Assembly (NCBI GenBank): GCA_016125275.1
Contig: WGMB01000009.1
Span: 1-64,000 of the forward strand
Origin: Acidobacteriota bacterium
Lineage (GTDB): Bacteria; Acidobacteriota; Terriglobia; Bryobacterales; UBA6623
DNA length: 64,000 nucleotides
Reading direction: 5' to 3'
Shown: positions 1 through 64,000 of the stretch, in pieces
Position numbering within the stretch: position 1 is the first letter of the stretch
How the letters are laid out: each line of letters opens with the position of its first letter
Translations under genes and position numbers: made by a program
The notes under the pieces: generated by a model
The model's input: only the letters and a program-made list of their open reading frames with translations
The model's database searches: none
What the model was told of the DNA's origin: nothing

Positions 1-1743
1 CGTCAACGGAAAAGCCGTCGTGTTGTGGTCGAACACCGCCCCCAGCCACTGCGCCGTCGTGTGGCAGCTTTCGCACGTGGTTGGGAAGCCGCTCGCCTGG
101 TGGTCCGGGTTCGTCGTCGCGTTGAAGTCCGCCAGGTGGCAGCTCACGCAGCCCATGCCCAGCCCCTGGAACTTGCCATCCAAGTGGCACTGCGCGCAGG
201 TTGCGACCTGGTGGGCGCCCGTCAAGGGGAACTTGGTCACCGTATCGTGATTGAATTGCGCTCCCGCCCAGGTCTGCGTCGTGTGGCAGTCGGCGCATTG
301 CTGCTGAAATCCGGCCGCCGCATGATCCGGATTGACCGTGGATTGAAAATCCGCTAGGTGGCATCCACTGCAATCCTTTGGCGTGCCCGCGAACCGTCCA
401 TCCTGGTGGCAGCTCGCGCACTGGGTCTTGTCATGAGCTCCGGTCAGGGGAAAGGCCGTCGTCGAGTGGTCGAATGTAGCGCCCTGCCACTGCGTTGTGC
501 TGTGGCACAGCGTGCAGTCCTGCGGAAATCCGGCGACCGCGTGATTCGGGTTCGTCGCCGCCTCGAAATCATCCTGGTGGCAAGCCTGACACTGCTGCGC
601 CGTCCCGGTGAACTGGCCGTTGAGGTGGCACTGCGCGCAATCCACGGAAGCGTGCGCGCCCGTGAGCCGGAACCGCGCCAGGTCGTGATCGAACTTCGCT
701 CCCGCCCAAGTCGCCGTGGAGTGACAGTCTTGGCACTGGGCCGAAAAGTTCCCCTGCGGATGGTTCGGATTCTTCGTCTGCTCGAAATCCGTCATGTGGC
801 AGCCCGCACAATCCTGTGGGGTTCCCGCGAACCGGCCGCCGAAGTGGCACTGGGAGCAACGCGCCTGTTGGTGGCTGCCCGTCAGCGCAAACGAAGTCTC
901 GGTCGAGTGGTCAAAGCGCGCCCCCGTCCAAATCGACGTGGTATGGCAGGTTCCGCACTGGTGGGGAAAGCCCGCGGCCGCGTGGTCCGGGTCTTTGGCG
1001 GAGCTGAAATCCTGGGCGTGGCAGCCGAAGCAGTCCGCCGGAGTCCCGGCAAATCGGCCTCCGACGTGGCAACTCGCGCAGGTGAGGTTCGTGTGCGCGC
1101 CCACCAAGCTGAAACCCGTGAGGCCGGCGTGATCAAACCGTGCGTTGGCCCACTGGTCGAGACTGTGGCACTGCTCACACGTCAGGGGAACGTTGGCTTC
1201 GACGTGATTGAACGGGCGAGCGTCCACGTAGTCCTGTCGGTGGCAGCTCACGCACTCCGTGCTCAAACCGGTGAACACGCCCGTCGCCACTCCCTGGTGA
1301 CAGGACTCGCACTGGACGGTCGCGTGAGCGCCCATCAGCGGGAAACGGTTGCGGTGCTCGCTGATCTCGCGGATCGCCTGTCGCCAACCCCGCACCGAGT
1401 GGCAATCCTCGCAACGCGCTCCAAACTGGTTCCGGTGGATGTCCGCGTGGCAGTCGGCGCAAGTGACTCCAACGTTGGAGAAGACCAGACTCTTGTGGCA
1501 ATCCGTGCAACGAACGTTCTCGTGCAGCCCTCGAAGGGGGTAAGCCGTTTCGGAGTTGTGGTCGAACTCGGGAACCGCTCGCAAGGGGATCCAACTAGCG
1601 GTGGCGTGGCAGTTCTGACAGGGCAACGCCAGCGGTCCATGGGGACTCCGCGTGCCCGGTTGCGGCGATTGAGCGTTCGCGACGGCGACAAGGAGAAGGG
1701 CGCCGGCGAACCACCGAATCAGGGAAGGACAAGCTAACTGCAC
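1..1743 (-). CDS. giant multiheme c-type cytochrome (22 CXXCH in window), C-terminus beyond the window
   Basis: The minus frame is open from a GTG at 1743 to the window edge (581 codons, no stop). I count 22 in-frame heme-binding CXXCH motifs. Residues 1-25 form a signal peptide ending in ANA-Q, so the protein is exported and should carry covalent heme c in the periplasm or at the cell surface. From about residue 165 on, the heme motifs fall at a fixed spacing (16, 25 and 32-33 codons), making a 73-74-residue triheme unit repeated at least five times. The unit carries GRFAGTP, a CXXCH pair, W.GA.FDH and FxLTGAH; the conserved FDH and GAH histidines are likely distal heme ligands. The likely role is electron transfer or storage. 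The GTG start is chosen because it places the signal peptide correctly and matches the GTG-CAG-TT start of the neighbouring cytochrome gene. The heme count is seen directly; the partner enzymes are unknown. Confidence 0.9.
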   Translation of the reverse strand, partial: MQLACPSLIRWFAGALLLVAVANAQSPQPGTRSPHGPLALPCQNCHATASWIPLRAVPEFDHNSETAYPLRGLHENVRCTDCHKSLVFSNVGVTCADCHADIHRNQFGARCEDCHSVRGWRQAIREISEHRNRFPLMGAHATVQCESCHQGVATGVFTGLSTECVSCHRQDYVDARPFNHVEANVPLTCEQCHSLDQWANARFDHAGLTGFSLVGAHTNLTCASCHVGGRFAGTPADCFGCHAQDFSSAKDPDHAAAGFPHQCGTCHTTSIWTGARFDHSTETSFALTGSHQQARCSQCHFGGRFAGTPQDCAGCHMTDFEQTKNPNHPQGNFSAQCQDCHSTATWAGAKFDHDLARFRLTGAHASVDCAQCHLNGQFTGTAQQCQACHQDDFEAATNPNHAVAGFPQDCTLCHSTTQWQGATFDHSTTAFPLTGAHDKTQCASCHQDGRFAGTPKDCSGCHLADFQSTVNPDHAAAGFQQQCADCHTTQTWAGAQFNHDTVTKFPLTGAHQVATCAQCHLDGKFQGLGMGCVSCHLADFNATTNPDHQASGFPTTCESCHTTAQWLGAVFDHNTTAFPLT

Positions 1744-2034
1744 GCTTTCGTCGTTCGAGGCCGATTCGGCGGTTTAGGGATTGAGCCGGGCGTACAAGCG
1801 TTTGCACGGTGAGGACCATTCCTAGTGCAACAAAGAAAACACCCCCGGGCGCCCGCAACTTCCGTACTGGGGAGCGTAATGGCCGCTTGTCGTCCTAAGC
1901 TCTAGGCCCATGCGCGGACTCGCCGGACGGAGATGCCCGAAGGCATCTCAGGCGATCGCCGTACGCCTCCTTTTTTCCATTTCTTCTTGCGTGTAAAATT
2001 GACAAACACCGTAAAAAGGAACCATGTAAATTCT
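1744..2034. other. intergenic spacer between the two cytochrome genes
   Basis: This 291 bp gap holds no credible gene on either strand. The part next to the upstream cytochrome stop (about 1965-2034) is clearly AT-richer than its surroundings. It also contains the UUCG hairpin at 1930-1949. The spacer suggests that the two cytochromes are separately transcribed or that read-through is attenuated. Confidence 0.5.
1930..1949 (-). terminator. UUCG-capped hairpin after the 23-heme cytochrome gene
   Basis: A perfect 8-bp stem (GAGATGCC/GGCATCTC) closes a 4-nt loop which reads C(UUCG)G on the minus strand, the extra-stable tetraloop common in terminators. It lies about 85 nt past the minus-strand stop at 2035. 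No U-tract follows, so it could be an RNA-stability or attenuation element instead. Confidence 0.45.
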
Positions 2035-3936
2035 TCATGGCAGCTCCTGATGGCATGCTTCACAGCGCCGAGGGGTTCCCCTGTAGAGGGTCGCTTCCAT
2101 TGCGTCCAACGTTTGCTTTTTGGAATGACACAAGCGGCACGGAACATTCTGGTGTGCACCGTCGAGCGGAAATGCCGAATAGAGTCGATGGTCGAACTGA
2201 GTGGGGTGCCAATCCTTGTTCGTGTGGCACATCGAGCAAGCCTGTCGGGGTTCGCGCAGATCAAACTGCCCGGCATGAACATCCTCGTGGCAGCCGGCGC
2301 ACTGCTGCGGGGCGTCTTTGAAGACGACGCCGTGGACGCTCGGCGAGCCGTCTTGGGAGCGGTGGCAATCGCGGCAAAGCACCGCCCGATGGGCGTCCTC
2401 CAAAGGAAAAGCCGTACGGCTATGGTCGAATTGCCGGGGAGACGCCCATGTCGAGACATCGTGACATAATCCACATTTTTCAGTGGGGCTTTTCGCCCAC
2501 TTATCCGTGAATTGACCTGCGTGAGGATCTTCGTGACAGACCGGGCAATCCAACTCATCCGCCCGAAACGACAGCCTAGCGGGCGAGCCGTCGGATGCGT
2601 CCCTTTGATGGCAGGCGATGCAGGCCACGGCCAAATGCACGCCGGTGAGCTCAAAGCGCGATTGGCGATGTTTGCTCAGCGGGAACGTGGACGGGCGAAA
2701 ACCTTGCACAGTATGACACGTATCACACTGATTCAAATGAGGTTCTCCCGCGAAGTCTCCGTTGTGGGCGTCCTCGTGACAGTCCCTGCAATCGCTTGCA
2801 GAAATCTTGTACACCGTGCCACGCCCTAGGGGCTCATGGCAGGAATCGCAGTCGACGGCGGCGTGCTTGCCGTCCAGCGGGTAGGCGGTCTGCTGATGCA
2901 TCTCGCGTGTGAAGGTTGTCGGCTTGAAGGCGTCGACGGTGTGGCAAATGCCGCACTCCCCGCCGTCGGCGCGGCCAGCGAACTGCTCGCCGTGGGGATT
3001 GTCGCCCTGGTGGCAGTCCAGGCACTGCGTGTGGGGCACGGGGTCCTTGAATCGCGCGCCCGCATGACATTCGGCGCAACTCAGGCCCACGTGCTTGCCC
3101 AACAAAGGAAAGTCCGTACGCCCGTGATCGAAGTTCTGGGAGAGGCTTTTGGGCAGCCAGTTCGAGGTCGAATGGCATCGTTCACACGCAGCCTGGAACG
3201 CCCCGGCGTGAGGGTCCTGGTGACAGTTGCGGCAGGATGTCGACGAGAAGCTGTTCAGCGGAACGAAGCCGTCGATCTCTTTGTGGCAACCCTGGCACTC
3301 CATGGCCGCATGGCGGCCGGTCAGGGGAAAGGCCGTCTGCTGGTGATCGAACTTGGAGATATCGTCGAAGCCCTCGGTGACGTGACAGCGCCGGCAATCC
3401 GAACCGACCTGACCGCGGTGCGGATCGGCATGGCAGATCGCACAGTCCGTCGGCAGCCCCAGAAAGGAGCGGTCCGGGTCCTGCACCTTGGTCTCCCGCA
3501 GCGCATCGAGGTCGACGTAGTCGAGAGAGTGGCACGTCCGGCACTGCACCGCGCCATGCTTGCCGGTGAGCTCGAAGCCGGTTTCCGCGTGGTCGAACGC
3601 CGCCTCGCCCTTGGGCCAGTGCACGAGCTGGAAATCGCGACCCACGTGCTCGCGATGGCAGGCTGCGCAATCGCGCTCCTGCTCCGCCGGCTTGACCACT
3701 CGGCCGTGGTAACCCTGGCCGGCGGCCAGCCGCGAGCCGATCTCCTCGTGGCACTTAGTGCAGACGAAGACCGGCTGCCCCGCCCCGAAGACGTGACAAG
3801 AGTTGCAGCGCAGGGGGCTGTCGAGGTCCCGGTGCGCGTTCGACAGCGGTCCGGGGGAGAGTTGAGCGCGCGCCGACCCCACCGCTCCCACGAGCGCCAA
3901 CCCAACCAGCACGATAGACGGTGAAACGAACTGCAC
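2035..3936 (-). CDS. 23-heme c-type cytochrome with triheme repeats
   Basis: This 633-residue exported protein contains 23 CXXCH motifs, about one heme per 27 residues. The open frame reaches an ATG at 3993, but a GTG at 3936 gives a standard signal peptide (MQFVSPSIVLVG... ending SARA-Q) and mirrors the start of the next cytochrome gene. After three N-terminal hemes the chain runs through about six triheme units. In each, CXXCH is followed by DPHAGQF-like segments, a W/F-rich linker, FDH..T.FPL.G.H, and the next CXXCH. The last two hemes sit at the C-terminus (CRLCH, CEACH). It belongs to the large multiheme cytochrome c / doubled-CXXCH type. The role is presumably long-range electron transfer in the periplasm or to the surface, and the donor and acceptor are not encoded nearby. 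It lies 291 bp upstream of the second cytochrome gene and divergently from the CHAT gene. Confidence 0.9.
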   Translation of the reverse strand: MQFVSPSIVLVGLALVGAVGSARAQLSPGPLSNAHRDLDSPLRCNSCHVFGAGQPVFVCTKCHEEIGSRLAAGQGYHGRVVKPAEQERDCAACHREHVGRDFQLVHWPKGEAAFDHAETGFELTGKHGAVQCRTCHSLDYVDLDALRETKVQDPDRSFLGLPTDCAICHADPHRGQVGSDCRRCHVTEGFDDISKFDHQQTAFPLTGRHAAMECQGCHKEIDGFVPLNSFSSTSCRNCHQDPHAGAFQAACERCHSTSNWLPKSLSQNFDHGRTDFPLLGKHVGLSCAECHAGARFKDPVPHTQCLDCHQGDNPHGEQFAGRADGGECGICHTVDAFKPTTFTREMHQQTAYPLDGKHAAVDCDSCHEPLGRGTVYKISASDCRDCHEDAHNGDFAGEPHLNQCDTCHTVQGFRPSTFPLSKHRQSRFELTGVHLAVACIACHQRDASDGSPARLSFRADELDCPVCHEDPHAGQFTDKWAKSPTEKCGLCHDVSTWASPRQFDHSRTAFPLEDAHRAVLCRDCHRSQDGSPSVHGVVFKDAPQQCAGCHEDVHAGQFDLREPRQACSMCHTNKDWHPTQFDHRLYSAFPLDGAHQNVPCRLCHSKKQTLDAMEATLYRGTPRRCEACHQELP

Positions 3937-4102
3937 TGCAGGCTGACGGCGCTCGAGGTCCGGGCATCGCAGAGCTAGCAATTGGGGCGCCACGTCAGGC
4001 GAGCTGATTCTCGCCCACTATGGTCAAGTCGGCCCACTTGTGCTCGCCCAAGATTCGGAATCGAGCTATTCTGTTCCCGGCTCGTTTCCGAACCATGTCA
4101 AG

Positions 4103-5809
4103 GTGTTGAAGATTTGTCATCTTGCGCGGAGAGTCAGAGGGTCGGGTCCCTGTCGCTCGGCAGCGCTCTTACTCCTTGCGGCCTCGATGATGGCTCCGCG
4201 CGCGACGTACGGGCAAGAACGCGACGCAGTCCAGGTAGAAATTGAACGCCGCCTCATGGAGGTGGAATCCGCGCGGGAGACCGAAGACACGATCGGCCTG
4301 CTCTCCGCCCGGATTGCCCTGGCTCAGGCCTACGGGGCGCTCTCGCTGCTCTCAACGCAGGCCAACGAGCCCGAGCGCGCTCTCGCCGAGGCTCGCCGAT
4401 CTCTGTTCTACGCGCAGCAAGCGCAGGCCCCGGAAGCGCTCTTTCGCTCCCAGTGGAGGATGGCAAAGCTGCAGGCCGCCATCTCCGAAGCAGACCCCCG
4501 CCCGATGTTCCGCTCGGCGGCGGCATCGCTCGGGCTCGCCCGTTCGGCTGCGATCTCCCGCCCCAACAAGGACCCGCTTGCCGAGCCTGAATCGAAGGGA
4601 TTCTATCTGGACTACCTGAACGCTCTCATCGAAGCGGCGCGCGCGAGCTCGGGCGAGGAGGAAGTACGGCGGGCCGAGCTTCGAGCCGTGATCGAATCAT
4701 TTCGGGACTCCGAGCTGACACAGTACTTCGGCGGGATCTGTCGACGAGGGACAAGCTTCGTGTGCTGGCGCGATCTACAGCCCAACGAAGCGTTGGTCTA
4801 CCCCGTGGTCTTCGAAGATCGGATCGAGGCGCTCATCGCAACCGCCGGAGGGCGACTGCAACTCGGGCCCTCTGTCGAGATCCCCCGACCGAAGCTGATC
4901 GAGCGGGTGGACGGCCTGCGCTACTTCTTGGAAAAGAGCACGACCAACCAGTACCGGCCGCTAGCCGCCGAGCTCTACGGACTGCTCATCGCGCCTTGGG
5001 TCGGCCTGCTGCCCGCTTCCGTCGATACTTTGATCTTCGTGCCGGACGACGCGCTGCGCCCCATCCCCATGGCGGCGTTGTTGGCGCCCGACGGCAAGTT
5101 CCTGATCGAGCGGTACGCCGTCGCGATGACGCCGCGCCTGGACGCCACACAAGCGGGCGGCGGCGCAGCCGATCCGCGCGTGCTGGCCATCGGACTGACC
5201 CACCCGGCGGAGTTGCCGCCGTTGCCCTTTGTGGAGCTGGAGCTCGATGCCATCCGCAGCTTCGTCGGCCGCAGGACGATGATTCGCTCCGATGCGAGCG
5301 CGCCGGGGCACCGCCGGTTCCATACGCTGGACGGCGCAACCAAACACCAGCCGTTCTCGGTGCTGCATCTGGCCACGCACGCCGCCTTCGGCGCCGACGC
5401 CCGGACGGAGGTCTTTCTCGATACAGGCGGAAAAGCGCTGACGGTCGACGAATTCGGTCAGGTCCTCGAAGCGGTCTCACAACGCGGAGACCCAATCGAA
5501 TTGCTGGTGCTCAGCGCTTGCGAAACGGCCCGCGGGCCGCTGGACGAACGCTCCGCCCTGGCGGCTCTGGGGCTCGCCGGCGTAGCCGTTCGATCGGGAG
5601 CCAAGAGCGCTCTGGCAACGATGTGGAGCCTCGACGACCGGGCTGCAATGGTCTTCGTTGGGAGCTTCTACCGGGCCTGGCGGTCGGCCGACCGGCCGAG
5701 CAAGGCCCAGGCGGTGCGGCAGGCGCGCCGGGCGCTGATCGAGCACGGCGACGACTACTCCCATCCTTCCTACTGGGCGCCGTTCCTCCTCATCGGCAAC
5801 TGGAGATAG
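4103..5809 (+). CDS. secreted CHAT-domain (caspase-like) protein
   Basis: CHAT domains are caspase/separase-fold peptidases. The expected catalytic dyad is present: His426 in LHLATHAAF and Cys473 in VLSACETA (numbering from the GTG at 4103). The end of the protein, HPSYWAPFLLIGNW, is the usual CHAT terminus. Residues about 40-180 are helical and TPR-like (ALAEARRSLFYAQQA). The frame extends to a GTG at 4040, but starting at 4103 puts a hydrophobic segment (AALLLLAASMM, then ATYGQ) at residues 20-38 as a normal signal peptide, so the protein is probably exported; the start remains uncertain. The stop is 5 bp before the CHASE2-TIR gene, so the two are almost certainly co-transcribed. The dyad suggests an active protease; no substrate can be named. 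CHAT, CHASE2, DUF928 and two-partner secretion genes recur together in cyanobacteria. Confidence 0.88.
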   Translation: MLKICHLARRVRGSGPCRSAALLLLAASMMAPRATYGQERDAVQVEIERRLMEVESARETEDTIGLLSARIALAQAYGALSLLSTQANEPERALAEARRSLFYAQQAQAPEALFRSQWRMAKLQAAISEADPRPMFRSAAASLGLARSAAISRPNKDPLAEPESKGFYLDYLNALIEAARASSGEEEVRRAELRAVIESFRDSELTQYFGGICRRGTSFVCWRDLQPNEALVYPVVFEDRIEALIATAGGRLQLGPSVEIPRPKLIERVDGLRYFLEKSTTNQYRPLAAELYGLLIAPWVGLLPASVDTLIFVPDDALRPIPMAALLAPDGKFLIERYAVAMTPRLDATQAGGGAADPRVLAIGLTHPAELPPLPFVELELDAIRSFVGRRTMIRSDASAPGHRRFHTLDGATKHQPFSVLHLATHAAFGADARTEVFLDTGGKALTVDEFGQVLEAVSQRGDPIELLVLSACETARGPLDERSALAALGLAGVAVRSGAKSALATMWSLDDRAAMVFVGSFYRAWRSADRPSKAQAVRQARRALIEHGDDYSHPSYWAPFLLIGNWR

Positions 5810-5814
5810 AGGAA

Positions 5815-7662
5815 ATGGCGGAAGGGCGCAGCCTCCGAGACTTCGTGTCCAGCCGCTGGACGGAGCTTCAGCGCGGAGTCCTGGGTTACTCGACCTACGA
5901 TCGCCGTCGCTTTTCAAAGTACGCTCGCCGCACGATCGGCAATGTCGCCTTGGTCTCCGCGATCGCCTGGGGGACGGCGGCGGCGCTGCACTACTTTTCG
6001 GTCCTCGAGCCCTTCGAGTTGCTGACCTTCGACACCCTGGTGGAGTGGCGGAACCGGACGGAGCCTCCTCGGGCGTCCGACGTGGCCATCGTCACAGTCG
6101 GCGACGAGGACATGCGGGCGCTCGGCCACGAAACCGACGGGGAGGTCACGGACGACCAACTCGCCTGCGGCCTGCTCACCATTGCCGAACAGTCGCCGAA
6201 CGCGATCGGCGTGGACGTCCTGCGCGGGCCCGAGGTGTCAGAGCTCCTGGGCCGGATCATCACCGCCGAAGCCCTTCCGATCACCGTGGGCCGCCAATGC
6301 ACGCCGCTCGCCAGCGGTTCCATCCCGCCCAGGAAGAGAGGGCCTGTCGGGTTGTCGGACAACCGGCTGGGCTGCGCGGACTTCCCCTTGGATCAGGACG
6401 GTCGCGTGCGTCGGGCCCTACTGGTTTCTCCGGACGAGCAACTCCACAACCAGACCTCTTTCGACCTCATGTTGGCCAAGCGCCATTTGCCCGAGACGCA
6501 GTATGTGGAACCGGTGAGCCGGGACGAGCCTCTGATCCTGGGATCGGCCATCCCGAATCTGCCCGACGCCGGGGGTTTCCAGATCTTCATCGACTACTTG
6601 CCGGTGGCAATTCCCACGATCCCCTTTCGGTGCCTGGCCTCCGGCGCTCCCACGTCCTGCGAGGGCTCGCCGGACCCAAGCTGCCCGGGGCCCGCGGCGC
6701 TCCGGAGAGCTCTGGAGGACAAGGTCGTCCTGATCGGCTATACAGGCTGGGACAAAGAGGATCACTTTCGCGCCATCATCCCACCCGGGCTGGAGGACTG
6801 CCGGTTGACGGCCTTCAACCAGATGCCGGGCGTGTATCTTCATGCGCATGTGGTCGCACAGCTCCTGCGCCTGGGCCAGGGGGGCTCGCGCCCCATCATG
6901 GCGACGGACAGCCTGGGGCGTTGGACCTGGGTCGCGTTGTGGGTTCTGCTGGGTGCCGTTCCGGCGTCGCTCATCTCGAAGCAATCAACCGGGGTCGGCC
7001 TCCAGATTGTGATCCTGCTTTCGCTGATCGGCGCGGTTTGGTACGCCTTCGTGTCGGCGTCCCTGCTGTTGCCGTTCTCGCCGGCGCTGGTCGGATGGCT
7101 GACGGCGGCGGTTCTGGGCCATGCACGCTACGAGCGGCTGCCGGCGCCGGGAGAGCTCAAACTCTTCCTGTCGTACTCCCGGGACGACCGAGAGTTGGCG
7201 TCTCAGATCGAGCAGCACCTGGCGCGCTACTTTCGCGTCTGGAAGGACGAATCGAGCCTGCGCATCGGGACGAAGTGGCAGAAGGAGCTCGTCAAAGCCA
7301 TCAGCGAGTCGGACGTGTTTCTGGCGATTGTGACTCGCTCCTACGTCCGCAAGTGCCAGGAGGACGGCCCCATCCGTTTCGAGCTGCAAACTGCGTCCGC
7401 TGATACCGATGATCGACCGATCATCCCCGTCCGGGCGGAAAGAGTCTCCCTGCCCGCCTCGTTGGAAAAGCTTCAATGGGCGGACTTGACGGAGCCAGAG
7501 GATTCGTCGAAGCGCGCGGGCGCCGCCGACGGCCGGAGCTTCGACTTGGCGGACGTGAGTGCGGAGGAGTTCAAACACGATTCGCCGCGGTTGGCCAGAT
7601 TCCGGCGGGAGCTCTGGGAGATCCAGGAACGGAAAAGGAGACTGGAGGACGTCCAGCCATGA
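5815..7662 (+). CDS. CHASE2 sensor membrane protein with C-terminal TIR domain
   Basis: This 615-residue protein has one membrane helix (about 41-62), an extracytoplasmic CHASE2 domain (about 65-350, with FELLTFDTLVEWR, AIVTVGDEDM and KVVLIGYTG), three closely spaced helices (about 369-387, 392-413, 415-436) and a cytoplasmic TIR domain (about 447-575). The TIR part has LFLSYSRDD, VWKDESSLRIGTKW and a Glu at 523 in the place where TIR NADases carry the catalytic Glu. CHASE2 is usually joined to kinases or cyclases; here the output module is TIR. It may therefore turn an envelope signal into NAD cleavage or into TIR-mediated assembly, which is inference. The ATG at 5815 follows GAGATAGAGGA. 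The frame stays open far upstream, but that part is an out-of-frame shadow of the CHAT gene. The stop overlaps the DUF928 start by 4 bp. Confidence 0.88.
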   Translation: MAEGRSLRDFVSSRWTELQRGVLGYSTYDRRRFSKYARRTIGNVALVSAIAWGTAAALHYFSVLEPFELLTFDTLVEWRNRTEPPRASDVAIVTVGDEDMRALGHETDGEVTDDQLACGLLTIAEQSPNAIGVDVLRGPEVSELLGRIITAEALPITVGRQCTPLASGSIPPRKRGPVGLSDNRLGCADFPLDQDGRVRRALLVSPDEQLHNQTSFDLMLAKRHLPETQYVEPVSRDEPLILGSAIPNLPDAGGFQIFIDYLPVAIPTIPFRCLASGAPTSCEGSPDPSCPGPAALRRALEDKVVLIGYTGWDKEDHFRAIIPPGLEDCRLTAFNQMPGVYLHAHVVAQLLRLGQGGSRPIMATDSLGRWTWVALWVLLGAVPASLISKQSTGVGLQIVILLSLIGAVWYAFVSASLLLPFSPALVGWLTAAVLGHARYERLPAPGELKLFLSYSRDDRELASQIEQHLARYFRVWKDESSLRIGTKWQKELVKAISESDVFLAIVTRSYVRKCQEDGPIRFELQTASADTDDRPIIPVRAERVSLPASLEKLQWADLTEPEDSSKRAGAADGRSFDLADVSAEEFKHDSPRLARFRRELWEIQERKRRLEDVQP

Positions 7663-8441
7663 ACAGGCGGGTCGCGTTCGGGCTGCAGACCGTCGCCGTG
7701 GCGATTGTCCTGGCGCTGTCGGCGGCGGGAGCCGACAAGGACGAGCCGCCGGCCCGGAAACCAGACATGACGGACCTCATGGAGAGGCTCAACGCGATCA
7801 AAGAGCAATACAAACAGAAGGCGTCCCGACCCAAGGAACCGGAGCAGCGTGGGGGCGACGTTTCTCTGCTGGGAAAGGTCCACCGCGAAACCAGGCCGGG
7901 GATCCGGCGCGGCGGACCGGTCGGCCTCTCGCACGTGGCTCTGGCCCCCACGGAAGAAGCGAAGGCCGTCACCGGCGTGAGCCGCCCGACGCTCTACTGG
8001 TACGTCCTCTCTCCGCTTCACCTTCCGGTGAGCTTGACGATTTCCGAACAGGGACGCTCCGAGCCGGTCGTCGACCATGAATTGCCCATTCCATCGAACC
8101 CGGGGTTTCAACAGATCGACTTGGCCCGCTATGGCGTCCGGCTCTCGCCCGGCGTCGAGTATCGCTGGTACGTATCGGTGATGCCGGACAAGAAGTCGCG
8201 CTCCAAGGACATCGTCGCCGGCGCAACGATCCGATTCGTGGACGGCGCCGCGAAGGAGGCTTGGTATGACGAGCTGCATCGGGCCTACCGGCAATACCAA
8301 GCCGATCCCGCCGACGAGGCGGCGAGCCGTGCGCTGGCCCAGCTTCTGATGGAGGCTGGCTGGCCGTTCGCCCAAGCCGAGACGACGTACCGGGCAGAGG
8401 CCGGCGGGGCGGCGGACCGCCCCTCACAGGCGACCCAATGA
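7659..8441 (+). CDS. DUF928 domain secreted protein
   Basis: This 260-residue protein starts with a signal peptide (MNRRVAFGLQTVAVAIVLALS). It has the DUF928 pattern: PTLYWYVLSP, a beta-rich middle, RLSPGVEYRWYVSV, and a helical tail with WYDELHRAY and LAQLLMEAGW. Function is unknown, but DUF928 genes typically sit beside CHAT, CHASE2 and two-partner secretion genes in cyanobacteria, as here. The ATG overlaps the end of the CHASE2-TIR gene (ATGA), implying translational coupling. Its last 18 bp overlap the 3' end of the convergent TpsB gene. A role as periplasmic accessory to the exported CHAT protein or to secretion is inference from context. Confidence 0.82.
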   Translation: MNRRVAFGLQTVAVAIVLALSAAGADKDEPPARKPDMTDLMERLNAIKEQYKQKASRPKEPEQRGGDVSLLGKVHRETRPGIRRGGPVGLSHVALAPTEEAKAVTGVSRPTLYWYVLSPLHLPVSLTISEQGRSEPVVDHELPIPSNPGFQQIDLARYGVRLSPGVEYRWYVSVMPDKKSRSKDIVAGATIRFVDGAAKEAWYDELHRAYRQYQADPADEAASRALAQLLMEAGWPFAQAETTYRAEAGGAADRPSQATQ

Positions 8442-10142
8442 GAGCTGGAAGTGCAGGCCGGCGTCCTGTAGCGAGCCGCTGTTGCCGGTCGTAATCCTGT
8501 GGAACGGCAAGCCCCAGTAGATTTCGACGTCGGGCTGAAGGGGCGATTCGCCGAGACGCGGTCCGGTCCAGCGGACGCCGACGCCCGCGGAGGCGAGCGT
8601 CTTCTCGCCCGAGCGGCTGTTCCCCCGGTTGTTCCACCCATGGCCGAAATCGACGAAGACCGCTCCCTGCAACTGTCCGAACGGACGGGCGCCCCGGAAC
8701 AGCGGAATCCTCGACTCGACCGAAGCGGTCAGGGCGTTGTCGCGGACGAGCTGATTCTGCCGGTAGCCGCGCACGCTGTAGCGGCCTCCGACGGGAAGCT
8801 GCTCGAGCGGCAGCAGCGCGCTGCCCGCAAGTTGGGCGTCTGATTTGAGAATCAACTGCATTTCCCGGACTCGGTCGAATCGTCGGGCCACCAGCGCCTG
8901 GCCGAGCCAAGCGACGAACCGTCCGTCCGGCGGCTTGACTCCGCCGCCGACCACCGCGCCGGGGGGCAGAACGTCTCGATGGATGGTCGGGTTCAACAGA
9001 TTCAGCCCGATGCTGAGGCGGGAGCTGACGTTGGCGACCTGCTTGGCCGTGCGGCGGGTCCAGTCTTGGTGGAGACGCAGGGCCGTGACCACCGATCGAC
9101 CGTTGGTCGCGCCGGCCGAGAACGAAAAAGGCTGGCCGAACAGGTACGACTGGTTGATCGAGTGCTCCAGCGTCGCGCCGAGGCTGGCCCGCTCGTTGAC
9201 GAGTCGCCCTTCGGAGCCGCCGGGCCGGTTTCTGAGTAGAATCGGCGCCGAGAAACCGAGCGAAAAGATTTCGGACTTGCTCGAGATGTCGAGCGACTGG
9301 AACGGCTCCTCGACGACGACGAAGTCGTTCTTGCGGTAGCCCAGCGCCACGGTCGCGTCGCGGGCGGTGACCGGCAGCGAGTAGGACGCCGAGATCTGCG
9401 GATTGAGCCCGGCGGAACGGCCATAGCCGACCCGCAAGGCGTCGCCCCTTCCCGTCAGACTCTCATGCGCGAAGTTTCCGGCGGCGCGCACCGGCCCGAC
9501 GGTTGGCGACTGGTAGTTGTTGAAGGTGATCCCCGCGCTCAGCGGGACCCGTTCTTCCACCGCCACGTCGAGCACGCTCGCGCCTCCGCCATAGGGTCGA
9601 CCCTGCTCGTCGACGGCCCGCAGCTTTGCGTCGAAGCGGCGGACGCGATCGTCCAGATGCAGTTGCTGTAGCCGATCGCGCAGCCTGTAGGAATTGAGAA
9701 GCGTTCCCGCCCCACTCGCAATACGGTCGCGGTAGAAGCTCTTGCGAAACCAGCGGTTGCCCTGGATGTTGATCGTCGGGGCGGCTCCCTCGATGATGCG
9801 CATCGTGATCCTGCCTTCCACGACGGGTTGGTCGTCGATGACCGCGCCGGAGCTCACGTAGCCGCTGTCGACGTACTTCTGGGTCAGCTCGAGGCGGAGC
9901 TGCTCGAGCCGCTCGCCGGTGAACGCCTCCGACTCACGGGTGTATCGGTCTGCGATGTCCTGCAACCCGCCGCAGAAGGCCGGCTCACGCCCACACCCCA
10001 CGACGCGGATCTCGTGGAGGCTGACTTGGTCCAGATGCCGGACCAAGTCGTCCGCGCCGGAGCGTTGCGCCTGCATGGGCTGCGGGCCGCCCACCAAGGG
10101 GAGCAATCCGGCGAGAACCACGCTCCAGGGTCGCGGAAACAT
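8424..10142 (-). CDS. TpsB outer-membrane transporter (ShlB/FhaC/HecB family)
   Basis: This 572-residue Omp85-superfamily translocator of two-partner secretion has a signal peptide (to MQAQ), then POTRA-like segments (LHEIRVVGCG..., GRITMRIIEGAAPTINIQGNRWF) and a 16-strand-type barrel. The diagnostic family motif VRGY is present in GGRYSVRGYRQNQL, near residue 460. Its partner is the TpsA gene just upstream (13 bp spacing, same strand). The natural role is to recognise the TPS domain of the partner and export it through the outer membrane. The 3' end overlaps the DUF928 gene by 18 bp, tail to tail. The barrel is beta-rich to the last residue, so the gene looks complete. Confidence 0.92.
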   Translation of the reverse strand: MFPRPWSVVLAGLLPLVGGPQPMQAQRSGADDLVRHLDQVSLHEIRVVGCGREPAFCGGLQDIADRYTRESEAFTGERLEQLRLELTQKYVDSGYVSSGAVIDDQPVVEGRITMRIIEGAAPTINIQGNRWFRKSFYRDRIASGAGTLLNSYRLRDRLQQLHLDDRVRRFDAKLRAVDEQGRPYGGGASVLDVAVEERVPLSAGITFNNYQSPTVGPVRAAGNFAHESLTGRGDALRVGYGRSAGLNPQISASYSLPVTARDATVALGYRKNDFVVVEEPFQSLDISSKSEIFSLGFSAPILLRNRPGGSEGRLVNERASLGATLEHSINQSYLFGQPFSFSAGATNGRSVVTALRLHQDWTRRTAKQVANVSSRLSIGLNLLNPTIHRDVLPPGAVVGGGVKPPDGRFVAWLGQALVARRFDRVREMQLILKSDAQLAGSALLPLEQLPVGGRYSVRGYRQNQLVRDNALTASVESRIPLFRGARPFGQLQGAVFVDFGHGWNNRGNSRSGEKTLASAGVGVRWTGPRLGESPLQPDVEIYWGLPFHRITTGNSGSLQDAGLHFQLSLGRL

Positions 10143-10155
10143 CTCGCCTCACCGG

Positions 10156-13100
10156 CTATTGCGGACAACTCCCGTTGTTCGACGGCGCAGTCGACCGGCC
10201 TCCGCGTTGGCCCGGCGGCGGAGACGGCAGCCCCACCTGTGTGTAGGAACTGGCAAGCCGCCTCGACGACCCTGGGCCGCAGGGATCGGAGAGCAGGTCC
10301 GTGCTCCTGAGGAAGTAGTCGGATAAGGGATTGATGAATCCGCTCAGCTCGGCGACGGGAGAGCGGATGTCGATGACGCCGGGCGTGCTCAGGCGAGAGC
10401 TGGCGTCCAGAATGGAGCGGGGAGAGACCAGAAACGCCGTACGCGCCTCCAGCGTGATGTCTCCTCCGTCGCCCTCGATCGCTGAAGTCACTACGCTGGT
10501 CCGCTCCAACACGGCAAAGGCGGGGGCGCCGTCGCCAAACATGCTGATGTCGCCGGCGTTGCCGGCTCCGTTGCGAACGTTCGTCGCCACCACACTGTCC
10601 ACCAAGTGCGCCAGCGACCCCACGCGGAAGGTGATCTGCCCGCCGAGGCCACCGTTGGAGCCGGCGATGACCGTCCCCTCGCGGATCAGCAACAGATCGT
10701 CCGCGATCAATGAGATCGACCCAGCCTGGCCGGCATCCGCCTCGACCGACACGCCGCCCCCGTCGAGAACCTGGATGCGACTCGCGTGAACCACGATCGA
10801 GCCGGCGGCGCCGCTGTCCGGCTCTTTCCCCTCGCTCTTGCTCGACAGCCTGGAGCCGTCGGGGCTGGAAAGGGCGAGTCCCTCCGCGCCCGAGATTCGT
10901 ACGGTTCCCGTCGCTGTCAGTTGCACCGACCCCGCCTGGCCCCGGCCCGCGGTCGATGTCGTGATCTGCGCGCCATCAAGCAGCGTGGCGTCGCCCGCCT
11001 CGATCGTGATCGCGCCGCCGTCGCCGCGGCCTACAGTGTCCGCGCGGATCGCACCCGCATCCGAAATCGTCAGCGAGTCCGCCCGCAACACAACGCGACC
11101 GGCCGCTCCGTCGCCCAGGGAGTCGCTATAGACCCCGCTCGCGATCGTCTCTCCGGCGCGGGTCCGGCCGACGCCTTCGATCCGGACGGCGCCGGTCGAG
11201 GAAATGGTTACCGTCCCGCCGGCGCCGCGGCCGAGAGTGGCGCCTTCCACCCGGCTCCCTCCCCGGATCGTCAAGTTGTCGACGAGGATCGTGATCTCGC
11301 CCGAGGCGCCGTCGCTCTGCTCGCTCGAGCCGGTGCGCAACCCTGCCGCCGCACGAACCACGGCGCCGCCGGCAAGCTCCATGTCCGGCGTGGAAATGAC
11401 GATCGACCCCGCCGAACCCGAGCCGTTCGTATCGGACTGAATCCCATCCGGCGCGTCGACGCAGGCCGCCCCTTCGCACAGCGCCCCAAAGTTGCGCGGA
11501 CTCACCAAGCCGCCCTCGACTCTCACCGATTCGCCGGCGTTGATGGTGATGTCTCCCGCATCCCCCGACCCCAGCGTCGAGGTGGCGATGAGGGTCGGCG
11601 GATCGGTCGGCAGCCGGGGACCGTCTTCTGTATCCGCCTTGCCGAGCATCTCCAGGCGGGCTACGTCGATTTCGAGGTTGCCGGCGGAACCCGTGGCCAC
11701 GCCGTCGACGTCCGGCCCGGAGCGCAGGTTGATCGCACTGCCCCCGGCCAGCCGCAGATCCGTCGCCTCGATTCGTACGTCGCCGCCGGGGCGCGATCCC
11801 AGCGTTTGCGCCAGGATCAGAGCGCTCTCTCCGACCAGCTCGATGGAATCGGCCACGCGGATCGTGACGCCGCCCCCAGCCAATCCACCATCGAGCGGGT
11901 AACCATCGTCCGCCGCCAAGGCGCTGTTGGAGACGACCTGGACCGTGGCCCCGTCGGCCACCTTCAGTGAATTCGCGTCGATGGCGATGGAGCCCGCCTT
12001 TGCGGAGCCGCCTCGGACGGTGTCATTGACGATGCCCGTCACGTCGCCGGTCAAGGTGACGGCCGCGCCGGGAGCGTCGATCGTGATGCGGCCCCCGTCC
12101 CCGTCCCCTCTGGCCGTGCCGTAGATTCTGGCCCCTTCCGAGAGGTCGAGGCGGCTGCCGGCTTGGACCGAGATGTCCCCGAGACCGCGACACGTTTCAC
12201 AGGACACCACCCGCACCTGGGCGCCGCCTTTGAGCTCGATCCTGCCCGCCGCAAGATGGATGTCGCCGCCTGCCGCCTCCGCGGCGGAGTCCGACTGGAT
12301 CAATCCGCCGTCCAGCTCAATCGAGTCCCCCGCGGCGAGATCGACCATCCCGCCGCCTCGCGGCCCCTGCGCGTTGGCTGAAACAACCGCCTCACCCTCG
12401 AGGACGAAGCGCCCCGCCCGCACGTAGATCTGTCCGGAGCCGGGCGCCTCGATGCGAGCTGCGTCGACGGTGACGAGCGCCTCCGGGTTGTCGCTCGCCG
12501 CGGCGGGCGGCCCGGAGAAGGCGACCTCGCCGGACCCGGACTGTGCGGTCAGGCGGATGCTTCCGTTGGGGGCGAACAGCCCGGCGCCGGCTCCGCTGAC
12601 CCGGATTGCACGCCCGGCCAGCGCCAGCGACTGGGAGTCACGAACCGCGAGCCGGCTGCCGCTGACCTCGATCGTTCCTCCTTCGCGCTGGTCGAAGAAC
12701 CCAAAGGCCTCGGGCGGCGTCTCCGCGAACGTGCTGGTTCGGCTGGGGTCGGCGAAGAACTGCCCGTTCTCCTTGCCGAACGAGACGGAATCGGCGGCGC
12801 CGGCGTAGAAGGATCCGCCGATGTCCAGCCTGGCGTTCGACTGGAAGAGGATGCCATGGGGGTTGATCAAGAAGAGGTTGACGCCCTCGATGTCCGACCG
12901 GATTGTGCCGTCGATCTGCGACTGCTGCGACCCGGTAATCCGGGCCAGGATGTTCTCAATCCCCTGGGGACCGAGGAAGTTTGCCGTCTGCCCCGTGCTG
13001 AGATTGAACACCGAGAAGCTGTGAAATAGGTTCGGCCCGTGGATCTCCCCCGCTTCCGGCCCGATCGAATAGGTGGCGGAGGCCGCATCGAGGCTCACCG

Positions 13101-13197
13101 TCGGAACGTCGCCGATCGAGCCGTCCGGGATGATCTGAGCGTGGAGTCCGCAGCAGAACGCCGTGAAGAGCAAGCCTCGAACCACTGGGCGCCCCAT
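10156..13197 (-). CDS. TpsA exoprotein with filamentous-haemagglutinin secretion domain
   Basis: This 1013-residue secreted protein has a signal peptide (to LHAQ), then a TPS/haemagglutinin activity domain with GIENILARITG, SQIDGTIRS and NLFLINPHGILFQ. The rest is a long right-handed beta-helix: many short strands with G/A-rich turns and IT/IDA steps (GDISVQAGS, GGRITIDAP, GGAITIEAG). The C-terminus has SDPCGPGSSRRLASSYTQVG followed by a Pro/Gly-rich tail, resembling the C-terminal signature of cyanobacterial haemagglutinin-like TpsA proteins. It should be exported by the TpsB encoded 13 bp downstream and act at the cell surface as an adhesin or scaffold; what it binds is unknown. It is the first gene of the minus-strand pair. 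At 1013 residues it is short for a classical FHA-type adhesin. Confidence 0.92.
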   Translation of the reverse strand: MGRPVVRGLLFTAFCCGLHAQIIPDGSIGDVPTVSLDAASATYSIGPEAGEIHGPNLFHSFSVFNLSTGQTANFLGPQGIENILARITGSQQSQIDGTIRSDIEGVNLFLINPHGILFQSNARLDIGGSFYAGAADSVSFGKENGQFFADPSRTSTFAETPPEAFGFFDQREGGTIEVSGSRLAVRDSQSLALAGRAIRVSGAGAGLFAPNGSIRLTAQSGSGEVAFSGPPAAASDNPEALVTVDAARIEAPGSGQIYVRAGRFVLEGEAVVSANAQGPRGGGMVDLAAGDSIELDGGLIQSDSAAEAAGGDIHLAAGRIELKGGAQVRVVSCETCRGLGDISVQAGSRLDLSEGARIYGTARGDGDGGRITIDAPGAAVTLTGDVTGIVNDTVRGGSAKAGSIAIDANSLKVADGATVQVVSNSALAADDGYPLDGGLAGGGVTIRVADSIELVGESALILAQTLGSRPGGDVRIEATDLRLAGGSAINLRSGPDVDGVATGSAGNLEIDVARLEMLGKADTEDGPRLPTDPPTLIATSTLGSGDAGDITINAGESVRVEGGLVSPRNFGALCEGAACVDAPDGIQSDTNGSGSAGSIVISTPDMELAGGAVVRAAAGLRTGSSEQSDGASGEITILVDNLTIRGGSRVEGATLGRGAGGTVTISSTGAVRIEGVGRTRAGETIASGVYSDSLGDGAAGRVVLRADSLTISDAGAIRADTVGRGDGGAITIEAGDATLLDGAQITTSTAGRGQAGSVQLTATGTVRISGAEGLALSSPDGSRLSSKSEGKEPDSGAAGSIVVHASRIQVLDGGGVSVEADAGQAGSISLIADDLLLIREGTVIAGSNGGLGGQITFRVGSLAHLVDSVVATNVRNGAGNAGDISMFGDGAPAFAVLERTSVVTSAIEGDGGDITLEARTAFLVSPRSILDASSRLSTPGVIDIRSPVAELSGFINPLSDYFLRSTDLLSDPCGPGSSRRLASSYTQVGLPSPPPGQRGGRSTAPSNNGSCPQ

Positions 13198-13310
13198 AGC
13201 GCCTGCGAGCGTACCTCAGGCCCTTACCTGCGTCAAGGCGCGTTTGCGAGCCCTGCGACGAGTCGCGCGGGGAAGTCCGCAGCCTGCGGTTTTGTTGGGA
13301 GGGGGGGGAG

Positions 13311-13387
13311 TGGCGCGCTCGGGAGGATTCGAACCCCCGACCTTCTGGTCCGTAGCCAGACGCTCTATCCAGCTGAGCTACGAGCGC
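13311..13387 (-). tRNA. tRNA-Arg (anticodon ACG)
   Basis: This 77-nt cloverleaf on the minus strand has acceptor stem GCGCTCG/CGAGCGC, discriminator G and an encoded CCA. The D arm is GCTC/GAGC. The anticodon stem TCTGG/CCAGA holds loop CTACGGA, and the T arm has TTCGAAT. Anticodon ACG reads CGN arginine codons after A34-to-inosine editing. No duplicate of its 3' end and no integrase were seen nearby, so there is no sign that it is an occupied attachment site. Confidence 0.97.
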
Positions 13388-13473
13388 GCAAGGACATTTC
13401 CGAGAATAGCGTGCTTTGCGTGGGGAGTCAACGCGGGGGCGGGCTGCGCCACTTTCCTGCGACGATTGTCTCG

Positions 13474-15078
13474 ATGGCTCGTCGCGCACCGACTCCGCGG
13501 CCGCTCCCGGCGCCCGCCCGTCCGGATGCCCCCCCACTGTGGGCTCTGCCGGCCGTGCTGGCGTTGGCGCTGGTCTTGCGTGGATTGCGGCTCATGGCGG
13601 ATCTGCCGGTGGTCGGCGACGAGAGCATCTACCTGCGCTGGGCCGAGATCATCACCGGACAGGGCGGCTGGTTCGTGTCGTTGCTCGACGGCAAGCCGCC
13701 GCTGAGCTATTGGCTCTACGCCGCCGCGCGGCTGCTGAGCGACGATCCCCTGCTGGGGCCCCGCTGGATCTCCGTGCTGGCCGGCACGGCCACGACTGCC
13801 GCCGTCTGCGCCGTCGGCTCGGCCTTGCGCAACGCACGCGTCGGACTGCTCGCGGCGAGTCTCTACGCCGTGCTGCCTTGGGCGATGCTCTATGACCGCC
13901 TGGCCTACACCGAATCGCTGGTGAACCTGGGCGGGGCCGTTGTGGCTTGGCTCTCCGTGCGGCTGGTCCGGCAAGAACCCCCGTCCGGCACCGCGGCCGC
14001 CGCCGTGGGCCTGGCCTTGGGACTGGCGCTGTTCACCAAGACGACGGCGCTGCTGTATGCGCCGGCGCCCTTGCTGGCCGCACTGACTGTCGGCAAAGCT
14101 TCTTGGCGCGAGTGGGGCCCGAAGCTGGCTCTGGTCTGCGCGATAGCGGCGTGTTTCCCCGCCCTGTCGGCGGCGCTCACCCCCGAGGCCCCCCAACTCG
14201 CCGACCACAGCGCCCTGCTGCACAAGACGCACTTCTTCGTCACGCCGGCGGAGCTGCTGTCGAACCCCACGGGCCGGCTGGGCGAGAACCTGCCGCTGTT
14301 GCTCGAGTTTCTGGGCGCCTACTTGAGCTGGCCGTTGTTGTTGGCGGCTGTCGGCGCCTTCGTCGTCCTGGTACGGCGGCGCGATCCGGCGGCTTGGTTC
14401 CTGCTGGGTTTGAGCGCGCTTCCCATGCTGGCCGAGGCCCTGCTTCTGACTCGGTTCTTCTCGCGGTATCCGTTTCCGCACGCCTGGCCGCTGCTGGTCG
14501 CGACGGCCTTGGCGGCGGACGCGCTGTGGGACGCGCCCCGACTCCGCACACCGGTTCGCGCCGGATCGGCCGCGCTGGCCGCCCTGTTGCTGACGATGAG
14601 CCTGCGGATCGTCTACGCGCCACAGGCGGGCATGGCCTGGGCGGACTCGACCTACTATTTCTCCGATTCCCCGGCGGCGGGCTGGGGCCTGGAGCAGGTC
14701 GTCGCGGCCGTACGCCAGGAAGCTCGCGGCGGCCCCGTTCTGCTGTTGACCGACCCCATCTGGGGAACCCCCGCCGATGCCCTGTTCGCATACCTCAACG
14801 GCCGCGACGGCGTTCGAGTCGCGGAGGCTTGGTGGCTCGAGGCCGATCCCAATGCGCCCCTCATCCCCGGGCGGGAGGTCGAGGTCTGGCGCTCGCACTA
14901 TGAACGCACGCCGGGCGGCTCCATCGACTTCAGCAGGTACCGAGCCGTCTTTTACGCGACGGTCACCAACTACCGCCGGCCGGAGGAAGTGGCGGCCCGG
15001 GCGCCGGGCGCACGGCGCGTCCTGTCTGTCCCCAAGCCCGGCGGAGCACAGTCGCTGGACCTCTACCGCTTGCGTTGA
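13474..15078 (+). CDS. GT39-type (PMT/ArnT-like) membrane glycosyltransferase
   Basis: This 534-residue polytopic protein resembles the PMT_2 / ArnT family. An early helix ends in LRLMADLPVVGDESIYLRWA, whose acidic pair lies in the first external loop expected to bind the polyprenyl-phosphate sugar donor. SLLDGKPPLSYWLY follows, then about ten more hydrophobic helices and a soluble C-terminal domain of about 150 residues. Such enzymes move a sugar from a lipid carrier to lipid or protein on the outer face of the inner membrane. The frame stays open upstream across the tRNA, but ATG 13474 is the first start after the tRNA gene and leads straight into the Pro/Arg-rich N-tail. It stands alone between the tRNA and the dehydrogenase gene. 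Substrate unknown. Confidence 0.78.
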   Translation: MARRAPTPRPLPAPARPDAPPLWALPAVLALALVLRGLRLMADLPVVGDESIYLRWAEIITGQGGWFVSLLDGKPPLSYWLYAAARLLSDDPLLGPRWISVLAGTATTAAVCAVGSALRNARVGLLAASLYAVLPWAMLYDRLAYTESLVNLGGAVVAWLSVRLVRQEPPSGTAAAAVGLALGLALFTKTTALLYAPAPLLAALTVGKASWREWGPKLALVCAIAACFPALSAALTPEAPQLADHSALLHKTHFFVTPAELLSNPTGRLGENLPLLLEFLGAYLSWPLLLAAVGAFVVLVRRRDPAAWFLLGLSALPMLAEALLLTRFFSRYPFPHAWPLLVATALAADALWDAPRLRTPVRAGSAALAALLLTMSLRIVYAPQAGMAWADSTYYFSDSPAAGWGLEQVVAAVRQEARGGPVLLLTDPIWGTPADALFAYLNGRDGVRVAEAWWLEADPNAPLIPGREVEVWRSHYERTPGGSIDFSRYRAVFYATVTNYRRPEEVAARAPGARRVLSVPKPGGAQSLDLYRLR

Positions 15079-15105
15079 GCGCCGCTGGCCCCTCCGGGAC
15101 GAATG

Positions 15106-15111
15106 TACGAT
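15106..15111 (+). promoter_or_regulatory. candidate -10 box before the sorbosone-dehydrogenase-like gene
   Basis: TACGAT lies 14 nt before the ATG at 15126, just past the previous gene's stop. No good -35 was recognised. It would give a leader of only a few bases. Confidence 0.3.
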
Positions 15112-15125
15112 ACTGACAACCGATC

Positions 15126-16346
15126 ATGAGAGCCAACCGTCAGATCGTCACTCTGGCCTTGCTGGGCCTTGCCGCCGCGGGGCTCGCCGTCAGCCAGGAC
15201 GGCAAGAAGCCCGTCAACTGGGACAAGGGCATTCCGGAGCCTTTCGCCACGCCCTCGGCGTCGAACCGCCCGCAGGTCATCGACCGGCCGGACGGCGCCA
15301 AGCTGTCGTTGCCGCAGGGCTTCAAGATCGAGGAGTTCGCCACGAGCCCGGACTTCAACCGGCCGCGGTACATGTACCTACTGCCCAACGAGCACATTTT
15401 GATGTCCGACTCGGGCGACGCCTCGCAGGCCAACGGCGTGGTCTACCACCTGAACCCCGACGGCAAGCAGGTGTCGAAGCTCATCGAAGGGCTGGACCGC
15501 CCCTTCGGCATCCAGTTGCACGAGAAGTGGCTGTATGTGGCCGAGACGACCTCCCTCAAGCGCTACCCCTTCGACGCCAAGGCCGTGAAGGTGACCGGTA
15601 AGGGCGAGGAGATCTACCCCATGCCCGACTTCGGCAAGGGGCACTGGACTCGGACGATTCTGTTCAACAAGGACCACTCGAAGCTCTATCTCACGATCGG
15701 TTCGGGGTCGAACGTCGACGCCGGCGAGCCGCAGCAGCGGGCCGCGCTCCATCGCATGAACCCGGACGGCACGGAGTTCGAGACCGTCGCCGAGGGGCTG
15801 CGGAACACCATCGGCCTGCGCTTCAACCCGACCACCGGCAAGCTCTGGGCCTCTGTGCAGGAGCGTGACGGACTGGGCGACGATCTCGTCTCGGACTACC
15901 TCGTGCAGGTAGAGGAGGGCGGCTTCTACGGCTGGCCCTACGCCTACACGGGACCGCACGAGGACCCTCGCCGCAAGGGCGAGAAGCCCGATCTGGTGAA
16001 GAAGACGCTCTACCCGGACGTGCTGCTGGGCGCGCACGTGGCCGTGCTCGACATGCAGTTCTACAGCGGCAAGCAGTTCCCGGCAAAATACCGCGACGGC
16101 CTGTTCCTGGCCTTCCACGGTTCTTGGAATCGCGCCGACCGCATCGGCTACAAGGTCGCCTTCATCCCCTTCAAGAACGGACAGCCGGCTTCGGGTCCGC
16201 AGGACTTCTTGACCGGCTGGATGTTGAGCCCCGACAAGCGCCAGGTGTGGGGTCGCCCGGTGGGGCTGCTCGTGCTCTCCGACGGCTCGCTGCTGGTGAG
16301 CGATGACGGCGGCAAGAAGGTCTGGCGGATCTCGTACGGCGGCTGA
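15126..16346 (+). CDS. PQQ-dependent sugar / sorbosone dehydrogenase family protein
   Basis: This 406-residue exported beta-propeller protein has a signal peptide (MRANRQIVTLALLGLAAAGLAVSQ). It has the glucose/sorbosone dehydrogenase blade motifs: FNRPRYMYLLPNEHIL, GLDRPFGIQL, LYLTIGSGSN, GLRNTIGLRFNP, FLAFHGSWNR, RPVGLLVLSDGSLLVSDD. Proteins of this family oxidise sugars or related aldehydes in the periplasm with PQQ, but many members have no proven substrate. No PQQ synthesis genes occur in the window. A strong terminator follows at once, and the next gene is convergent, so it is monocistronic or the end of a short unit. Family assignment is firm; the substrate is not. Confidence 0.85.
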   Translation: MRANRQIVTLALLGLAAAGLAVSQDGKKPVNWDKGIPEPFATPSASNRPQVIDRPDGAKLSLPQGFKIEEFATSPDFNRPRYMYLLPNEHILMSDSGDASQANGVVYHLNPDGKQVSKLIEGLDRPFGIQLHEKWLYVAETTSLKRYPFDAKAVKVTGKGEEIYPMPDFGKGHWTRTILFNKDHSKLYLTIGSGSNVDAGEPQQRAALHRMNPDGTEFETVAEGLRNTIGLRFNPTTGKLWASVQERDGLGDDLVSDYLVQVEEGGFYGWPYAYTGPHEDPRRKGEKPDLVKKTLYPDVLLGAHVAVLDMQFYSGKQFPAKYRDGLFLAFHGSWNRADRIGYKVAFIPFKNGQPASGPQDFLTGWMLSPDKRQVWGRPVGLLVLSDGSLLVSDDGGKKVWRISYGG

Positions 16347-16372
16347 CCGCGGCTGCAACGAACAGGGAGCGA

Positions 16373-16408
16373 GGCGGCGCGGTGATCGACCGCGCCGCCT
16401 TCTTCTTT

Positions 16409-16410
<2 letters not shown>
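16373..16410. terminator. strong intrinsic terminator, shared by convergent genes
   Basis: GGCGGCGCGGT pairs perfectly with ACCGCGCCGCC (11 bp, 5-nt loop), followed by the T-rich TTCTTCTTTTT on the plus strand. It ends the dehydrogenase transcript and touches the stop of the convergent prolyl oligopeptidase gene, for which it can act in the other direction. Confidence 0.85.
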
Positions 16411-18538
<2,128 letters not shown>

Positions 18539-18569
18539 GGCGATGTACGGATTGTAGCGAGGATGGAAC

Positions 18570-18590
18570 GATGGCCCCGGCGGGGCCATC
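18570..18590. repeat. perfect inverted repeat between divergent genes
   Basis: GATGGCCCC, a 3-nt spacer, then GGGGCCATC. It sits in the 83-bp divergent promoter region of the prolyl oligopeptidase gene (minus) and the transporter gene (plus). It could be an operator for both genes or an RNA hairpin in either leader. Confidence 0.5.
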
Positions 18591-18621
18591 TTCCTGCTAC
18601 CCTTCTCGAAGTCAAGACCTT

Positions 18622-19752
18622 ATGAATCTCGATCTGTCGGAACGCCAGCGCGCAACGGTCGGCGTCGCTCTGACCATTCTGGCGGCCTGCGTGATCCTGG
18701 CCGCGGTGGGATTCGTTTTCTGGCTGCTGGCGAAGTTCGTCGCCGAGTTCTCGAGCGTGATCATGCCGCTGGCGGTGGCGGCCATCGCGGCGTTGGTCTT
18801 CAAGCCGTATTTCGACCTGTTGCAGCGCAGACTGAGGCTTCCGCCGGCCCTGGCCGTGGCCGCGGTCTTCGCCTCGATCCTCGTTCCGCTAGGGGCCTTC
18901 GCCTGGTTCTTTGGGGCCAAGATGGTCTCGCAAGGCAACGACGTGGCCGCGCGCCTGCCGGAGCTGATCGACGCGGCCAACCGCAACCTACGGGCGCAGT
19001 TGCCCGAGGTGATCGCCTTTTTCGAACGGCACGGCTTGGACAAAGCGCTCGACTCGGCCATCGAGGGGGGCCGCAAGCAGCTCGTGGACGGCCTGCAAAC
19101 GTTCGGCTCCGGGGCCTTGTCCGCCGGCGCGGGCGTGCTCTCGTTCGTGGGCTCGGCGCTTTCGTGGGTGGTCCTGCCGGTCTATTTCGGCTTCTTTCTG
19201 ATGGCCGACGGCTGGCAACTGGATCGCTTGAAGAAGCACCTGCCGTTCCTCAAGCCCGACACGCGCGACGACGTGGTCTATCTGATCCAGCAGTTCGTGG
19301 ACATCATCGTGGCCTTCTTTCGCGGACAGATCATCATCGCCTTCCTGCAAGGCTTGCTTTTCGCCGTAGGGTTCTCGATCGTGGGCTTGCAGTACGGCTT
19401 TCTGATCGGGCTGGCGCTGGGCTTTCTGAACATCATCCCCTACCTGGGCAACATCGTGGGCTTGAGCGTGGCCCTGCCGCTGGCGCTGTTGCAGCCGGAG
19501 GGCGGCTGGGTGCGGGTGGGCCTGGCGCTGATCGTCTTCGCGATCGTGCAGACGATCGAAGGCTACTTCCTGACGCCCAAGATCATGGGCGAGCGTACGG
19601 GCCTACACCCGATGGCGATCATCGTGGCGATCTTCTTCTGGGGCACGGCTCTTTCAGGAATCCTGGGCATGATCCTGGCGATCCCGCTGACGGCCTTCCT
19701 GGTGGTCTTCTGGCGCTTGGCGAAAGAGAAATACGTCCAGGAGCTGGTCTGA
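18622..19752 (+). CDS. AI-2E family transporter (TqsA/PerM type)
   Basis: This 376-residue membrane protein of the PF01594 type has two N-terminal helices, a soluble amphipathic segment (about 95-175) and a cluster of C-terminal helices. Family patterns include ALSWVVLPVYFGFFLMADG, FFRGQIIIAFLQG, LGFLNIIPYLGNIVG and EGYFLTPKIMGERTGLHP. Family members export small molecules (AI-2 in TqsA) or exchange ions with protons, and the substrate cannot be read from sequence. ATG 18622 is preferred over the in-frame ATG at 18571, which lies inside the inverted repeat and would add a soluble tail before the first helix. The next gene starts 71 bp downstream. Confidence 0.85.
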   Translation: MNLDLSERQRATVGVALTILAACVILAAVGFVFWLLAKFVAEFSSVIMPLAVAAIAALVFKPYFDLLQRRLRLPPALAVAAVFASILVPLGAFAWFFGAKMVSQGNDVAARLPELIDAANRNLRAQLPEVIAFFERHGLDKALDSAIEGGRKQLVDGLQTFGSGALSAGAGVLSFVGSALSWVVLPVYFGFFLMADGWQLDRLKKHLPFLKPDTRDDVVYLIQQFVDIIVAFFRGQIIIAFLQGLLFAVGFSIVGLQYGFLIGLALGFLNIIPYLGNIVGLSVALPLALLQPEGGWVRVGLALIVFAIVQTIEGYFLTPKIMGERTGLHPMAIIVAIFFWGTALSGILGMILAIPLTAFLVVFWRLAKEKYVQELV

Positions 19753-19823
19753 CCGATTCCCCGGGCCGGACGCGCCTTCCGTCGAAGTGAGATTCTGACG
19801 GGAAGGACTCACTGAACCCCGTC

Positions 19824-20687
19824 ATGGACCTGAGAACCAAAGCCGAAGCCTTCCGCGCGCTCCATCACGGCGGACGCATCCTCGTCCTCGTGAACGCTTG
19901 GGACGTGCCGAGCGCACGCATCGTGGAGGAGGCCGGCGCCGCGGCCATCGCCACCACCAGCGCGGGCGTCGCCAACGCGCTCGGATACGCCGACGGGCAG
20001 CGCATCCCGCGCGAGGTCATGATCGACGCAGTCCGCCGCATCGTGCGAGCAGTGCAGGTTCCCGTCAGCGCCGACGTCGAGGCCGGCTACGGGCCCTCCC
20101 CCGACGACGTCGGCGAAACCGCGCGACTCTTGTTGGACGCCGGCGCGGTCGGCTTGAACTTCGAGGACGGTTCCGGCGATCCGGCAGCCCCGCTCGTAGC
20201 GGTTGAACGGCAAGTGGAACGGATTGGGGCGATCCGGCGCGCAGCGGACGCCGCCGGCGTTCCGCTCACGATCAACGCGCGCACGGACGTCTTTCTAGAC
20301 GCGGTGGGCGCGCCCGCGACGCGCTTCGACGAAGCCGTGCGCCGGGCCAACGCCTATCTCGGCGCGGGAGCCGACTGCGCGTTCGTACCCGGGGTAGCAG
20401 CGGCGGATGTCATCGCCGAGTTGGTGCGCGCCGTCCGCGGACCGCTCAACATCCTGGCAGGGCCGGGCGCGCCGCCGATCGCAGAGCTCCAGCGGCTGGG
20501 CGTGGCCCGCGTCAGCACCGGGTCGGCGTTCGCCCGCGCCTGCTACGCGCGAGCGCGCGCAGTCGCCCGCGACGTCCTCACGTCCGGCTCCTGGGAAGCT
20601 CTGTTGGCCGACGCCATTCCCTATCGTGAAATGAACGAGTTGGCCGGCCGGCGCGGGTCCTCTCCCTCCGCGCAGGCCGAGGACTAG
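19824..20687 (+). CDS. isocitrate lyase / PEP mutase superfamily protein
   Basis: This 287-residue TIM-barrel enzyme has the family features: LVNAWDVPSARIVEEAG, ATTSAGVANALG, PVSADVEAGYG (metal-binding Asp and Glu), GLNFEDGSGD and INARTDVFL. In this superfamily such proteins are carboligases or lyases of 2-oxo and 2-hydroxy acids (oxaloacetate or methylisocitrate type). The KKCGH active-site motif of true isocitrate lyases is absent, so it is in the general oxaloacetase/PEP-mutase-like group. It is cytoplasmic, and the substrate is not assignable. It ends 10 bp before the convergent pilin gene. Confidence 0.85.
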   Translation: MDLRTKAEAFRALHHGGRILVLVNAWDVPSARIVEEAGAAAIATTSAGVANALGYADGQRIPREVMIDAVRRIVRAVQVPVSADVEAGYGPSPDDVGETARLLLDAGAVGLNFEDGSGDPAAPLVAVERQVERIGAIRRAADAAGVPLTINARTDVFLDAVGAPATRFDEAVRRANAYLGAGADCAFVPGVAAADVIAELVRAVRGPLNILAGPGAPPIAELQRLGVARVSTGSAFARACYARARAVARDVLTSGSWEALLADAIPYREMNELAGRRGSSPSAQAED

Positions 20688-20697
20688 CCGGCGGCGC

Positions 20698-21156
20698 CTA
20701 CTGCAGCTCTTGGTCCGCTTCCGAAGCGGCCTGCTCGCTGTTCTGCCGGATCACATTCGAGTGGTCGGTATAGAAATGCCGGACGCCGGTGGATTCGGAC
20801 TGCGGGTCCGCGTTCACGGTGTATCCGGCCGGCGTACCCACCATCGTGAAGACGTAGCCTGAAGCCAAGCCCGTGGCCAGGTTGTTCGGGATCAGGTCGG
20901 CCGCGTTCGGCCCCGGCGCGCCGCTCCCCGGCGGCGGCCCCAGCTCCTGGAGCGTCTGAGCGTAGCGACCGTAGGTGGAAAAGTACTGCACCTGCGCCGT
21001 ATTGAGCGTGCTCAGCGTCCGGATGGCGGCCATCTCGTAGGCGGCCCGCCGCGCCTGACCCAAGCGAGGAATCGCGATGGCCGCGATGATCAGGATGATG
21101 GCGATGACGATGAGCAGCTCAATGAGGGAGAAACCCCTCCGGTTTCGCTTCTGCAT
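20698..21156 (-). CDS. type IV pilin / pseudopilin-like major subunit
   Basis: This 152-residue protein has a class III signal peptide (MQKRNRRG) followed by the N-terminal pilin helix FSLIELLIVIAIILIIAAIA. Processing should occur after Gly8 to leave Phe1, and Glu5 is present. The C-terminal globular part contains TLNTAQVQYFSTYGRYAQTL, typical of short PilA-like pilins in Acidobacteriota. A GGAGGACC ribosome-binding site lies just before ATG 21156, which decides the start; the frame runs further upstream to 21681 but codes no sensible protein there. No pilus assembly genes (prepilin peptidase, ATPases) are adjacent, so it is an isolated gene. Confidence 0.9.
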   Translation of the reverse strand: MQKRNRRGFSLIELLIVIAIILIIAAIAIPRLGQARRAAYEMAAIRTLSTLNTAQVQYFSTYGRYAQTLQELGPPPGSGAPGPNAADLIPNNLATGLASGYVFTMVGTPAGYTVNADPQSESTGVRHFYTDHSNVIRQNSEQAASEADQELQ

Positions 21157-21293
21157 TGGTCCTCCGTTCGCTCCCTGCGGAGAGATTTCATACGGAAGAC
21201 GCACGAGGCGGCTCTGGAGTGCAAACAAATTCATGGCGGATGGGAGCGGAACGAGGCCCTTCTCGTATTCTAGCCCGGCCGCCGGCGTAGCCC

Positions 21294-21299
21294 TATAAT
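21294..21299 (+). promoter_or_regulatory. consensus -10 box (TATAAT), leaderless spacing
   Basis: A perfect TATAAT ends 7 nt before the ATG at 21307. Transcription would start at or next to the A of the start codon, so the mRNA is probably leaderless. No convincing -35 is visible. Confidence 0.6.
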
Positions 21300-21306
21300 T
21301 GTGGGC

Positions 21307-21762
21307 ATGCGCATCGCACTGCTGCTCCTGCTGATCGCGCTGGCCGCTCCGGCGCAACTCAAGAAGCGCACCGAGGCTCCTCCGCAACAGCCCGCCGGAC
21401 CCATGGTCGACGAGGACGAGGACCTGCTGCCGCAAACCGACTACGCCTTCAACCCCATCCAGGCGAAGAAGGAGCTCAAGGTCGGCGACTTCTACAAGAA
21501 GAAGGACAACCAGCGCGCCGCAGCGGTGCGCTACCTGGAGGCCACGCGCTGGAACCCTTCCTACGCCGAGGCCTTCTGGAAGCTGGCCGAGATGCGCGAC
21601 GAGATGGGGCAGAACGCCGAGGCGCTCGACGCCTACAAGCGCTTCGTGCAGCTCTCCGAAAACGACGGTAAGGCCGAGCACGCCCGCAAGCGGATCGCCG
21701 AGATTGAGGCGACGATGGCTTCGCCCCCTGTCTCGGCCGGAGCCGACTCCGCCGGCCCCTGA
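21307..21762 (+). CDS. secreted TPR-repeat protein
   Basis: This 151-residue protein has a signal peptide (MRIALLLLLIALAAPAQ), an acidic linker (VDEDEDLLPQ) and about two TPR units: KVGDFYKKKDNQRAAAVRYLEATRWNP and YAEAFWKLAEMRDEMG/EALDAYKRFVQL. TPRs bind partner proteins, and similar small TPR lipoproteins help BamD-like or scaffold complexes. ATG 21307 is preferred to GTG 21301 because the -10 box at 21294-21299 fits a leaderless start there. It precedes the YfhO-like gene by 52 bp on the same strand. Specific function unknown. Confidence 0.75.
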   Translation: MRIALLLLLIALAAPAQLKKRTEAPPQQPAGPMVDEDEDLLPQTDYAFNPIQAKKELKVGDFYKKKDNQRAAAVRYLEATRWNPSYAEAFWKLAEMRDEMGQNAEALDAYKRFVQLSENDGKAEHARKRIAEIEATMASPPVSAGADSAGP

Positions 21763-21814
21763 AGCGATTCAATCTGCGTTTCGAGCCGCCGCGTTCTACA
21801 ATGGCTCTTCGTCC

Positions 21815-24034
21815 ATGCCCCGCTGGTTGCGCCACCGCGGCGCCGTTGTACTGCTGCTCGGCCTCACCGCGTTGTTCTATTGGAAGCTGATCTTCTCCGA
21901 TCGCTTCACCTTCCTCGACTCCCCGGACCTGATGGGCCAGGTGGCCCCCTGGTACAACGTGCAGGCGCAGGCCTGGAACGAGGGCGAGTTCCCGATGTGG
22001 GACCCCTATGTGTGGGGCGGACAGTCCCTGCTGGGCCAGATGCAGCCGGGCGGGGCGTTTCCCTTGAACTGGCCGCTGTTCCTGGCGCCGCTCGACGACG
22101 ATGGCCGCATCGACCTGCGCTGGATGAGCCTGCACTTCGGGCTGATCCGGCTGCTGCCCGCTCTGTTCTTCTATCTGCTGGTGAGGGAGTTGGGCTGCCG
22201 GCGCTTCGCGGCCCTGCTGGCTGGGCTGGCGTTCGGCTGCGGTGGATACATCTCCACCATCGGCTGGCCGCAAATGCTGCACGGGGCAATCTGGTTTCCG
22301 CTGACGCTCTACTTCCTGGCTCGGTTCGTCCGCCTGGGCTGGACCGCCGCCGGCGCCGCCAACGCCGTACTGTGTGGGGGGTCGATCGGCTTCTCGCTGC
22401 TGAGCGGCCACCATCAGACGCCGTTCTTCTCGCTGCTGGCGGTCACGGGCGTGTTCGCCTATTTGTGGTGGCGACGGTTTCAACAGTCGCGGGTCGAGGC
22501 ATTCCGGCTGGCGGCGCTGTACGGAGCGTCGGCCGCGACGGCGTTTCTGGTGGCGGCATTGCAGTTGCTGCCGGCGCTGGAGTACGGCAAGCTGGCCTAC
22601 CGCTGGGTGAACGCCGCCGAACCGGTGGGCTACGAAGACCCCGTGCCCTACTTCGTCCACGAGCAGTCCAGGCTCTTCCCCATCACGCTGTTCGGCGCGG
22701 TCGTGCCACGAGCCTACTTCCAAACGAACACGCAGGTGGGCTGGGTTTGCCTGGCGCTGGCGCTGCTGGCCGTGGCGACGCGCTGGAACGAGACGAAGAC
22801 GCGGATTGCCGCCGGCCTCGCCGTGGGCGGGCTGGCCATCGGCTTTGGGCCGTTTTCGCTGCTGCACGGGTGGCTGTACGAGTTCGTGCCCATGGCGGAG
22901 AAGGCTCGCACGGGCGCGCACGCGGTGTTCGTCTTCCAGGCCGGGGTGTTCCTGCTGGCGGCGCTGGGCGTCGAGCGGCTGCTGGACCGCGGCTGGGGCG
23001 AGGCGGGCGAAAAGTGGTTCGAGTGGGCCGGCAAGATCCTGTTGAGCTTTGCCGCCCTCACCTGGATCATCCTCTACTTCCAGGTGGGCGAGGGCAAGAT
23101 GGAGGCCGCGCCGGGCGACCACATGATGATCGCCGCGCTGGTCGCTCTTTCGTTGGCGGCGGTCCTGCTGGCTTGGCGGCGCTCGGCCATCGGCTGGGGG
23201 GGGCTGCGGTTCGCGCTGGTCGCACTGACGCTCACCGAGCTCTATGCGCCCCAGTGGCACTTCCTGTCCGACATCGGCGATCCCGAGCGGCGGCAATATC
23301 TGGCCGAGTACGAACCCTATCGCGGCGCCATGAGCTTCGTCGAGCACGCCCAGAACTCCCGTTGGGAGCCCTTGCGGTTCGAGATCGCCGGCCCCGAGGG
23401 CGCCGGCCACAACGTCGGAGCCTGGTACGGCGTGCAGCAGATGGACGGCTTTCTGGCTTCGGCGAATCGCGATCTCTACGACCTGATGGGCCGCGACGGC
23501 TGGGTGGAAACGCGCCTGCTGATGGGCACGCGCTACACCCTCGCCAAGGAGCCCACCCGCCCCGACCAGATCAAGGTCTATGAAGACCCGCAATGGAAGG
23601 TCTTCGAGAACCCCGGGGCCAACCCCAGAGCTTGGCTGCAGCACTCCGGCGCAGAGATCACCGGGCCCAAGGGCGAAACCGAGGGCCTGCCGACGGTGGA
23701 GAGCTGTCCCGACATCGAAGAGCGGCCGGTCGGCTTCGCTCGCTGGACCCTCCGGCGGACTCTGCTGAACGTAGCCCCGGCCTGCTCGGCCTGGCTGATC
23801 CTTTCCGACCCGTGGTATCCCGGCTGGGAGGCGGAGGTCGACGGCAAGCTGACGACGGTCTACCGCTACAAGAAGGCTCTGCGGGCCGTGCCGGTCCCGG
23901 CCGGCGAGTACGTCGTCCAGATCATCTACCGGCCTCGCTCGGTCTTCTTGGGCGGCTGGCTCACGGGTTTTGGGCTGCTGCTCTGCGCCGGGGCGACGTT
24001 CGTGGCGTTGCGCAGGCGCTCGGCGGCGTCCTGA
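21815..24034 (+). CDS. YfhO-family membrane protein
   Basis: This 739-residue protein has about 12-13 membrane helices and a soluble C-terminal region of about 250 residues with a beta-sandwich end (PWYPGWEAEVDG, RYKKALRAVPVPAGEYVV...YRP). That ending is characteristic of YfhO proteins, which are GT-C-like and linked to glycosylation of teichoic acid or other surface glycans. Early loop: LDSPDLMGQVAPWYN. ATG 21815 follows a TACAAT hexamer (21797-21802). Its 3' end overlaps the convergent patatin gene by 109 bp. The exact reaction is unknown. Confidence 0.82.
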   Translation: MPRWLRHRGAVVLLLGLTALFYWKLIFSDRFTFLDSPDLMGQVAPWYNVQAQAWNEGEFPMWDPYVWGGQSLLGQMQPGGAFPLNWPLFLAPLDDDGRIDLRWMSLHFGLIRLLPALFFYLLVRELGCRRFAALLAGLAFGCGGYISTIGWPQMLHGAIWFPLTLYFLARFVRLGWTAAGAANAVLCGGSIGFSLLSGHHQTPFFSLLAVTGVFAYLWWRRFQQSRVEAFRLAALYGASAATAFLVAALQLLPALEYGKLAYRWVNAAEPVGYEDPVPYFVHEQSRLFPITLFGAVVPRAYFQTNTQVGWVCLALALLAVATRWNETKTRIAAGLAVGGLAIGFGPFSLLHGWLYEFVPMAEKARTGAHAVFVFQAGVFLLAALGVERLLDRGWGEAGEKWFEWAGKILLSFAALTWIILYFQVGEGKMEAAPGDHMMIAALVALSLAAVLLAWRRSAIGWGGLRFALVALTLTELYAPQWHFLSDIGDPERRQYLAEYEPYRGAMSFVEHAQNSRWEPLRFEIAGPEGAGHNVGAWYGVQQMDGFLASANRDLYDLMGRDGWVETRLLMGTRYTLAKEPTRPDQIKVYEDPQWKVFENPGANPRAWLQHSGAEITGPKGETEGLPTVESCPDIEERPVGFARWTLRRTLLNVAPACSAWLILSDPWYPGWEAEVDGKLTTVYRYKKALRAVPVPAGEYVVQIIYRPRSVFLGGWLTGFGLLLCAGATFVALRRRSAAS

Positions 24035-24777
24035 CGTCCCTGGGCCAGCAGCCTATCCACGAAATCCCGGTTCCAGCGAAACGACTCCCGCACCGAGCCC
24101 AGCAGCTTCGGGTGGCCGATCGTCAGCAGGCTCAGTCCTTCGAGGTCCTTGGCGGTCGGCTCGGAGCGCTCGCCGTGGATGCGGTCCAGCACGGAGAGCA
24201 GCCGGACCCGAACCCAGCGCACGGGTGGAAAGGGGTGCCGCTGCAGCAGATCGACGGCAATCAGCTCGTCCGCGCCGATCTCGAGAGCCTCCTTGAGCGG
24301 CATGTAGCGGATCGCGCCGCAGTCGAGCAGGAGCCGGCCGTCCACCCGCACCGGCGGCAGCACCCCGGGCAGGGCGCAGGCGGCCAAGAGCGTGCGGGCG
24401 TCGACGCGTTCGCCCTCGAACGCCACCGCCCGCCAAGTGAGCGCATCGAGCGCCACCACGCGGTAGCGAAAATGGAGCGGGCGCGGTCCGAACTCGGCGG
24501 CGATGCGCTCAATCCAGGCGCGAAACATCGGCGTCTGGGCGCTCCAGGGCGGTCGCCAGCGGCTCGCGGAGCCGCTCAGCAGCTCCCCGGGCCACTCCCG
24601 CCACACCGCGAGCAGTTCGTCCGGGGTGGCCCCGCGCGAGAGCAGAAAACCATTGACCGCTCCGATCGAGATGCCGGTGACGACGTCCGGCCGCCAGCCC
24701 CTCTCCCACAGCTCCAGCCAGACGCCGACTTGATAGGCGCCGAACGCCGCGCCGCCGGAGAGAGCCAGCGCCCTCAT
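23926..24777 (-). CDS. patatin-like phospholipase
   Basis: This 283-residue protein has the patatin fold signature: an oxyanion-type loop ALSGGAAFGAYQVG, nucleophile Ser in GISIGAVNG, and a catalytic Asp in LLLDCGAIRYMPL. The usual DG[GA] here reads DCGA, a mild deviation. The expected activity is lipid acyl hydrolysis in the cytoplasm or at the membrane. ATG 24777 is chosen over 24849 because the patatin fold begins directly there. It lies 28 bp after the monoheme protein gene on the same strand, so the two are likely co-transcribed. The last 109 bp overlap the YfhO gene on the other strand. Confidence 0.85.
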   Translation of the reverse strand: MRALALSGGAAFGAYQVGVWLELWERGWRPDVVTGISIGAVNGFLLSRGATPDELLAVWREWPGELLSGSASRWRPPWSAQTPMFRAWIERIAAEFGPRPLHFRYRVVALDALTWRAVAFEGERVDARTLLAACALPGVLPPVRVDGRLLLDCGAIRYMPLKEALEIGADELIAVDLLQRHPFPPVRWVRVRLLSVLDRIHGERSEPTAKDLEGLSLLTIGHPKLLGSVRESFRWNRDFVDRLLAQGRQDAAERLRNATNVAPAQSSSPKPVSQPPKKTERGR

Positions 24778-24805
24778 CGGACCGACCGGCCTTCTGGGCC
24801 GCCGC

Positions 24806-26011
24806 TCATTGCGGCAGCAGCCCGGGTTTGGACTGCCGTAGGATCGCAACCAGCGCCTCGCGCTCTGTCGCGGCGAGAGCCGGGATCGGGGCCTCGGAAC
24901 GCCCTTCGACCAGAATCTCGCGCAGACGGCGGCCCACGTAGCTCAGCGTCTCCGGCGGGAGCGAGTCGAACGACTCGGAAAGAATCAGGTAGCTCAGCGG
25001 ATGGCGCAGCAGCCTCCGCTCGAGATCGAGCTCATGCAGAGGACCGCGGGCCTCGAAGACCTTGCGGAACTCCGGGTCGCCCTCGATCCGCACCGGCAAC
25101 GGAGCCTCTCCCACGAACAGCAGGCCGCGCACCAGCTCCTCGGCGGGCCCTTGGATGCGGCGCTGCACCGAGGCGGCGGTCTCCTCGCTGAGCTCGCCGA
25201 ACAACCGCGTCATGTCCTGGCGATACTCGATCGCGCGGCGGGCTTCCACGCCGGCGCGGGCGATCCGGTTGTGCAGATCGGTTTGGTGCGCCAAAAGCAG
25301 TTGCGCAACCACGTCGCTGGTCGCCGCCGGATAGTCCGCCACGTCAAAACGCGTCCGCAGCGCCACCGGCTCGGCCGACGGCGAGAGGGAGTCCTCGGAG
25401 TCGAAGCTGTCGAGCCAGCGATTGCCCCAATGCGGGCTCAGGCTCTTGCCGGTGACGTACCAGCCGCCGAAGCGCTGGTCCAGGGCCGTGCGCGTATCGA
25501 CGTCGATCGAGCCCAGCCGCAGGACGGGCTGGCCGTCCGGCGCGGGATGCACGGACCGCGTTAGATGCCCGGGGACGCCGAGGGTCCGCGACGACTCGTG
25601 ACACTGCAGGCAGGTCCCGTCGTCAGCCACGAAGCGCGGCCGCGCGGAAGGCTCCTGCTCGAGCGTATAGAACACGCCGGCCCCGCCCGGCGCCGCGGCC
25701 GAGATTTCGAGGATCGGGCCCCCGCGCACCCAACCCACATAGACCTCATCGTTGAAATAGAGTGCGCGCGGCGATTCGGGCCGGATCAGCCGGAACTGCG
25801 CGCTGGTCTTGGAGAACACCAGCGACTGCGACGACACGGGGATGTCCAAGGCGTCGAGCAGCGAGCGCAGCCAGCCCTTGCCGTCGTTGTCGAACCGCAG
25901 AGCGACTTCGCCGCGATCGAGCCGTTGCTGCAAGCGCTGGATGGGGTCGGGCGGGGCGGCCTCGGCGGAGAGCAGACCGGCCAACACGAACAGGGGGGCC
26001 AGACGCCGCAT
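24806..26011 (-). CDS. exported monoheme (CXXCH) protein of unknown function
   Basis: This 401-residue protein has a signal peptide (MRRLAPLFVLAGLLSAEA). It has one heme c motif, CLQCH, near residue 160, followed by conserved-looking GVPGHLTRSV and FGGWYVTGK. The N-terminal part has FDNDGKGWLRSLLDALDIPVSSQSLVF, and the C-terminal half is helical. It looks like a periplasmic heme protein, and I do not recognise a characterised family. Similar single-heme proteins of this build occur in Planctomycetes and Acidobacteria. ATG 26011 is chosen because it starts the signal peptide. It is followed after 28 bp by the patatin gene. Confidence 0.7.
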   Translation of the reverse strand: MRRLAPLFVLAGLLSAEAAPPDPIQRLQQRLDRGEVALRFDNDGKGWLRSLLDALDIPVSSQSLVFSKTSAQFRLIRPESPRALYFNDEVYVGWVRGGPILEISAAAPGGAGVFYTLEQEPSARPRFVADDGTCLQCHESSRTLGVPGHLTRSVHPAPDGQPVLRLGSIDVDTRTALDQRFGGWYVTGKSLSPHWGNRWLDSFDSEDSLSPSAEPVALRTRFDVADYPAATSDVVAQLLLAHQTDLHNRIARAGVEARRAIEYRQDMTRLFGELSEETAASVQRRIQGPAEELVRGLLFVGEAPLPVRIEGDPEFRKVFEARGPLHELDLERRLLRHPLSYLILSESFDSLPPETLSYVGRRLREILVEGRSEAPIPALAATEREALVAILRQSKPGLLPQ

Positions 26012-26233
26012 CAGCCTGATTCTAGCAGTGGCACAACCGGGGTTGACGCGCCTCCCCGCCCTGTCAACTCGCGTTGACACAGAAAGTGTGAGGGTCGGGG
26101 CTGCGAATCGTCGCTTTCTCTAGTAGGGACTCGTGTTCCCCGCGGCCGGCGCAACGCACTTCGGTTTGGCGCCGCGCATGCTTCTAACGAAATTGCCGGA
26201 AGTACCGGCTCCCGATTCCCTGCGTGGGAGGCG

Positions 26234-26284
26234 GACCTTCGGGTCCGTCAAGCCGGGCGGCTCAACCCCTCGGGCCGCCCGGCT
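26234..26284 (-). terminator. tandem hairpins at the end of the amidohydrolase gene
   Basis: An 11-bp perfect stem (AGCCGGGCGGC/GCCGCCCGGCT, 26251-26284) overlaps the last codons of the amidohydrolase gene. It is followed on the minus strand by a second hairpin, GGACC-CGAA-GGTCC (26234-26247). There is no U-tract; the pair probably ends or protects the transcript. Confidence 0.55.
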
Positions 26285-27135
26285 GCTTCTTTCTCGCGCA
26301 GAGCTCCGCCGAACCACAGCCGATTGGCCGTCTCTCCGACAATCCACGCCCGAGCCTGCGCGTTGAGCGGCAGCTCCTCTGTGTAAATTTGCAGAGCCTG
26401 CCTGTAAGTCAGGCGCGGCGAATACTTCTCCAGCGGGAAGTGCGCGCCCCAGGCGCAGCGCTCCGGCCCGAACAGGTCGATCACCTGCAGCATCACGGGC
26501 TGAAAGCTCCGGCAAGGGTAGCCGTCCGAGCACCCTTCGGGGCCGTTGGCGATGTTGGAGACCTTGGCGTGGCAGTTCGGGCGGCGAGCGAGCTTGGCGA
26601 GCGCCGCCAGCGTCTCCCGGACAGGCCCGCCGGCTTCGAGCTTCAGGCTGTGGTCGAGCACGACCGGCAGTTCCGGAAACTGCTCCAGCAGCCTGTCGGC
26701 GTCATCCGCAAGCTGGTGGTCGACCTGGAGGTTCACCACCAGGGAGTGCTCGTGCGCCGCCCGCCAAAGAGCCCGCACGTGCGGATCGTCGATGCGTCCG
26801 TCGCGCGTGGGCACGCTGCGCAGGCCCTTCACGCCGAACTCCCCGGCCATCGCCGCCAGCCGCGAGGGGCTGGCCGGATCGCTCGGATCGAGCGTTACGA
26901 TGCCGGCGATCCAGTCCGGATGCGCCTGCGAGGCGTCACACATATAGCGATTGTCGAACCCGTAGAAGCCGCTGACCTGCACCGCCGTAACGGCCGTCAC
27001 TCCGGCAGCCGCCATCTCGCGGCGTAGGTGGTCGATCGTGCCCGTCCCGACAGGAGGGCGTGACGGGTCCTTCCGCGGCGGGTACCGCGTTTCGTCGGCG
27101 GAGAAAAGGTGCGCGTGCGCGTCGACAACCAGCAT
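26248..27135 (-). CDS. amidohydrolase-2 family metal-dependent hydrolase
   Basis: This 295-residue TIM-barrel protein begins MLVVDAHAHLF, the HxH metal-binding motif of amidohydrolase family 2. Further family features are GVKGLRSVP, SLVVNLQVDHQL, PELPVVLDHSL (third-strand His) and CAWGAHFPLE, in the place of the usual GSDxP motif. The family includes 2-pyrone-4,6-dicarboxylate lactonase, decarboxylases and related hydrolases. The Asp-for-Ala change at the last motif (WGAHFP for WGSDFP) may alter metal binding. Substrate unknown. It is separated from rpmE by a strong terminator. Confidence 0.82.
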   Translation of the reverse strand: MLVVDAHAHLFSADETRYPPRKDPSRPPVGTGTIDHLRREMAAAGVTAVTAVQVSGFYGFDNRYMCDASQAHPDWIAGIVTLDPSDPASPSRLAAMAGEFGVKGLRSVPTRDGRIDDPHVRALWRAAHEHSLVVNLQVDHQLADDADRLLEQFPELPVVLDHSLKLEAGGPVRETLAALAKLARRPNCHAKVSNIANGPEGCSDGYPCRSFQPVMLQVIDLFGPERCAWGAHFPLEKYSPRLTYRQALQIYTEELPLNAQARAWIVGETANRLWFGGALREKEAAGRPEGLSRPA

Positions 27136-27152
27136 CGTGGCTGAGAATACAC

Positions 27153-27180
27153 GAAGGGCGCGGCCGGAGCCGCGCCCTTC
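27153..27180 (-). terminator. intrinsic terminator of rpmE
   Basis: A perfect 12-bp stem (GAAGGGCGCGGC/GCCGCGCCCTTC) with a 4-nt loop begins 28 nt past the rpmE stop on the minus strand and ends before the amidohydrolase start. The tail is not strongly U-rich. Confidence 0.75.
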
Positions 27181-27207
27181 GCCGGAAATCCTCGCCTCGA
27201 CAGGCTG

Positions 27208-27420
27208 TTAGTTGCCGGTGTGGCGGCCGTACCGCTTCCGGAACCGCTCCACGCGGCCCGCCGTGTCGACCAGCTTCTGCTTACCCGTGAAGAACGGGTG
27301 GCACGCGGAGCAGATCTCGAGGTGGACGTCGCCCTTGTGGGTCGACCGGGTCTCGAACTCCTCGCCGCAAGCGCAACGCACCTTCACGGTGTGGTAATCG
27401 GGATGAATCTCGGCTTTCAT
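27208..27420 (-). CDS. rpmE: 50S ribosomal protein L31
   Basis: This 70-residue protein has the L31 sequence: [46 protein letters not shown] and KRYG. Cysteines at CxC and CxxC make this the zinc-binding (C+) form of L31, which can also serve as a zinc reserve. It is part of the large ribosomal subunit, bridging the central protuberance and the 30S head. It has its own promoter (extended -10 at 27462-27470) and terminator (27153-27180), so it forms a single-gene unit. Confidence 0.98.
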
Positions 27421-27461
27421 CTTCTTTCAAGCCCTCGCTTCGTTTCGTGGCAAACCTTTGA

Positions 27462-27470
27462 AGTATACCA
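27462..27470 (-). promoter_or_regulatory. extended -10 promoter of rpmE
   Basis: On the minus strand TGGTATACT is a TGn extended -10 (TG-G-TATACT). It would start transcription about 35 nt before the rpmE ATG. The -35 is weak, as is usual with an extended -10. Confidence 0.55.
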
Positions 27471-27570
27471 TTCGCAGGCGGCGGGCGGCTACCGAAACCC
27501 ACCGCGCGCTCCGCGCGTCTCAACGCTCGGAAGCGCTCCCGGGACCTTGGCAGGAACCTGGGGGTATTTG

Positions 27571-30500
27571 ATGCGAGATCACTGGCGCCGCCTTTTGTTG
27601 GCGGCCGTCGTCTTTTGTTTGGATGCGGACGCAGCCGTCCGCGATGCAAAACACGTTTACGTGGCGGTCCTGACGGAGCCGCCGGTAGCGGCGCGGGTAC
27701 AAGCCCCCGCCAAGAAAATGGAATTGGGGCCCGTGACGGCCCAGGTGGCGGCGAGTCAATCTCCTGTGAAGGAGCGTTTGGCCGCCGCGGACATTGAGGT
27801 CCTCGGCTCTTCGCAACACGTCCTCAACGCGGTATTCGTGCGGGCGACGCCGGATCAGGCGCGCCAAGTCTTGGCAACCGAGGGCGTCCGGCGCGTTTAT
27901 CGGGCGCGCCGCTTCAAGCCGATGGCCAACAAGGCCGCCGAGATCATTCATGCCGTCGAGGCGCGCGCCGCGATTGGCGGAGACAGCCGAGCCGGCGAGG
28001 GCTTTCGGATCGGCGTGATCGACAGCGGCGTCGACCTCCAACACCCGGCGTTCCGCGCCGACGGCCTGCAGTTTCCGGCCGGCTTTCCCAAAGGACGTCC
28101 CGAGGACTTGGCCTACACCAACGCCAAGGTGATCGCCGCCCGCAGCTACTCCCACCTGTTGGGCTCGACCGATCCCGCCGCCTCCCGGCCCGACGACAAT
28201 TCCCCGCGCGACCGGCTGGGCCACGGCACGGCCGTCGCGATGCTGGCCGCCGGCCGCTCTGTCGATTCCCCTGCCGGAACGCTGTTGGGAGTCGCACCCG
28301 CTGCGCGGTTGGGCAACTACAAGATCTTCGGCGCGCCCGACATCAACGAGTACTCCAACGACGCCGCCATCATCGCCGCCATGGACGACGCCGTCGTCGA
28401 CGGCATGGATATCCTCACCGTCAGCTTCGGCGCGATCGCCCAGTTCCCTTGGGATTCCGACGGCTTCGATTGCGGCGCGGACGAGGGCGTGCTGTGCGAC
28501 CCCGTGGCGCAGGCGGCGCAGAACGCCGTCGAGGGCTTCGGCGTGCTGGTGGTAGCCGCCGCCGGCAACGCGGGCGCCTTCGGGGAGCAGTCGTTCCCCA
28601 CCCAGAACACCATCTCCACACCAGGGACCGCACCGGCCGTGCTGACCGTGGGGGCCACCGTCAACAGCCGCCAGCTCGAGCAATCGGTCCGCTTCGGCGG
28701 CACGCGGGTCAACGCCCTCTCCGGGACCGGCCCGGAGGTCGCGTCCGGGCTGGAGGCGCCGGGGACGGACGTGTTCTCGCTCGGCGACGCCCAGGCCTGC
28801 GCGCCCCTGCCCGCCGGCTCGCTCGAGGGCCGCATCGCGGTGATCGACCGGGGCGGCTGCGAACCCGAGTTCAAGGTGGAGTTCGCCGACGAGGCCGGCG
28901 CGATCGGCGTGGTGCTGATCAACGTGGAAGGTCGCGACTCCCCGGAAGTCGTCCTCAACCTCGAAACCACTGACATCCCCACCTATACGGTCGGCTACAC
29001 CGACGGGCAGAACCTGATCGACCGGCTGGCCAACTCCAACCAGGTGGTCATCACTCTCGACCCCGCGCTAAGAGAGGTCGCCTTCGCCAGCGATCAGTTG
29101 GCGCCGTTCAGCTCGCGCGGACCGTCGGTCGGCGGCGGGCTCAAGCCGGAGATCGTGGCGCCGGGAGCCTTCCTGTACGCCGCCGCGCAACGCTTCGATC
29201 CCAACGGCGACGCCTACAGCCCCAGCGGTTACGAATCCGTCGACGGAACGAGCTTCGCCGCGCCGCTCGTGGCCGGAGCCGCCGCCTTGGTGTGGCAGCG
29301 CAATCCGAGCTTCTCCGCGGCGGACGTCAAGTCGGCATTGGTCAACACGGCCTCGCTCACGGTGGTCGAGAACGGCGACGACGCCCCCCTGACGGCCGTC
29401 GGCGGAGGGTTGCTCGATGCGGTTTCCGCGCTCGATCCCGTCGCCACGGTCTCGCCGGCCGCCGTCGGATTCGGCGATCTGCGCAACCGCGAGCTCCCTG
29501 CCGAGCAGGCCTTGCTGATCCGCAACTCCGGCGGCCTCTCGGTCACCTACACGGCGCGCATCATCGAGCGGCAGTCCGGCGGGGCGCGCCCCTTGGTCAA
29601 CGGCGGCGCCACGGCCACGCTGTTCCTTTCGCCGGGCGAGGCGCGGGAGATCACGCTGCGGCTCGACGGCCCGCGGCCCGCCGCCGGCCAGTACGAGGGC
29701 TTCGTGGAGATCTCCAGCAGCCGCGGCGGTCTGGAGCTGTTGGTTCCTTTCTACTACGCCGTCGGCGACGGGGTGGAGGCCAACGCCTTCGCGCTGGCCG
29801 GCACAGGCGTGGTGGGCACCGTCAACGAACCGCATCCGGAGTTGCTGATTCTGAAGGTGATCGACCAGTTCGGTCAGCCGGTCCCGAACCTCAACACGCA
29901 GTTCTCCGTCACCAACGGCGGGGGCGACATCTACGCAGCAGACTCCGCCACTGACGCCTTTGGCGTGGTCGCCGCCGACGTGGACATGGGCCCCGACCCG
30001 GGCTTTCAAGACTACCTCGCCAAAGCCGGATCGCTGGAAGTGCCCTTCCTCAACGAGGCGCGTCTGAAGCCCTGGATCTCCGGCGCGGTCAATGGCGCGG
30101 GCTTTGCCAAGGACCGTCCGGTGGCCCCGGGGTCGATCGTGTCAATCTTCGGCGAGGGCGTCTCCGAGTTCACCGGGCAGGCCGCGACTCTGCCGCTGCC
30201 GGTGGCTCTCAAGCACGTGAGCGTCAGCTTCGACTTCCCCGAGGACGGCGTCAGCGTCCCCGGTCGCTTCTTTTACGCCAGCCCCTTCCAGCTCAACGTG
30301 CAGGTTCCGTGGGAGCTCGCCGGCCGCAACTTCTGCCTGATGAAGGTGCGAATCGAGGACTCTGTGAGCGAAGTCTTCCAGTTGCAGTTGGCCGACGCCG
30401 CGCCCGGGACCTTCGAGTACGTCGCCGGCGGGACGCGCTATGTCATCGCCACCCACGTGGACGGGGCGCTGGTAACCACGCAGAACCCGGCGCACGCGGG

Positions 30501-30780
30501 CGAGACGCTGATCCTCTACGGCACCGGCTTCGGGCAGGTGGACCAGCCGCAAACCACCGGCGTGGCCGCCACAGGACCGGTGGCTCGCACGCTGCAAACG
30601 CCGCAGATCACCGTCGGCGGCCGCGACGCGGCAGTGATCTTCAGCGGCCTCACGCCCGGCTTCGTCGGGCTCTACCAGGCCAACATCACGCTGCCCGCGG
30701 ATCTGCCGGCGGGCGACCATCCGCTGCGGATGTCCGCCGGAGGCCAAGGCTCCAACGAGCCCTTGCTGCCGGTGCGTTGA
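27571..30780 (+). CDS. secreted S8 subtilisin-like protease with PA insert and TIGR03437 C-terminus
   Basis: This 1069-residue protein has a signal peptide (to about residue 21), a propeptide-like region, then a subtilase domain. The full triad is Asp151 (GVIDSGVD), His218 (GHGTAVAMLAAG) and Ser561 (DGTSFAAPLVAGAAALVW). Between His and Ser is a PA-type insert (EGRIAVIDRGGCEPEFKV). After the protease come Ig-like beta domains and a C-terminal TIGR03437 domain (SIVSIFGEGVSE, FYASPFQLNVQVPWE, LILYGTGFGQV, GLYQANITLP). It is probably released or surface-bound and degrades protein. ATG 27571 begins the signal peptide; the frame stays open upstream over the rpmE region but without a sensible start. 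A strong terminator follows. Confidence 0.92.
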   Translation: MRDHWRRLLLAAVVFCLDADAAVRDAKHVYVAVLTEPPVAARVQAPAKKMELGPVTAQVAASQSPVKERLAAADIEVLGSSQHVLNAVFVRATPDQARQVLATEGVRRVYRARRFKPMANKAAEIIHAVEARAAIGGDSRAGEGFRIGVIDSGVDLQHPAFRADGLQFPAGFPKGRPEDLAYTNAKVIAARSYSHLLGSTDPAASRPDDNSPRDRLGHGTAVAMLAAGRSVDSPAGTLLGVAPAARLGNYKIFGAPDINEYSNDAAIIAAMDDAVVDGMDILTVSFGAIAQFPWDSDGFDCGADEGVLCDPVAQAAQNAVEGFGVLVVAAAGNAGAFGEQSFPTQNTISTPGTAPAVLTVGATVNSRQLEQSVRFGGTRVNALSGTGPEVASGLEAPGTDVFSLGDAQACAPLPAGSLEGRIAVIDRGGCEPEFKVEFADEAGAIGVVLINVEGRDSPEVVLNLETTDIPTYTVGYTDGQNLIDRLANSNQVVITLDPALREVAFASDQLAPFSSRGPSVGGGLKPEIVAPGAFLYAAAQRFDPNGDAYSPSGYESVDGTSFAAPLVAGAAALVWQRNPSFSAADVKSALVNTASLTVVENGDDAPLTAVGGGLLDAVSALDPVATVSPAAVGFGDLRNRELPAEQALLIRNSGGLSVTYTARIIERQSGGARPLVNGGATATLFLSPGEAREITLRLDGPRPAAGQYEGFVEISSSRGGLELLVPFYYAVGDGVEANAFALAGTGVVGTVNEPHPELLILKVIDQFGQPVPNLNTQFSVTNGGGDIYAADSATDAFGVVAADVDMGPDPGFQDYLAKAGSLEVPFLNEARLKPWISGAVNGAGFAKDRPVAPGSIVSIFGEGVSEFTGQAATLPLPVALKHVSVSFDFPEDGVSVPGRFFYASPFQLNVQVPWELAGRNFCLMKVRIEDSVSEVFQLQLADAAPGTFEYVAGGTRYVIATHVDGALVTTQNPAHAGETLILYGTGFGQVDQPQTTGVAATGPVARTLQTPQITVGGRDAAVIFSGLTPGFVGLYQANITLPADLPAGDHPLRMSAGGQGSNEPLLPVR

Positions 30781-30794
30781 CAGAAAACGGAGTC

Positions 30795-30841
30795 CCTCGG
30801 GCGGTGGGCTTCCGGGCGCGCCGGAAGCCTACAGCCCGAGG
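30795..30841. terminator. nested bidirectional hairpin between convergent genes
   Basis: An 8-bp outer stem (CCTCGGGC/GCCCGAGG) encloses a 9-bp inner stem (GGCTTCCGG/CCGGAAGCC, 5-nt loop). It starts 14 nt past the protease stop and overlaps the LysR stop, so it can end both converging transcripts. Confidence 0.7.
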
Positions 30842-31701
30842 ACTTCCAGAAAGGCTTGACCGGCGTGGGAGAGCTGCCGTTGCGACGGATAGACCAGCCG
30901 GATGGTGCGCTCCATCTGCATCTCGGCCACGGGAATCTCCACCAGGGCCCCTTGCTCGATCTCCTGCTGCACGCACATGCCGGGCAGAAAGGCCACGCCG
31001 AGGCCGAGCTGCACGAGCCGCCGGATGGTCTCGATCGTCGGCAGCTCGATCGCCATGTTCAGCGGAACGTGGTGATGCTGGAAGGTCTCGATCACCCGTC
31101 GCCGATACGGGCCGGAGACGTTGTGGGCGATGAAGACCTCCTCGCCGAGCTCTTGAATCGACAGCTCCTTGCGCCCGGCGAGCCGGTGCCGCGGCGAGAC
31201 CACAAAGGCCAAGTGGTCGGCGTAGATCTCCCGCGCCGTCAGCCGTTCGTCGCCCGGGTCGTAGCTGATGGCCCCCATCTCCAGCCGGCCGCGCAGCAGC
31301 TCCTCGGGGATGCCGCTCGACAGGCTGCGCCGGATCTCGATGTGGACCCGCGGGTGCCGCCGCCGATACTCCACCACAGGCCCCAGCAGATAGAGCGCCG
31401 TGGATTCATTGGCCCCGATCGACAGCCTGCCGGCCTGCAGGTCCTGCAATTCCGCCAGCGCCGTCCGCAGCTCACGGTCGAGCCCGTCGTACCGCTCGCA
31501 GTACTCGAGCGTTAGGCGGCCGGCGTCGGTCAGCGAAAGGGACTTCGTCGTGCGGTCGATCAGCGTGACGCCGAGCTCGCCCTCCAGCCGCTTCAGTGCC
31601 AGCGAGACGGCCGGCTGCGTGCGCAGCAGCTTCTGCCCCGCCCGGGAGAAGCTGCCCTCCTCAGCGATCGTGCGAAAGGTTTCCAGCAGCGCCAGGTCCA
31701 T
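30829..31701 (-). CDS. LysR-family transcriptional regulator, divergent from leuA
   Basis: This 290-residue protein has an N-terminal winged helix-turn-helix (1-60: TFRTIAEEGSFSRAGQKLL, QPAVSLALKRLE, LTDAGR). The C-terminal substrate-binding domain has LSIGANESTALYLLG, AFVVSPRHRLAG and LGLGVAFLPGMCV. Divergent arrangement with leuA, sharing a 71-bp AT-rich gap, is the classic LysR layout in which the regulator controls the neighbour and itself. The leucine branch and its keto-acid intermediates are obvious candidate effectors, but that is inference. Its start codon lies close to the candidate operator at 31742-31767. Confidence 0.9.
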   Translation of the reverse strand: MDLALLETFRTIAEEGSFSRAGQKLLRTQPAVSLALKRLEGELGVTLIDRTTKSLSLTDAGRLTLEYCERYDGLDRELRTALAELQDLQAGRLSIGANESTALYLLGPVVEYRRRHPRVHIEIRRSLSSGIPEELLRGRLEMGAISYDPGDERLTAREIYADHLAFVVSPRHRLAGRKELSIQELGEEVFIAHNVSGPYRRRVIETFQHHHVPLNMAIELPTIETIRRLVQLGLGVAFLPGMCVQQEIEQGALVEIPVAEMQMERTIRLVYPSQRQLSHAGQAFLEVLGL

Positions 31702-31741
31702 GAGGGATGCTCATAGTCTACCGAAGAATAATAAATTTGCA

Positions 31742-31767
31742 TTATCCTCTCAGGGTTGATTGGATAA
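31742..31767. promoter_or_regulatory. candidate LysR operator in the leuA promoter
   Basis: TTATCC, 14 nt, GGATAA forms an inverted repeat just before leuA (ATG 31773), in the only AT-rich stretch between the divergent regulator and leuA. The right arm runs into the AAGGAG ribosome-binding site. Binding there could block translation initiation or transcription. Confidence 0.4.
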
Positions 31768-31772
31768 GGAGC

Positions 31773-32948
<1,176 letters not shown>

Positions 32949-32964
32949 GGCCGCGCCTCGACCG

Positions 32965-32989
32965 GGTCCCGAGCCCCGCGCTCGGGACC
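32965..32989 (+). terminator. terminator-like hairpin after leuA
   Basis: GGTCCCGAGC pairs perfectly with GCTCGGGACC (10 bp, 5-nt loop) 16 nt after the leuA stop. No U-tract follows directly. It separates leuA from the ECF sigma operon. Confidence 0.6.
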
Positions 32990-33085
32990 GCGTCGGCCGG
33001 CTCGGCTTTTCCTCCCCCGCACGAATCTTTCCAAACCTTTCCCCAAGAGCGGCGTCTAGATGTTCTGTAAGGCGAGATCGCCCCG

Positions 33086-33712
33086 GTGGAGTTGGTGAAA
33101 GCGCAATCGATCGGGATCGGCGGTCCGCCGGACGCGCCTCCTCTGAGTGAGGCGGCGCTCATCCGTGCGGCCCAGAACAACGATTCCGAAGCGTTCGAGC
33201 AGCTCGTGCGTCTGTACGACCGCTCGGTTCTGCGCGTCACGATGAATCTGCTGCGCTCTCCGGAAGATGCGCGCGACGCCTATCAGGAGGCCTTCTTGAA
33301 GGTCTACCGGCGTCTGGACAGCTTCCGCTTCGACTGCAGCTTTCATACCTGGCTCTACCGGATCGCGACCAACGTCTGCCTCGACTACCTGCGGCGCAAG
33401 AACGTCCGCAAGGAGCACGCGGTGGACGACCGGGACGACGAGCGCGGGTTGAACCCGTTGCAGACGGCCTCGGACGGGCGGCCCGAATCGGACCCCGACC
33501 GTTCGCTGACCGGACGCGAGCTCGGCGGCCGGATCGAGCAGGCGCTCGAAGCGCTCTCGCCCAACGAGCGGGTGGTGTTCGAGCTGAGGCACTACGAAGG
33601 AATGCGGTTGCGAGCGATTGGCGAGATGATCGGGATCAGCGAGGAAGCGGCCAAGAATAGTTTGTTTCGAGCCACCCGCAAGATGCGCGACGCGCTCGAG
33701 GACGTGCGCTGA
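33086..33712 (+). CDS. ECF-type RNA polymerase sigma factor
   Basis: This 208-residue sigma-70 family protein has region 2 (DSEAFEQLVRLYDRSVLRVTMNLL, PEDARDAYQEAFLKVYRRL, FHTWLYRIATNVCLDYLRR) and region 4 (ALSPNERVVFELRHYEGMRLRAIGEMIGISEEAAKNSLFRATRKM). Regions 1 and 3 are absent, so it is an ECF (group 4) sigma of the RpoE-like type. The GTG at 33086 is the likely start; a GTG at 33095 is an alternative. It leads a four-gene run: sigma, anti-sigma-like HEAT protein (23 bp on), DUF4097 protein and PDZ protein. The context suggests an envelope-stress regulon. Confidence 0.92.
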   Translation: MELVKAQSIGIGGPPDAPPLSEAALIRAAQNNDSEAFEQLVRLYDRSVLRVTMNLLRSPEDARDAYQEAFLKVYRRLDSFRFDCSFHTWLYRIATNVCLDYLRRKNVRKEHAVDDRDDERGLNPLQTASDGRPESDPDRSLTGRELGGRIEQALEALSPNERVVFELRHYEGMRLRAIGEMIGISEEAAKNSLFRATRKMRDALEDVR

Positions 33713-33735
33713 CCGCGCGGGGAGTGGAGCTGAAA

Positions 33736-34683
33736 ATGCTGAACGAAAAAACACGGGATCAGGTCAGCCTCTACCTCTATGGCGAGTTGGAGGACGACGA
33801 GCGGCTGGCCTTCGAGGCCGAGTTGGAGAGGTCCCAGGAGCTACAGGCGGCCGTCGAGCGGGAAGAGCGTTTTCTGCGCAGCTTGAACGCGCGGCCCGCC
33901 CCGCCCGTGCCGGATTCCCTACTCGCAGAATGCCGGCACGACCTGATGCGCCAGGTCTATCGCGCGGAACGCAATCCGCAGCCCAAGTCCTGGTGGGAAG
34001 GCTTTCTCGCGGGCTTGGGCGGCATGCGTATGGCTTGGCAACCGACCATGGCGATGGCCTTGGTCGCTTTGGGCTTTTGGGGCGGCAGCACCACCGGCGG
34101 CGACTGGCGCGGCCTGATGGGCGGCGGCACGGAGGCGGTTGCGCCGCAGCAGGCGAGCATCTTGGCGACGCCGTCGCCGAATGCAACCGAGATTCAGTCC
34201 GTCGAGCTCGATCCGCAGGGCGGCGAGGTCGAGATCGTCATCGAGGAGCGCCGCACAATCCGCGGCAATCCGTCGGACCCGTTCATTCGCGGGCTGCTGA
34301 TCTCCACCGTCGAGGGCTCGCACTCGGGCGCTAGGCTCGAGTCGTTGGCGGCGCTGGGCCACAGCGGCGGCGACGCCGAGGTGCGTCGCGCCATGATCCA
34401 CGCGCTGCTCGACGACGACAATCCGGGCGTTCGCTTGAACGCGCTCGGCGCCCTGGCCTCCCACAAAGAGGACCCGGAAGTGCGCGCGGCCTTGATCCAG
34501 GCCCTGCAGAAGGACGACAATCCCGGCGTGCGCGTCCAGGCGATCGACCTGCTCACCGACAAGCCCGACCAAGAGCTGGCCGGCGTGTTACAGCAGATCG
34601 TGCGCGATGAATCGAACAACTACGTGAAGATGCGGGGCGAGCAGGCGCTGCACGCGATGAACGCCTCGGTAGAGCTGTATTGA
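33736..34683 (+). CDS. anti-sigma-like membrane protein with HEAT repeats
   Basis: This 315-residue protein starts with a small helical anti-sigma-like domain (QVSLYLYGELEDDERLAFEAELERSQELQAAV) but lacks the HxxxCxxC zinc-site residues of ZAS anti-sigma factors. A membrane helix follows at about 100-118 (MAMALVALGFWGG). The outer part carries at least three HEAT/PBS-type repeats (AEVRRAMIHALLDDDNPGVRLNALGALASH..., PEVRAALIQALQKDDNPGVRVQAIDLL). It sits 23 bp after the ECF sigma gene and has GGAG before ATG 33736. The inference is that the N-terminus holds the sigma and the external HEAT repeats sense a partner. Confidence 0.8.
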   Translation: MLNEKTRDQVSLYLYGELEDDERLAFEAELERSQELQAAVEREERFLRSLNARPAPPVPDSLLAECRHDLMRQVYRAERNPQPKSWWEGFLAGLGGMRMAWQPTMAMALVALGFWGGSTTGGDWRGLMGGGTEAVAPQQASILATPSPNATEIQSVELDPQGGEVEIVIEERRTIRGNPSDPFIRGLLISTVEGSHSGARLESLAALGHSGGDAEVRRAMIHALLDDDNPGVRLNALGALASHKEDPEVRAALIQALQKDDNPGVRVQAIDLLTDKPDQELAGVLQQIVRDESNNYVKMRGEQALHAMNASVELY

Positions 34684-34726
34684 TCGTGGAGCACTCTAGA
34701 ACGTGGAAGCCGTGTTGAGCAAGGTC

Positions 34727-35923
34727 ATGAAGACGCGCAGTTTGAATCGAGCCGCGGCCCTGGCGGCGCTGCTGGCCTCCGCCGCGGCGGCTCAGACGCT
34801 GAGCCCTCTCCGGCGGGAAGGCGGCTACTACGTGCAGGAGCAGAGGGGCGATCTACCGGCGGCCTTTCGGCTGCGGATCAGCTCCACCGGCGCCGTCAAC
34901 GTGGAAGGCGGCGTCGGTCAGCGGGTGACCTACGAGCTGGTCCGCAAGGTCAAGGCCTCGTCGGAGGCCGAGGCGCAGCGGCTCCTCGATCAGGCTCCGC
35001 TGACGGCGGCTCGCCAGGGCGGCAGCGTGACGATGCGGATCGACAAGCCCGGTTGCTGGAACTGCGGGTTCAGCGCGACCCTGCACGTCTCCACGCCGCA
35101 CGCTACCCAGGAGGCGATCATCTCCACCAGCTCCGGCCAGATTCACGTTTCCAACATCGAAGGTCGCGTCAACGCCGATACGGCCGCCGGTGCCATCTTG
35201 GCCGAAAACATCGGCGCCGGAGTGCGAGCCACCACGGCAGGCGGCCCCATCACTCTCGGCGCGATCGGCGGTCCGGTTCGCTGCGAGACCGCCGGCGGCC
35301 CGATCAAGGTCGGAACCGTGCGCGGTGAGGCGGTGCTGAGCACCAGCGGCGGGCGCATCGAGGTCGGCGAGGTCCAAGGCGGCCTGCGGGCCGAGACCTC
35401 CGGCGGCGACATCACCGCCCAGCGCGTCGGCGGACCCGTGTTCGCGGGAACCTCCGGCGGCGTCATCCAGATCGGCGAGGCCGTGGGGCGCGTGGTGGCG
35501 GAAACCGCCGGCGGCTCCATCGAGATCGCCAAAGCGCCCGAAGGCGTGACAGCCGACACGGCCGGCGGCCACATCCGACTCACCGAAGTCGCCGGCGCCA
35601 TCCGCGCGGCCAGTGCCGCCGGCAACATCGAAGCGGTCTTCCTCGACGGCCGGCCGGTGGGCGACTCGCTCATCGAGACCAACGCCGGCACGATCGTCGT
35701 CTTCTTGCCCGCCACCCTGCACGTGGCCGTCGACGCCAGCGTGGACTTCGCCCGCAGCCTCAACCGCATCGAGTCGGACTTCGCCGACATCCAGGTGGTG
35801 CGCAGCGGCAACGGCGCCGGCTCGAACGAAGTGCGCGCCGTCGGCGCCCTGAACGGCGGCGGCCCCGTCCTGCGAATCCGTAACACCAGCGGCCGGATCC
35901 AGATCCGACGTCTGCCGGAGTAA
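34727..35923 (+). CDS. secreted DUF4097-type beta-solenoid protein
   Basis: This 398-residue exported protein has a signal peptide (MKTRSLNRAAALAALLASAAAAQ). Most of the rest is short strands with recurrent AETAGGSIEI, RCETAGGPIKV and TSGGRIEVGEV units, the regular DUF4097 (bactofilin/adhesin-like) repeat. There are about nine to ten turns. A PGCWNCGF motif near 115 has a CxxC pair. ATG 34727 (GAGCAAGG upstream) is preferred to the GTG at 34703. It is the third gene of the ECF operon, 43 bp after the anti-sigma gene and 6 bp before the PDZ gene. It is probably a surface or periplasmic effector or sensor of that regulon; the exact role is unknown. Confidence 0.82.
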   Translation: MKTRSLNRAAALAALLASAAAAQTLSPLRREGGYYVQEQRGDLPAAFRLRISSTGAVNVEGGVGQRVTYELVRKVKASSEAEAQRLLDQAPLTAARQGGSVTMRIDKPGCWNCGFSATLHVSTPHATQEAIISTSSGQIHVSNIEGRVNADTAAGAILAENIGAGVRATTAGGPITLGAIGGPVRCETAGGPIKVGTVRGEAVLSTSGGRIEVGEVQGGLRAETSGGDITAQRVGGPVFAGTSGGVIQIGEAVGRVVAETAGGSIEIAKAPEGVTADTAGGHIRLTEVAGAIRAASAAGNIEAVFLDGRPVGDSLIETNAGTIVVFLPATLHVAVDASVDFARSLNRIESDFADIQVVRSGNGAGSNEVRAVGALNGGGPVLRIRNTSGRIQIRRLPE

Positions 35924-35929
35924 ATCCTC

Positions 35930-36691
35930 ATGAGTCGATCGTTGCCGTTGCTGCTGGCGTCCCTCCTGGTGGCCGGGGCGCAGACGCCCACCACTTGGCT
36001 CGGCGTCGGTCTGCTGGAAGTTTCGCCCCAGATGGCCCAGGAGATCGGCCTGGATACCGCCGGCGGCGCCCTGGTCGCCAACATCGCCCCGCTCAGCCCG
36101 GCGCAGAAGGCCGGCATCATGCCCGGCGAGGTCATCGTGAAGTTCGCCGGCGACGACGTCACCAGCGTGCAGCAGATTGCCAAGCTGGTGCGCCAGACCA
36201 CGCCCGGTCAGTCCGTGACGGTGGAGCTGATCTCCACCCGCGGCCGCCGCACCGTGCAAGCGGTGATGGAAGAGCGCCGCGCAGCACCAAACGAGCCTCG
36301 ACCCACCACGGAGATCGTCGTCGTGGAGCCGCTCGACTTCGACATTCCGCGGCCCGTGATGGTGGTCCGCAACCGCTCCCTCGGCGCCACTCTTGAGGCC
36401 GTGGAAGGCCAGTTGGCGGAGTATTTTGGGACGCCTTCGGGCGTGCTCGTGCGTGAGGTGCGCGCCGATTCGGCTGCGGAGACGGCGGGCCTGCGCGCCG
36501 GAGACGTGATCGTCGAGGCCAACAAGCGCGCCGTGAAGCAGCCTGAGGAGCTGCGGCGAGCCATGAGCGAGGCCGGCGAATCCGTCGAGCTGCGCGTGGT
36601 GCGCGAACGCCGCAGCCGCCTGGTCAGCGTGAAGCTTGGCGCCGATTCCTCGTTGGGGCGGCCCTTCACGCGGCGCTTCAACGGCTGGTAG
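35930..36691 (+). CDS. exported double-PDZ protein
   Basis: This 253-residue protein has a signal peptide (MSRSLPLLLASLLVAGAQ) and two PDZ domains (about 20-110 and 145-240). Each has a GALVANIAPLSPAQKAG or GVLVREVRADSAAETAG start and an AG..PGEVIVKF or AGDVIVEANK core. No protease domain is attached, unlike DegP, so it may be a periplasmic substrate-presenting or sensing subunit. It starts 6 bp after the DUF4097 gene and closes the ECF operon. PDZ modules are known to read misfolded outer-membrane proteins (as in DegS/RseP), which fits an envelope-stress role but is inference. Confidence 0.85.
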   Translation: MSRSLPLLLASLLVAGAQTPTTWLGVGLLEVSPQMAQEIGLDTAGGALVANIAPLSPAQKAGIMPGEVIVKFAGDDVTSVQQIAKLVRQTTPGQSVTVELISTRGRRTVQAVMEERRAAPNEPRPTTEIVVVEPLDFDIPRPVMVVRNRSLGATLEAVEGQLAEYFGTPSGVLVREVRADSAAETAGLRAGDVIVEANKRAVKQPEELRRAMSEAGESVELRVVRERRSRLVSVKLGADSSLGRPFTRRFNGW

Positions 36692-36702
36692 AGCCCGTCT
36701 CC

Positions 36703-38184
36703 TCATACTGAGGCGGCCGAGGCTTCCCCCGGCGGCTCCTCCAGTTGCAGCAGCCCGGCCGCTTCCGGCTCCGGCAAAGCCTCCACATCTCGCAACTTCC
36801 GCTCCATGGCGCGACTGCGACGGTCGGCGGCGTCCATCACGTTGCTCGCTTCATCGAGCTTTTTGCGGACCTTGTGCAGCACTTGGCCGAACTTGCCGAA
36901 CTCGGTCTTGACCGCTCCCAGCACCTCCCACACCTCGCTCGTCCGCTGTTGGATGGCGAGCGTGCGGAAGCCCATCTGCAAGCTGTTGAGCAATGCAGCC
37001 AGCGTCGTTGGCCCGGCCAGGATGATCTTCGCCTCCTGCTGCAAGGCGGCGGCCAAGCCCGGCGCCCGTAGGATCTCGGCATACAGGCTCTCCACGGGCA
37101 CGAACAGGATGGCGAAGTCAGTGGTGCGCGGCGGGTGGATGTACTTGCCGCCGATCTCCTTGGCGCACAGCCGCACGGCGCGATCCAAGCCCTTGCGAGC
37201 GGCGTCGATCCCGGCCGGGTCGGCCCGCTCCTCGGCGTCCAGCAGCCTCTGGTAGTCTTCCTGCGGGAACTTGGCGTCGATCGGCAGCCAGACCGGCTCG
37301 GTCCGCTCGCCCTGCCCCGGGAGCCTGATCGCGAACTCCACCCGCTCCCCGGAACCCGGCGCGATCTCGACGTTCGAGCCGAACTGCTCCGGCGCCAGAA
37401 AGCTCTCCAGCAGCCCTCCCAATTGCATCTCGCCCCAAGTCCCTCGGGACTTCACGTTGCCCATCAGTCGCTTGAGGTCGCCCACTCCGTTGGCCAGCGA
37501 CTGCATCTCGCCTAGCCCGGCGTGGACAGCTTCCAACCGCTCGCTGACCTGCTTGAACGATTCGCCGAGGCGCTTCTCCAGGGCGCCGTGCAGCTTCTCG
37601 TCGACGGTTTTGCGCATCTCCTCGAGCTTGGCCGCATTGGATTCCTGGAGCTTCGCGACGCCTTCTCCCAGGACCGCGTTCACCTCCTGGAGCTTTTTTT
37701 CATTGCCTTCACGGAGGGCTTCGAGGGCCTTGCGGAAGTCTTCCAAGCGCTCGTGGAGATCCGTACGCAGTCGCCGGCCGGCCGCATCGCCGGCCTCGCG
37801 GATCGCGTCCAGCTTCTCGTCCGCGGTCTTGCGGATCTCAGCCAGCTTGACTTCGTTGGACTGCTGGAGCTGCACCACGCTGCCGGTCAACGCCGCCCGG
37901 ACTTGCTCCTGCTTCTTCTCGCTCGATTCCCGCAAAGCGCCGATTTGGGTCGCCACCTCTTCCCGCAGCTCGCGGGCGCGTCGGTTCGCCTCGTCCCGCT
38001 CCTTGCGCAACTGCTCTTCGAGCGTCTGCTCGATGCGCCGCTGCTGCTCGGCCAGTGCGGCGGCCCACGCCGAGGAGTCCTGCTCGCGGGCCCCACGCGG
38101 CGAGACGAAGGTGCGAAACACCAGGATGGCCTGGAGCAGCAGGATCAGGACCAGCACGAACAGGGAGATGTCGCCGGCAGCCAA
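36703..38184 (-). CDS. rmuC: DNA recombination protein RmuC
   Basis: This 493-residue RmuC-family protein has an N-terminal membrane anchor (LFVLVLILLLQAILVF) and a very long coiled coil (about 45-215, heptads rich in E/K/R). The C-terminal RmuC domain is nuclease-fold-like, with NVKSRGTWGEMQLGGLL, WLPIDAKFPQEDYQRLL and ILFVPVESLYAEIL. The conserved D-A-K motif in IDAKFP matches the PD-(D/E)XK-like core. RmuC limits inversions and handles aberrant DNA structures in other bacteria. It is convergent with the PDZ gene (11 bp gap) and divergent from the encapsulin operon. Confidence 0.93.
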   Translation of the reverse strand: MAAGDISLFVLVLILLLQAILVFRTFVSPRGAREQDSSAWAAALAEQQRRIEQTLEEQLRKERDEANRRARELREEVATQIGALRESSEKKQEQVRAALTGSVVQLQQSNEVKLAEIRKTADEKLDAIREAGDAAGRRLRTDLHERLEDFRKALEALREGNEKKLQEVNAVLGEGVAKLQESNAAKLEEMRKTVDEKLHGALEKRLGESFKQVSERLEAVHAGLGEMQSLANGVGDLKRLMGNVKSRGTWGEMQLGGLLESFLAPEQFGSNVEIAPGSGERVEFAIRLPGQGERTEPVWLPIDAKFPQEDYQRLLDAEERADPAGIDAARKGLDRAVRLCAKEIGGKYIHPPRTTDFAILFVPVESLYAEILRAPGLAAALQQEAKIILAGPTTLAALLNSLQMGFRTLAIQQRTSEVWEVLGAVKTEFGKFGQVLHKVRKKLDEASNVMDAADRRSRAMERKLRDVEALPEPEAAGLLQLEEPPGEASAASV

Positions 38185-38257
38185 GGACTCTATCGTATCT
38201 TATTCGCCTATTCTTCGCCTAGAAGAACTTCTCGCAGCGAGTCCGAGGGGTAACAAC

Positions 38258-38288
38258 TTGGACCGCGCCCGTGTCAATGGACTACCTT
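38258..38288 (+). promoter_or_regulatory. candidate promoter of the encapsulin operon
   Basis: TTGGAC (38258-38263) and TACCTT (38283-38288) are 19 bp apart. The -10 ends 8 nt before the ATG at 38297, so the mRNA would be leaderless or nearly so. No iron-box-like palindrome was seen in the gap. Confidence 0.4.
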
Positions 38289-38296
38289 TACAGAGT

Positions 38297-38674
38297 ATGG
38301 CGAGCACCGAATATCACGAACCCCTGGAGTTGCTCTCGCCGGAGACCGCCGACATGCACCGCGCGCTGGTCTCGGCCATTGAGGAGCTCGAAGCCATTGA
38401 TTGGTACCAGCAGCGCGCCGACGCCTGCGGCGACGAGGATCTCAAGGCGATCCTCGTGCACAACAAACGCGAGGAGATGGAGCATTTCCTGATGACCCTC
38501 GAGTGGATCCGGCGCAAATCGCCGGACATGTCCGAGAAGATGAAGCGCTACCTTTTCACGACCCTGCCGATCACCGAGATCGAAGAGGCCGAGAAGGCCG
38601 GCGCGGAGACCGGCGGAGCCGGAGGCGGCGACGATTCGCTCGGCCTCGGCAGCCTGAAGGAGGGAAACCGATGA
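38297..38674 (+). CDS. encapsulated ferritin-like cargo protein (EncFtn)
   Basis: This 125-residue helical protein belongs to the encapsulated-ferritin (EncFtn) family. It has the ferroxidase residues in the expected places: Glu32 in EELEAIDWYQQR and the ExxH at 60-63 (REEMEHF). The family works as an annular decamer oxidising Fe(II) inside an encapsulin shell. The C-terminal tail, after a Gly-rich linker, is DDSLGLGSLKEG, a clear encapsulin targeting peptide. The last 4 bp overlap the shell gene (ATGA), as is usual for EncFtn-encapsulin pairs. It therefore supplies the iron-mineralising enzyme of an iron-storage compartment. Confidence 0.95.
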   Translation: MASTEYHEPLELLSPETADMHRALVSAIEELEAIDWYQQRADACGDEDLKAILVHNKREEMEHFLMTLEWIRRKSPDMSEKMKRYLFTTLPITEIEEAEKAGAETGGAGGGDDSLGLGSLKEGNR

Positions 38675-39468
38675 CCCTCTTGAAGAGAGAGATCGCACCT
38701 ATTCTGCCTGACGCCTGGGCGGCCATCGACAACGAAGCGCGGCGGGCGCTCAAGCTCAAGCTCGCCGGCCGCAAGGTCGTCGACGTGAAGGGCCCCTACG
38801 GCTGGACGCTGAGCTCGGTCAATACGGGCAAGCTGCAACTGCTCGACGCCGAGCCAACGCCGGGCGTCAACGTAGGGGTTCGCCAAGTGCAACCGATCGT
38901 CGAATTGCGCACGCCCTTCGAGCTCCAGTTGATGGAGTTGGACTCCATCTGCCGCGGCGACGAGTCCCCCAATCTGGACGCGGTGGCCGAGGCGGCCGAC
39001 CGTATCGCGCGGGCCGAGGACGGAGCCATCTTTCAGGGCTTCGCCGCCGGCTCCATCCCGGGTTTGCTGGGCTCCCTGTCAGCCGAGCCGATCCCGTTCG
39101 GCGAAAGCCCCGAGGAGCGCCTCGCCGCCGTGGTGCAAGCCCGCCGCACGCTCCAGCGCGCGGACGTGGACGGCCCCTACGCGCTGGTCGTAGGCGAAGC
39201 AGCACACGCGGCGATCCTGCAGGCGGCCGACGACGGCTATCCCCTGGTCAAGCGGCTGTCGTCGCTGCTGGAGGGCCCCCTGATTCGGGCCGACGTGCTC
39301 GACGGAGGGGTGCTGGTGTCCCTGCGCGGCGGCGACTTCGAGCTCACCATCGGCCAGGACATCTCGATCGGTTACGTCAGCTCGGACCGCCACACGGCCG
39401 AGCTGTTCATGGCCAGCTCGTTCACCTTCCGCGTGCTCGAGCCTGACGCCGCCGTCGCCCTGTCCTGA
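38671..39468 (+). CDS. family 1 encapsulin shell protein
   Basis: This 265-residue HK97-fold shell protein has family features: PILPDAWAAIDNEARRALKLKLAGRKVVDV, GPYGWTLSSVNTG, EDGAIFQGFAAGSIPGLL and FELTIGQDISIGYVSSDRHTAELFMASSFTFRV. It assembles into an icosahedral protein compartment that takes up the EncFtn cargo via the cargo's C-terminal tag. It overlaps the cargo gene by 4 bp, implying coupled translation, and is followed by a strong terminator. Iron storage and protection from iron-driven oxidation is the known role of this pair. Confidence 0.96.
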   Translation: MTLLKREIAPILPDAWAAIDNEARRALKLKLAGRKVVDVKGPYGWTLSSVNTGKLQLLDAEPTPGVNVGVRQVQPIVELRTPFELQLMELDSICRGDESPNLDAVAEAADRIARAEDGAIFQGFAAGSIPGLLGSLSAEPIPFGESPEERLAAVVQARRTLQRADVDGPYALVVGEAAHAAILQAADDGYPLVKRLSSLLEGPLIRADVLDGGVLVSLRGGDFELTIGQDISIGYVSSDRHTAELFMASSFTFRVLEPDAAVALS

Positions 39469-39489
39469 CGGAGCGCGAGCTGGATACGA

Positions 39490-39519
39490 AAAAGGCGAGG
39501 ACGGTCGTCCTCGCCTTTT
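39490..39519. terminator. bidirectional intrinsic terminator
   Basis: AAAAGGCGAGGAC pairs perfectly with GTCCTCGCCTTTT (13 bp, 4-nt loop), with A-run and T-run ends suitable in both directions. It closes the encapsulin operon (plus) and the convergent alkaline phosphatase gene (minus). Confidence 0.85.
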
Positions 39520-39544
39520 CTTGCGGCCGTCCCTGCGGAGCGAC

Positions 39545-40642
39545 CTAATTCTCTTTCCAGCCCAGCGCCGACATCATGATGTGGAAGATCTTCGTGTTCG
39601 GCATATAGCCGTGCACGGCCGAGGCCCCGGGCCCTTGCGCCGCCACGATCACCTCTTCGCCGGTGTGGGTGTCGTCCATCCGGACGGCGCCGCCGCGATA
39701 GCCCTTGCCTTCCGGCTTGTCCTCGGCGGTCAGCAACGGCTTCCCCTTGAGCCCGCCGTGCATGCGGAGGTCGAAGGAGTGGTCGGCGGTGAACAGGATC
39801 AGTGTGTCCTTCGAGACGGTCTTGCTCAGCTTGCGGATGATGTCGTCGAGCTCCAGCGCACGCCGCAGCCCCGGCTCCACCTTGCCGCTGGTGTGCATGT
39901 CGCCCTCGATCATCAGGAAGTAGCCCTTCTTGTTGGCCGACAGCATCTTGACGGCCCGGTCCACCGCCTCCGGCAAGCTGAAGTCGTCGCGCTTGTCAAA
40001 GATCGCGATCGCCTGATGGGCGTCGGCCGGAATCGCCGAGACGGACGGGTACATCATCCGTCCGGCCTGCTGCGCCAGCGCCGTCATCTCGAGTCCGTCG
40101 GCCTTCAGCGCCTTCTCGATGTCGCCCCGGCCCGGCCCGATCAGCACGTCCACGCCGTCGCCGAAGCGCGGCTTGAACAGTTGCTGAAAGATCGTCGAGA
40201 ACGCCTTGCGGTCATTGGCGTGGGAGTAGCAAGCAGCCGGAGTGGCGTCCACGACCGGCATGTTGGTGATCACGCCGGTGGAGAGCCCGTGCTCTTCGGC
40301 GTACTCCAGGATGGTCTTCAGCGGCTTGCCGTCCGTCTTGCCTCGAACGGTCTCCGGCCCCTCGGAGATCACTCCGTTCTGCGTCTTCACGCCGGTGACC
40401 ACAGCCGTCATGCCCGCCGCCGAGTCGCTCACCCACTGGGAGTCCGTCGAGGTGTCCGACAGGCCTATGTAGGGCATCGACTGGATATAGAGTTTCTGCG
40501 GCTCGCCATGGCCCAGAATGCTGGCGGCGTTCAGGGTGGCCACGCCCCCGGCGTCCCCCAGCAGCAGGATGACGTTCTTCGCACGCTTCTGGGCGAGCAA
40601 AGGCAACGAGAAGAGGAGCAGGAGTAGGACGGTTTTGCGCAT
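39545..40642 (-). CDS. alkaline phosphatase-superfamily secreted enzyme
   Basis: This 365-residue exported protein has a signal peptide (MRKTVLLLLLFSLPLLAQ). Alkaline phosphatase motifs: NVILLLGDAGG (metal Asp), WVSDSAAGMTAVVTGVKT (nucleophile Ser), TADHSFD, and DDTHTGEEV for the last zinc His. The region that normally holds the paired Asp and His of the zinc site (EG...D...H) reads MIEGDMHTSGKVEPG, with altered spacing, so activity may be changed. ATG 40642 starts the signal peptide; the frame extends further to 40696. It ends at a strong shared terminator. The expected reaction is phosphomonoester hydrolysis in the periplasm. Confidence 0.85.
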   Translation of the reverse strand: MRKTVLLLLLFSLPLLAQKRAKNVILLLGDAGGVATLNAASILGHGEPQKLYIQSMPYIGLSDTSTDSQWVSDSAAGMTAVVTGVKTQNGVISEGPETVRGKTDGKPLKTILEYAEEHGLSTGVITNMPVVDATPAACYSHANDRKAFSTIFQQLFKPRFGDGVDVLIGPGRGDIEKALKADGLEMTALAQQAGRMMYPSVSAIPADAHQAIAIFDKRDDFSLPEAVDRAVKMLSANKKGYFLMIEGDMHTSGKVEPGLRRALELDDIIRKLSKTVSKDTLILFTADHSFDLRMHGGLKGKPLLTAEDKPEGKGYRGGAVRMDDTHTGEEVIVAAQGPGASAVHGYMPNTKIFHIMMSALGWKEN

Positions 40643-40692
40643 CGACCTCCCAGTGTAATCCGGGGAGACCATCCGGTGGAGGCGCCTTTGTC

Positions 40693-41376
40693 TCAACCAA
40701 CCCGCCGCGGTCCGGCGGCGGCGTGCTCGAGCCGCGGAGCCATCTCCGAGCGGCCCGCGAGCGGCTGCGGCGAGGCCTTCTCGGTCAGGTGCGGCACGCC
40801 CCCGTTCTCCACCCAGTCCACGCCGTCGGTGGTGATGGCGTACAAGCCTTGGTTGGTCGTGCGCAGCAGCTCGCGCTCGCGCAGGTACCAGATCGCGAAC
40901 TCGGTCTCGTCAATGCGGACCTGGATCGCGCGGGCGATCTCCGCCCGGCCCAGCTCCGGATTGCGCGGCCGGGTGATCATCACGTCGTAGAGCGTAGACA
41001 TGATCGCCTGCCGCAGCCGCTTCTGGGTGAGCACGTCTTCGATGCCGGCGTTGAGCTCCACCTGCACTGTGGCCGGGTCCAGCGGCTCGCCCTCCAGCCG
41101 GACCGGCAGGACATTGCCCGACGATCCGCCCTGCGGCCCCCTCGCCTGCGCCAAGTGCTGCTCGCGTTCCTTGTCGTAGGCGGCGCGACGCTTGGGGTCG
41201 GCCAGGGTGCGGTAGGCCTCTTTGACCAGCTCGTACTTTTCGGGGTCCGACTGCTGCTCGTTCTTCTTGCCGTAGCGCGTCAGCATCAGCCGGACGGCCC
41301 ACTCCACCATCGCCCGGTCCGCTTGCGGGCTCACCATCAGAAATTCGTAGTAGTCGACGAACGGACCGTTTTCCAC
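40693..41376 (-). CDS. J-domain-like protein lacking the HPD motif
   Basis: This 227-residue protein has an N-terminal J-like domain (DYYEFLMVSPQADRAMVEWAVRLML, then PEKYELVKEAYRTLADPKRRAAYD). The HPD loop, essential for stimulating DnaK, is replaced by TRYGKKNEQQSDP, so it is probably not a classic co-chaperone. The second half has a winged-helix-like stretch (LRQAIMSTLYDVMITRPRNPELGRAEIARAI... WYLRERELLRTTNQGLYAIT), resembling a DNA- or protein-binding domain. The start is GTG 41376 with GGAGGAG 6 nt upstream. Role unknown. Confidence 0.78.
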   Translation of the reverse strand: MENGPFVDYYEFLMVSPQADRAMVEWAVRLMLTRYGKKNEQQSDPEKYELVKEAYRTLADPKRRAAYDKEREQHLAQARGPQGGSSGNVLPVRLEGEPLDPATVQVELNAGIEDVLTQKRLRQAIMSTLYDVMITRPRNPELGRAEIARAIQVRIDETEFAIWYLRERELLRTTNQGLYAITTDGVDWVENGGVPHLTEKASPQPLAGRSEMAPRLEHAAAGPRRVG

Positions 41377-41525
41377 GACGCACTCCTCCGGCCGGCGACA
41401 GCCGGAACCTCTTTCATTATCGACGCACCTTCACGGCCGTCCTATGGAGCGGTCGAGCTAGAGTGCCATGGGGCTTTGCCTTACTACCCTGGCGGCGCGC
41501 CCCCTGGGAACCTCCTGGCCGGCGG

Positions 41526-44500
41526 TCAAGGCAACCTGGTCTTGAACAGGATGTCGGAGCCCACCAGCCCGTTCTGGTCGCGTGTGAGCACGAAAGTCCA
41601 GCGTCGATACGGCGCATATTCCAGCCGAAACGTCTGCTGCTGCGCCGACGAAAGGTCGTAAGTATAGATCAGCGTGACCTGGTCCGTGATCTGCTGCTCG
41701 GTGGAGATGCGCGCCGCCGGGTTGGCCTCCGCGCCGCCGGCTTGCGGGTCCACCTTCAGGCGGCTCACCCCGAAGAAGCGTTGCAGCCCCGGCGAGACCG
41801 GTCGCTCCACGGCCTGGTTGAAAACCGTATTCGCGCCGGTCTGAAACAGCGATTGCTGCTGAATGCGCTGGCGCGAAGCCGTCACCGGGTCCGTCGTGGG
41901 AGAACGGCCCACGGCCACCAGGTTCACCAGATCCGCGAACGAGACCGGCGGATCGGAGCGGTAGCTGACGTTGAGCCGCCGAGCCGGCCCGGACAGGATG
42001 AGCCCAATGTCGATGTCGCGGATCCGTGTCTCGAGCTCGAAGTCCAGCACCGGCTCGATCCGGAAGGGATTGACGAAGTCGATCTCGCCTCGGTTGATGC
42101 GGTAGCCGGAGCCGTTGAAGTTGATGCGCCCGCGCGAGACGTTCATGCGCCCCAGCAGGGACGGGCTGTTGAGGCCGCCCACCACGCGCAGGTCGATCTC
42201 GGCCTCGATGTCACGCACCAGCGAGGTCTCGACCATCAGGTCGGCCGCCGAAACCACCTGGATGTTGAGCTGCATGTTGCGCAGCAGCCCGCTGGTGGAC
42301 GGCGTGGTGGTGGGCTCGCGCAGCGAGCCGATCAGAGCGCCCAGCGAGACCTCCGGGTTGGTGGCCGCCCGCAGCACCGTCACCTGGCCCGACAGCAGGC
42401 TCTGCTCACGGTTCCCCGAAAGCGCCAAGCGGCCGTCGATCACCGAGCTGACGCTCGACGGATAGCGGATGCGCACCCGCTCCACGTCGGCTCGCAAACG
42501 GTACTCGGCGTTGTCCCGGTCGAACTGGCTCAACCCCGTCAACACCACACGCCCGCCGCCGGTCAGGCCGCTGAGCTCGCGGATGCGAACCTGCCGGCCT
42601 TCGAACTCCACGTCGCCCTCGACGCCGGTCAGCCCGTTGGCAAAGCCCTCCGAGCGCAGAGAGCCGTCCCGGATGCGCAGATTGCCGCTGACGTCGGGAG
42701 AGCTGCGGTCGCCGGTCACGGAGACCTTGACCGTCGAGCGGCCGGCCGCCTGCAAGTCGCCGTCCAGTGAGCCCAACGCCGCCAAGTTGAACTCCCCTTC
42801 GATCTGGAGATCCAGCGCGCGCGTGCCGTCGAAGGCGATGTCGCCGTCGACTTCGATGTCGGTGCCGTCACCCTGTAGCCGCATGTGTTCGAGCTGCAGG
42901 CGGCGCCCCTCGAAGACCCAGCGCATTGGGAAGGGGTTATAGAGCTGATAGCGAAGGTCCGAGCCCACCAGGGAGCCGACGTTGAAGCTCACCTGTTCGA
43001 AGGCTCCTTCGGCGCGGAAGCTGTCCGGTAGGTTCCGTAGGTCGCCGGTCAGGCTCAGCTTGCCCGCCACTGCGCCGCGCAGGTCATCCAGCGGCAAGTC
43101 GCTGAGCTCGGCCAGCACGCCCGCGTCGAGGTCGCTGATGGTCGCGTCCCCGTGGAAGGCGCCGCTCGGGATCTCGACAACAGCGTCGCCACTGAAGCTG
43201 CCTCCCAGCGGAGTTCCGGTCCAATCCAGCCGCACCGCGTCGCCGCGGCTCGAGAGCCCTCCCTCGAGCGCGCCGAGCTCACGCCCCTGCCACACCAAGT
43301 CGGCCAGGCGCCAGGAACCGCTGGTTTCCAGCCGCTCCACGCCGTTATGATCCGCGGCCAGAACACCGGACGCCCGGACATCGAAGGTCGCCTGGCCGGT
43401 GGGAGGATTCTCCCTGGACCGCAGACGTTCGAGCTGCTCGATGCGCCAGTCGTGGCCGCCCAGGTCGAGCTCGAAACGGCGGCCCGCCAGCTCGTAGCGG
43501 CCTTGCCCCCGCAGCGATCCGGCCGGCGTCTGTAACTCCAACTCCTCAATGGCGGCGACGCCGTCGCGCAGAGCGCCGCGCACGGCCAGCCGCTGGAACG
43601 GCTGGTCGGCCAGCGAACCGTCCGTCACGGCCACATCCACGCTCACCCGCGCGGCTTCGAGCGGCCCGTCCAGCGTCGCCGAGCCGCTCCACAGCCCGGT
43701 CAGCGGCGCGGAGACCTTCGCCGTCTCCAAAGCCTTGGCCACGTCGAGCGCTGTGGCGTCGAGCCGGCCTGCCAACGGCAGCTCGCTCCAGCCCCAACCC
43801 TTCTCCGGCGGGAACGTCCCTTGCAGCGCCAGCTTCGCCTGGCCGCGCTCATCGCGCAGGATCGCGTCGTCGATCTCGAAGCCGGCCGAGTCCAGCTTGA
43901 AGCGCGCTTCCAAGCCCTGCCACGGGTAGCCCAGCAGCTCCAGCTCGCCGGACTCGAGAGCGCCATTCAGCGCCACCGCCAGCGGCTTGCGGCCCAAATT
44001 GATCAGCAGACCGCCCTCGAAGCGCACCGGTCCCAGGGCCCGGAACGGCGCAGTCTCCAGATCCAAGCCGAACAGGTCCAGAATGCTCAGCAGGTCGTCC
44101 GGCGCGGAGGCGTCGAAGAGCAGATCCGTGGCCGTCTCGCCGGCCTCGTCCATGCGTCCGGTGGCCTGCACGCGGGTCACGGCGGTGCGTACGTCCAGAG
44201 CCTCGATGTTGATCTGCTGGGTGGCGCCGTCCAGGTGGGCCCGCAGCGAGCCGTCGAGCGGACGCAGCGAGCCGGCCGCAAGGCCGTCGAGCGTGATATC
44301 CGCGGACGCCTGCAGGTCCTCCGGCGATGAGCCCGTCGCCTCGATATGGGCCCGCACGGCCGAACCCCAAGGGATCGCCTTGGTCGAGCCCGCCGCGGCC
44401 AACAGCGAGCGCAGCCGGAAGCCCTCGGCGTCGCCGGCGATCTCGAACCGCCGGCCGGGCTCGAACGGGTCGGTGAGCTGCGCGCTGCCGTGAAATGCGC

Positions 44501-45539
44501 CGCCGAAGGCCTCCAGCGCCAAATCGCTAAGCTCGATGCGGTCCATCGATCCGCGATAGCCCGTCGACAGCGTCGCCTCCGAAAGCTTCACCGCCCCAGC
44601 CCGAGCGCCCAGCTCAGAGGCCCTCGCCCGGCCTTCGTAGGTCAGCTCATTCCCATCGCCGTTCCACGCCAGCCGCCCGTCCGCCTCCAACCGGCCCGAC
44701 AGCGTCCAGTCCGGCGGCAGCCAGGCGGCGGCCGTCTCCAGCGGCCCGGAGATCTCGTAGTCGAGTGTCGCCGAAGGGGGGTCCGCCAAAGTCGCCTCGC
44801 CGGAGGCCGACAGCGCGGCCTCGCCGAGCTTCAGTCGCGCCTCCGACACCGTCAAGCGCTCTCCGCACAGCGAAGCGCGCGCGTCGGCCGAGTCCACGGC
44901 GCCGGACCGGCCCCGCAGCTCCCACGCTACGCGGCCCGCCGCCAGAGTCGCCTCATGGCAGCCGTCGACCGCGCTGCGGGTGAGGGCGTCCACGTCTTCG
45001 GCCTCCACCGAGGCGTCGAAGATCTTGCCGTTCCACGAGACCCGGGCGTGACGCAGGTCCACCCGCCGCGCGCCGACGGCCAATGAGCGCGCCAGAGCGC
45101 TCTCGATGCGCGGCAGCGTCAGTCCTTGCTCGTCGGTCGCCAGCCGGATCTGCGGCGACTCCACGACGATCGAACGCAAGAACAGCGGTCCGCGCCACAC
45201 GGACTCCCAACCCAAGCCCAGCCGGATCAGCGGCGCTTCGAGGAGCGGCTGGCCGTCGAGACGCGGTTCCGGCGGGCTGCGAAAGTCGTGCAGGTCCACC
45301 CGCAAGGCGGCGCTGTCGAGCTCGATCGAAGCGATCGTCACGCCCTCGCCCAGCACACGCTCGGTCTCGGCAAGCACCTTGGCCCGCAACCACCCCGCGA
45401 ACCAGTCGCTGCGCAGCGCCCAGTCGGCGCCGACGAACAGCAGCGCGCCCGCCGCCAGCAGCCCGGCCAAGGCATAGGCGGCCCAGCGCAGGGCGCGGCC
45501 GCCGGGCAGAGCTTTCCAGCGATCGCCCAGCCGGCTCAC
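41526..45539 (-). CDS. tamB: TamB-family translocation/assembly protein
   Basis: This 1337-residue protein has an N-terminal membrane anchor (AAYALAGLLAAGALLFVGADW) and a very long beta-rich AsmA/TamB body of repeated short strands. The C-terminal DUF490 domain ends with TLIYTYDLSSAQQQTFRLEYAPYRRWTFVLTRDQNGLVGSDILFKTRL. TamB spans the periplasm, works with Omp85 proteins and is implicated in protein insertion and lipid movement to the outer membrane. The start overlaps the SurA-N gene by 4 bp, and that gene overlaps bamA by 4 bp, so the three are one operon. Length is in the normal range for TamB (about 1250-1450). Confidence 0.9.
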   Translation of the reverse strand: MSRLGDRWKALPGGRALRWAAYALAGLLAAGALLFVGADWALRSDWFAGWLRAKVLAETERVLGEGVTIASIELDSAALRVDLHDFRSPPEPRLDGQPLLEAPLIRLGLGWESVWRGPLFLRSIVVESPQIRLATDEQGLTLPRIESALARSLAVGARRVDLRHARVSWNGKIFDASVEAEDVDALTRSAVDGCHEATLAAGRVAWELRGRSGAVDSADARASLCGERLTVSEARLKLGEAALSASGEATLADPPSATLDYEISGPLETAAAWLPPDWTLSGRLEADGRLAWNGDGNELTYEGRARASELGARAGAVKLSEATLSTGYRGSMDRIELSDLALEAFGGAFHGSAQLTDPFEPGRRFEIAGDAEGFRLRSLLAAAGSTKAIPWGSAVRAHIEATGSSPEDLQASADITLDGLAAGSLRPLDGSLRAHLDGATQQINIEALDVRTAVTRVQATGRMDEAGETATDLLFDASAPDDLLSILDLFGLDLETAPFRALGPVRFEGGLLINLGRKPLAVALNGALESGELELLGYPWQGLEARFKLDSAGFEIDDAILRDERGQAKLALQGTFPPEKGWGWSELPLAGRLDATALDVAKALETAKVSAPLTGLWSGSATLDGPLEAARVSVDVAVTDGSLADQPFQRLAVRGALRDGVAAIEELELQTPAGSLRGQGRYELAGRRFELDLGGHDWRIEQLERLRSRENPPTGQATFDVRASGVLAADHNGVERLETSGSWRLADLVWQGRELGALEGGLSSRGDAVRLDWTGTPLGGSFSGDAVVEIPSGAFHGDATISDLDAGVLAELSDLPLDDLRGAVAGKLSLTGDLRNLPDSFRAEGAFEQVSFNVGSLVGSDLRYQLYNPFPMRWVFEGRRLQLEHMRLQGDGTDIEVDGDIAFDGTRALDLQIEGEFNLAALGSLDGDLQAAGRSTVKVSVTGDRSSPDVSGNLRIRDGSLRSEGFANGLTGVEGDVEFEGRQVRIRELSGLTGGGRVVLTGLSQFDRDNAEYRLRADVERVRIRYPSSVSSVIDGRLALSGNREQSLLSGQVTVLRAATNPEVSLGALIGSLREPTTTPSTSGLLRNMQLNIQVVSAADLMVETSLVRDIEAEIDLRVVGGLNSPSLLGRMNVSRGRINFNGSGYRINRGEIDFVNPFRIEPVLDFELETRIRDIDIGLILSGPARRLNVSYRSDPPVSFADLVNLVAVGRSPTTDPVTASRQRIQQQSLFQTGANTVFNQAVERPVSPGLQRFFGVSRLKVDPQAGGAEANPAARISTEQQITDQVTLIYTYDLSSAQQQTFRLEYAPYRRWTFVLTRDQNGLVGSDILFKTRLP

Positions 45540-46192
45540 GGGGAAACCTCCACGGGCTCTGTCTTGGGCTCCGCCAGCGTCGGCAGCCGCACGATTCGCG
45601 TGGTCGCGCGCAACTGCCGCACGCGGTCTTCCAGGTCCGCTTCGGCCTGCCGCTGACGCAAGGCGTCGGTGATCTCCTCGCGCACCTGTTCCAGCGGCGG
45701 CGCGGCCGGGTCGTTGCCGTACAGTCGGCGGTACTCGGCCCGAATCTTGTCGTCGGCGATCTCCACGCCGGCCCGGTAGCGGAAGCTGACGTAGCCTGCA
45801 AAGCGGAGTTGCCGCCGCAAAAAGCCGCGCGCCTGCTCTTCGGTGACGCCGTAGGCCTTCAGAGCCTCCGGGAACGAGCGCCCCGCGAAAGCCGCCTTGT
45901 TGAGTTGCTCGGTCTGGCGCTCCAGCTCGGCGCCGTTCTCGCTGCGGATGCCCGACAGCGCGATCTGGCTCTCGATCAGCCGCTGGTCGATCAGCCGTTG
46001 CAGGGCCTGCTCACGCGCCTCGGGCGTCTCGTCGAGGTTGCGCTCGTTGAACATGGCCTCCAGCCGCAACTGCGTGTCGACCTCGCTGGCCAGGATCGCC
46101 TCCGAGCCCACGATCGCCACGGTCCGGTCCAGGATCTCGGCCCCCGCGGGCCAGACCGCCAACAAACCGACCGCCAGCGTCAGACCTCTCAA
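45536..46192 (-). CDS. SurA N-domain-like periplasmic chaperone without PPIase domain
   Basis: This 218-residue exported protein has a signal peptide (MRGLTLAVGLLAVWPAGA) and a SurA_N / SurA-like fold: ILDRTVAIVGSEAILASEVDTQLRL, RQALQRLIDQRLIESQ, AYGVTEEQARGFLRRQLRFAGYVSFR. The parvulin rotamase domain is missing; the chain ends in helices (EEITDALRQRQAEADLEDRV). It likely hands unfolded outer-membrane proteins to the BamA-like protein encoded immediately upstream (4-bp overlap). It is flanked downstream by tamB, also with a 4-bp overlap. No catalytic role is expected. Confidence 0.85.
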   Translation of the reverse strand: MRGLTLAVGLLAVWPAGAEILDRTVAIVGSEAILASEVDTQLRLEAMFNERNLDETPEAREQALQRLIDQRLIESQIALSGIRSENGAELERQTEQLNKAAFAGRSFPEALKAYGVTEEQARGFLRRQLRFAGYVSFRYRAGVEIADDKIRAEYRRLYGNDPAAPPLEQVREEITDALRQRQAEADLEDRVRQLRATTRIVRLPTLAEPKTEPVEVSP

Positions 46193-49158
46193 AACGTTTG
46201 CCCCAAAGAAAAGTGGAACTGGAAGCTGCTGACCTTCTGCGTCCGCACCGATCCGGTTCCGTTGATCAAATCCTGGTACGAGCCGGCGTAGCCCACGAAG
46301 CGCGGCGTGTTGATGCCGTAGGCCAAATCGATGCGGACCGGCCCCACCGGCGTGCGGTAGCGCAAGCCGAAGCCCACCGCGTGGACCATGTAGTCGTAGT
46401 CGAACAACTCGCTGCCGTCCTCGGTCGGCCGCCGCCGCTGGGTGGAGCGGAAGCTGATGGCGCCCGGTTTGGAATAGACGTTGCCCGCGTCGTGGAAGAG
46501 TACGCCTCCGATGCTCTCCCCAAACAGCGGGAAGCGCAGCTCGATGCTGTTGAGGAACTGCGCGCCGCCTCCGATAGGGAAGCCCGTGGTGGGGTCTCTT
46601 GGGCCGGCCTGGTTGAACGGGAAGCCCCGGTGCGAGTTCGCGCCGCCACTGAAGAAGCGCTCCGACAGCGGCAACCGAGGATCGGGGCTGGAGCCGTAGA
46701 ACAGCCCGGCGCTGGGGTCGTCGAGCAGCCCCTTGTCACCCCAAGGCGTCAGCAAGCCGACCTGCGTCGTCCGCGCCAGCGTGAGCTTTCGTGAGAGGTG
46801 ATAGTACGTGCTGTTCTGCCCCAGGAACCGGAAAAAGTCCGGCTGGGAACCCCAGTAGCCGGAGGCGAACCCGAGGTCGACCGTGTTGAACGAGCCGCGG
46901 GTGGCGTCGATCGGATCGTCGCGGCGGTCTTCGATGTAGGTGCCGGAGAACAAGGCGGCCCGCACCGGCTGCGAGCTCAGCGGCACCAGCAGCGGCGTGA
47001 TCTGCAATGTGTCCTGGTTGATCGTGGTTCGCCGGTAGGTGTAGCGATACAGGCCGGTGCGGAACTTACTGAAGCGGTGTTCGAGCTGGAACGCGCCCTC
47101 GGCCCGCGCGCCGGTGAAGGTGCGCACGTTCCGAGAGGTGTCGTACAGGCCGCTGACGATCATCTTCCAGTTGTCCGAGCCGGTGAAGCGCGGGTTCTCA
47201 TAGGTCAGCAGGGCCCTCTGCTGCAGGTTGGAGATGCGCGTCCGCAGTCCGAACGTGTTGCCCTTGCCACGGAGATTGAGCCGGGTCAGCTCGACCGTCA
47301 CGCGCGGCGAGAAGGCCGCCTGCCCGATCGGCTGGCTCACGGCGATGGATCGGCCGCCGCCCAGCCGGGCGAACTCCGCACCGCCACCGAAGCCGATCGC
47401 CCAGCGCCGCGACTCCTCCAACTGGAACAGCACGTTCTTGGCCGACTCGTCGCCCTCGGGGTTCTGCAGCGCCACGTCGACCTTGGAGAAGATGCCCAGA
47501 TCGTAGAGCCGCCGCTGCGACTCGAACATGGCCGTCTGCGACAGCGGCGCGCCGGGCTGCAGCAGCAACTGCCGCTCGATCACCGGCAGCCGGGTGTGGT
47601 CGAACCCGCTGACCACCGTGTCGCGCACCTCCAGTTGCTCGCCTTCCCGCACCTCGTAGGAGACCACCACCCTCCCGGGGTCGTCGGTGGGCCGCACCGA
47701 CCAGTCGAACGAGGCGTCCTGAAAGCCCGCGTCGTAGTATTCCGCCAGGATGAGGTCGCGGTCGGTGGCGACGCTGGTCTCGCTGAACGGCTGTCCCTCG
47801 GCCGAGGCGAAGCGGTAGTCGCTGGGGCTGAGCGGAAAGCGCTCCATGCCCTTGACTTCCAGGTGATCCACCACCGTCGACGGGCCTTCCACGATGTCGA
47901 ACGCCACCGCCAGCCGGCCTTCTTTGCCCTGGTAGTTGTTGTCGATCTCCGTGGTGACCTTCACATCGCGAAAGCCGTTGGTGCGGTACAGCCGTTCGAT
48001 CGACTCCACGTCCCGATCCAGCAGCGACTGGCTGAAACGCCCGCGCCGCCGCTGCAGGCTACTCTCCTCGAGCAACAGCCGCTCCCGAATCGTGTCGGGC
48101 GGAAAGTACCGCGCCCCGCGGATCTCCAGGTGCGACAACTTGCGGCGCCGCCCCGGCTCGATGCGGTAGACGATCTCCACGACCTCGTCGGTGCTACGAA
48201 CCCTCTCGAACTCCACCGACACGTCGAAGTAGCCCTTGGATTGCAGGAAGTTCTTGAGATTCGCGGCGCCTTCGGCCAGCAGGTCCACGTCCACGAGGCC
48301 CTCTTCGAAGATCGGCACGTAGCGCCGCATCTTCTTATCCGAGAGGTCGAAGCCTTCCACGCGGACGATCACCTGGGGGCCGCGACGGATGCGCACAACC
48401 AGATCCACGCGGTCCTTGTCGGGGTTGAAGTCCCGTCCCATGATCTCGACGTCGGCCTGCCAGTAGCCTCGCTTGTGGAAGTCTTCCCGCAGTTGGGCCA
48501 CGCCCTGCTCCAGGCGAGGGTCGGTGGCGTCACGGCCGGGCTTCCACCCGGCGATGTCCCGCAAGCGTTTCTCCGTGAGCTGGGAGTCGCCGGTCATGAG
48601 GATGTCGCCGAAGCGGGCCCTGTCGCCGGTCTGGATCTGGAAGATCAGGTCCACCTCCCGCGTCTCGGGCCGTTCGCGCCGTCGCACCTCGATGCCCGGC
48701 GATTGGAAGCCGTTATCGGCGAGCAGCCGGCGGAGCTGGCGCTGCGCCTCCGAAACCGCTTCCGGCGTCACCAGTTGCCCCAGCCGCAGGCGCGTGGCCG
48801 TGGCCAGTTGGGCCGGGGTCGGCGGAGCTTCCACGCCCAGCGCCTCCACGGCCCCGACGAACCAGTTCGGCTCGGTGAGGAACGTCACCGCCACGCCGCC
48901 GTCACGCTCTTCGGCTTCTACCGAGATGTTGGCGTAGCTGCCGGTGTCGAACAGCTCCGTGATGCTCGAGGCCACATCGGCGGAGCGCAGCGGCTGACCG
49001 GTGTGAATCGCCGTCAGCCGGTCGAGCGCCTTGGCGTCCAACGGCTGCTGGGCGGGCTCAAAACGAACCTCCACCACGGGGAGACCTTCCAGCTCGGCTG
49101 CCTCTGCGGCAGCCCACCAGGAGAGCGCCGCCAACAGGATCAGCAGAATGCGTGGCAC
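46189..49158 (-). CDS. bamA: BamA/TamA-family outer-membrane assembly protein with about seven POTRA domains
   Basis: This 989-residue Omp85 protein has a signal peptide (MPRILLILLAALSWWAAAEA). It then has about seven POTRA-like repeats, whose edges are recognisable at VVEVRFEP, FVGAVEALG, FGDILMTG, VRVEGFDL, KLSHLEIRG, VDHLEVKGM and EVRDTVVSG. A 16-strand barrel follows with SGGANSHRGFPFNQAG (lid-loop RGF motif) and a C-terminal strand ending in FHFSLGQTF, a terminal Phe as in BamA. E. coli BamA has five POTRAs and TamA three, so this is an extended form. GTG 49158 is chosen as it starts the signal peptide. It leads the operon with surA-N and tamB, and a TATAAT lies 18 nt upstream. Confidence 0.9.
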   Translation of the reverse strand: MPRILLILLAALSWWAAAEAAELEGLPVVEVRFEPAQQPLDAKALDRLTAIHTGQPLRSADVASSITELFDTGSYANISVEAEERDGGVAVTFLTEPNWFVGAVEALGVEAPPTPAQLATATRLRLGQLVTPEAVSEAQRQLRRLLADNGFQSPGIEVRRRERPETREVDLIFQIQTGDRARFGDILMTGDSQLTEKRLRDIAGWKPGRDATDPRLEQGVAQLREDFHKRGYWQADVEIMGRDFNPDKDRVDLVVRIRRGPQVIVRVEGFDLSDKKMRRYVPIFEEGLVDVDLLAEGAANLKNFLQSKGYFDVSVEFERVRSTDEVVEIVYRIEPGRRRKLSHLEIRGARYFPPDTIRERLLLEESSLQRRRGRFSQSLLDRDVESIERLYRTNGFRDVKVTTEIDNNYQGKEGRLAVAFDIVEGPSTVVDHLEVKGMERFPLSPSDYRFASAEGQPFSETSVATDRDLILAEYYDAGFQDASFDWSVRPTDDPGRVVVSYEVREGEQLEVRDTVVSGFDHTRLPVIERQLLLQPGAPLSQTAMFESQRRLYDLGIFSKVDVALQNPEGDESAKNVLFQLEESRRWAIGFGGGAEFARLGGGRSIAVSQPIGQAAFSPRVTVELTRLNLRGKGNTFGLRTRISNLQQRALLTYENPRFTGSDNWKMIVSGLYDTSRNVRTFTGARAEGAFQLEHRFSKFRTGLYRYTYRRTTINQDTLQITPLLVPLSSQPVRAALFSGTYIEDRRDDPIDATRGSFNTVDLGFASGYWGSQPDFFRFLGQNSTYYHLSRKLTLARTTQVGLLTPWGDKGLLDDPSAGLFYGSSPDPRLPLSERFFSGGANSHRGFPFNQAGPRDPTTGFPIGGGAQFLNSIELRFPLFGESIGGVLFHDAGNVYSKPGAISFRSTQRRRPTEDGSELFDYDYMVHAVGFGLRYRTPVGPVRIDLAYGINTPRFVGYAGSYQDLINGTGSVRTQKVSSFQFHFSLGQTF

Positions 49159-49176
49159 AAGCTCCAGACGGCCTCC

Positions 49177-49182
49177 ATTATA
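49177..49182 (-). promoter_or_regulatory. -10 box of the bamA operon
   Basis: A perfect TATAAT on the minus strand, 18 nt before the GTG at 49158. Transcription would begin roughly 10-12 nt before the start, giving a short leader that contains GGAG. Confidence 0.55.
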
Positions 49183-49285
49183 AGATGCCCCGGCGGGCCC
49201 CCATAGGATGCCCGTGCGGCGCCGAGCGTTCCGGCGGCATGTGGCTGCTAGCATCGGAGCAGGGCCGCGACGGGCTCTTTTCAGC

Positions 49286-50308
49286 ATGGACGCGCGCGAT
49301 CGGGAACGCTACGCCAGGCAGTCTCAGTTCGCCCCTTTGGGCGAAGAGGGCCAGCGGCGGCTGCGCGCCTCGCACGCGGCGATCGTGGGCTGCGGCGCGC
49401 TCGGCAGCCTGCAAGCCGAGGCATTGGCCCGCGCCGGCGTCGGCCGGCTCACGCTCATTGACCGCGACTTCGTGGAAGAGAGCAACCTGCAGCGGCAGTG
49501 GCTCTATGACGAGGCCGACGCGGCCGAGGCCTTGCCCAAGGCCGTCGCCGCCGCCCGCCGCCTCCGGCTCATCAATTCCGGCGTCGAAGTCGAGGCTCGC
49601 CCGGCCGACGTCAACGCCGACACTGTCGCCGCACTGGTCGCCGGGGCCGACGTGATCCTCGACGGGACCGACAACTTCGAGACGCGCTTCCTGCTCAACG
49701 AGCTCGCCGTGCGCGACGGCCGCCCCTGGATCTACGGCGCGGCCGTGGGCGGCGGCGGCACGGTGATGCCGATCGTGCCCGGCCGCACGGCCTGCCTGGC
49801 CTGCCTGGTCGATCCGGCGCTCAATGACGCCGGCCCCACCTGTGAGACCGCCGGCATCCTCAACGTCGCCTCCGCGGCCGTCGCCGCGTTCCAGACCGCC
49901 GAGGCGCTCAAGATCCTCAGCGGGCGGCTCGAGGCCGTCTCCGCCCGCGCCGTCTCGCTGGACCTGTGGGGCGGCAAGCCGCGGGCCGTCGGCGTGGAAC
50001 GGCATCCCGACTGCCCGGTCTGCGTGCGCCGGGAGTTCCCTCGCTTGGCCGCAGCCGGCGAGCGCCGGCCCGCCGTGCTGTGCGGACGCAACGCCGTGCA
50101 GGTGCAGGAGAGAGACCGCGAGCTCGACCTCGAACGGCTGCGCTCGACGCTGGAGCCGCTGGGCGAAGTCCGTGCGAACGAATACGCCCTGCGGTTCCTG
50201 GCGCCTCCCTACGCCATGACGGTCTTTCGTGACGGACGCGCCATCATCCAGGGCGTCAGCGACGTGGCGCAGGCCCGCAGCCTCTACGCGCGCTACATAG
50301 GGGTCTGA
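49286..50308 (+). CDS. ThiF/MoeB-type E1-like adenylyltransferase
   Basis: This 340-residue protein has a Rossmann nucleotide site (AAIVGCGALGSLQAEALARAGVG), DRDFVEESNLQRQ, an Asp/Arg-rich loop (DGTDNFETRFLLNE), and zinc cysteines CLAC and CPVC. A Cys in PTCETAGIL is the expected thioester/persulfide Cys. It adenylates the C-terminal Gly of a ubiquitin-like protein (ThiS or MoaD in the classic systems). No ThiS, MoaD, ThiG or Mo-cofactor genes are adjacent, so it is an orphan here and the partner is unknown. The C-terminal tail of about 70 residues has an unassigned beta-rich fold resembling the sulfur-carrier-like tail of some E1s. ATG 49286. Confidence 0.85.
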   Translation: MDARDRERYARQSQFAPLGEEGQRRLRASHAAIVGCGALGSLQAEALARAGVGRLTLIDRDFVEESNLQRQWLYDEADAAEALPKAVAAARRLRLINSGVEVEARPADVNADTVAALVAGADVILDGTDNFETRFLLNELAVRDGRPWIYGAAVGGGGTVMPIVPGRTACLACLVDPALNDAGPTCETAGILNVASAAVAAFQTAEALKILSGRLEAVSARAVSLDLWGGKPRAVGVERHPDCPVCVRREFPRLAAAGERRPAVLCGRNAVQVQERDRELDLERLRSTLEPLGEVRANEYALRFLAPPYAMTVFRDGRAIIQGVSDVAQARSLYARYIGV

Positions 50309-50338
50309 GCCGAGGTCTGCTACCCTGGCCCAAAAGCC

Positions 50339-50935
50339 ATGCGAGTCCCCCCCGTCCTGGCCTTGTTGGCCACCTCGTTCTGCTTCTCTCCGCCGCCGCT
50401 CGCCGCAACCCTGGTGCCGGAGGTCGGCTTCGAAACCCTGGTGGCCGACTCGGAGGCCATCGTGCACGGCACGGTCGTCCGGTCCTGGACCGCCTGGGAC
50501 GAAGGCCACGCCGCCATCTGGACCCACTACGAAGTCCGCGTGGCGAGTTGGCTGAAGGGCTCCCCTGCGTCCACGATCCGGATCAGCGAGCCCGGCGGCT
50601 CGGTCGGCGGCGTCCACACCCAGATCGTCGGCGCGCCGCGCTACGCCGTGGGCGAAGAGATCGTCGTATTCGCACACCGCACGCCGATCGGCTACCTGCG
50701 CACGTCCGGCTGGAGCCAGGGCAAGTTCGTGGTCTCGGCCGGCGGCTCGGGATCGGGCAACGCTTCGGGCAAGATCGTGTCGAGCGTGCGGACCGGCGCG
50801 CAAATCGTAAGCGCCGCGCAGCCCGTCAAGACGCCCTTGTCGAGCCTCGACCGCAGCGACCTGGCGCAGTTCCTCGCCCGCGTCCGTGCGGAAGTCGCCC
50901 GCGGCGGCTCGCAGAACGGCGGAGGCCTGCGATGA
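50339..50935 (+). CDS. secreted protein of unknown function
   Basis: This 198-residue protein has a signal peptide (MRVPPVLALLATSFCFSPPPLAA). The body is beta-rich: FETLVADSEAIVHGTVVRS, HYEVRVASWLKG, IRISEPGGSVGG, VGEEIVVFAHRT. This resembles small OB-fold-like secreted proteins, though no family is recognised. The gene overlaps the pseudo-matrixin gene by 4 bp (ATGA), so the two proteins are translated together and probably act together. A TACCCT hexamer lies 12 nt upstream of the ATG. Confidence 0.65.
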   Translation: MRVPPVLALLATSFCFSPPPLAATLVPEVGFETLVADSEAIVHGTVVRSWTAWDEGHAAIWTHYEVRVASWLKGSPASTIRISEPGGSVGGVHTQIVGAPRYAVGEEIVVFAHRTPIGYLRTSGWSQGKFVVSAGGSGSGNASGKIVSSVRTGAQIVSAAQPVKTPLSSLDRSDLAQFLARVRAEVARGGSQNGGGLR

Positions 50936-53034
50936 GGCCGTGCCGCCCCGCCCTGCTCCTGCTGGCGCTGGCCTCGGCCTTCTCCGCCTCGGCCTACATC
51001 CGCTCAACAGCTACCGGCACGGTCGACGGCCCGCCCCTGTTCCGGACTGACTTCGAAGCCGTCCAGTTCTACGTGCAGGACATCGTGGCGCCCGGGCTGG
51101 CCAACGCCGACGGCCGCCCGTTGATCGCGCCGGGCAGCGATCCCCTGCCCGCCCTGCAAGCGGCCCTCGACGCCTGGGGCTCCATCGAGACCAGCGCCCT
51201 GCGCTTCCTGCCGCTGGAGACGACCCCGGCCGGCTACGACACCACCGACGGGCTCAACGTGATGGTCTTCGAAGACACTGCCGCCACGCGCTCGCTCACC
51301 GGCGGCGCCACGGCTGTCACCGCCCTCCGCTTCGAGCCCAACGGACGCATCGTCGAGTCGGACATCGTCTTCAACCCCAACTACAAGCCCGGCAACAACC
51401 AGATCCCGTTCTCCACCGATCTGTCGCTCAACAGCGTGGACTTGCAGGCGACGGCGACCTACCACGTCGGCAAGTCGATCGGCGCCAACGTCAGCGGCGT
51501 GATCGGGGCGGCGATGTTCGATCACACCGAGCAGTCGCAGTCCTTCGGCCGCAACCTGACCAGCGACGACCGAGCCCTGGCCGCCGACGTCTACCCCGCG
51601 CCGGACATGGCCGGCGACTTCGGCGTGATCTTCGGCGCCATCACCATCGAGAATGAGCCCGCCACCGGCGTGCTCGTCACCGCCATCGAGCCCGCCCGCG
51701 GCTACGTGCAGACGACCCTGACGTCCGTGGCCGACGGAACCTACCGCATGCGGGTGCCGGCCGTGCCGTCGAGCCGCTACTACATCTACGTCGAATCGCT
51801 CGACGGCCCGCTGCTGCCTTCGCAGGTGCAGTTCCTCAACCTCAGCGGCTTTCGAACCGACCTGCGTCCGCGCTTCTTCGGCAGCAGCGCCGCCCCCATC
51901 CGCGTCGACGCCCTGCCGGGCCGAGAGGTCCGCATCGACATCCGCGCCGAGGGCGGCCCGAGCGCGCTCGAGATCAGCCAAATCGGTATCGACGTTCCCG
52001 GCGGCGTCGGCCGCCCGCTGCGGCTCTCCGACGGCCCCATCCGCCTCACCGCGGGCCAAGCGCATGACATCGTCGTCGCCGGCCTGGGCATCGACTCCAC
52101 CATCGGCATCGACGGTATCCGCGTGCTCGGCCCCGGCCTGACCGTGCGGCCCGGCTCCATCCGCGTGGACCCCGAGTTCACCGTCGGCGGCGGGCCGCTG
52201 CTGCGCGTCACCGTCGACGTGGCCCCGCGCTCGGACGCCCGCATCGGAACCTTCGCCATCGTCGCCCCGCGCGCGGCGGATTTCTTCACAGGGGCGCTGC
52301 TGATCGAGCCGGAGAAGCCGCAGATCTCCTCCGGCGGCGTGGTCAACGCCGCCAGCTTCGCCGCCCAGCCCGTCGCCCCGGGCGCCTTGTTCAGCCTGTT
52401 CGGCAAGGGCTTAGGACCGGTCCAGGGCGTAGCGATCGACGGCTTCGACCCCGAGACCGGCTTGCTGCCGACCACCCTGGGCGGCGTGACGGTCTCCTTC
52501 GACGGCGTGGCCGCGCCGCTGATCTTCGTCTCTGACGGGCAGGTCAATCTCCAAGTCCCGCTGGAGGTCGCTTCCCGCGCCAATTCGGTCGTCCGCGTGA
52601 ACGTCTCCGGGCTGGAGAGCGAGCCGCTGACGGTTCCGGTGGCCGCCACCGCGCCGGGACTGTTCCAAACCGGAACCACACAGGCCGCCGCGCTCAACAC
52701 CGACGGCTCCATCAACGGCCCCGCCAACCCGGCCGGCCGGCTGGGTTTCGTGATCCTCTACGCCACCGGCCAGGGGCTGGTTGCGCCGCCTATCGCCACC
52801 GGCGCGGCGGCTTCGGGCAATCCTCTGCAGTTGGCCGAAGGGGTGCGCGTGACCATCGGCGGCCTCGAGGTTCCGGCTGACGACATTCTGTTCGCCGGGC
52901 TGGCGCCGGGATTCGTCGGGCTGTTGCAGGTGAACATCCGTCTGCGGGACGTCTACCCCGCGGGCGACGCCGTCCCGGTCGTGCTGGAGCTACAGGGTCG
53001 GCCCAGCCAGACCGCCACGATCGCGCTGCAGTAG
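50932..53034 (+). CDS. degenerate matrixin-like secreted protein with TIGR03437 C-terminus
   Basis: This 700-residue protein has a signal peptide (MRPCRPALLLLALASAFSASAY) and an N-terminal domain that follows the matrixin/metzincin plan: ALDAWGSIETSALRFLPLE, DIVFNPNYKPGNNQ, VIGAAMFDH, LTSDDRALAADVYP. The zinc site HExxHxxGxxH is lost: at 177-187 the ligand positions carry Tyr, His, Lys and Val (only Gly184 is kept). A carboxypeptidase-regulatory-like beta domain follows (NEPATGVLVTAIEPARGYVQTTL). A TIGR03437 domain closes the chain (SGGVVNAASFAAQPVAPGAL, NLQVPLEVA, LGFVILYATGQGLV, GLLQVNIRL). It is probably a non-enzymatic secreted binder; ATG 50932 overlaps the previous stop. Confidence 0.8.
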   Translation: MRPCRPALLLLALASAFSASAYIRSTATGTVDGPPLFRTDFEAVQFYVQDIVAPGLANADGRPLIAPGSDPLPALQAALDAWGSIETSALRFLPLETTPAGYDTTDGLNVMVFEDTAATRSLTGGATAVTALRFEPNGRIVESDIVFNPNYKPGNNQIPFSTDLSLNSVDLQATATYHVGKSIGANVSGVIGAAMFDHTEQSQSFGRNLTSDDRALAADVYPAPDMAGDFGVIFGAITIENEPATGVLVTAIEPARGYVQTTLTSVADGTYRMRVPAVPSSRYYIYVESLDGPLLPSQVQFLNLSGFRTDLRPRFFGSSAAPIRVDALPGREVRIDIRAEGGPSALEISQIGIDVPGGVGRPLRLSDGPIRLTAGQAHDIVVAGLGIDSTIGIDGIRVLGPGLTVRPGSIRVDPEFTVGGGPLLRVTVDVAPRSDARIGTFAIVAPRAADFFTGALLIEPEKPQISSGGVVNAASFAAQPVAPGALFSLFGKGLGPVQGVAIDGFDPETGLLPTTLGGVTVSFDGVAAPLIFVSDGQVNLQVPLEVASRANSVVRVNVSGLESEPLTVPVAATAPGLFQTGTTQAAALNTDGSINGPANPAGRLGFVILYATGQGLVAPPIATGAAASGNPLQLAEGVRVTIGGLEVPADDILFAGLAPGFVGLLQVNIRLRDVYPAGDAVPVVLELQGRPSQTATIALQ

Positions 53035-53042
53035 GACGACGG

Positions 53043-53957
53043 TCACTCCGGGCAGGCGCTCACCTCGACCGTCTTGCCCGGTTCCACCGTCGACGCGCAC
53101 GCTTGCGGCTTGCCGGCGCCGCGGATCTCCACCCGGTGTTCTCCGGCGGCGATGGGCATGTCGATCGGGCAGCGCCCCATCCAGGCCTGGTCGATCCACA
53201 CCTCGCCTTGCCGGCAGGTCACCCGCAAGCGCCCGGTCGGCAGGTCCGTGCGGGCCGGCTGCGGCGCGCGCAAGGCGGGCTTGGCCGGGCGCGCCTCGAC
53301 TAGAGCGGCGGGCTCGTTGGGCGGCGCCCACGGAGCTTCTTCCGGCGAGGGATCGGGCATGCCGCCGGTCACGGTGGGCGGCCCGGCGTGCCCCAAAGAG
53401 CCCCGCGACGGCTTGGGATTGTAGGGCGCCCCGAGCGACATCTCCGGGTTCCGGCGGTGGTAGATGGTCATCTCCAGCCGCCGCCCCCGAATCACCAGCT
53501 TCAGCGTCTCCTGCTCGACGGTCGCGCTGAAGCTGCGGCCGGTCAGCACCGCCCGGCAGTCTTCCAGAATCTGCGCAAAGGCTGGGTCCGGCTCCGCGTC
53601 GGGGTCCTTGGCGTTGCGCTCGTCCTCCCGCCGCAGCACGTCCTGGGCGGGGCAGCCGGCCAGGTAGACGTTCTCGTTGAGGTCGCGCAGCAAGACCAGC
53701 GCGGCCGTCTGGCCGCCTTCGGATTCTGGAGCCGCGGACGACGGGCACTTCAATGACAGCGCCGGCTCCTCGAAGGCCTCGCCGCCCGTCTCGATCGAGC
53801 AGCTCGACGCCCACTGCTCCACTTCCTTCTCGAGCGGCGCGTCGGCGGCAAACCGCCGCTGCTCGTGATCGAGCGTGTAGACGGCGGTCGGCTTTTCCTG
53901 ACCGGCCAGGCCGGCCGCGGAGACGAGCAGAACGACGGCGATGCGGAGCATTCGCAT
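53043..53957 (-). CDS. secreted protein with C-terminal PEGA-like domain
   Basis: This 304-residue exported protein has a signal peptide (MRMLRIAVVLLVSAAGLAG). The N-terminal half has three Cys (SSCSIE, LSLKCP, LAGCPAQD) that may form disulfides. A Pro/Ala-rich linker follows (about 205-245). A C-terminal PEGA-like beta-sandwich (GRLRVTCRQGEVWIDQAWMGRCPIDMPIAAGEHRVEI) closes the chain. PEGA domains are thought to anchor or scaffold in the envelope. Function is otherwise unknown. It is convergent with the pseudo-matrixin gene (9 bp between stops). Confidence 0.65.
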   Translation of the reverse strand: MRMLRIAVVLLVSAAGLAGQEKPTAVYTLDHEQRRFAADAPLEKEVEQWASSCSIETGGEAFEEPALSLKCPSSAAPESEGGQTAALVLLRDLNENVYLAGCPAQDVLRREDERNAKDPDAEPDPAFAQILEDCRAVLTGRSFSATVEQETLKLVIRGRRLEMTIYHRRNPEMSLGAPYNPKPSRGSLGHAGPPTVTGGMPDPSPEEAPWAPPNEPAALVEARPAKPALRAPQPARTDLPTGRLRVTCRQGEVWIDQAWMGRCPIDMPIAAGEHRVEIRGAGKPQACASTVEPGKTVEVSACPE

Positions 53958-54024
53958 TCCCTGGCGCCGAAAGCGCCCAGAGCCTCCGCTGTCAGTATAG
54001 GACCGGGCGGCCGCCCGGCGGTCT

Positions 54025-55110
54025 TCAGATCAGGATCTGCCAGGGGTCTCGAAAGCCGCCGTCGGCCACCTCTTCCCACATCATCAACGCTTGGGTGGCG
54101 ACGATGGTGGATTCGGTGTCGGCCTCGGCTCCGCCCGGCTGGGCCTTGTAGCGCGGCAATACGAAGGCGCCGTGGAGGCGGGGGTTATCGGAAAGCAACT
54201 GCCGCTGCAGCAGCTCGTCGCGCTCCCGCTCCGCTTCCCAGCGGTCGAGCTCGATGATGCCGAAGCTATCGGCATACAGCCGCAGCCGCAGCAAGCGGGC
54301 CAGGGCTTGCGGCGACGACGAGCCGTTGGCCTCGATCACGCCGCGCTCCAGCCGCAACAGTCCCGATTGGAACGCCAGTGACGCCCGCGAGTCCAAATGA
54401 GCGATCGGCAGCAGGCCCTCCAGAAACAATGCGTAGCGCTCCAGCGCGGGCACCAGCTCCTTGCGGTCGATCCACTCCGGCAACAGGGTCTCGTGCCGCA
54501 CGATCGCCCACCGCAGCATCTGTTCGGCAGCGTCGTCGAACTCCCGCAGCCCGCCGTCTTCGGCCAACCGCCAGAAGGCCACGGCCACCTTGAGCTGGTC
54601 CGCCTCGGCGTCAGCGTCGAAGTCCGGCGACTGGTAGTCCAGATCGTAGGAGAGAAAGTAGGCCCCGTCCACGCGCGACATCCGCGTGCGGATCGCCCGG
54701 GCGCAGCGCGCCGCGCATTCGCGGTAGGCGTTGTCGCCGGTAGCCTGCCACAGCGAAACCAGCGCCTGCAGGGCGGCGGCGCAGCCGGTGATGGTGGCCT
54801 TGCGCGCCGCGGCGGCTTGACCCGTCGCAACGCCGTCGCCCGTGGGGAACTCCTGAACGAACAGGTCCGTGGTCAGATCGAACGCCCGATCCAGCAAGAA
54901 GCGCCCGGCGCGAACCGCCAGCTCCCTTTGGCGAGGGTCTTCCGGATCGCCCAGCGTCAGCATCGCCTGGATGTAGCGGCCGGTGGCATGCACCGACACC
55001 GGGTCGAACTGCTCGCCGTCCGCCGCATACTTGGCGTGAACGCCCCCTTCGGCCTCCTGGACTCCCGAGCCCAGCAGCCAACCCAAACCAGATTCGATCG
55101 CGGATTGCAT
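54025..55110 (-). CDS. alpha/alpha-toroid (six-hairpin-like) protein of unknown function
   Basis: This 361-residue helical protein has repeated hairpins with aromatic-rich pairs: SVHATGRYIQAMLTLGDPED, AAALQALVSLWQATGDNAYRECAARCARAIR and LPEWIDRKELVPALERYALFLEGLL. This is the layout of six-hairpin glycosidase or terpenoid-cyclase-like toroids. There is no signal peptide from ATG 55110, and the frame runs on to 55227 without a better start. No catalytic acid pair of a known glycosidase is obvious. It is flanked by a divergent secreted protein gene. I cannot assign a reaction. Confidence 0.6.
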   Translation of the reverse strand: MQSAIESGLGWLLGSGVQEAEGGVHAKYAADGEQFDPVSVHATGRYIQAMLTLGDPEDPRQRELAVRAGRFLLDRAFDLTTDLFVQEFPTGDGVATGQAAAARKATITGCAAALQALVSLWQATGDNAYRECAARCARAIRTRMSRVDGAYFLSYDLDYQSPDFDADAEADQLKVAVAFWRLAEDGGLREFDDAAEQMLRWAIVRHETLLPEWIDRKELVPALERYALFLEGLLPIAHLDSRASLAFQSGLLRLERGVIEANGSSSPQALARLLRLRLYADSFGIIELDRWEAERERDELLQRQLLSDNPRLHGAFVLPRYKAQPGGAEADTESTIVATQALMMWEEVADGGFRDPWQILI

Positions 55111-55225
55111 GGATTTGATGGCGAGGCCAGAGTAGCATGGGGGTTCGGCCTCTCCGCTACGAGGAAGGTCCCCAGATCCGTTCCTGGTCTCGTACTGTCC
55201 GGAAGTACTAGTCAAAAGTACCAAC

Positions 55226-55768
55226 ATGCAGATTCAGCCCCGTTCTCTCTTTGTTTTCATACTGTTGGCGATCTCGTCGGCAGCGCCGGCCGCAGCCGAA
55301 TCCGCCGGAGGCCTGAGCTGGACGGCTCCGAAAGGCTGGACCGCGCAGCAGCGCCCCATGCGCGCGGCGAACTATGTGGTCCCGGCCGCCGGCGGCGATT
55401 CCGAGGCCGGCGAATGCGCCGTCTACTACTTCGGCGCCGGCCAAGGCGGCGGCGTGGACGCCAACATCGAGCGCTGGATCTCACAGTTCCGCGCGCCCGA
55501 CGGCGGGTCGGCCAAATCGCTGGCCAAGCGCTCGGAGAAGACGGTCCACGGTCTGAAGGTGTCGATGCTCGACCTCACCGGCACCTACCTGTTCAAGCCG
55601 TTCCCCATGGCCCCGCAGGCCACGCCCAAGCCGGGCTATCGCATGTTGGCCGCGATCGTGCCGGGGCCGGACGCGCCGATCTTCTTCAAGCTGACCGCCC
55701 CCAAGAAGACCGCCGACGCCGCCGAGGCGGCCTTCCTGGCGATGATCGAGTCGATTCACAAGCCCTGA
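55226..55768 (+). CDS. secreted protein of unknown function
   Basis: This 180-residue protein has a signal peptide (MQIQPRSLFVFILLAISSAAPAAA). Conserved-looking elements are LSWTAPKGWTAQQRPMRAANYVVP, ECAVYYFGAGQGGGVDANIERWISQF and a C-terminal TADAAEAAFLAMIESI helix. It resembles small Planctomycete/Acidobacterial secreted proteins of unknown role. A GC-rich hairpin follows its stop. ATG 55226 is the only suitable start. Confidence 0.65.
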   Translation: MQIQPRSLFVFILLAISSAAPAAAESAGGLSWTAPKGWTAQQRPMRAANYVVPAAGGDSEAGECAVYYFGAGQGGGVDANIERWISQFRAPDGGSAKSLAKRSEKTVHGLKVSMLDLTGTYLFKPFPMAPQATPKPGYRMLAAIVPGPDAPIFFKLTAPKKTADAAEAAFLAMIESIHKP

Positions 55769-55785
55769 GGCCGCGGCCCGGCCTC
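55767..55785 (+). terminator. possible terminator hairpin
   Basis: GAGGCC and GGCCTC form a 6-bp stem with a 7-nt loop that includes the stop codon region of the preceding gene. Followed by ATTCGT, not a strong U-tract. Confidence 0.35.
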
Positions 55786-55845
55786 ATTCGTACCCGCCCG
55801 TTGAGCGCCTCCCGGCGCTATCGTGGCGAACAGGAGCCCATTGCC

Positions 55846-56391
55846 ATGCGTCGCATCGCTTTCGCCTGCCTGCTGTCGGTTCTATCCGCCGGCTTGATTT
55901 CCGCCCAGGAGCAGCCCGAGCACGTCTATCCGCTCGTGAAGGGCCACGGAGGCATCGTGCGGCTCCCCGACGCCGTGCAGCAGCCGCGCCCGCTGGCCAA
56001 GGTCGTCCTTGACGTCACCCGCGGCGGACGCGAGCCCGACGGCGTGCTGACCGCCCTCGACCGCGTGGCGCGCTACGTCAACCTCTACGCCGAAGCCGGC
56101 GCAGGCTTCGAGCAGGGCCTCGAGGTCGCCGTCGTCTTCCACGGCGGCGCGACCGTGGCGGCTCTGAGCGACGCCGCCCACCAGAAGCATCTCGGCAAGC
56201 CCAACCCCGATATGGCCCTGATCAAGAATCTGGCCGATCTGGGCGTGCAGTTCTACGTCTGCGGCCAATCGCTCACGCACGCCGGCTACAAGCCCGCCGA
56301 GACCTCCAGCCAGGTGCAGGTGGCCGTGGCCGCCGCCACCGCCCTGATCGAGTTGCAGCGCGACGGCTACTCCTACATGCCGTTGTTCTGA
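55846..56391 (+). CDS. exported DsrE/DsrF-like protein
   Basis: This 181-residue protein has a signal peptide (MRRIAFACLLSVLSAGLISAQ) and a DsrE-type fold: KVVLDVTRGG, GLEVAVVFHGGATVAAL, LADLGVQFYVCGQSL. The Cys in VQFYVCGQ lies where the sulfur-carrier Cys of some DsrE/YchN proteins occurs, but a periplasmic copy is unusual and the sulfur role is inference. CAGGAG lies upstream of ATG 55846. It stands between a secreted unknown and the HAD-UbiA gene. Confidence 0.78.
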   Translation: MRRIAFACLLSVLSAGLISAQEQPEHVYPLVKGHGGIVRLPDAVQQPRPLAKVVLDVTRGGREPDGVLTALDRVARYVNLYAEAGAGFEQGLEVAVVFHGGATVAALSDAAHQKHLGKPNPDMALIKNLADLGVQFYVCGQSLTHAGYKPAETSSQVQVAVAAATALIELQRDGYSYMPLF

Positions 56392-56410
56392 GCAGGCCGA
56401 AAGGTCGGCT

Positions 56411-56416
56411 TATACT
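56411..56416 (+). promoter_or_regulatory. -10 box with leaderless spacing before the HAD-UbiA gene
   Basis: TATACT ends 7 nt before the ATG at 56424, the same geometry as at 21294 and 60118, so transcription probably starts at the A of the ATG. Confidence 0.55.
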
Positions 56417-56423
56417 AGGGCAA

Positions 56424-57950
56424 ATGGCCCGGGAGCGCGAAGCCGGCCACCCCGTGGCTGCTGTAGGTGAGGCGCGGCCGGCGGGCGAAAGTCCCCTCGA
56501 GCCGCCCGGGGCCGCCGTCCCCCCGAATCCCCTGGATCCCCGCGTCGCGGTCGTCGACCTCGACGGGACGCTCATCCAGACCGACCTGCTGGTGGAAGGG
56601 CTGACCGCCCATCTCGGCCAGAATGTTCTCCGTCTGCCCGCGGCGATCGCTTTGCTGCAGCGAGGCAAGGCGCATCTCAAGCGCGCCATGGCCGAGCGCC
56701 ACGGAGTACAGGCCGACCGGCTGCCCTACAACCAAGAGCTCATCGAGGACTTGCAACAACGCAAGAATCGCGGCGACTTCCTGGTCCTGGCAACCGCCGC
56801 CGACAGCGAGCTCGCCCAGGCCGTCGCGGACGAGCTTGGCTTGTTCGACGCGGTCGTCGCCTCCTCCGACGGGATCAACCGCCGCGGCGCGCGCAAGCTC
56901 GAAGCCGTCCGCGCCGTCATCGGCGACCAGCCGTTCCTGTTCGTTGGCGACGACAAGGAGGACCGGGCTCTGTTCGACGCCGCCGACGCCGCGATCCTCG
57001 TCGACCCGCCCGAGTCCCTGCGCCGCGACCTGGAAGCCTCCGGCAAGCTCCGCCGCGTCATCCGTACCGGTAAGAACTCCGCCAAGAGCACCCTCAAGCT
57101 GCTGCGGCCGCACCAGTGGACCAAGAACCTGCTGATCCTGGCGCCGGCCGTGGCGGGCCACAAGCTGTTCGACTGGGCCACGCTGGAGGCCCTGTTGCTG
57201 GCGATCGTGGCGTTCTCGCTGGCCGCCTCGGCGGTCTACATCTGCAACGACGCTCTGGATGTCCGCGCGGACCGAGCGCATCCGGTCAAGCGCCGGCGCC
57301 CACTGGCCTCCGGCGCCGTGCGGCTGCCCCGCGCCGCCGCAGTGGCCTTCGCGCTGGCCTTGGGAGCCGTGCTGACGGCCGCCCTGGTCGGGCCGGACTT
57401 CCTAGCCCTGCTGCTGCTCTACGCGACGGTCTCGACGGCCTATTCGATGTGGCTGAAGTCGCTGCTGGTGGTCGACCTGTTCACGCTGGTGTCGCTCTAC
57501 ATTCTTCGGCTGGCCGCCGGCCATCTCGCCGGCCACATCGCGTACTCTTTCTGGTTCATGATGTTCTTCTTCTTGATGCTGATGGGGCTGGCGCTGCTCA
57601 AACGCTACAGCGAGACGAAGATGCTCGAGACGCGCGGCCTGACGTCGGTCGAGGGCCGCGCCTACTTGGCGGCGGACACACCCATCCTCGCTGCGGTCGG
57701 CGCTTCGAGCATGATGGCCAGCGTCGTCATCCTCTCGCTGTACCTGCAGTCGGAAGCCGTCAAGGACCTCTACTCGCATCCGCTGCGCCTGGCGCCGCTG
57801 GCCGCCGTCGTCATGTTCGTGGCCCTGCGGCTGTGGCTGCTGGCGTCGCGCTCCGAGCTCGAGAAAGACCCCATCCTGCACTTGGCCTCCGATCCCTACA
57901 CCTACGTGCTGGGAGCCGTCTCGTTCGCGTTCGTCTACTTGGCCTCCTAG
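56424..57950 (+). CDS. HAD-hydrolase / UbiA-family prenyltransferase fusion (DPPR-synthase type)
   Basis: This 508-residue fusion has residues 35-215 as a HAD phosphatase (VAVVDLDGTLIQTD nucleophile, FLFVGDDKEDRALFDAADA). Residues 225-505 are a UbiA-type membrane enzyme with eight or so helices. Family motifs are KLLRPHQWTKNLLILAPA, VYICNDALDVRADRAHPVKRRRPLASG (NDxxD-type prenyl/metal site) and KRYSETKML. UbiA homologues of this type transfer phosphoribose to decaprenyl phosphate for arabinose donors; the HAD part could remove the 5-phosphate. The gene is 9 bp upstream of the GT39-like gene, so an arabinosyl or similar lipid-sugar pathway is plausible (inference). Confidence 0.85.
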   Translation: MAREREAGHPVAAVGEARPAGESPLEPPGAAVPPNPLDPRVAVVDLDGTLIQTDLLVEGLTAHLGQNVLRLPAAIALLQRGKAHLKRAMAERHGVQADRLPYNQELIEDLQQRKNRGDFLVLATAADSELAQAVADELGLFDAVVASSDGINRRGARKLEAVRAVIGDQPFLFVGDDKEDRALFDAADAAILVDPPESLRRDLEASGKLRRVIRTGKNSAKSTLKLLRPHQWTKNLLILAPAVAGHKLFDWATLEALLLAIVAFSLAASAVYICNDALDVRADRAHPVKRRRPLASGAVRLPRAAAVAFALALGAVLTAALVGPDFLALLLLYATVSTAYSMWLKSLLVVDLFTLVSLYILRLAAGHLAGHIAYSFWFMMFFFLMLMGLALLKRYSETKMLETRGLTSVEGRAYLAADTPILAAVGASSMMASVVILSLYLQSEAVKDLYSHPLRLAPLAAVVMFVALRLWLLASRSELEKDPILHLASDPYTYVLGAVSFAFVYLAS

Positions 57951-57959
57951 CAACCCTCG

Positions 57960-59465
57960 ATGTCGAATCCGCTTCGTCTGCTCGATCGCCCGCGGCTCGT
58001 CTTCGCCGTCCTAGCGGCGGTTTTTCTGGCCGGAGCCATTGGGACGGCCCTGACCGAAAAGCCCTGGTGCGACGAGGGCTGGTTCGCCAGCCCGGCGCTC
58101 AACCTGGCTCGGGAAGGCTACATGGGCACCGACCTGCTCGAGACGGCCAACACCCATCTCACCGGCATCCGCGAGCGCACCTACTGGATCTTTCCGCTCT
58201 ACCCCGTCATCCTGGCCGGCTGGTTCAAGCTCGTCGGCTACAGCCTGTTCACCATGAGGCTGGTCTCGGTACTCGCCGGCGGCGCGATCCTTTGGGCGCT
58301 GTTCACGATCGTCCGCCGCCTCAAGCTCGACTGGCGCGTCAGCGCCGTCGCGATCGGCTTGCTGATCGTGGACTACCAGTTCCTGCGGCGGGCCTCGGAA
58401 GGCCGCATGGACGCCCTGTGCGCCGCCTTCGGCTACGCCTCCATCGCGGTCTACCTCTCCTGGCGGGAGACCCGGCTGCGCCAGGCGATCCTGGCGAGCC
58501 ACGCCCTGTGCGCCGCCGCCATGATCACTCACCCCAACGGCGGCTTGTACTTTCTGCCCTTGGCGCTGGCTCAGCTTTATTTCGACTTCCGTCGGCTGCG
58601 CTGGACGGACCTACTGGCCGCCGGCGCACCTTACGTCGTCGGCTTCGGCCTGTGGTCGATCTACATCTTCCAGGACCCTCAGGACTTTCTCACCCAGCTC
58701 GGCGGCAACGCCAAGAACCGCGGCGTCTTCTGGACGGACCCCTTGCGCGCCATCGCCGACGAGCTTCGCGTGCGCTACATGGAGCAGATCGGCGGCATCG
58801 ACCCCGCCGCCGGCCTGCTCAAGAACCTCAAGGCCATCGTGCTGGCCACCATCGTCATCGGCGTCGGCGGCTTCCTGTCGACCAAGCGCTTCCGCTCCGA
58901 GCCCGCCACGCGCTATCTGGCGATGGCGACGCTGGTTCAGGCGGTCGCGCTTGCGATCCTCGACGGCTACCGCATGCACTTCTACGCCGTTCACATCGTG
59001 CCCTGGTACTTCCTGCTGACGGCCCTGTTCGTGGTGGAGGCCTGGCGCGGCGGACGCGCCCCGGCGCGGGCCGCCATCGCCGTGTGGCTGGCCGCCTACA
59101 CCGTCATCCAGGCCGGCGGCGCGGCCTACCCCATTTATCGCGACAACATGCACAACGGTTTCGAGCCGGCCGTCGCCTTCCTGCGGCCCTACGCCGAGCA
59201 GGGCAAGATGATCATGGGCAGCGCCGAGCTCGGCTTCGAGCTGGGCTTCAAGTCCAATATCGTCGACGACTGGTCGCTGGGGTGCGACAGCGGCAAGACG
59301 CCCGACGTCATCGTCGAAGAGCTGGGCTACGTCAAGAATCAGCAGAGCTGGCTGAGCCCCGGCGACCGCTGCTACGCCCACGTACAGAAGCTGCTGCACC
59401 ACTCCGGCTATCGCGTCGCCTTCGAGCAGGGCGACTTCCAGATCTACACCCGCGACGAACCCTAG
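57960..59465 (+). CDS. GT39-type membrane glycosyltransferase
   Basis: This 501-residue polytopic protein has family features: a first outer loop with LTEKPWCDEGWFASPALNLAREGYMG, the ArnT/PMT-like acidic pair, and IFPLYPVILAGWFKLVGYSLFTMRLVS. About ten helices follow, then a soluble C-terminal domain (AYPIYRDNMHNGFEPAVAFLRPYAEQGKMI). It starts 9 bp after the HAD-UbiA gene and should use a polyprenyl-phosphate sugar, perhaps the one that neighbour makes. The acceptor is unknown. Confidence 0.8.
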   Translation: MSNPLRLLDRPRLVFAVLAAVFLAGAIGTALTEKPWCDEGWFASPALNLAREGYMGTDLLETANTHLTGIRERTYWIFPLYPVILAGWFKLVGYSLFTMRLVSVLAGGAILWALFTIVRRLKLDWRVSAVAIGLLIVDYQFLRRASEGRMDALCAAFGYASIAVYLSWRETRLRQAILASHALCAAAMITHPNGGLYFLPLALAQLYFDFRRLRWTDLLAAGAPYVVGFGLWSIYIFQDPQDFLTQLGGNAKNRGVFWTDPLRAIADELRVRYMEQIGGIDPAAGLLKNLKAIVLATIVIGVGGFLSTKRFRSEPATRYLAMATLVQAVALAILDGYRMHFYAVHIVPWYFLLTALFVVEAWRGGRAPARAAIAVWLAAYTVIQAGGAAYPIYRDNMHNGFEPAVAFLRPYAEQGKMIMGSAELGFELGFKSNIVDDWSLGCDSGKTPDVIVEELGYVKNQQSWLSPGDRCYAHVQKLLHHSGYRVAFEQGDFQIYTRDEP

Positions 59466-59522
59466 CGGCCGGGCGCCTTTCGCAACCGGCCGGGTTTGTC
59501 GTATGATGCGGACCCTTGCGCC

Positions 59523-60107
59523 ATGGCGGACGAAAGCATCCCGCGCGACCAGGCTGTCAAGATCCTGGGACGCCTTCGTCTGGAACACGGCGAGGCCTCC
59601 GTGTCGAGGCCCAACGCCGCTCCGGACCGACTCAAAGCCCTGCTCTCGGACCCTCTCACCGAAGATCAGGCCGCGGCCATTGCCGCGATCGTAATGAAGT
59701 GCCTCACCCTCGAAGACTTCTTCGAGTGGCTCAGCGACCAGGAACGGCCCTGGGTCGACTTCGTGGCCCGGCGGGCGATCCGCATCCGCGAGCCCACCGT
59801 CGAGCACCTGGCCCGTTTGGAAGCCCGGGAACGGGAAGCGGCCGGCCTGCGGACCTTCTGGGAACAGGCTCGCCATGAGTTCCAGGCGCTGCCGGATCAC
59901 CAGAAACGCATCGAGGATGCCAAGGCCCGCTATCTAGCCGACGCTCCCGCCTGCCCCAACTGTTCGCGGCCGGCGTCGGAGCTGGCTTGGTTCTACTTCG
60001 AGACGCCGCCGTCGACTTGGAAGCAGCTCGCCGGCCAAGCCGGCTGGGCGGTGTGGTGCGACCGTTGCGGCGAGCAGGTCAGCCTGTTCGTGGAGATCAC
60101 CGGCTGA
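59523..60107 (+). CDS. zinc-ribbon protein of unknown function
   Basis: This 194-residue soluble protein is helical in its first 130 residues (LTEDQAAAIAAIVMKCLTLEDFFEWLSDQERPWVDF, ARLEAREREAAG). It ends with a four-Cys zinc-ribbon (CPNC ... CDRC) around residues 145-185. No family is recognised. It lies 58 bp after the glycosyltransferase and 24 bp before the first sulfatase. A TTG 27 bp upstream could start a slightly longer form, but ATG 59523 reads better. Confidence 0.65.
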   Translation: MADESIPRDQAVKILGRLRLEHGEASVSRPNAAPDRLKALLSDPLTEDQAAAIAAIVMKCLTLEDFFEWLSDQERPWVDFVARRAIRIREPTVEHLARLEAREREAAGLRTFWEQARHEFQALPDHQKRIEDAKARYLADAPACPNCSRPASELAWFYFETPPSTWKQLAGQAGWAVWCDRCGEQVSLFVEITG

Positions 60108-60117
60108 CGCCGAAGCG

Positions 60118-60123
60118 TACAAT
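60118..60123 (+). promoter_or_regulatory. -10 box with leaderless spacing before sulfatase 1
   Basis: TACAAT ends exactly 7 nt before ATG 60131, the same layout as at 21294 and 56411. Confidence 0.5.
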
Positions 60124-60130
60124 AGCGCCG

Positions 60131-61576
60131 ATGACCCGTCGAGCCTTCGTCTCCGCCCTGTCTCTGTTTCCCTTGGCCTGCGGCTCCAGCCCCCAGGCCG
60201 AGGCGCCGACCGCCGAGAAGCCCAACTTCGTGGTCCTGCTGGTGGACGACTGGGGCTGGTCCGACGCCGGCTGCCTGGGCAGCGATCTCTACCAGACGCC
60301 GAACATCGACGCCTTGACGGCGCAGAGCATGCGCTTTGCCAACGCCTACTCGGCCTGCACCGTTTGTTCGCCCACCCGGGCCGCGCTGATGACCGGCAAG
60401 TACCCGGCGCGCACGCACGTCACCGACTTCATTCGCGGCCACTCCTTTCCCCACGCCAAGCTCAGCCCGCCCGACTGGACGATGAAGATCGAGCAGCGCC
60501 ACACCACCCTGGCGGAGGCTCTGGGTGCGGCCGGCTACCACACCGCCATCGTCGGCAAGTGGCACCTGGAGCCCACCGGCGAGCCCGACGAGGATGACTA
60601 CAGGCCCGAAAAGCACGGCTTCGAGATCAACGTCGGCGGCAACGAGTGGGGCGCCCCGGCCACCTATTTCTACCCCTACGCCAAGGAAGGCTCCCCGCGC
60701 GTGATGGGGCCGCTGCCTCCCGGCGGCAAGGAAGGCGACTATCTGACGGACGTTCTCACCGAGGCCGCCGTGGAGATTCTCGGCGACTGGGGCGACCAGC
60801 CCTTCTTCCTCTATTTCCCCTACTACACCGTGCACACGCCGATCGAAGCCAAGGCGGAGTTAGAGGCGCGATTCCAGCCGCTGGTGAAGGACGGCATGCG
60901 CCACCAGGACGCCGCCTACGCCGCCATGCTCGCCAGCCTCGACGAAAGCGTCGGCAAGCTCCGCGCCCAGCTCGAGCGAATGGGCGTCGCCGACCGCACT
61001 GTGATCCTGCTGGCCGGCGACAACGGCGGTCTCGACCAGAAGGGCACCGGGCGCCCGACCGAGAACTCTCCGTTGCGCGAGGGCAAGGGCTCGGCCTACG
61101 AGGGCGGCGTGCGCGTCCCGACGGTCATCCATTGGCCCGGCGTTACCCAGCCCGGCGCCCTCAGCCAGGAGCCCGTCATCACGGTCGATCTCTATCCCAC
61201 CGTGCTCGACATCGCCGGCGTCGAGGGCGACCCGGCCCACAACGCCGAGGTCGACGGCGTGAGCCTTACGCCGCTGTTGCGCGACCCCTCGGCGAGCCTC
61301 GACCGGGAAGCCCTCTACTGGCACTACCCGCACTATCACAACGGCGGCGCCACGCCGCACTCGGCGATTCGCGCCGGGGACTGGCGGCTGGTGGAGTTCT
61401 ACGAGGACGGCCACGCCGAGCTCTACAACCTGGCCGAGGACGTGGGCGAAACCAAGGATCTGGCCGCCGCCATGCCCGACAAGACCGCCGAGCTGCAGGC
61501 CAAGCTCCACGCTTGGCGCGAGAAGGTCGGGGCTCAGCCGCCGGTCCCCAACCCCAACTACCAGCCCAAAAGGTAG
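60131..61576 (+). CDS. sulfatase (arylsulfatase A-like)
   Basis: This 481-residue exported sulfatase has the activation motif CSPTRAALMTGKYPAR with Cys79, which the formylglycine-generating enzyme must oxidise. Metal-site motifs are LLVDDWGWSDAGCLG, HTAIVGKWHL, YYTVHTPIE and LAGDNGGLDQKGTG. The N-terminus has RR and a hydrophobic stretch ending LFPLACGSS, so it is exported, possibly as a lipoprotein. Sulfatases cut sulfate esters, often from sugars. No FGE gene is in view. The next sulfatase and a TPR gene follow closely. Confidence 0.92.
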   Translation: MTRRAFVSALSLFPLACGSSPQAEAPTAEKPNFVVLLVDDWGWSDAGCLGSDLYQTPNIDALTAQSMRFANAYSACTVCSPTRAALMTGKYPARTHVTDFIRGHSFPHAKLSPPDWTMKIEQRHTTLAEALGAAGYHTAIVGKWHLEPTGEPDEDDYRPEKHGFEINVGGNEWGAPATYFYPYAKEGSPRVMGPLPPGGKEGDYLTDVLTEAAVEILGDWGDQPFFLYFPYYTVHTPIEAKAELEARFQPLVKDGMRHQDAAYAAMLASLDESVGKLRAQLERMGVADRTVILLAGDNGGLDQKGTGRPTENSPLREGKGSAYEGGVRVPTVIHWPGVTQPGALSQEPVITVDLYPTVLDIAGVEGDPAHNAEVDGVSLTPLLRDPSASLDREALYWHYPHYHNGGATPHSAIRAGDWRLVEFYEDGHAELYNLAEDVGETKDLAAAMPDKTAELQAKLHAWREKVGAQPPVPNPNYQPKR

Positions 61577-61587
61577 CCCCGCAAGGC

Positions 61588-61866
61588 TCACTCGCCGCGG
61601 TAGCCCTTGCGGTAGAGGATGCGGGCCTGCTCGCGCCAGCGATAATCGTCCGTCAGCGCCAGGATGCGCCGGTAGCACTGCTGCGCCGAGCGCCGCCGGC
61701 CCAGGCAATCGTGGGTCTTGCCCAGCTCCAGATAGGCTTCCAGCCGCGCCGCCGCGGTGGTCACCGGCGCGGTGATCACGCCCTCCAGCAGCCGCTCGGC
61801 CGCGGCGGCGTCGCCGGAGAGGCGCAGCTCACGGGCGGCTCGGACTTGCTGCAAAACCGGGTCCAT
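61588..61866 (-). CDS. small TPR-like protein
   Basis: This 92-residue helical protein has two TPR-type hairpins: AARELRLSGDAAAAERLLEG and ARLEAYLELGKTHDCLGRRRSAQQCYRRILAL. No signal peptide. It is convergent with sulfatase 1 (11 bp between stops) and divergent from sulfatase 2. It could be a true small gene or a remnant of a larger one; evidence is modest. Confidence 0.55.
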   Translation of the reverse strand: MDPVLQQVRAARELRLSGDAAAAERLLEGVITAPVTTAAARLEAYLELGKTHDCLGRRRSAQQCYRRILALTDDYRWREQARILYRKGYRGE

Positions 61867-61967
61867 AGGCGCGGCCGGCGCCCCGGCCTCCGCTCTCGAT
61901 CTTCGCAGAACCGCCGCCGCTCCAGCCGAAACCGCTCACGCCGAACCCTGTACAATGCGGGCGCCCC

Positions 61968-63365
61968 ATGTTGACCAGACGCACCGCCGGAAAACTCCTC
62001 ACCGCAGCCTCCGTCGGACCCTTCTTCGCCTTCGGCCAAAAACCCAAGCGCAACCTGCTGTTCCTGTGTTCGGACCAGCACCAGACGGCCGCTTCCGGCT
62101 GCTACGGCTCCACCGAGGCCCTCACGCCGCACATTGACCGCATCGCGGCCGACGGCATGCGGTTCGAGCGGGCCTACTGCCAGTCGCCCGTCTGCGTCCC
62201 CTCGCGCGGCTCCATCATTACCGGCCTCTATCCGCACAAGCATGGCGCGCGCATCCTGCAAGACGCCCTCTCCGACGACGTGCCCACCGTGGCGCACCTG
62301 TTCCGCGGCGAAGGCTACCGCACGGCCGCCATCGGCAAGATGCACTTCGTCGACGAGACGCGCCGCCACGGCTTCGACCACCGCATCCATCACGACGACT
62401 TCAACCGCCGGCTCACCAAAGCCGAGCTGCAAGCCATCCGCAAGGACCAGGGCGGCGCCGGCGGCACCAACGGCGTCCGCTCCAAGCTGCCCGAGAGGCT
62501 CTTTCAGGACACCTTCTACGCCGAAGAGACGGTCGATTTCCTGCGCGCCAACAAAGGCGCTCCGTTCTGCGTCTGGTCGTCGTTCATCATGCCGCACACG
62601 CCGCTGGTCCCCCACGGCAAGTACTGGGATCTCTACGATCCCGCCAAGCTGACGCTGCCCGAGCGTTCGGCCAAGGAGCTCGAGGGCGGCTTCGCGGGCC
62701 ACCTCATCCGCGCCAAGGAACGCGGCTGGTACCAGCAGACCGACGACGAGCTGCGCCTGGCGATCGCCGGCTACTACGGCAACATCAGCCAGATGGACGC
62801 CAACGTCGGCCGCGTGCTGGACGTGATGGAAGAGCTCGGGCTGCTCGACAACACCGTCGTGGTCTACACCTCCGACCATGGCGAGATGGCCGGAGCCCAC
62901 CGCATGTGGACCAAGCACAACATGTTCGAGCAGAGCGTGAACGTGCCCCTGATCATCCGCACGCCCGAACGGCTGGGCGCCGGGACCGCGCGCCGCGAAA
63001 TGATCGAGCAGGCCGACCTGCTGCCGACCCTGGCCGAGCTGTGCGGCCTGGAGGCGCCGAAGAACATCGACGGGCGCAGCTTCGCCGGTCTGTTGCGCGG
63101 CGACGCCTACCAGCCCCGCGAGCTGGCCTATTCCGAGTACGACTTCTGCCACAACGTCTTCACCAAGGACGACCGCTACGTCGGCAAGCCGCCAATCCTG
63201 ATGGTGCGCACCGAGCGCTACAAGCTCAACTACCTGAGCTGGGACCGCTCCGAGCTCTACGATCTGGAGAAGGACCCGGGCGAGCACTACAACGCCATCG
63301 ACGATCCGGGCAACGCCGGCATCGTCAAGGAGCTCGAAGCGACGGCGCGGCGGCTGTTCGGGTGA
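61968..63365 (+). CDS. sulfatase
   Basis: This 465-residue sulfatase has the CVPSRGSIITGLYPHKHG motif with Cys76 as the formylglycine precursor. Metal-site motifs are LFLCSDQHQTAASGCYG, FIMPHTPLVPHG and YTSDHGEMAGAH. The N-terminus is Tat-like (TRRTAGKLLTAASVGPFFAF), suggesting export. It is the second sulfatase in 3 kb and may act on a related sulfated glycan. A TACAAT lies 11 nt upstream of the ATG. The SoxC-like gene begins 43 bp after its stop. Confidence 0.93.
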   Translation: MLTRRTAGKLLTAASVGPFFAFGQKPKRNLLFLCSDQHQTAASGCYGSTEALTPHIDRIAADGMRFERAYCQSPVCVPSRGSIITGLYPHKHGARILQDALSDDVPTVAHLFRGEGYRTAAIGKMHFVDETRRHGFDHRIHHDDFNRRLTKAELQAIRKDQGGAGGTNGVRSKLPERLFQDTFYAEETVDFLRANKGAPFCVWSSFIMPHTPLVPHGKYWDLYDPAKLTLPERSAKELEGGFAGHLIRAKERGWYQQTDDELRLAIAGYYGNISQMDANVGRVLDVMEELGLLDNTVVVYTSDHGEMAGAHRMWTKHNMFEQSVNVPLIIRTPERLGAGTARREMIEQADLLPTLAELCGLEAPKNIDGRSFAGLLRGDAYQPRELAYSEYDFCHNVFTKDDRYVGKPPILMVRTERYKLNYLSWDRSELYDLEKDPGEHYNAIDDPGNAGIVKELEATARRLFG

Positions 63366-63408
63366 GAAGATCCCGGCGATTCTGCGGTATCATCCTACGC
63401 TGAGAGAG

Positions 63409-64000
63409 ATGAAAGACGCATCGAGCCGCCGCGGATTCCTGGCCCTGACCACCTCGCTGGGGGCCGCCCTGGCGTCCTGCGGAGGCGGCGACGGCGGCGC
63501 CCCGGCGGAAGCGCCCAGCCGCTTGGGCAAACCGGTCTCCTCCTACGGCGAACGGTCTCGTTTCTCCGCCGAGCGGCGCTTCATCGCCCCCACCAAGACG
63601 CCCGAGCAGGCCGCCAGCCTGACGCCTTTGCAGGACTCCGAAGGCGTCATCACGCCCTCGGCGCTGCACTTCGAACGGCACCACTCCGGCATTCCCGACC
63701 TCGACCCCTCCGTGCATGAGCTGTTGCTTCACGGGCTCGTCGAGCGCCCCTTGCGTTTCTCGATGGACGCCCTCAAGCGGATGCCTTCGGTCTCGGTGAT
63801 CCGCTTCGTCGAGTGCTCCGGCAACAGCCGCAGCGAATGGTCCAAGCCGGCCCCCACCGCGCAGATGAGTAGCGGCATGGCCAGTTGCAGCGAGTGGACC
63901 GGCGTGCCGCTGCGCACCGTTCTGGACGAAGCCGGCCTGAAGCCCGAAGCCAAGTGGCTGATCTGCGAGGGCGCCGACGCCTGCCGCATGGCGCGCAGCC
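63409..64000 (+). CDS. SoxC-like sulfite dehydrogenase / molybdopterin oxidoreductase, 3' end beyond window
   Basis: The visible 197 residues start with a Tat signal (SSRRGFLALTTSLGAAL) and a lipobox-like ASCGGG. The molybdenum-cofactor domain has FERHHSGIPDLDP, LLLHGLVERPLRFSMDAL and Cys136 in VECSGNSRSEW, the Mo-ligand Cys of the sulfite oxidase family. This matches SoxC (sulfane dehydrogenase subunit of Sox), but the partner SoxD cytochrome cannot be seen. Activity is inferred from family, and the gene is cut by the window edge. Confidence 0.82.
   Translation, partial: MKDASSRRGFLALTTSLGAALASCGGGDGGAPAEAPSRLGKPVSSYGERSRFSAERRFIAPTKTPEQAASLTPLQDSEGVITPSALHFERHHSGIPDLDPSVHELLLHGLVERPLRFSMDALKRMPSVSVIRFVECSGNSRSEWSKPAPTAQMSSGMASCSEWTGVPLRTVLDEAGLKPEAKWLICEGADACRMARS

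Follow-up and report, generated by a model that had tools for sequence, protein, structure and literature searches.

Organization of the locus

Here we analyse a five-gene locus in a 64,000-nt stretch of DNA (hereafter the window) from contig WGMB01000009.1 of an Acidobacteriota bacterium (assembly GCA_016125275.1). The locus comprises the following features:

4103 (GTG)–5809, + strand: putative CHAT peptidase, 568 aa (Pfam CHAT, E = 5e-50, 171 bits)
5815–7662, + strand: predicted CHASE2-TIR sensor, 615 aa (Pfam CHASE2 and TIR_2; hydrophobicity)
5980–6957 (aa 56–381), + strand: CHASE2 domain (Pfam CHASE2, E = 1e-35)
7165–7500 (aa 451–562), + strand: TIR domain (Pfam TIR_2, E = 5e-22)
7659–8441, + strand: DUF928 protein, 260 aa (Pfam DUF928, E = 4e-16)
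8424–10142, − strand: TpsB, ShlB-FhaC-type outer-membrane transporter, 572 aa (Pfam ShlB, E = 8e-24; POTRA_2)
10156–13197, − strand: TpsA exoprotein, 1013 aa (Pfam TPS, E = 1e-33; NCBIfam TIGR01901)

The CHAT, CHASE2-TIR and DUF928 genes form a compact run on the + strand (4103–8441), with a gap of 5 bp between the first two and an overlap of 4 bp between the last two. DUF928 converges on TpsB, the two genes overlapping by 18 bp at their 3' ends, and TpsB and TpsA, both on the − strand, are spaced 13 bp apart. Pfam matches of all five families were well over cut-off, and the domains, coordinates and gene spacings given in an earlier note on this DNA hold when checked against Pfam and the coordinates. 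The whole genome (7.55 Mb) contains one DUF928 gene and two CHASE2 genes. Because these families are scarce in the genome, and are adjacent in other Acidobacteriota and in cyanobacteria, their grouping here is not due to chance. A tRNA-Arg gene (13311–13387) adjoins TpsA. A genomic island at this tRNA was considered and rejected: the window contains no direct repeat of the tRNA, and GC content is ordinary. The cytochrome and glycosyltransferase flanks were unmatched, and the surroundings of the prolyl oligopeptidase gene had no synteny, in the relatives searched; an empty site is thus not definable.

Features of the encoded proteins

The CHASE2-TIR protein is composed of an N-terminal transmembrane helix, the CHASE2 domain, three further transmembrane helices and a C-terminal TIR domain (Pfam and hydrophobicity), an order predicted to place CHASE2 in the periplasm and TIR in the cytoplasm. 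The conserved catalytic glutamate on which the earlier note's suggestion of NAD cleavage turned is present: Glu523 (GAG, 7381–7383) occupies the conserved Glu column in three profile alignments built without the window sequence. In alignments that included the window sequence, the stretch around E523 was displaced by a few residues. The TIR domain was modelled alone, since a joint CHASE2 and TIR alignment put TIR rows on CHASE2. In the resulting AF2 model, E523 lies in helix 84–96, and the comparison with NADase TIRs that the earlier note had proposed placed the model closest to those of SARM1 (Foldseek E = 2.5e-5) and SPARTA (VIA Z 13); the TIR domains of MyD88 and TLRs are also among its fold matches. 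The conserved glutamate and the fold suggest a TIR of the NAD-cleaving kind.

The CHAT domain, which is caspase/HetF-like, occupies the C-terminal half of its protein, and residues 1–37 resemble a signal peptide (the N terminus was judged by inspection). Catalytic His426 (codon 5378–5380) and Cys473 (codon 5519–5521) fall in columns that are invariant among the aligned CHATs (111/111 and 110/110, respectively). With this dyad kept, the protein is a putative peptidase; a sequence search of the protein against the PDB left it unmatched. CHAT domains are frequent effectors of bacterial conflict systems.

We know of no function for DUF928. The protein consists of a signal peptide, an Ig/FN3-like β-sandwich (residues ~90–195) and helices, in an AF2 model with pLDDT >80 for most of residues 90–235. 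The top Foldseek match of this model is MtxA (TM-score 0.28, r.m.s.d. 6.2), with a VIA Z of 8.0 over 145 residues that is on par with the FN3/SKICH rows; homology to MtxA was undetected by profile search, and the likeness is at the level of the fold alone. MtxA is a periplasmic Ig and TPR protein whose gene is followed by one for a CHASE2-adenylate cyclase (PMC4439547). Profiles likewise detected no homology between DUF928 and the G274 protein that occupies the DUF928 position.

In TpsB, a ShlB domain and one POTRA_2 were detected, and its closest relatives are cyanobacterial. TpsA bears a TPS secretion domain (FHA N-terminal, NPXG) but no CHAT domain.

Related clusters in cyanobacteria

The cyanobacterial census comprised 80 CHASE2 loci, in which the CHASE2 output is CHAT in 56, TIR in 8 and another domain in 16. 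DUF928 lies immediately 3' of CHASE2 in 59 of the 74 loci in which this could be tested. Among the 32 loci longer than 20 kb, DUF928 is present in 29 and a separate CHAT in 21, and 20 have TPS/ShlB genes no further than 10 kb from CHASE2. A plasmid of Nostoc sp. UHCC 0302 (NZ_CP151101) carries CHAT-CHASE2, DUF928, TpsA, TpsB and CHAT in that order. Calothrix NIES-4105 has a 4-bp CHASE2/DUF928 overlap with convergent CHAT, TPS and ShlB, and the same gene set occurs in Pseudanabaena and Nostoc ATCC 53789; cluster versions are frequently on plasmids. CHASE2, DUF928, CHAT and TPS thus make up a widespread cyanobacterial cluster with a swappable CHASE2 output, confirming the association of cyanobacterial type that the earlier note had described.

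At least four loci (L081, L082, L092 and L152) have the order TIR-CHASE2, DUF928, TPS, and two others (L003 and L079) have TIR-CHASE2 and DUF928. In L081 (Lyngbya HA4199-MV5), L082 and L092, TPS and CHAT are fused in a single open reading frame; the hosts of this TIR-CHASE2, DUF928, TPS-CHAT arrangement are Lyngbya, Stenomitos and a Leptolyngbyaceae MAG. Each of the eight census loci with a TIR output has it N-terminal of CHASE2, as does L003, and C-terminal outputs (HK) are present in L005 and L074. The earlier note had taken a TIR output to be undescribed in this setting. Our search of the papers covered found no account of CHASE2 with a TIR output, but the cyanobacterial loci with TIR-CHASE2, DUF928 and TPS show that the arrangement itself is not unique. 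The literature search also returned next to nothing on CHAT with two-partner secretion or on DUF928, which a single paper of those covered mentions. CHASE2 is named merely as one of the variable C-terminal domains in one paper (PMC8195603), and another contains one WD40/CHASE2/DUF928 neighbourhood, from a cyanobacterium named NOSP7 (PMC5587647).

Distribution in Acidobacteriota and origin of the fusion

Across 396 acidobacterial genomes, seven DUF928 genes score above cut-off, and five of them lie directly downstream of CHASE2. TpsB occurs in only two of these genomes, and in the second, with the order CHAT, TpsB, kinase-CHASE2, secreted-looking protein, TpsA, it is again beside CHASE2 and CHAT. 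Class-mates (loci L045–L048) carry CHASE2-cyclase, DUF928 and TPR-CHAT without TPS. The CHASE2-TIR gene of the window is absent from every other genome searched, among 396 of the phylum and 100 of the order (99 besides this one), and a scan of genome contigs with the CHASE2-TIR single protein found no relatives. The synteny that the earlier note proposed to score exists as a gene set kept across phyla and not as a CHASE2-TIR gene shared within the order.

A nine-sequence CHASE2 alignment proved too diverse; the cyanobacterial CHASE2 alignment was usable. The tree assigns the window CHASE2 to its cyanobacterial side (SH-aLRT 99), whereas the TIR fits acidobacterial TIR profiles (81.9 bits) better than cyanobacterial ones (49.8 bits). 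A single origin of the window and cyanobacterial TIR-CHASE2 proteins is borderline (p-AU 0.048), with a long window branch, and independent recruitment is consequently favoured, not proven. Attachment of the TIR to the C terminus of a CHASE2 of cyanobacterial type was probably an event separate from the N-terminal fusions seen in cyanobacteria.

A working model and its alternatives

The gene set recurs in two phyla with a sensor output that varies between CHAT, TIR, Ser/Thr kinase, histidine kinase and cyclase. The envelope-signalling system envisaged in the earlier note is, we infer, the most likely reading. As a full working model, which we regard as evenly balanced between right and wrong, the locus would be the acidobacterial version of a modular, mainly cyanobacterial, cell-surface signalling cluster. 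TpsB would export TpsA onto the cell surface, and the exported CHAT would have TpsA or neighbouring proteins as its targets, at the outer membrane or beyond it. This action is proposed by analogy, as TpsA of the window lacks a CHAT domain: the three cyanobacterial TPS-CHAT fusions point to the TPS-exported adhesin as the probable target of the secreted CHAT. DUF928 would be a periplasmic Ig-like partner that presents CHASE2 with a ligand or with information on the state of the surface. A change in CHASE2 conformation, relayed through the four transmembrane helices, would cluster the TIR domains, which would then cleave NAD+ to yield a nucleotide signal or cell arrest. Such cleavage would make CHASE2-TIR, we propose, a Toll-like-receptor-like protein with an enzymatic output. 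The TPS pair, on the opposite strand, could be separately regulated. Tentatively, and as a possibility that falls short of the probable, we take the analogy with TLRs further: periplasmic CHASE2-DUF928 may read the state of the adhesin, possibly its cleavage by CHAT, and switch a membrane-tethered TIR NADase, an output that the two phyla would each have taken up separately into a single cassette with exchangeable outputs.

The same genes could instead encode an anti-phage or conflict system, in which CHASE2 senses envelope damage, TIR depletes NAD+ so that the infected cell aborts, and CHAT is a second suicide effector. TIR and CHAT are common effectors of such systems (for TIR, see PMC8195603), the cyanobacterial versions are often plasmid-borne and the distribution is patchy. 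However, CHAT here bears an export signal (by inspection) and would therefore not act on cytoplasmic targets, the cyclase and histidine kinase outputs are regulatory rather than lethal, and many cyanobacterial loci contain surface exoproteins. Matches to known defence families are also weak: PADLOC returned only weak TIR matches and left DUF928 unmatched, and the window TIR scored 27.5 bits against ThcB4 of Thoeris, far under the NCBIfam cut-off of 220. We consider this alternative unlikely.

Some TIR domains are scaffolds, and CHASE2-TIR might be a signalling adaptor whose non-enzymatic TIR recruits another TIR protein by homotypic contact. The folds of scaffold and enzyme TIRs overlap, as the MyD88 and TLR entries in the match lists illustrate, and the genome has another TIR-like place (C14), but conservation of the glutamate and the rank of NADase TIRs as best matches make an adaptor improbable. 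It is very unlikely that an acidobacterial CHAT/CHASE2-TIR/DUF928 operon faces the TPS pair by accident. The opposite strands and the TPS-free loci of the class-mates would fit such unrelated neighbours; the frequency of TPS/ShlB near CHASE2 in the long cyanobacterial loci, the three TPS-CHAT fusions and the rarity of acidobacterial TpsB, found both times beside CHASE2 and CHAT, argue against it.

Bacterial TIR enzymes are familiar mainly as effectors of immunity in the cytosol. The presence of a TIR on an envelope sensor, where a kinase, cyclase or CHAT can take its place, suggests that NAD+-derived signals serve ordinary surface signalling too. The signalling cassette also offers DUF928 and exported CHAT proteases a testable role, for which the TPS-CHAT fusions and the resemblance to MtxA provide concrete handles.

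Comparison with known systems

The window locus shares with the cyanobacterial clusters the five families, DUF928 right after CHASE2, an exported CHAT and TpsA with TpsB, and with L081, L082, L092 and L152 also the TIR output. It differs in its acidobacterial host, its convergent TPS pair and the C-terminal position of the TIR, the usual but non-defining order in the clusters being an N-terminal output (CHAT or TIR). Its CHAT and TpsA are two proteins, whereas L081, L082 and L092 have the fusion. In L045–L048, DUF928 also directly follows CHASE2, and three of the four have a convergent CHAT protein; their output is an adenylate/guanylate cyclase, however, the TPS pair is missing, the CHATs carry long TPR arrays and the sequences are distant. 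Another acidobacterium (G172/L075) likewise has TIR fused to CHASE2, but with the TIR N-terminal and a FecR partner in place of DUF928; neither CHAT nor TPS was seen on its 10-kb contig. The MtxA/CHASE2-adenylate cyclase operon of magnetotactic bacteria (PMC4439547) sets an Ig-like and helical (TPR) periplasmic protein beside CHASE2, with a cyclase output and in a magnetotaxis setting.

The TIR NADases SARM1, SPARTA and BtTir have the TIR fold and catalytic Glu in common with the window TIR, and animal Toll-like receptors combine an extracytoplasmic sensor, a membrane segment and a cytoplasmic TIR, as the window CHASE2-TIR does. The sensor here is CHASE2 and neither leucine-rich repeats nor a nucleic-acid-guided complex, and homology to these proteins is claimed for the TIR alone.

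Architecture of the locus

The window spans the opening 64 kb of contig C13. Across the whole 7.55-Mb genome there are a single DUF928 gene and two genes for CHASE2 proteins. The five-gene block reported in the earlier note was confirmed in its coordinates, spacing and Pfam domains, all far above cut-off:

4103-5809, + strand, CHAT gene
5815-7662, + strand, CHASE2-TIR gene
7659-8441, + strand, DUF928 gene
8424-10142, - strand, TpsB gene
10156-13197, - strand, TpsA gene

CHAT and CHASE2-TIR are 5 bp apart, and CHASE2-TIR and DUF928 overlap by 4 bp; TpsB and TpsA are 13 bp apart, the 18-bp overlap being that of the convergent 3' ends of DUF928 and TpsB. By eye, CHAT, DUF928, TpsB and TpsA have signal-peptide-like N-termini. 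In CHASE2-TIR, an N-terminal segment (residues ~43-62) is weakly hydrophobic, under the threshold of the hydrophobicity scan. The CHASE2 domain (residues 56-381) is periplasmic by the usual topology and leads into a hydrophobic stretch (residues 370-435) with room for three helices; the TIR domain that follows would, assuming the same topology, be cytoplasmic.

Adjoining the cluster, a 652-aa multihaem cytochrome (2035-3993, - strand) has many CxxCH motifs (cytochrome c7/c3 families) and was unmatched in 11 relatives at E ≤ 1e-20. A tRNA-Arg (acg) gene (13311-13387, - strand) lies directly upstream of TpsA. It is crossed in antisense by a long + strand reading frame from 13039 whose translation there looks spurious ('IRTPDLLVRSQTLYPAELRA'), so that the true start of this glycosyltransferase is probably near 13471. 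Further along, 41526-49287 (- strand) encodes an outer-membrane assembly pair: a TamB-like protein (1337 aa) and a 1032-aa BamA-type Omp85 protein with POTRA repeats.

The cyanobacterial cassette

Against plasmids, the CHASE2-TIR and DUF928 proteins matched only cyanobacterial sequences and TpsB and CHAT mostly cyanobacterial ones, several of these matches falling within shared loci. The gene order is CHAT-CHASE2 > DUF928 > TpsA > TpsB > CHAT in Nostoc UHCC 0302, TpsA > CHAT-CHASE2 > DUF928 in Nostoc ATCC 53789 and ShlB > CHASE2-HK > TpsA > CHAT in Pseudanabaena ABRG5-3; Calothrix NIES-4105 has CHASE2 and DUF928 overlapping by 4 bp, a convergent CHAT, then TPS and ShlB. Scanning genomes with an alignment of cyanobacterial CHASE2 domains gave at least 521 confirmed relatives, of which the best 80, all with cyanobacterial titles, were kept; these were picked by similarity to one CHASE2 domain, not by neighbours, and are not a random sample, with several loci per genus. 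In these best 80, in-house profiles assigned a CHAT output to 56, TIR to 8 and other outputs to 16, including a Ser/Thr kinase (L099). DUF928 lies immediately downstream of CHASE2 in 59 of the 74 census loci where over 1 kb of sequence remains. The 32 loci above 20 kb include 29 with DUF928, 21 with a separate CHAT and 20 with TPS or ShlB.

The remark that a TIR output had not been seen in this setting is true of the literature but not of the databases: TIR-CHASE2, DUF928 and TPS occur together in Lyngbya HA4199-MV5 (L081), Stenomitos frigidus (L082), a Leptolyngbyaceae MAG (L092) and L152. L079 and a Kovacikia plasmid (L003) carry TIR-CHASE2 and DUF928. Particular to the window are its acidobacterial host and the C-terminal position of TIR. 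In three of these loci, a single reading frame of 2398-2915 codons joins TPS at the N-terminal end to CHAT at the C-terminal end:

L081, 12416-19969, TPS-CHAT giant reading frame
L082, 12542-19738, TPS-CHAT giant reading frame
L092, 8617-17364, TPS-CHAT giant reading frame

These frames are direct evidence of a function shared by CHAT and two-partner secretion, and the fusion suggests that CHAT can be exported via the TPS route. CHASE2 proteins of L003, L080, L100 and L152 have three TIR-like domains, and one from a cyanobacterial MAG (L133, 2383-7251) has five in tandem.

Acidobacterial relatives

In 396 genomes drawn from the phylum, DUF928 had any match in nine and a match above cut-off in seven. 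Five of the seven lie directly downstream of CHASE2 on the same strand (G000, G359, G265, G073 and G121); the other two are C-terminal domains of a zf-HC2 anti-sigma-like protein adjoining a sigma-70-like gene, a possible surface-signalling sigma/anti-sigma variant:

L049 (genome G386), 7000-11254, zf-HC2 anti-sigma-like/DUF928-like fusion and sigma-70-like gene, also adjoined by a CHAT protein
L050 (genome G281), 388-2457, zf-HC2 anti-sigma-like/DUF928-like fusion and sigma-70-like gene

By profile, outputs at ~95 acidobacterial CHASE2 loci were 51 cyclases, 24 histidine kinases, 7 protein kinases, 10 unassigned and 1 TIR, that of the window itself; the tally leaves out a few CHASE2 domains under the in-house profile threshold, among them that of G172, a second acidobacterial TIR-CHASE2, in which the TIR is N-terminal and FecR lies alongside. 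TpsB relatives were found in two of the 396 genomes. The second, G274 (assembly listed with 7% contamination), has a kinase-output version of the cassette (L221, 4007-17401), ordered CHAT > TpsB > kinase-CHASE2 > secreted-looking protein > TpsA > caspase C14-DUF4384. A search of the order to which the window belongs (100 genomes, including 17 others of its own family) found separate TIR domains only and no further CHASE2-TIR. The conserved unit is thus the cassette and not the CHASE2-TIR gene.

Protein domains

The closest matches to the AF2 model of the TIR domain (mean pLDDT 71) are SARM1, at a Foldseek E of 2.5e-5, and SPARTA TIRs (VIA Z 13.1, r.m.s.d. 3.1, 114 residues). E523 aligns with the conserved family glutamate in each of three profiles built without the window (all, acidobacterial-only and cyanobacterial-only), whereas in alignments including the window a short insertion displaces the surrounding stretch by a few residues; its assignment to the catalytic position is therefore well but not perfectly supported. 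The domain scores 81.9 bits against the acidobacterial profile versus 49.8 against the cyanobacterial one. The CHASE2 tree puts the window's protein on the side of the cyanobacteria (SH-aLRT 99), where it sits basally on a long branch; constraining it to group with the TIR-CHASE2s of cyanobacteria lowers the likelihood by 26.8 log units (p-AU 0.048). Leaving aside the direction and date of any transfer, we read CHASE2-TIR as a probable combination of a cyanobacterial-type sensor and a separately acquired TIR.

His426 and Cys473 of CHAT occupy columns conserved in every aligned CHAT. In the DUF928 model, confident over most of residues 90-235, an Ig/FN3-like sandwich leads into helices. Foldseek ranks the C-terminal domain of MtxA first among its matches (E = 3e-4), with a TM-score of just 0.28. 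VIA aligns the two over 145 residues (Z 8.0), a score that FN3 and SKICH domains also reach; sequence profiles gave no link between DUF928 and MtxA. MtxA is a periplasmic Ig+TPR protein whose gene is followed by that of a CHASE2-adenylate cyclase (PMC4439547). Where the cassette would have DUF928, G274 encodes a protein with no profile similarity to DUF928 that appears by eye to have an Ig-type segment and then helices. On the basis of these three proteins, we propose that CHASE2 sensors may often pair with an Ig-like periplasmic partner.

Implications

Domains, gene order, conserved residues, cassette recurrence, output interchange and TPS-CHAT fusion are established. In the mechanism that we propose, TpsA would be exported, CHAT would work on it or its surroundings, DUF928 would act as co-receptor, and the TIR domains would cluster and cleave NAD+. 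As cyclases, kinases and CHAT interchange with TIR in the same place, TIR appears to be a signalling output rather than primarily a suicide weapon, and its action may still cause cell arrest. The interpretation in the earlier note is supported in part: the domains, the cyanobacterial-type cassette and the conserved TIR glutamate agree with it; the uniqueness of the TIR output does not hold, given the cyanobacterial TIR loci. Judging by the open papers covered, the cassette is hardly described; it is present in the databases, and the window holds an acidobacterial variant of it.

Follow-up and report, generated by a model that had tools for sequence, protein, structure and literature searches.

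Among the bacterial TIR domains investigated to date, many respond to cyclic nucleotides or to cues from inside the cell. For CHASE2, a published protein has one transmembrane (TM) helix before the domain and three after it (PMC3501461), and a report on S. meliloti describes CHASE2 cyclases that respond to an outside plant protein via the outer-membrane barrel NsrA (PMC13001267). With regard to TIR domains, over 70% carry the catalytic glutamate, non-enzymatic members included, and a tryptophan four residues before this glutamate binds the ligand in SARM1 (PMC7075850). No description of a CHASE2-TIR fusion was found in the literature searched, and where CHASE2 and TIR were mentioned together, it was not as a fused protein. 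Here, we analyzed such a protein, encoded in a 64,000-nucleotide stretch of an Acidobacteriota genome (hereafter the window; contig WGMB01000009.1, positions 1 to 64,000).

The gene for this membrane protein of 615 residues lies at 5815-7662 (+), begins with an ATG preceded by AGAGGA and contains no internal stops. The same frame stays open further upstream (open frame 4762-7662); given that the preceding CHAT gene extends to 5809, translation most sensibly begins at the ATG at 5815. A CHASE2 domain, predicted to be periplasmic, was matched by Pfam at residues 56-381 (5980-6957, +; E = 1.2e-35, 123.7 bits against a cut-off of 26.3), and a TIR_2 domain, predicted to be cytoplasmic, at residues 451-562 (7165-7500, +; E = 4.7e-22, 79.2 bits against a cut-off of 28). 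The sequence-only reading had proposed a CHASE2 domain fused to a TIR domain, and both are indeed present in one intact frame with scores far above the cut-offs. It had also proposed one TM helix ahead of CHASE2 and three behind it. In this study, topology and signal peptides were judged from sequence and hydropathy alone. The C-terminal TM segments (residues ~370-435; 6922-7119, +) comprise two strong hydrophobic stretches, 370-388 and 398-435, the latter of which could hold two helices, and TIR_2 begins about a dozen residues past the last segment. The N-terminal segment (residues ~42-62) is weakly hydrophobic, staying under 1.5 in a 19-residue window; the excess of K/R over D/E in the first 43 residues (10 versus 4) suggests that the N-terminus is cytoplasmic. 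The proposed layout, which agrees with that of the published protein (PMC3501461), appears reasonable, its first helix being the least certain. The last of the 50 residues that follow the TIR domain (residues ~591-612; 7585-7650, +) were predicted as a helix in a single-sequence model (pLDDT ~60-80), which might possibly form a coiled coil.

The CHASE2-TIR gene lies between the genes for CHAT and DUF928 in a tightly spaced operon (order CHAT, CHASE2-TIR, DUF928). The CHAT (caspase-like) gene (4040-5809, +; Pfam CHAT, E = 4.9e-50), which encodes 589 residues as an open frame with an uncertain start codon, ends 5 bases before the CHASE2-TIR start; its product keeps the H447/C494 catalytic dyad within the motifs HLATHA and LSACET and has an N-terminus resembling a signal peptide. 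Downstream, the ATG of the gene for the 260-residue DUF928 protein (7659-8441, +; Pfam DUF928, E = 8.6e-16) overlaps the CHASE2-TIR stop codon (ATGA), and a hydrophobic, signal-peptide-like segment could be recognized at the N-terminus of this protein on the basis of sequence and hydropathy. Converging on the operon is a two-partner-secretion pair with 13 bases between its genes: TpsB, an outer-membrane transporter of the ShlB/FhaC type (8424-10142, -; Pfam ShlB, E = 8.4e-24, and POTRA_2), and TpsA, a secreted protein with a TPS/filamentous-haemagglutinin N-terminus (10156-13197, -; Pfam TPS, E = 1e-33; NCBIfam adhes_NPXG). Elsewhere in the window, a multihaem cytochrome c7/c3-type protein is encoded divergently from the operon (2035-3993, -), and a TamB gene adjoins an Omp85/POTRA gene as an outer-membrane assembly pair (41526-49287, -).

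GTDB contigs were scanned with a CHASE2 alignment, and the neighbouring genes at 80 of the loci listed, which were mostly cyanobacterial, were mapped with profiles built in this analysis. A Pyrinomonadaceae locus (L042) showed an identical layout, with CHAT, CHASE2-X and DUF928 on the forward strand and TpsB and TpsA on the reverse strand, X being a cyclase. All five gene types were also present at a Nitrospirae locus (L047) and a gammaproteobacterial locus (L033), and in all three cases the CHASE2 protein ends in a class III (guanylate/adenylate) cyclase. The four genes adjoining CHASE2 in the window are related to those of the other cassettes: the best matches of the window's CHAT protein were in L044, L042, L033 and L047 (34-36% identity) and those of its DUF928 protein in L042, L033 and L047 (31-36%), and the best matches of TpsB and TpsA were found in L042 (41%) and L047 (28%), respectively. 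Hence, the proposal that TIR here stands in place of the usual kinase or cyclase is supported, since the best relatives of all four partner proteins lie in cassettes that bear a cyclase on the same CHASE2 gene. The strongest evidence comes from the operon and the cassette, neither of which had been described in the sequence-only reading. Among the 70 loci with enough downstream sequence, DUF928 was immediately 3' of CHASE2 in 29 and present anywhere on the locus in 46. Another cassette of the window's phylum, with DUF928 and CHAT near a CHASE2-cyclase gene, was observed at L218 in a genome of the window's class (G121). It should be noted that the CHASE2-cyclase contigs of L042 and L044 are near-identical, although they belong to MAGs classified as Pyrinomonadaceae and Candidatus Binatia, respectively; one of these assignments is probably a binning error. 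A CHASE2 cassette linked to CHAT, DUF928 and TPS genes was not described in the literature searched, where DUF928 was hardly mentioned, and it seems to be undescribed as such.

Comparison of 145 CHASE2 proteins revealed that the outputs are exchanged: 58 carried a cyclase, 27 CHAT, 11 a histidine kinase, 4 TIR and 3 GGDEF, and the remaining 42, in which AAA_35 was also found, carried other or no recognized outputs. In cyanobacteria, the output was a cyclase, GGDEF, kinase, CHAT, AAA or an N-terminal TIR. Relatives of the cassette proteins had, besides cyclases, CHAT, TIR, histidine kinase, GGDEF and AAA_35 as outputs. In the CHASE2 tree, the window protein groups with the CHASE2 proteins of the cassettes (SH-aLRT 99) and is separate from the CHASE2-kinase of its own genome and from the usual CHASE2-cyclases of the phylum; its long branch (2.24) leaves its precise position uncertain. 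These sequence comparisons support the view that CHASE2-TIR represents an output swap inside a conserved envelope cassette. The combination of a fixed outer part with at least six kinds of output offers a comparative handle on the functions of CHASE2, DUF928 and the secreted CHAT protein.

TIR, CHAT and AAA_35 come from protein groups that prokaryotes frequently employ in defence or death, and all three recur as outputs on the CHASE2 proteins of the cassette. It might be argued that the locus is an anti-phage or cell-death cassette in which envelope stress or contact acts through CHASE2 and the TIR depletes NAD, thereby halting growth or killing the cell. Similarities to PADLOC models were detected for the TIR; however, the best of them were weak and confined to this domain, the NCBIfam model of Thoeris ThcB4 scored 27.5 against a cut-off of 220, and no defence genes were found among the neighbours examined. 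As the closest cassettes carry cyclases, signalling is favoured over killing, and we consider a role in defence unlikely.

A search for similar fusions across bacteria had been suggested by the sequence-only reading. Within the family, 17 further genomes gave no match, and no full-length relative was found among 297 genomes of the phylum. Used as a single query, the full-length protein (P0001) recovered no relatives from either viral contigs or genome contigs, and the TIR alone recovered none from plasmids or phages; a scan of viral contigs for TIR relatives with which to deepen the alignment yielded one useful locus (L223). TIR-CHASE2 proteins with the reversed order do exist elsewhere and are already contained in databases through automatic annotation. 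One of them, from the window's phylum (L163:8199-9992, -; genome G172), has an N-terminal TIR and no recognized cassette genes on its contig. The C-terminal order was not found in the phylum genomes sampled or at the 80 GTDB-contig loci, and the frequencies of C-terminal fusions are lower bounds, the contig scan having used CHASE2 patterns and covered 80 of the loci listed. The lack of a C-terminal relative among the sampled genomes would fit a functionless one-off fusion that arose here through recombination, or a join introduced by the assembly. Nevertheless, the single intact frame, the tight operon spacing with the ATGA overlap at the very end of the TIR part, the scores of both domains far over their cut-offs and the placement of the downstream DUF928 gene as in the cyclase cassettes all argue against such an accident, which we regard as very improbable. 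The window's genome is rich in TIR domains: TIR_2 was matched 14 times, and some of these matches form neighbouring pairs on one contig (C14).

The sequence-only reading had further placed Glu523 (codon 7381-7383, +) at the position of the catalytic Glu of TIR NADases. Residue 523 is a Glu, and its register depended on the TIRs chosen for comparison. Against the acidobacteria-type TIRs (GxFQxELRYALD), BLAST, MAFFT and profiles of 10-18 TIRs put Pro519 at the catalytic-Glu column and paired Glu523 with an Ala. On the other hand, MAFFT with L163 and the cyanobacterial TIRs of TIR-CHASE2 proteins put Glu523 on an invariant Glu, and a diverse profile of 75 TIRs, with Glu at this column in 71 of them, placed it on the catalytic Glu with a posterior of ~0.9. 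The latter register needs a four-residue insertion (512-515) ahead of Glu523; the window TIR scores 90.5 bits with this profile versus 72-78 with the narrower ones. When the loop was shuffled, the motif E-[LIVM]-x-x-A appeared in only 0.8% of cases, and a slightly broader form of it was present in all 44 comparator TIRs. On the basis of the 75-TIR profile and the motif test, the Pro519 register was set aside as the main reading; the proposal is partly supported, and Glu523 is the probable, though not proven, equivalent of the catalytic Glu.

Structure prediction, by which the TIR fold was also to be checked, was confident for the N-terminal half of the domain. A single-sequence AlphaFold model of the TIR was unusable (pLDDT 42). 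With a six-row alignment, the mean pLDDT of the TIR was 57; the N-terminal half was mostly at 70-85, and the model was confident to about the third strand, whereas the second half, including the helix of Glu523, was of low confidence. This alignment imposed the Pro519 register, and the test was thus biased against Glu523. Foldseek neighbours of the partial model were mostly TIR structures (best E = 0.005, none below 0.001). Even if correctly aligned, Glu523 would not prove NADase activity, as the same Glu is common in non-enzymatic TIRs. The position four residues ahead of it is Pro519 rather than the usual Trp, which weakens the enzymatic reading, since that Trp binds ligand in SARM1. The TIR could instead be a non-enzymatic module that assembles in a signal-dependent manner and recruits another TIR protein, as the TIRs of Toll-like receptors do. 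Such a role would agree with Pro519 at the ligand-binding position, with the profiles that leave the catalytic column without a Glu, with the frequency of this Glu in non-enzymatic TIRs (PMC7075850) and with the number of TIR_2 matches in the genome as potential partners. Yet the 75-TIR profile keeps Glu523 at the catalytic column and most of the other outputs recognized within this clade of CHASE2 proteins are enzymatic, and we consider the assembly role possible but rather doubtful.

Taken together, the reading to which we lean, with moderate confidence, is an envelope signalling cassette with an interchangeable cytoplasmic output, in which TIR takes the place of a cyclase and its activation would lead to NAD+ cleavage. 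In this scheme, TpsA would be exported through TpsB in the outer membrane, and the CHAT and DUF928 proteins are predicted to reside in the periplasm. CHASE2 might read the periplasmic state by sensing either a ligand or partner that binds to it or a product of cleavage by CHAT, and the membrane helices would relay the change to paired output domains in the cytoplasm. That TpsA/TpsB at the outer membrane and CHAT/DUF928 in the periplasm may feed CHASE2 is suggested by analogy with NsrA of S. meliloti. Cyclase, GGDEF, kinase, TIR and caspase-like domains are mostly enzymes that act as dimers or assemblies. As this applies to most of the exchangeable outputs, we infer that one membrane mechanism could drive all of them. 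For the window protein, activation would bring the TIRs together, and putative NAD+ cleavage would yield an NAD-derived messenger or NAD loss. TIR signalling or NAD chemistry may in this way be the response to an outside signal. More tentatively, the protein might be a one-piece transmembrane TIR receptor, in which a relay of TpsA-TpsB, CHAT, DUF928 and CHASE2 makes the TIR produce an NAD-derived messenger that replaces cAMP or cGMP; if so, one nucleotide-messenger enzyme has been exchanged for another on the same sensor. With a TIR bound to an envelope sensor whose relatives drive cyclases, one could examine directly if TIR chemistry can be gated from outside the cell and if TIRs can replace cyclases as messenger makers.

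With respect to described TIR proteins, the window TIR shares with SARM1, AbTir and BtTir the TIR fold in its N-terminal half, a probable equivalence of the Glu and, with SARM1, a similar KCxxD loop; it differs in having Pro at the Trp position, and its sequence matches in the PDB were no better than E = 0.003. Toll-like receptors also combine an outside sensor, a membrane span and a cytoplasmic TIR. This likeness is an analogy only, as their sensor domain is unrelated, whereas CHASE2-TIR has several TM helices and bacterial envelope partners. Membership in Thoeris was rejected (NCBIfam ThcB4, 27.5 bits against a cut-off of 220). The search for ThsA (STALD, PF18185) was uninformative, as neither the window's genome nor the control genomes gave a match. 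The CHASE2 proteins CyaD1, CyaD2 and CyaK of S. meliloti resemble the window system in sensing through an outer-membrane barrel; they have a cyclase output and use NsrA rather than a TpsB, and CHAT and DUF928 are not mentioned in the available part of the report (PMC13001267).

The other three TIR cases among the 145 CHASE2 proteins are all cyanobacterial: Kovacikia WP_224346713.1 and the Symploca protein (L065), with three TIRs each, and the Lyngbya protein (L100), with one. Like the window protein, they unite TIR and CHASE2 in one polypeptide, and in Kovacikia and Lyngbya DUF928 is likewise a neighbour. However, their TIRs are N-terminal, ahead of the first TM helix, whereas that of the window is C-terminal; the CHASE2 tree requires at least three TIR changes, which implies that TIR was recruited separately. 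On Kovacikia plasmid pB, three tandem TIRs precede CHASE2 (L025:6150-9299, +), and the TIR part of this protein shares 42% identity with a protein from a Bernardetia plasmid, which suggests exchange between phyla. The protein of the same phylum (L163) shares TIR and CHASE2 with the window and differs in its N-terminal TIR, its divergent CHASE2 and the lack of recognized cassette genes. The closest likeness is to the CHASE2-class III cyclase cassettes (L042, L047 and L033), which have the same type of CHASE2, the same predicted TM layout and the same CHAT, DUF928, TpsB and TpsA partners, in the same gene order in L042; their cyclase lies behind a longer linker, whereas the TIR of the window starts ~12 residues past the last TM helix.
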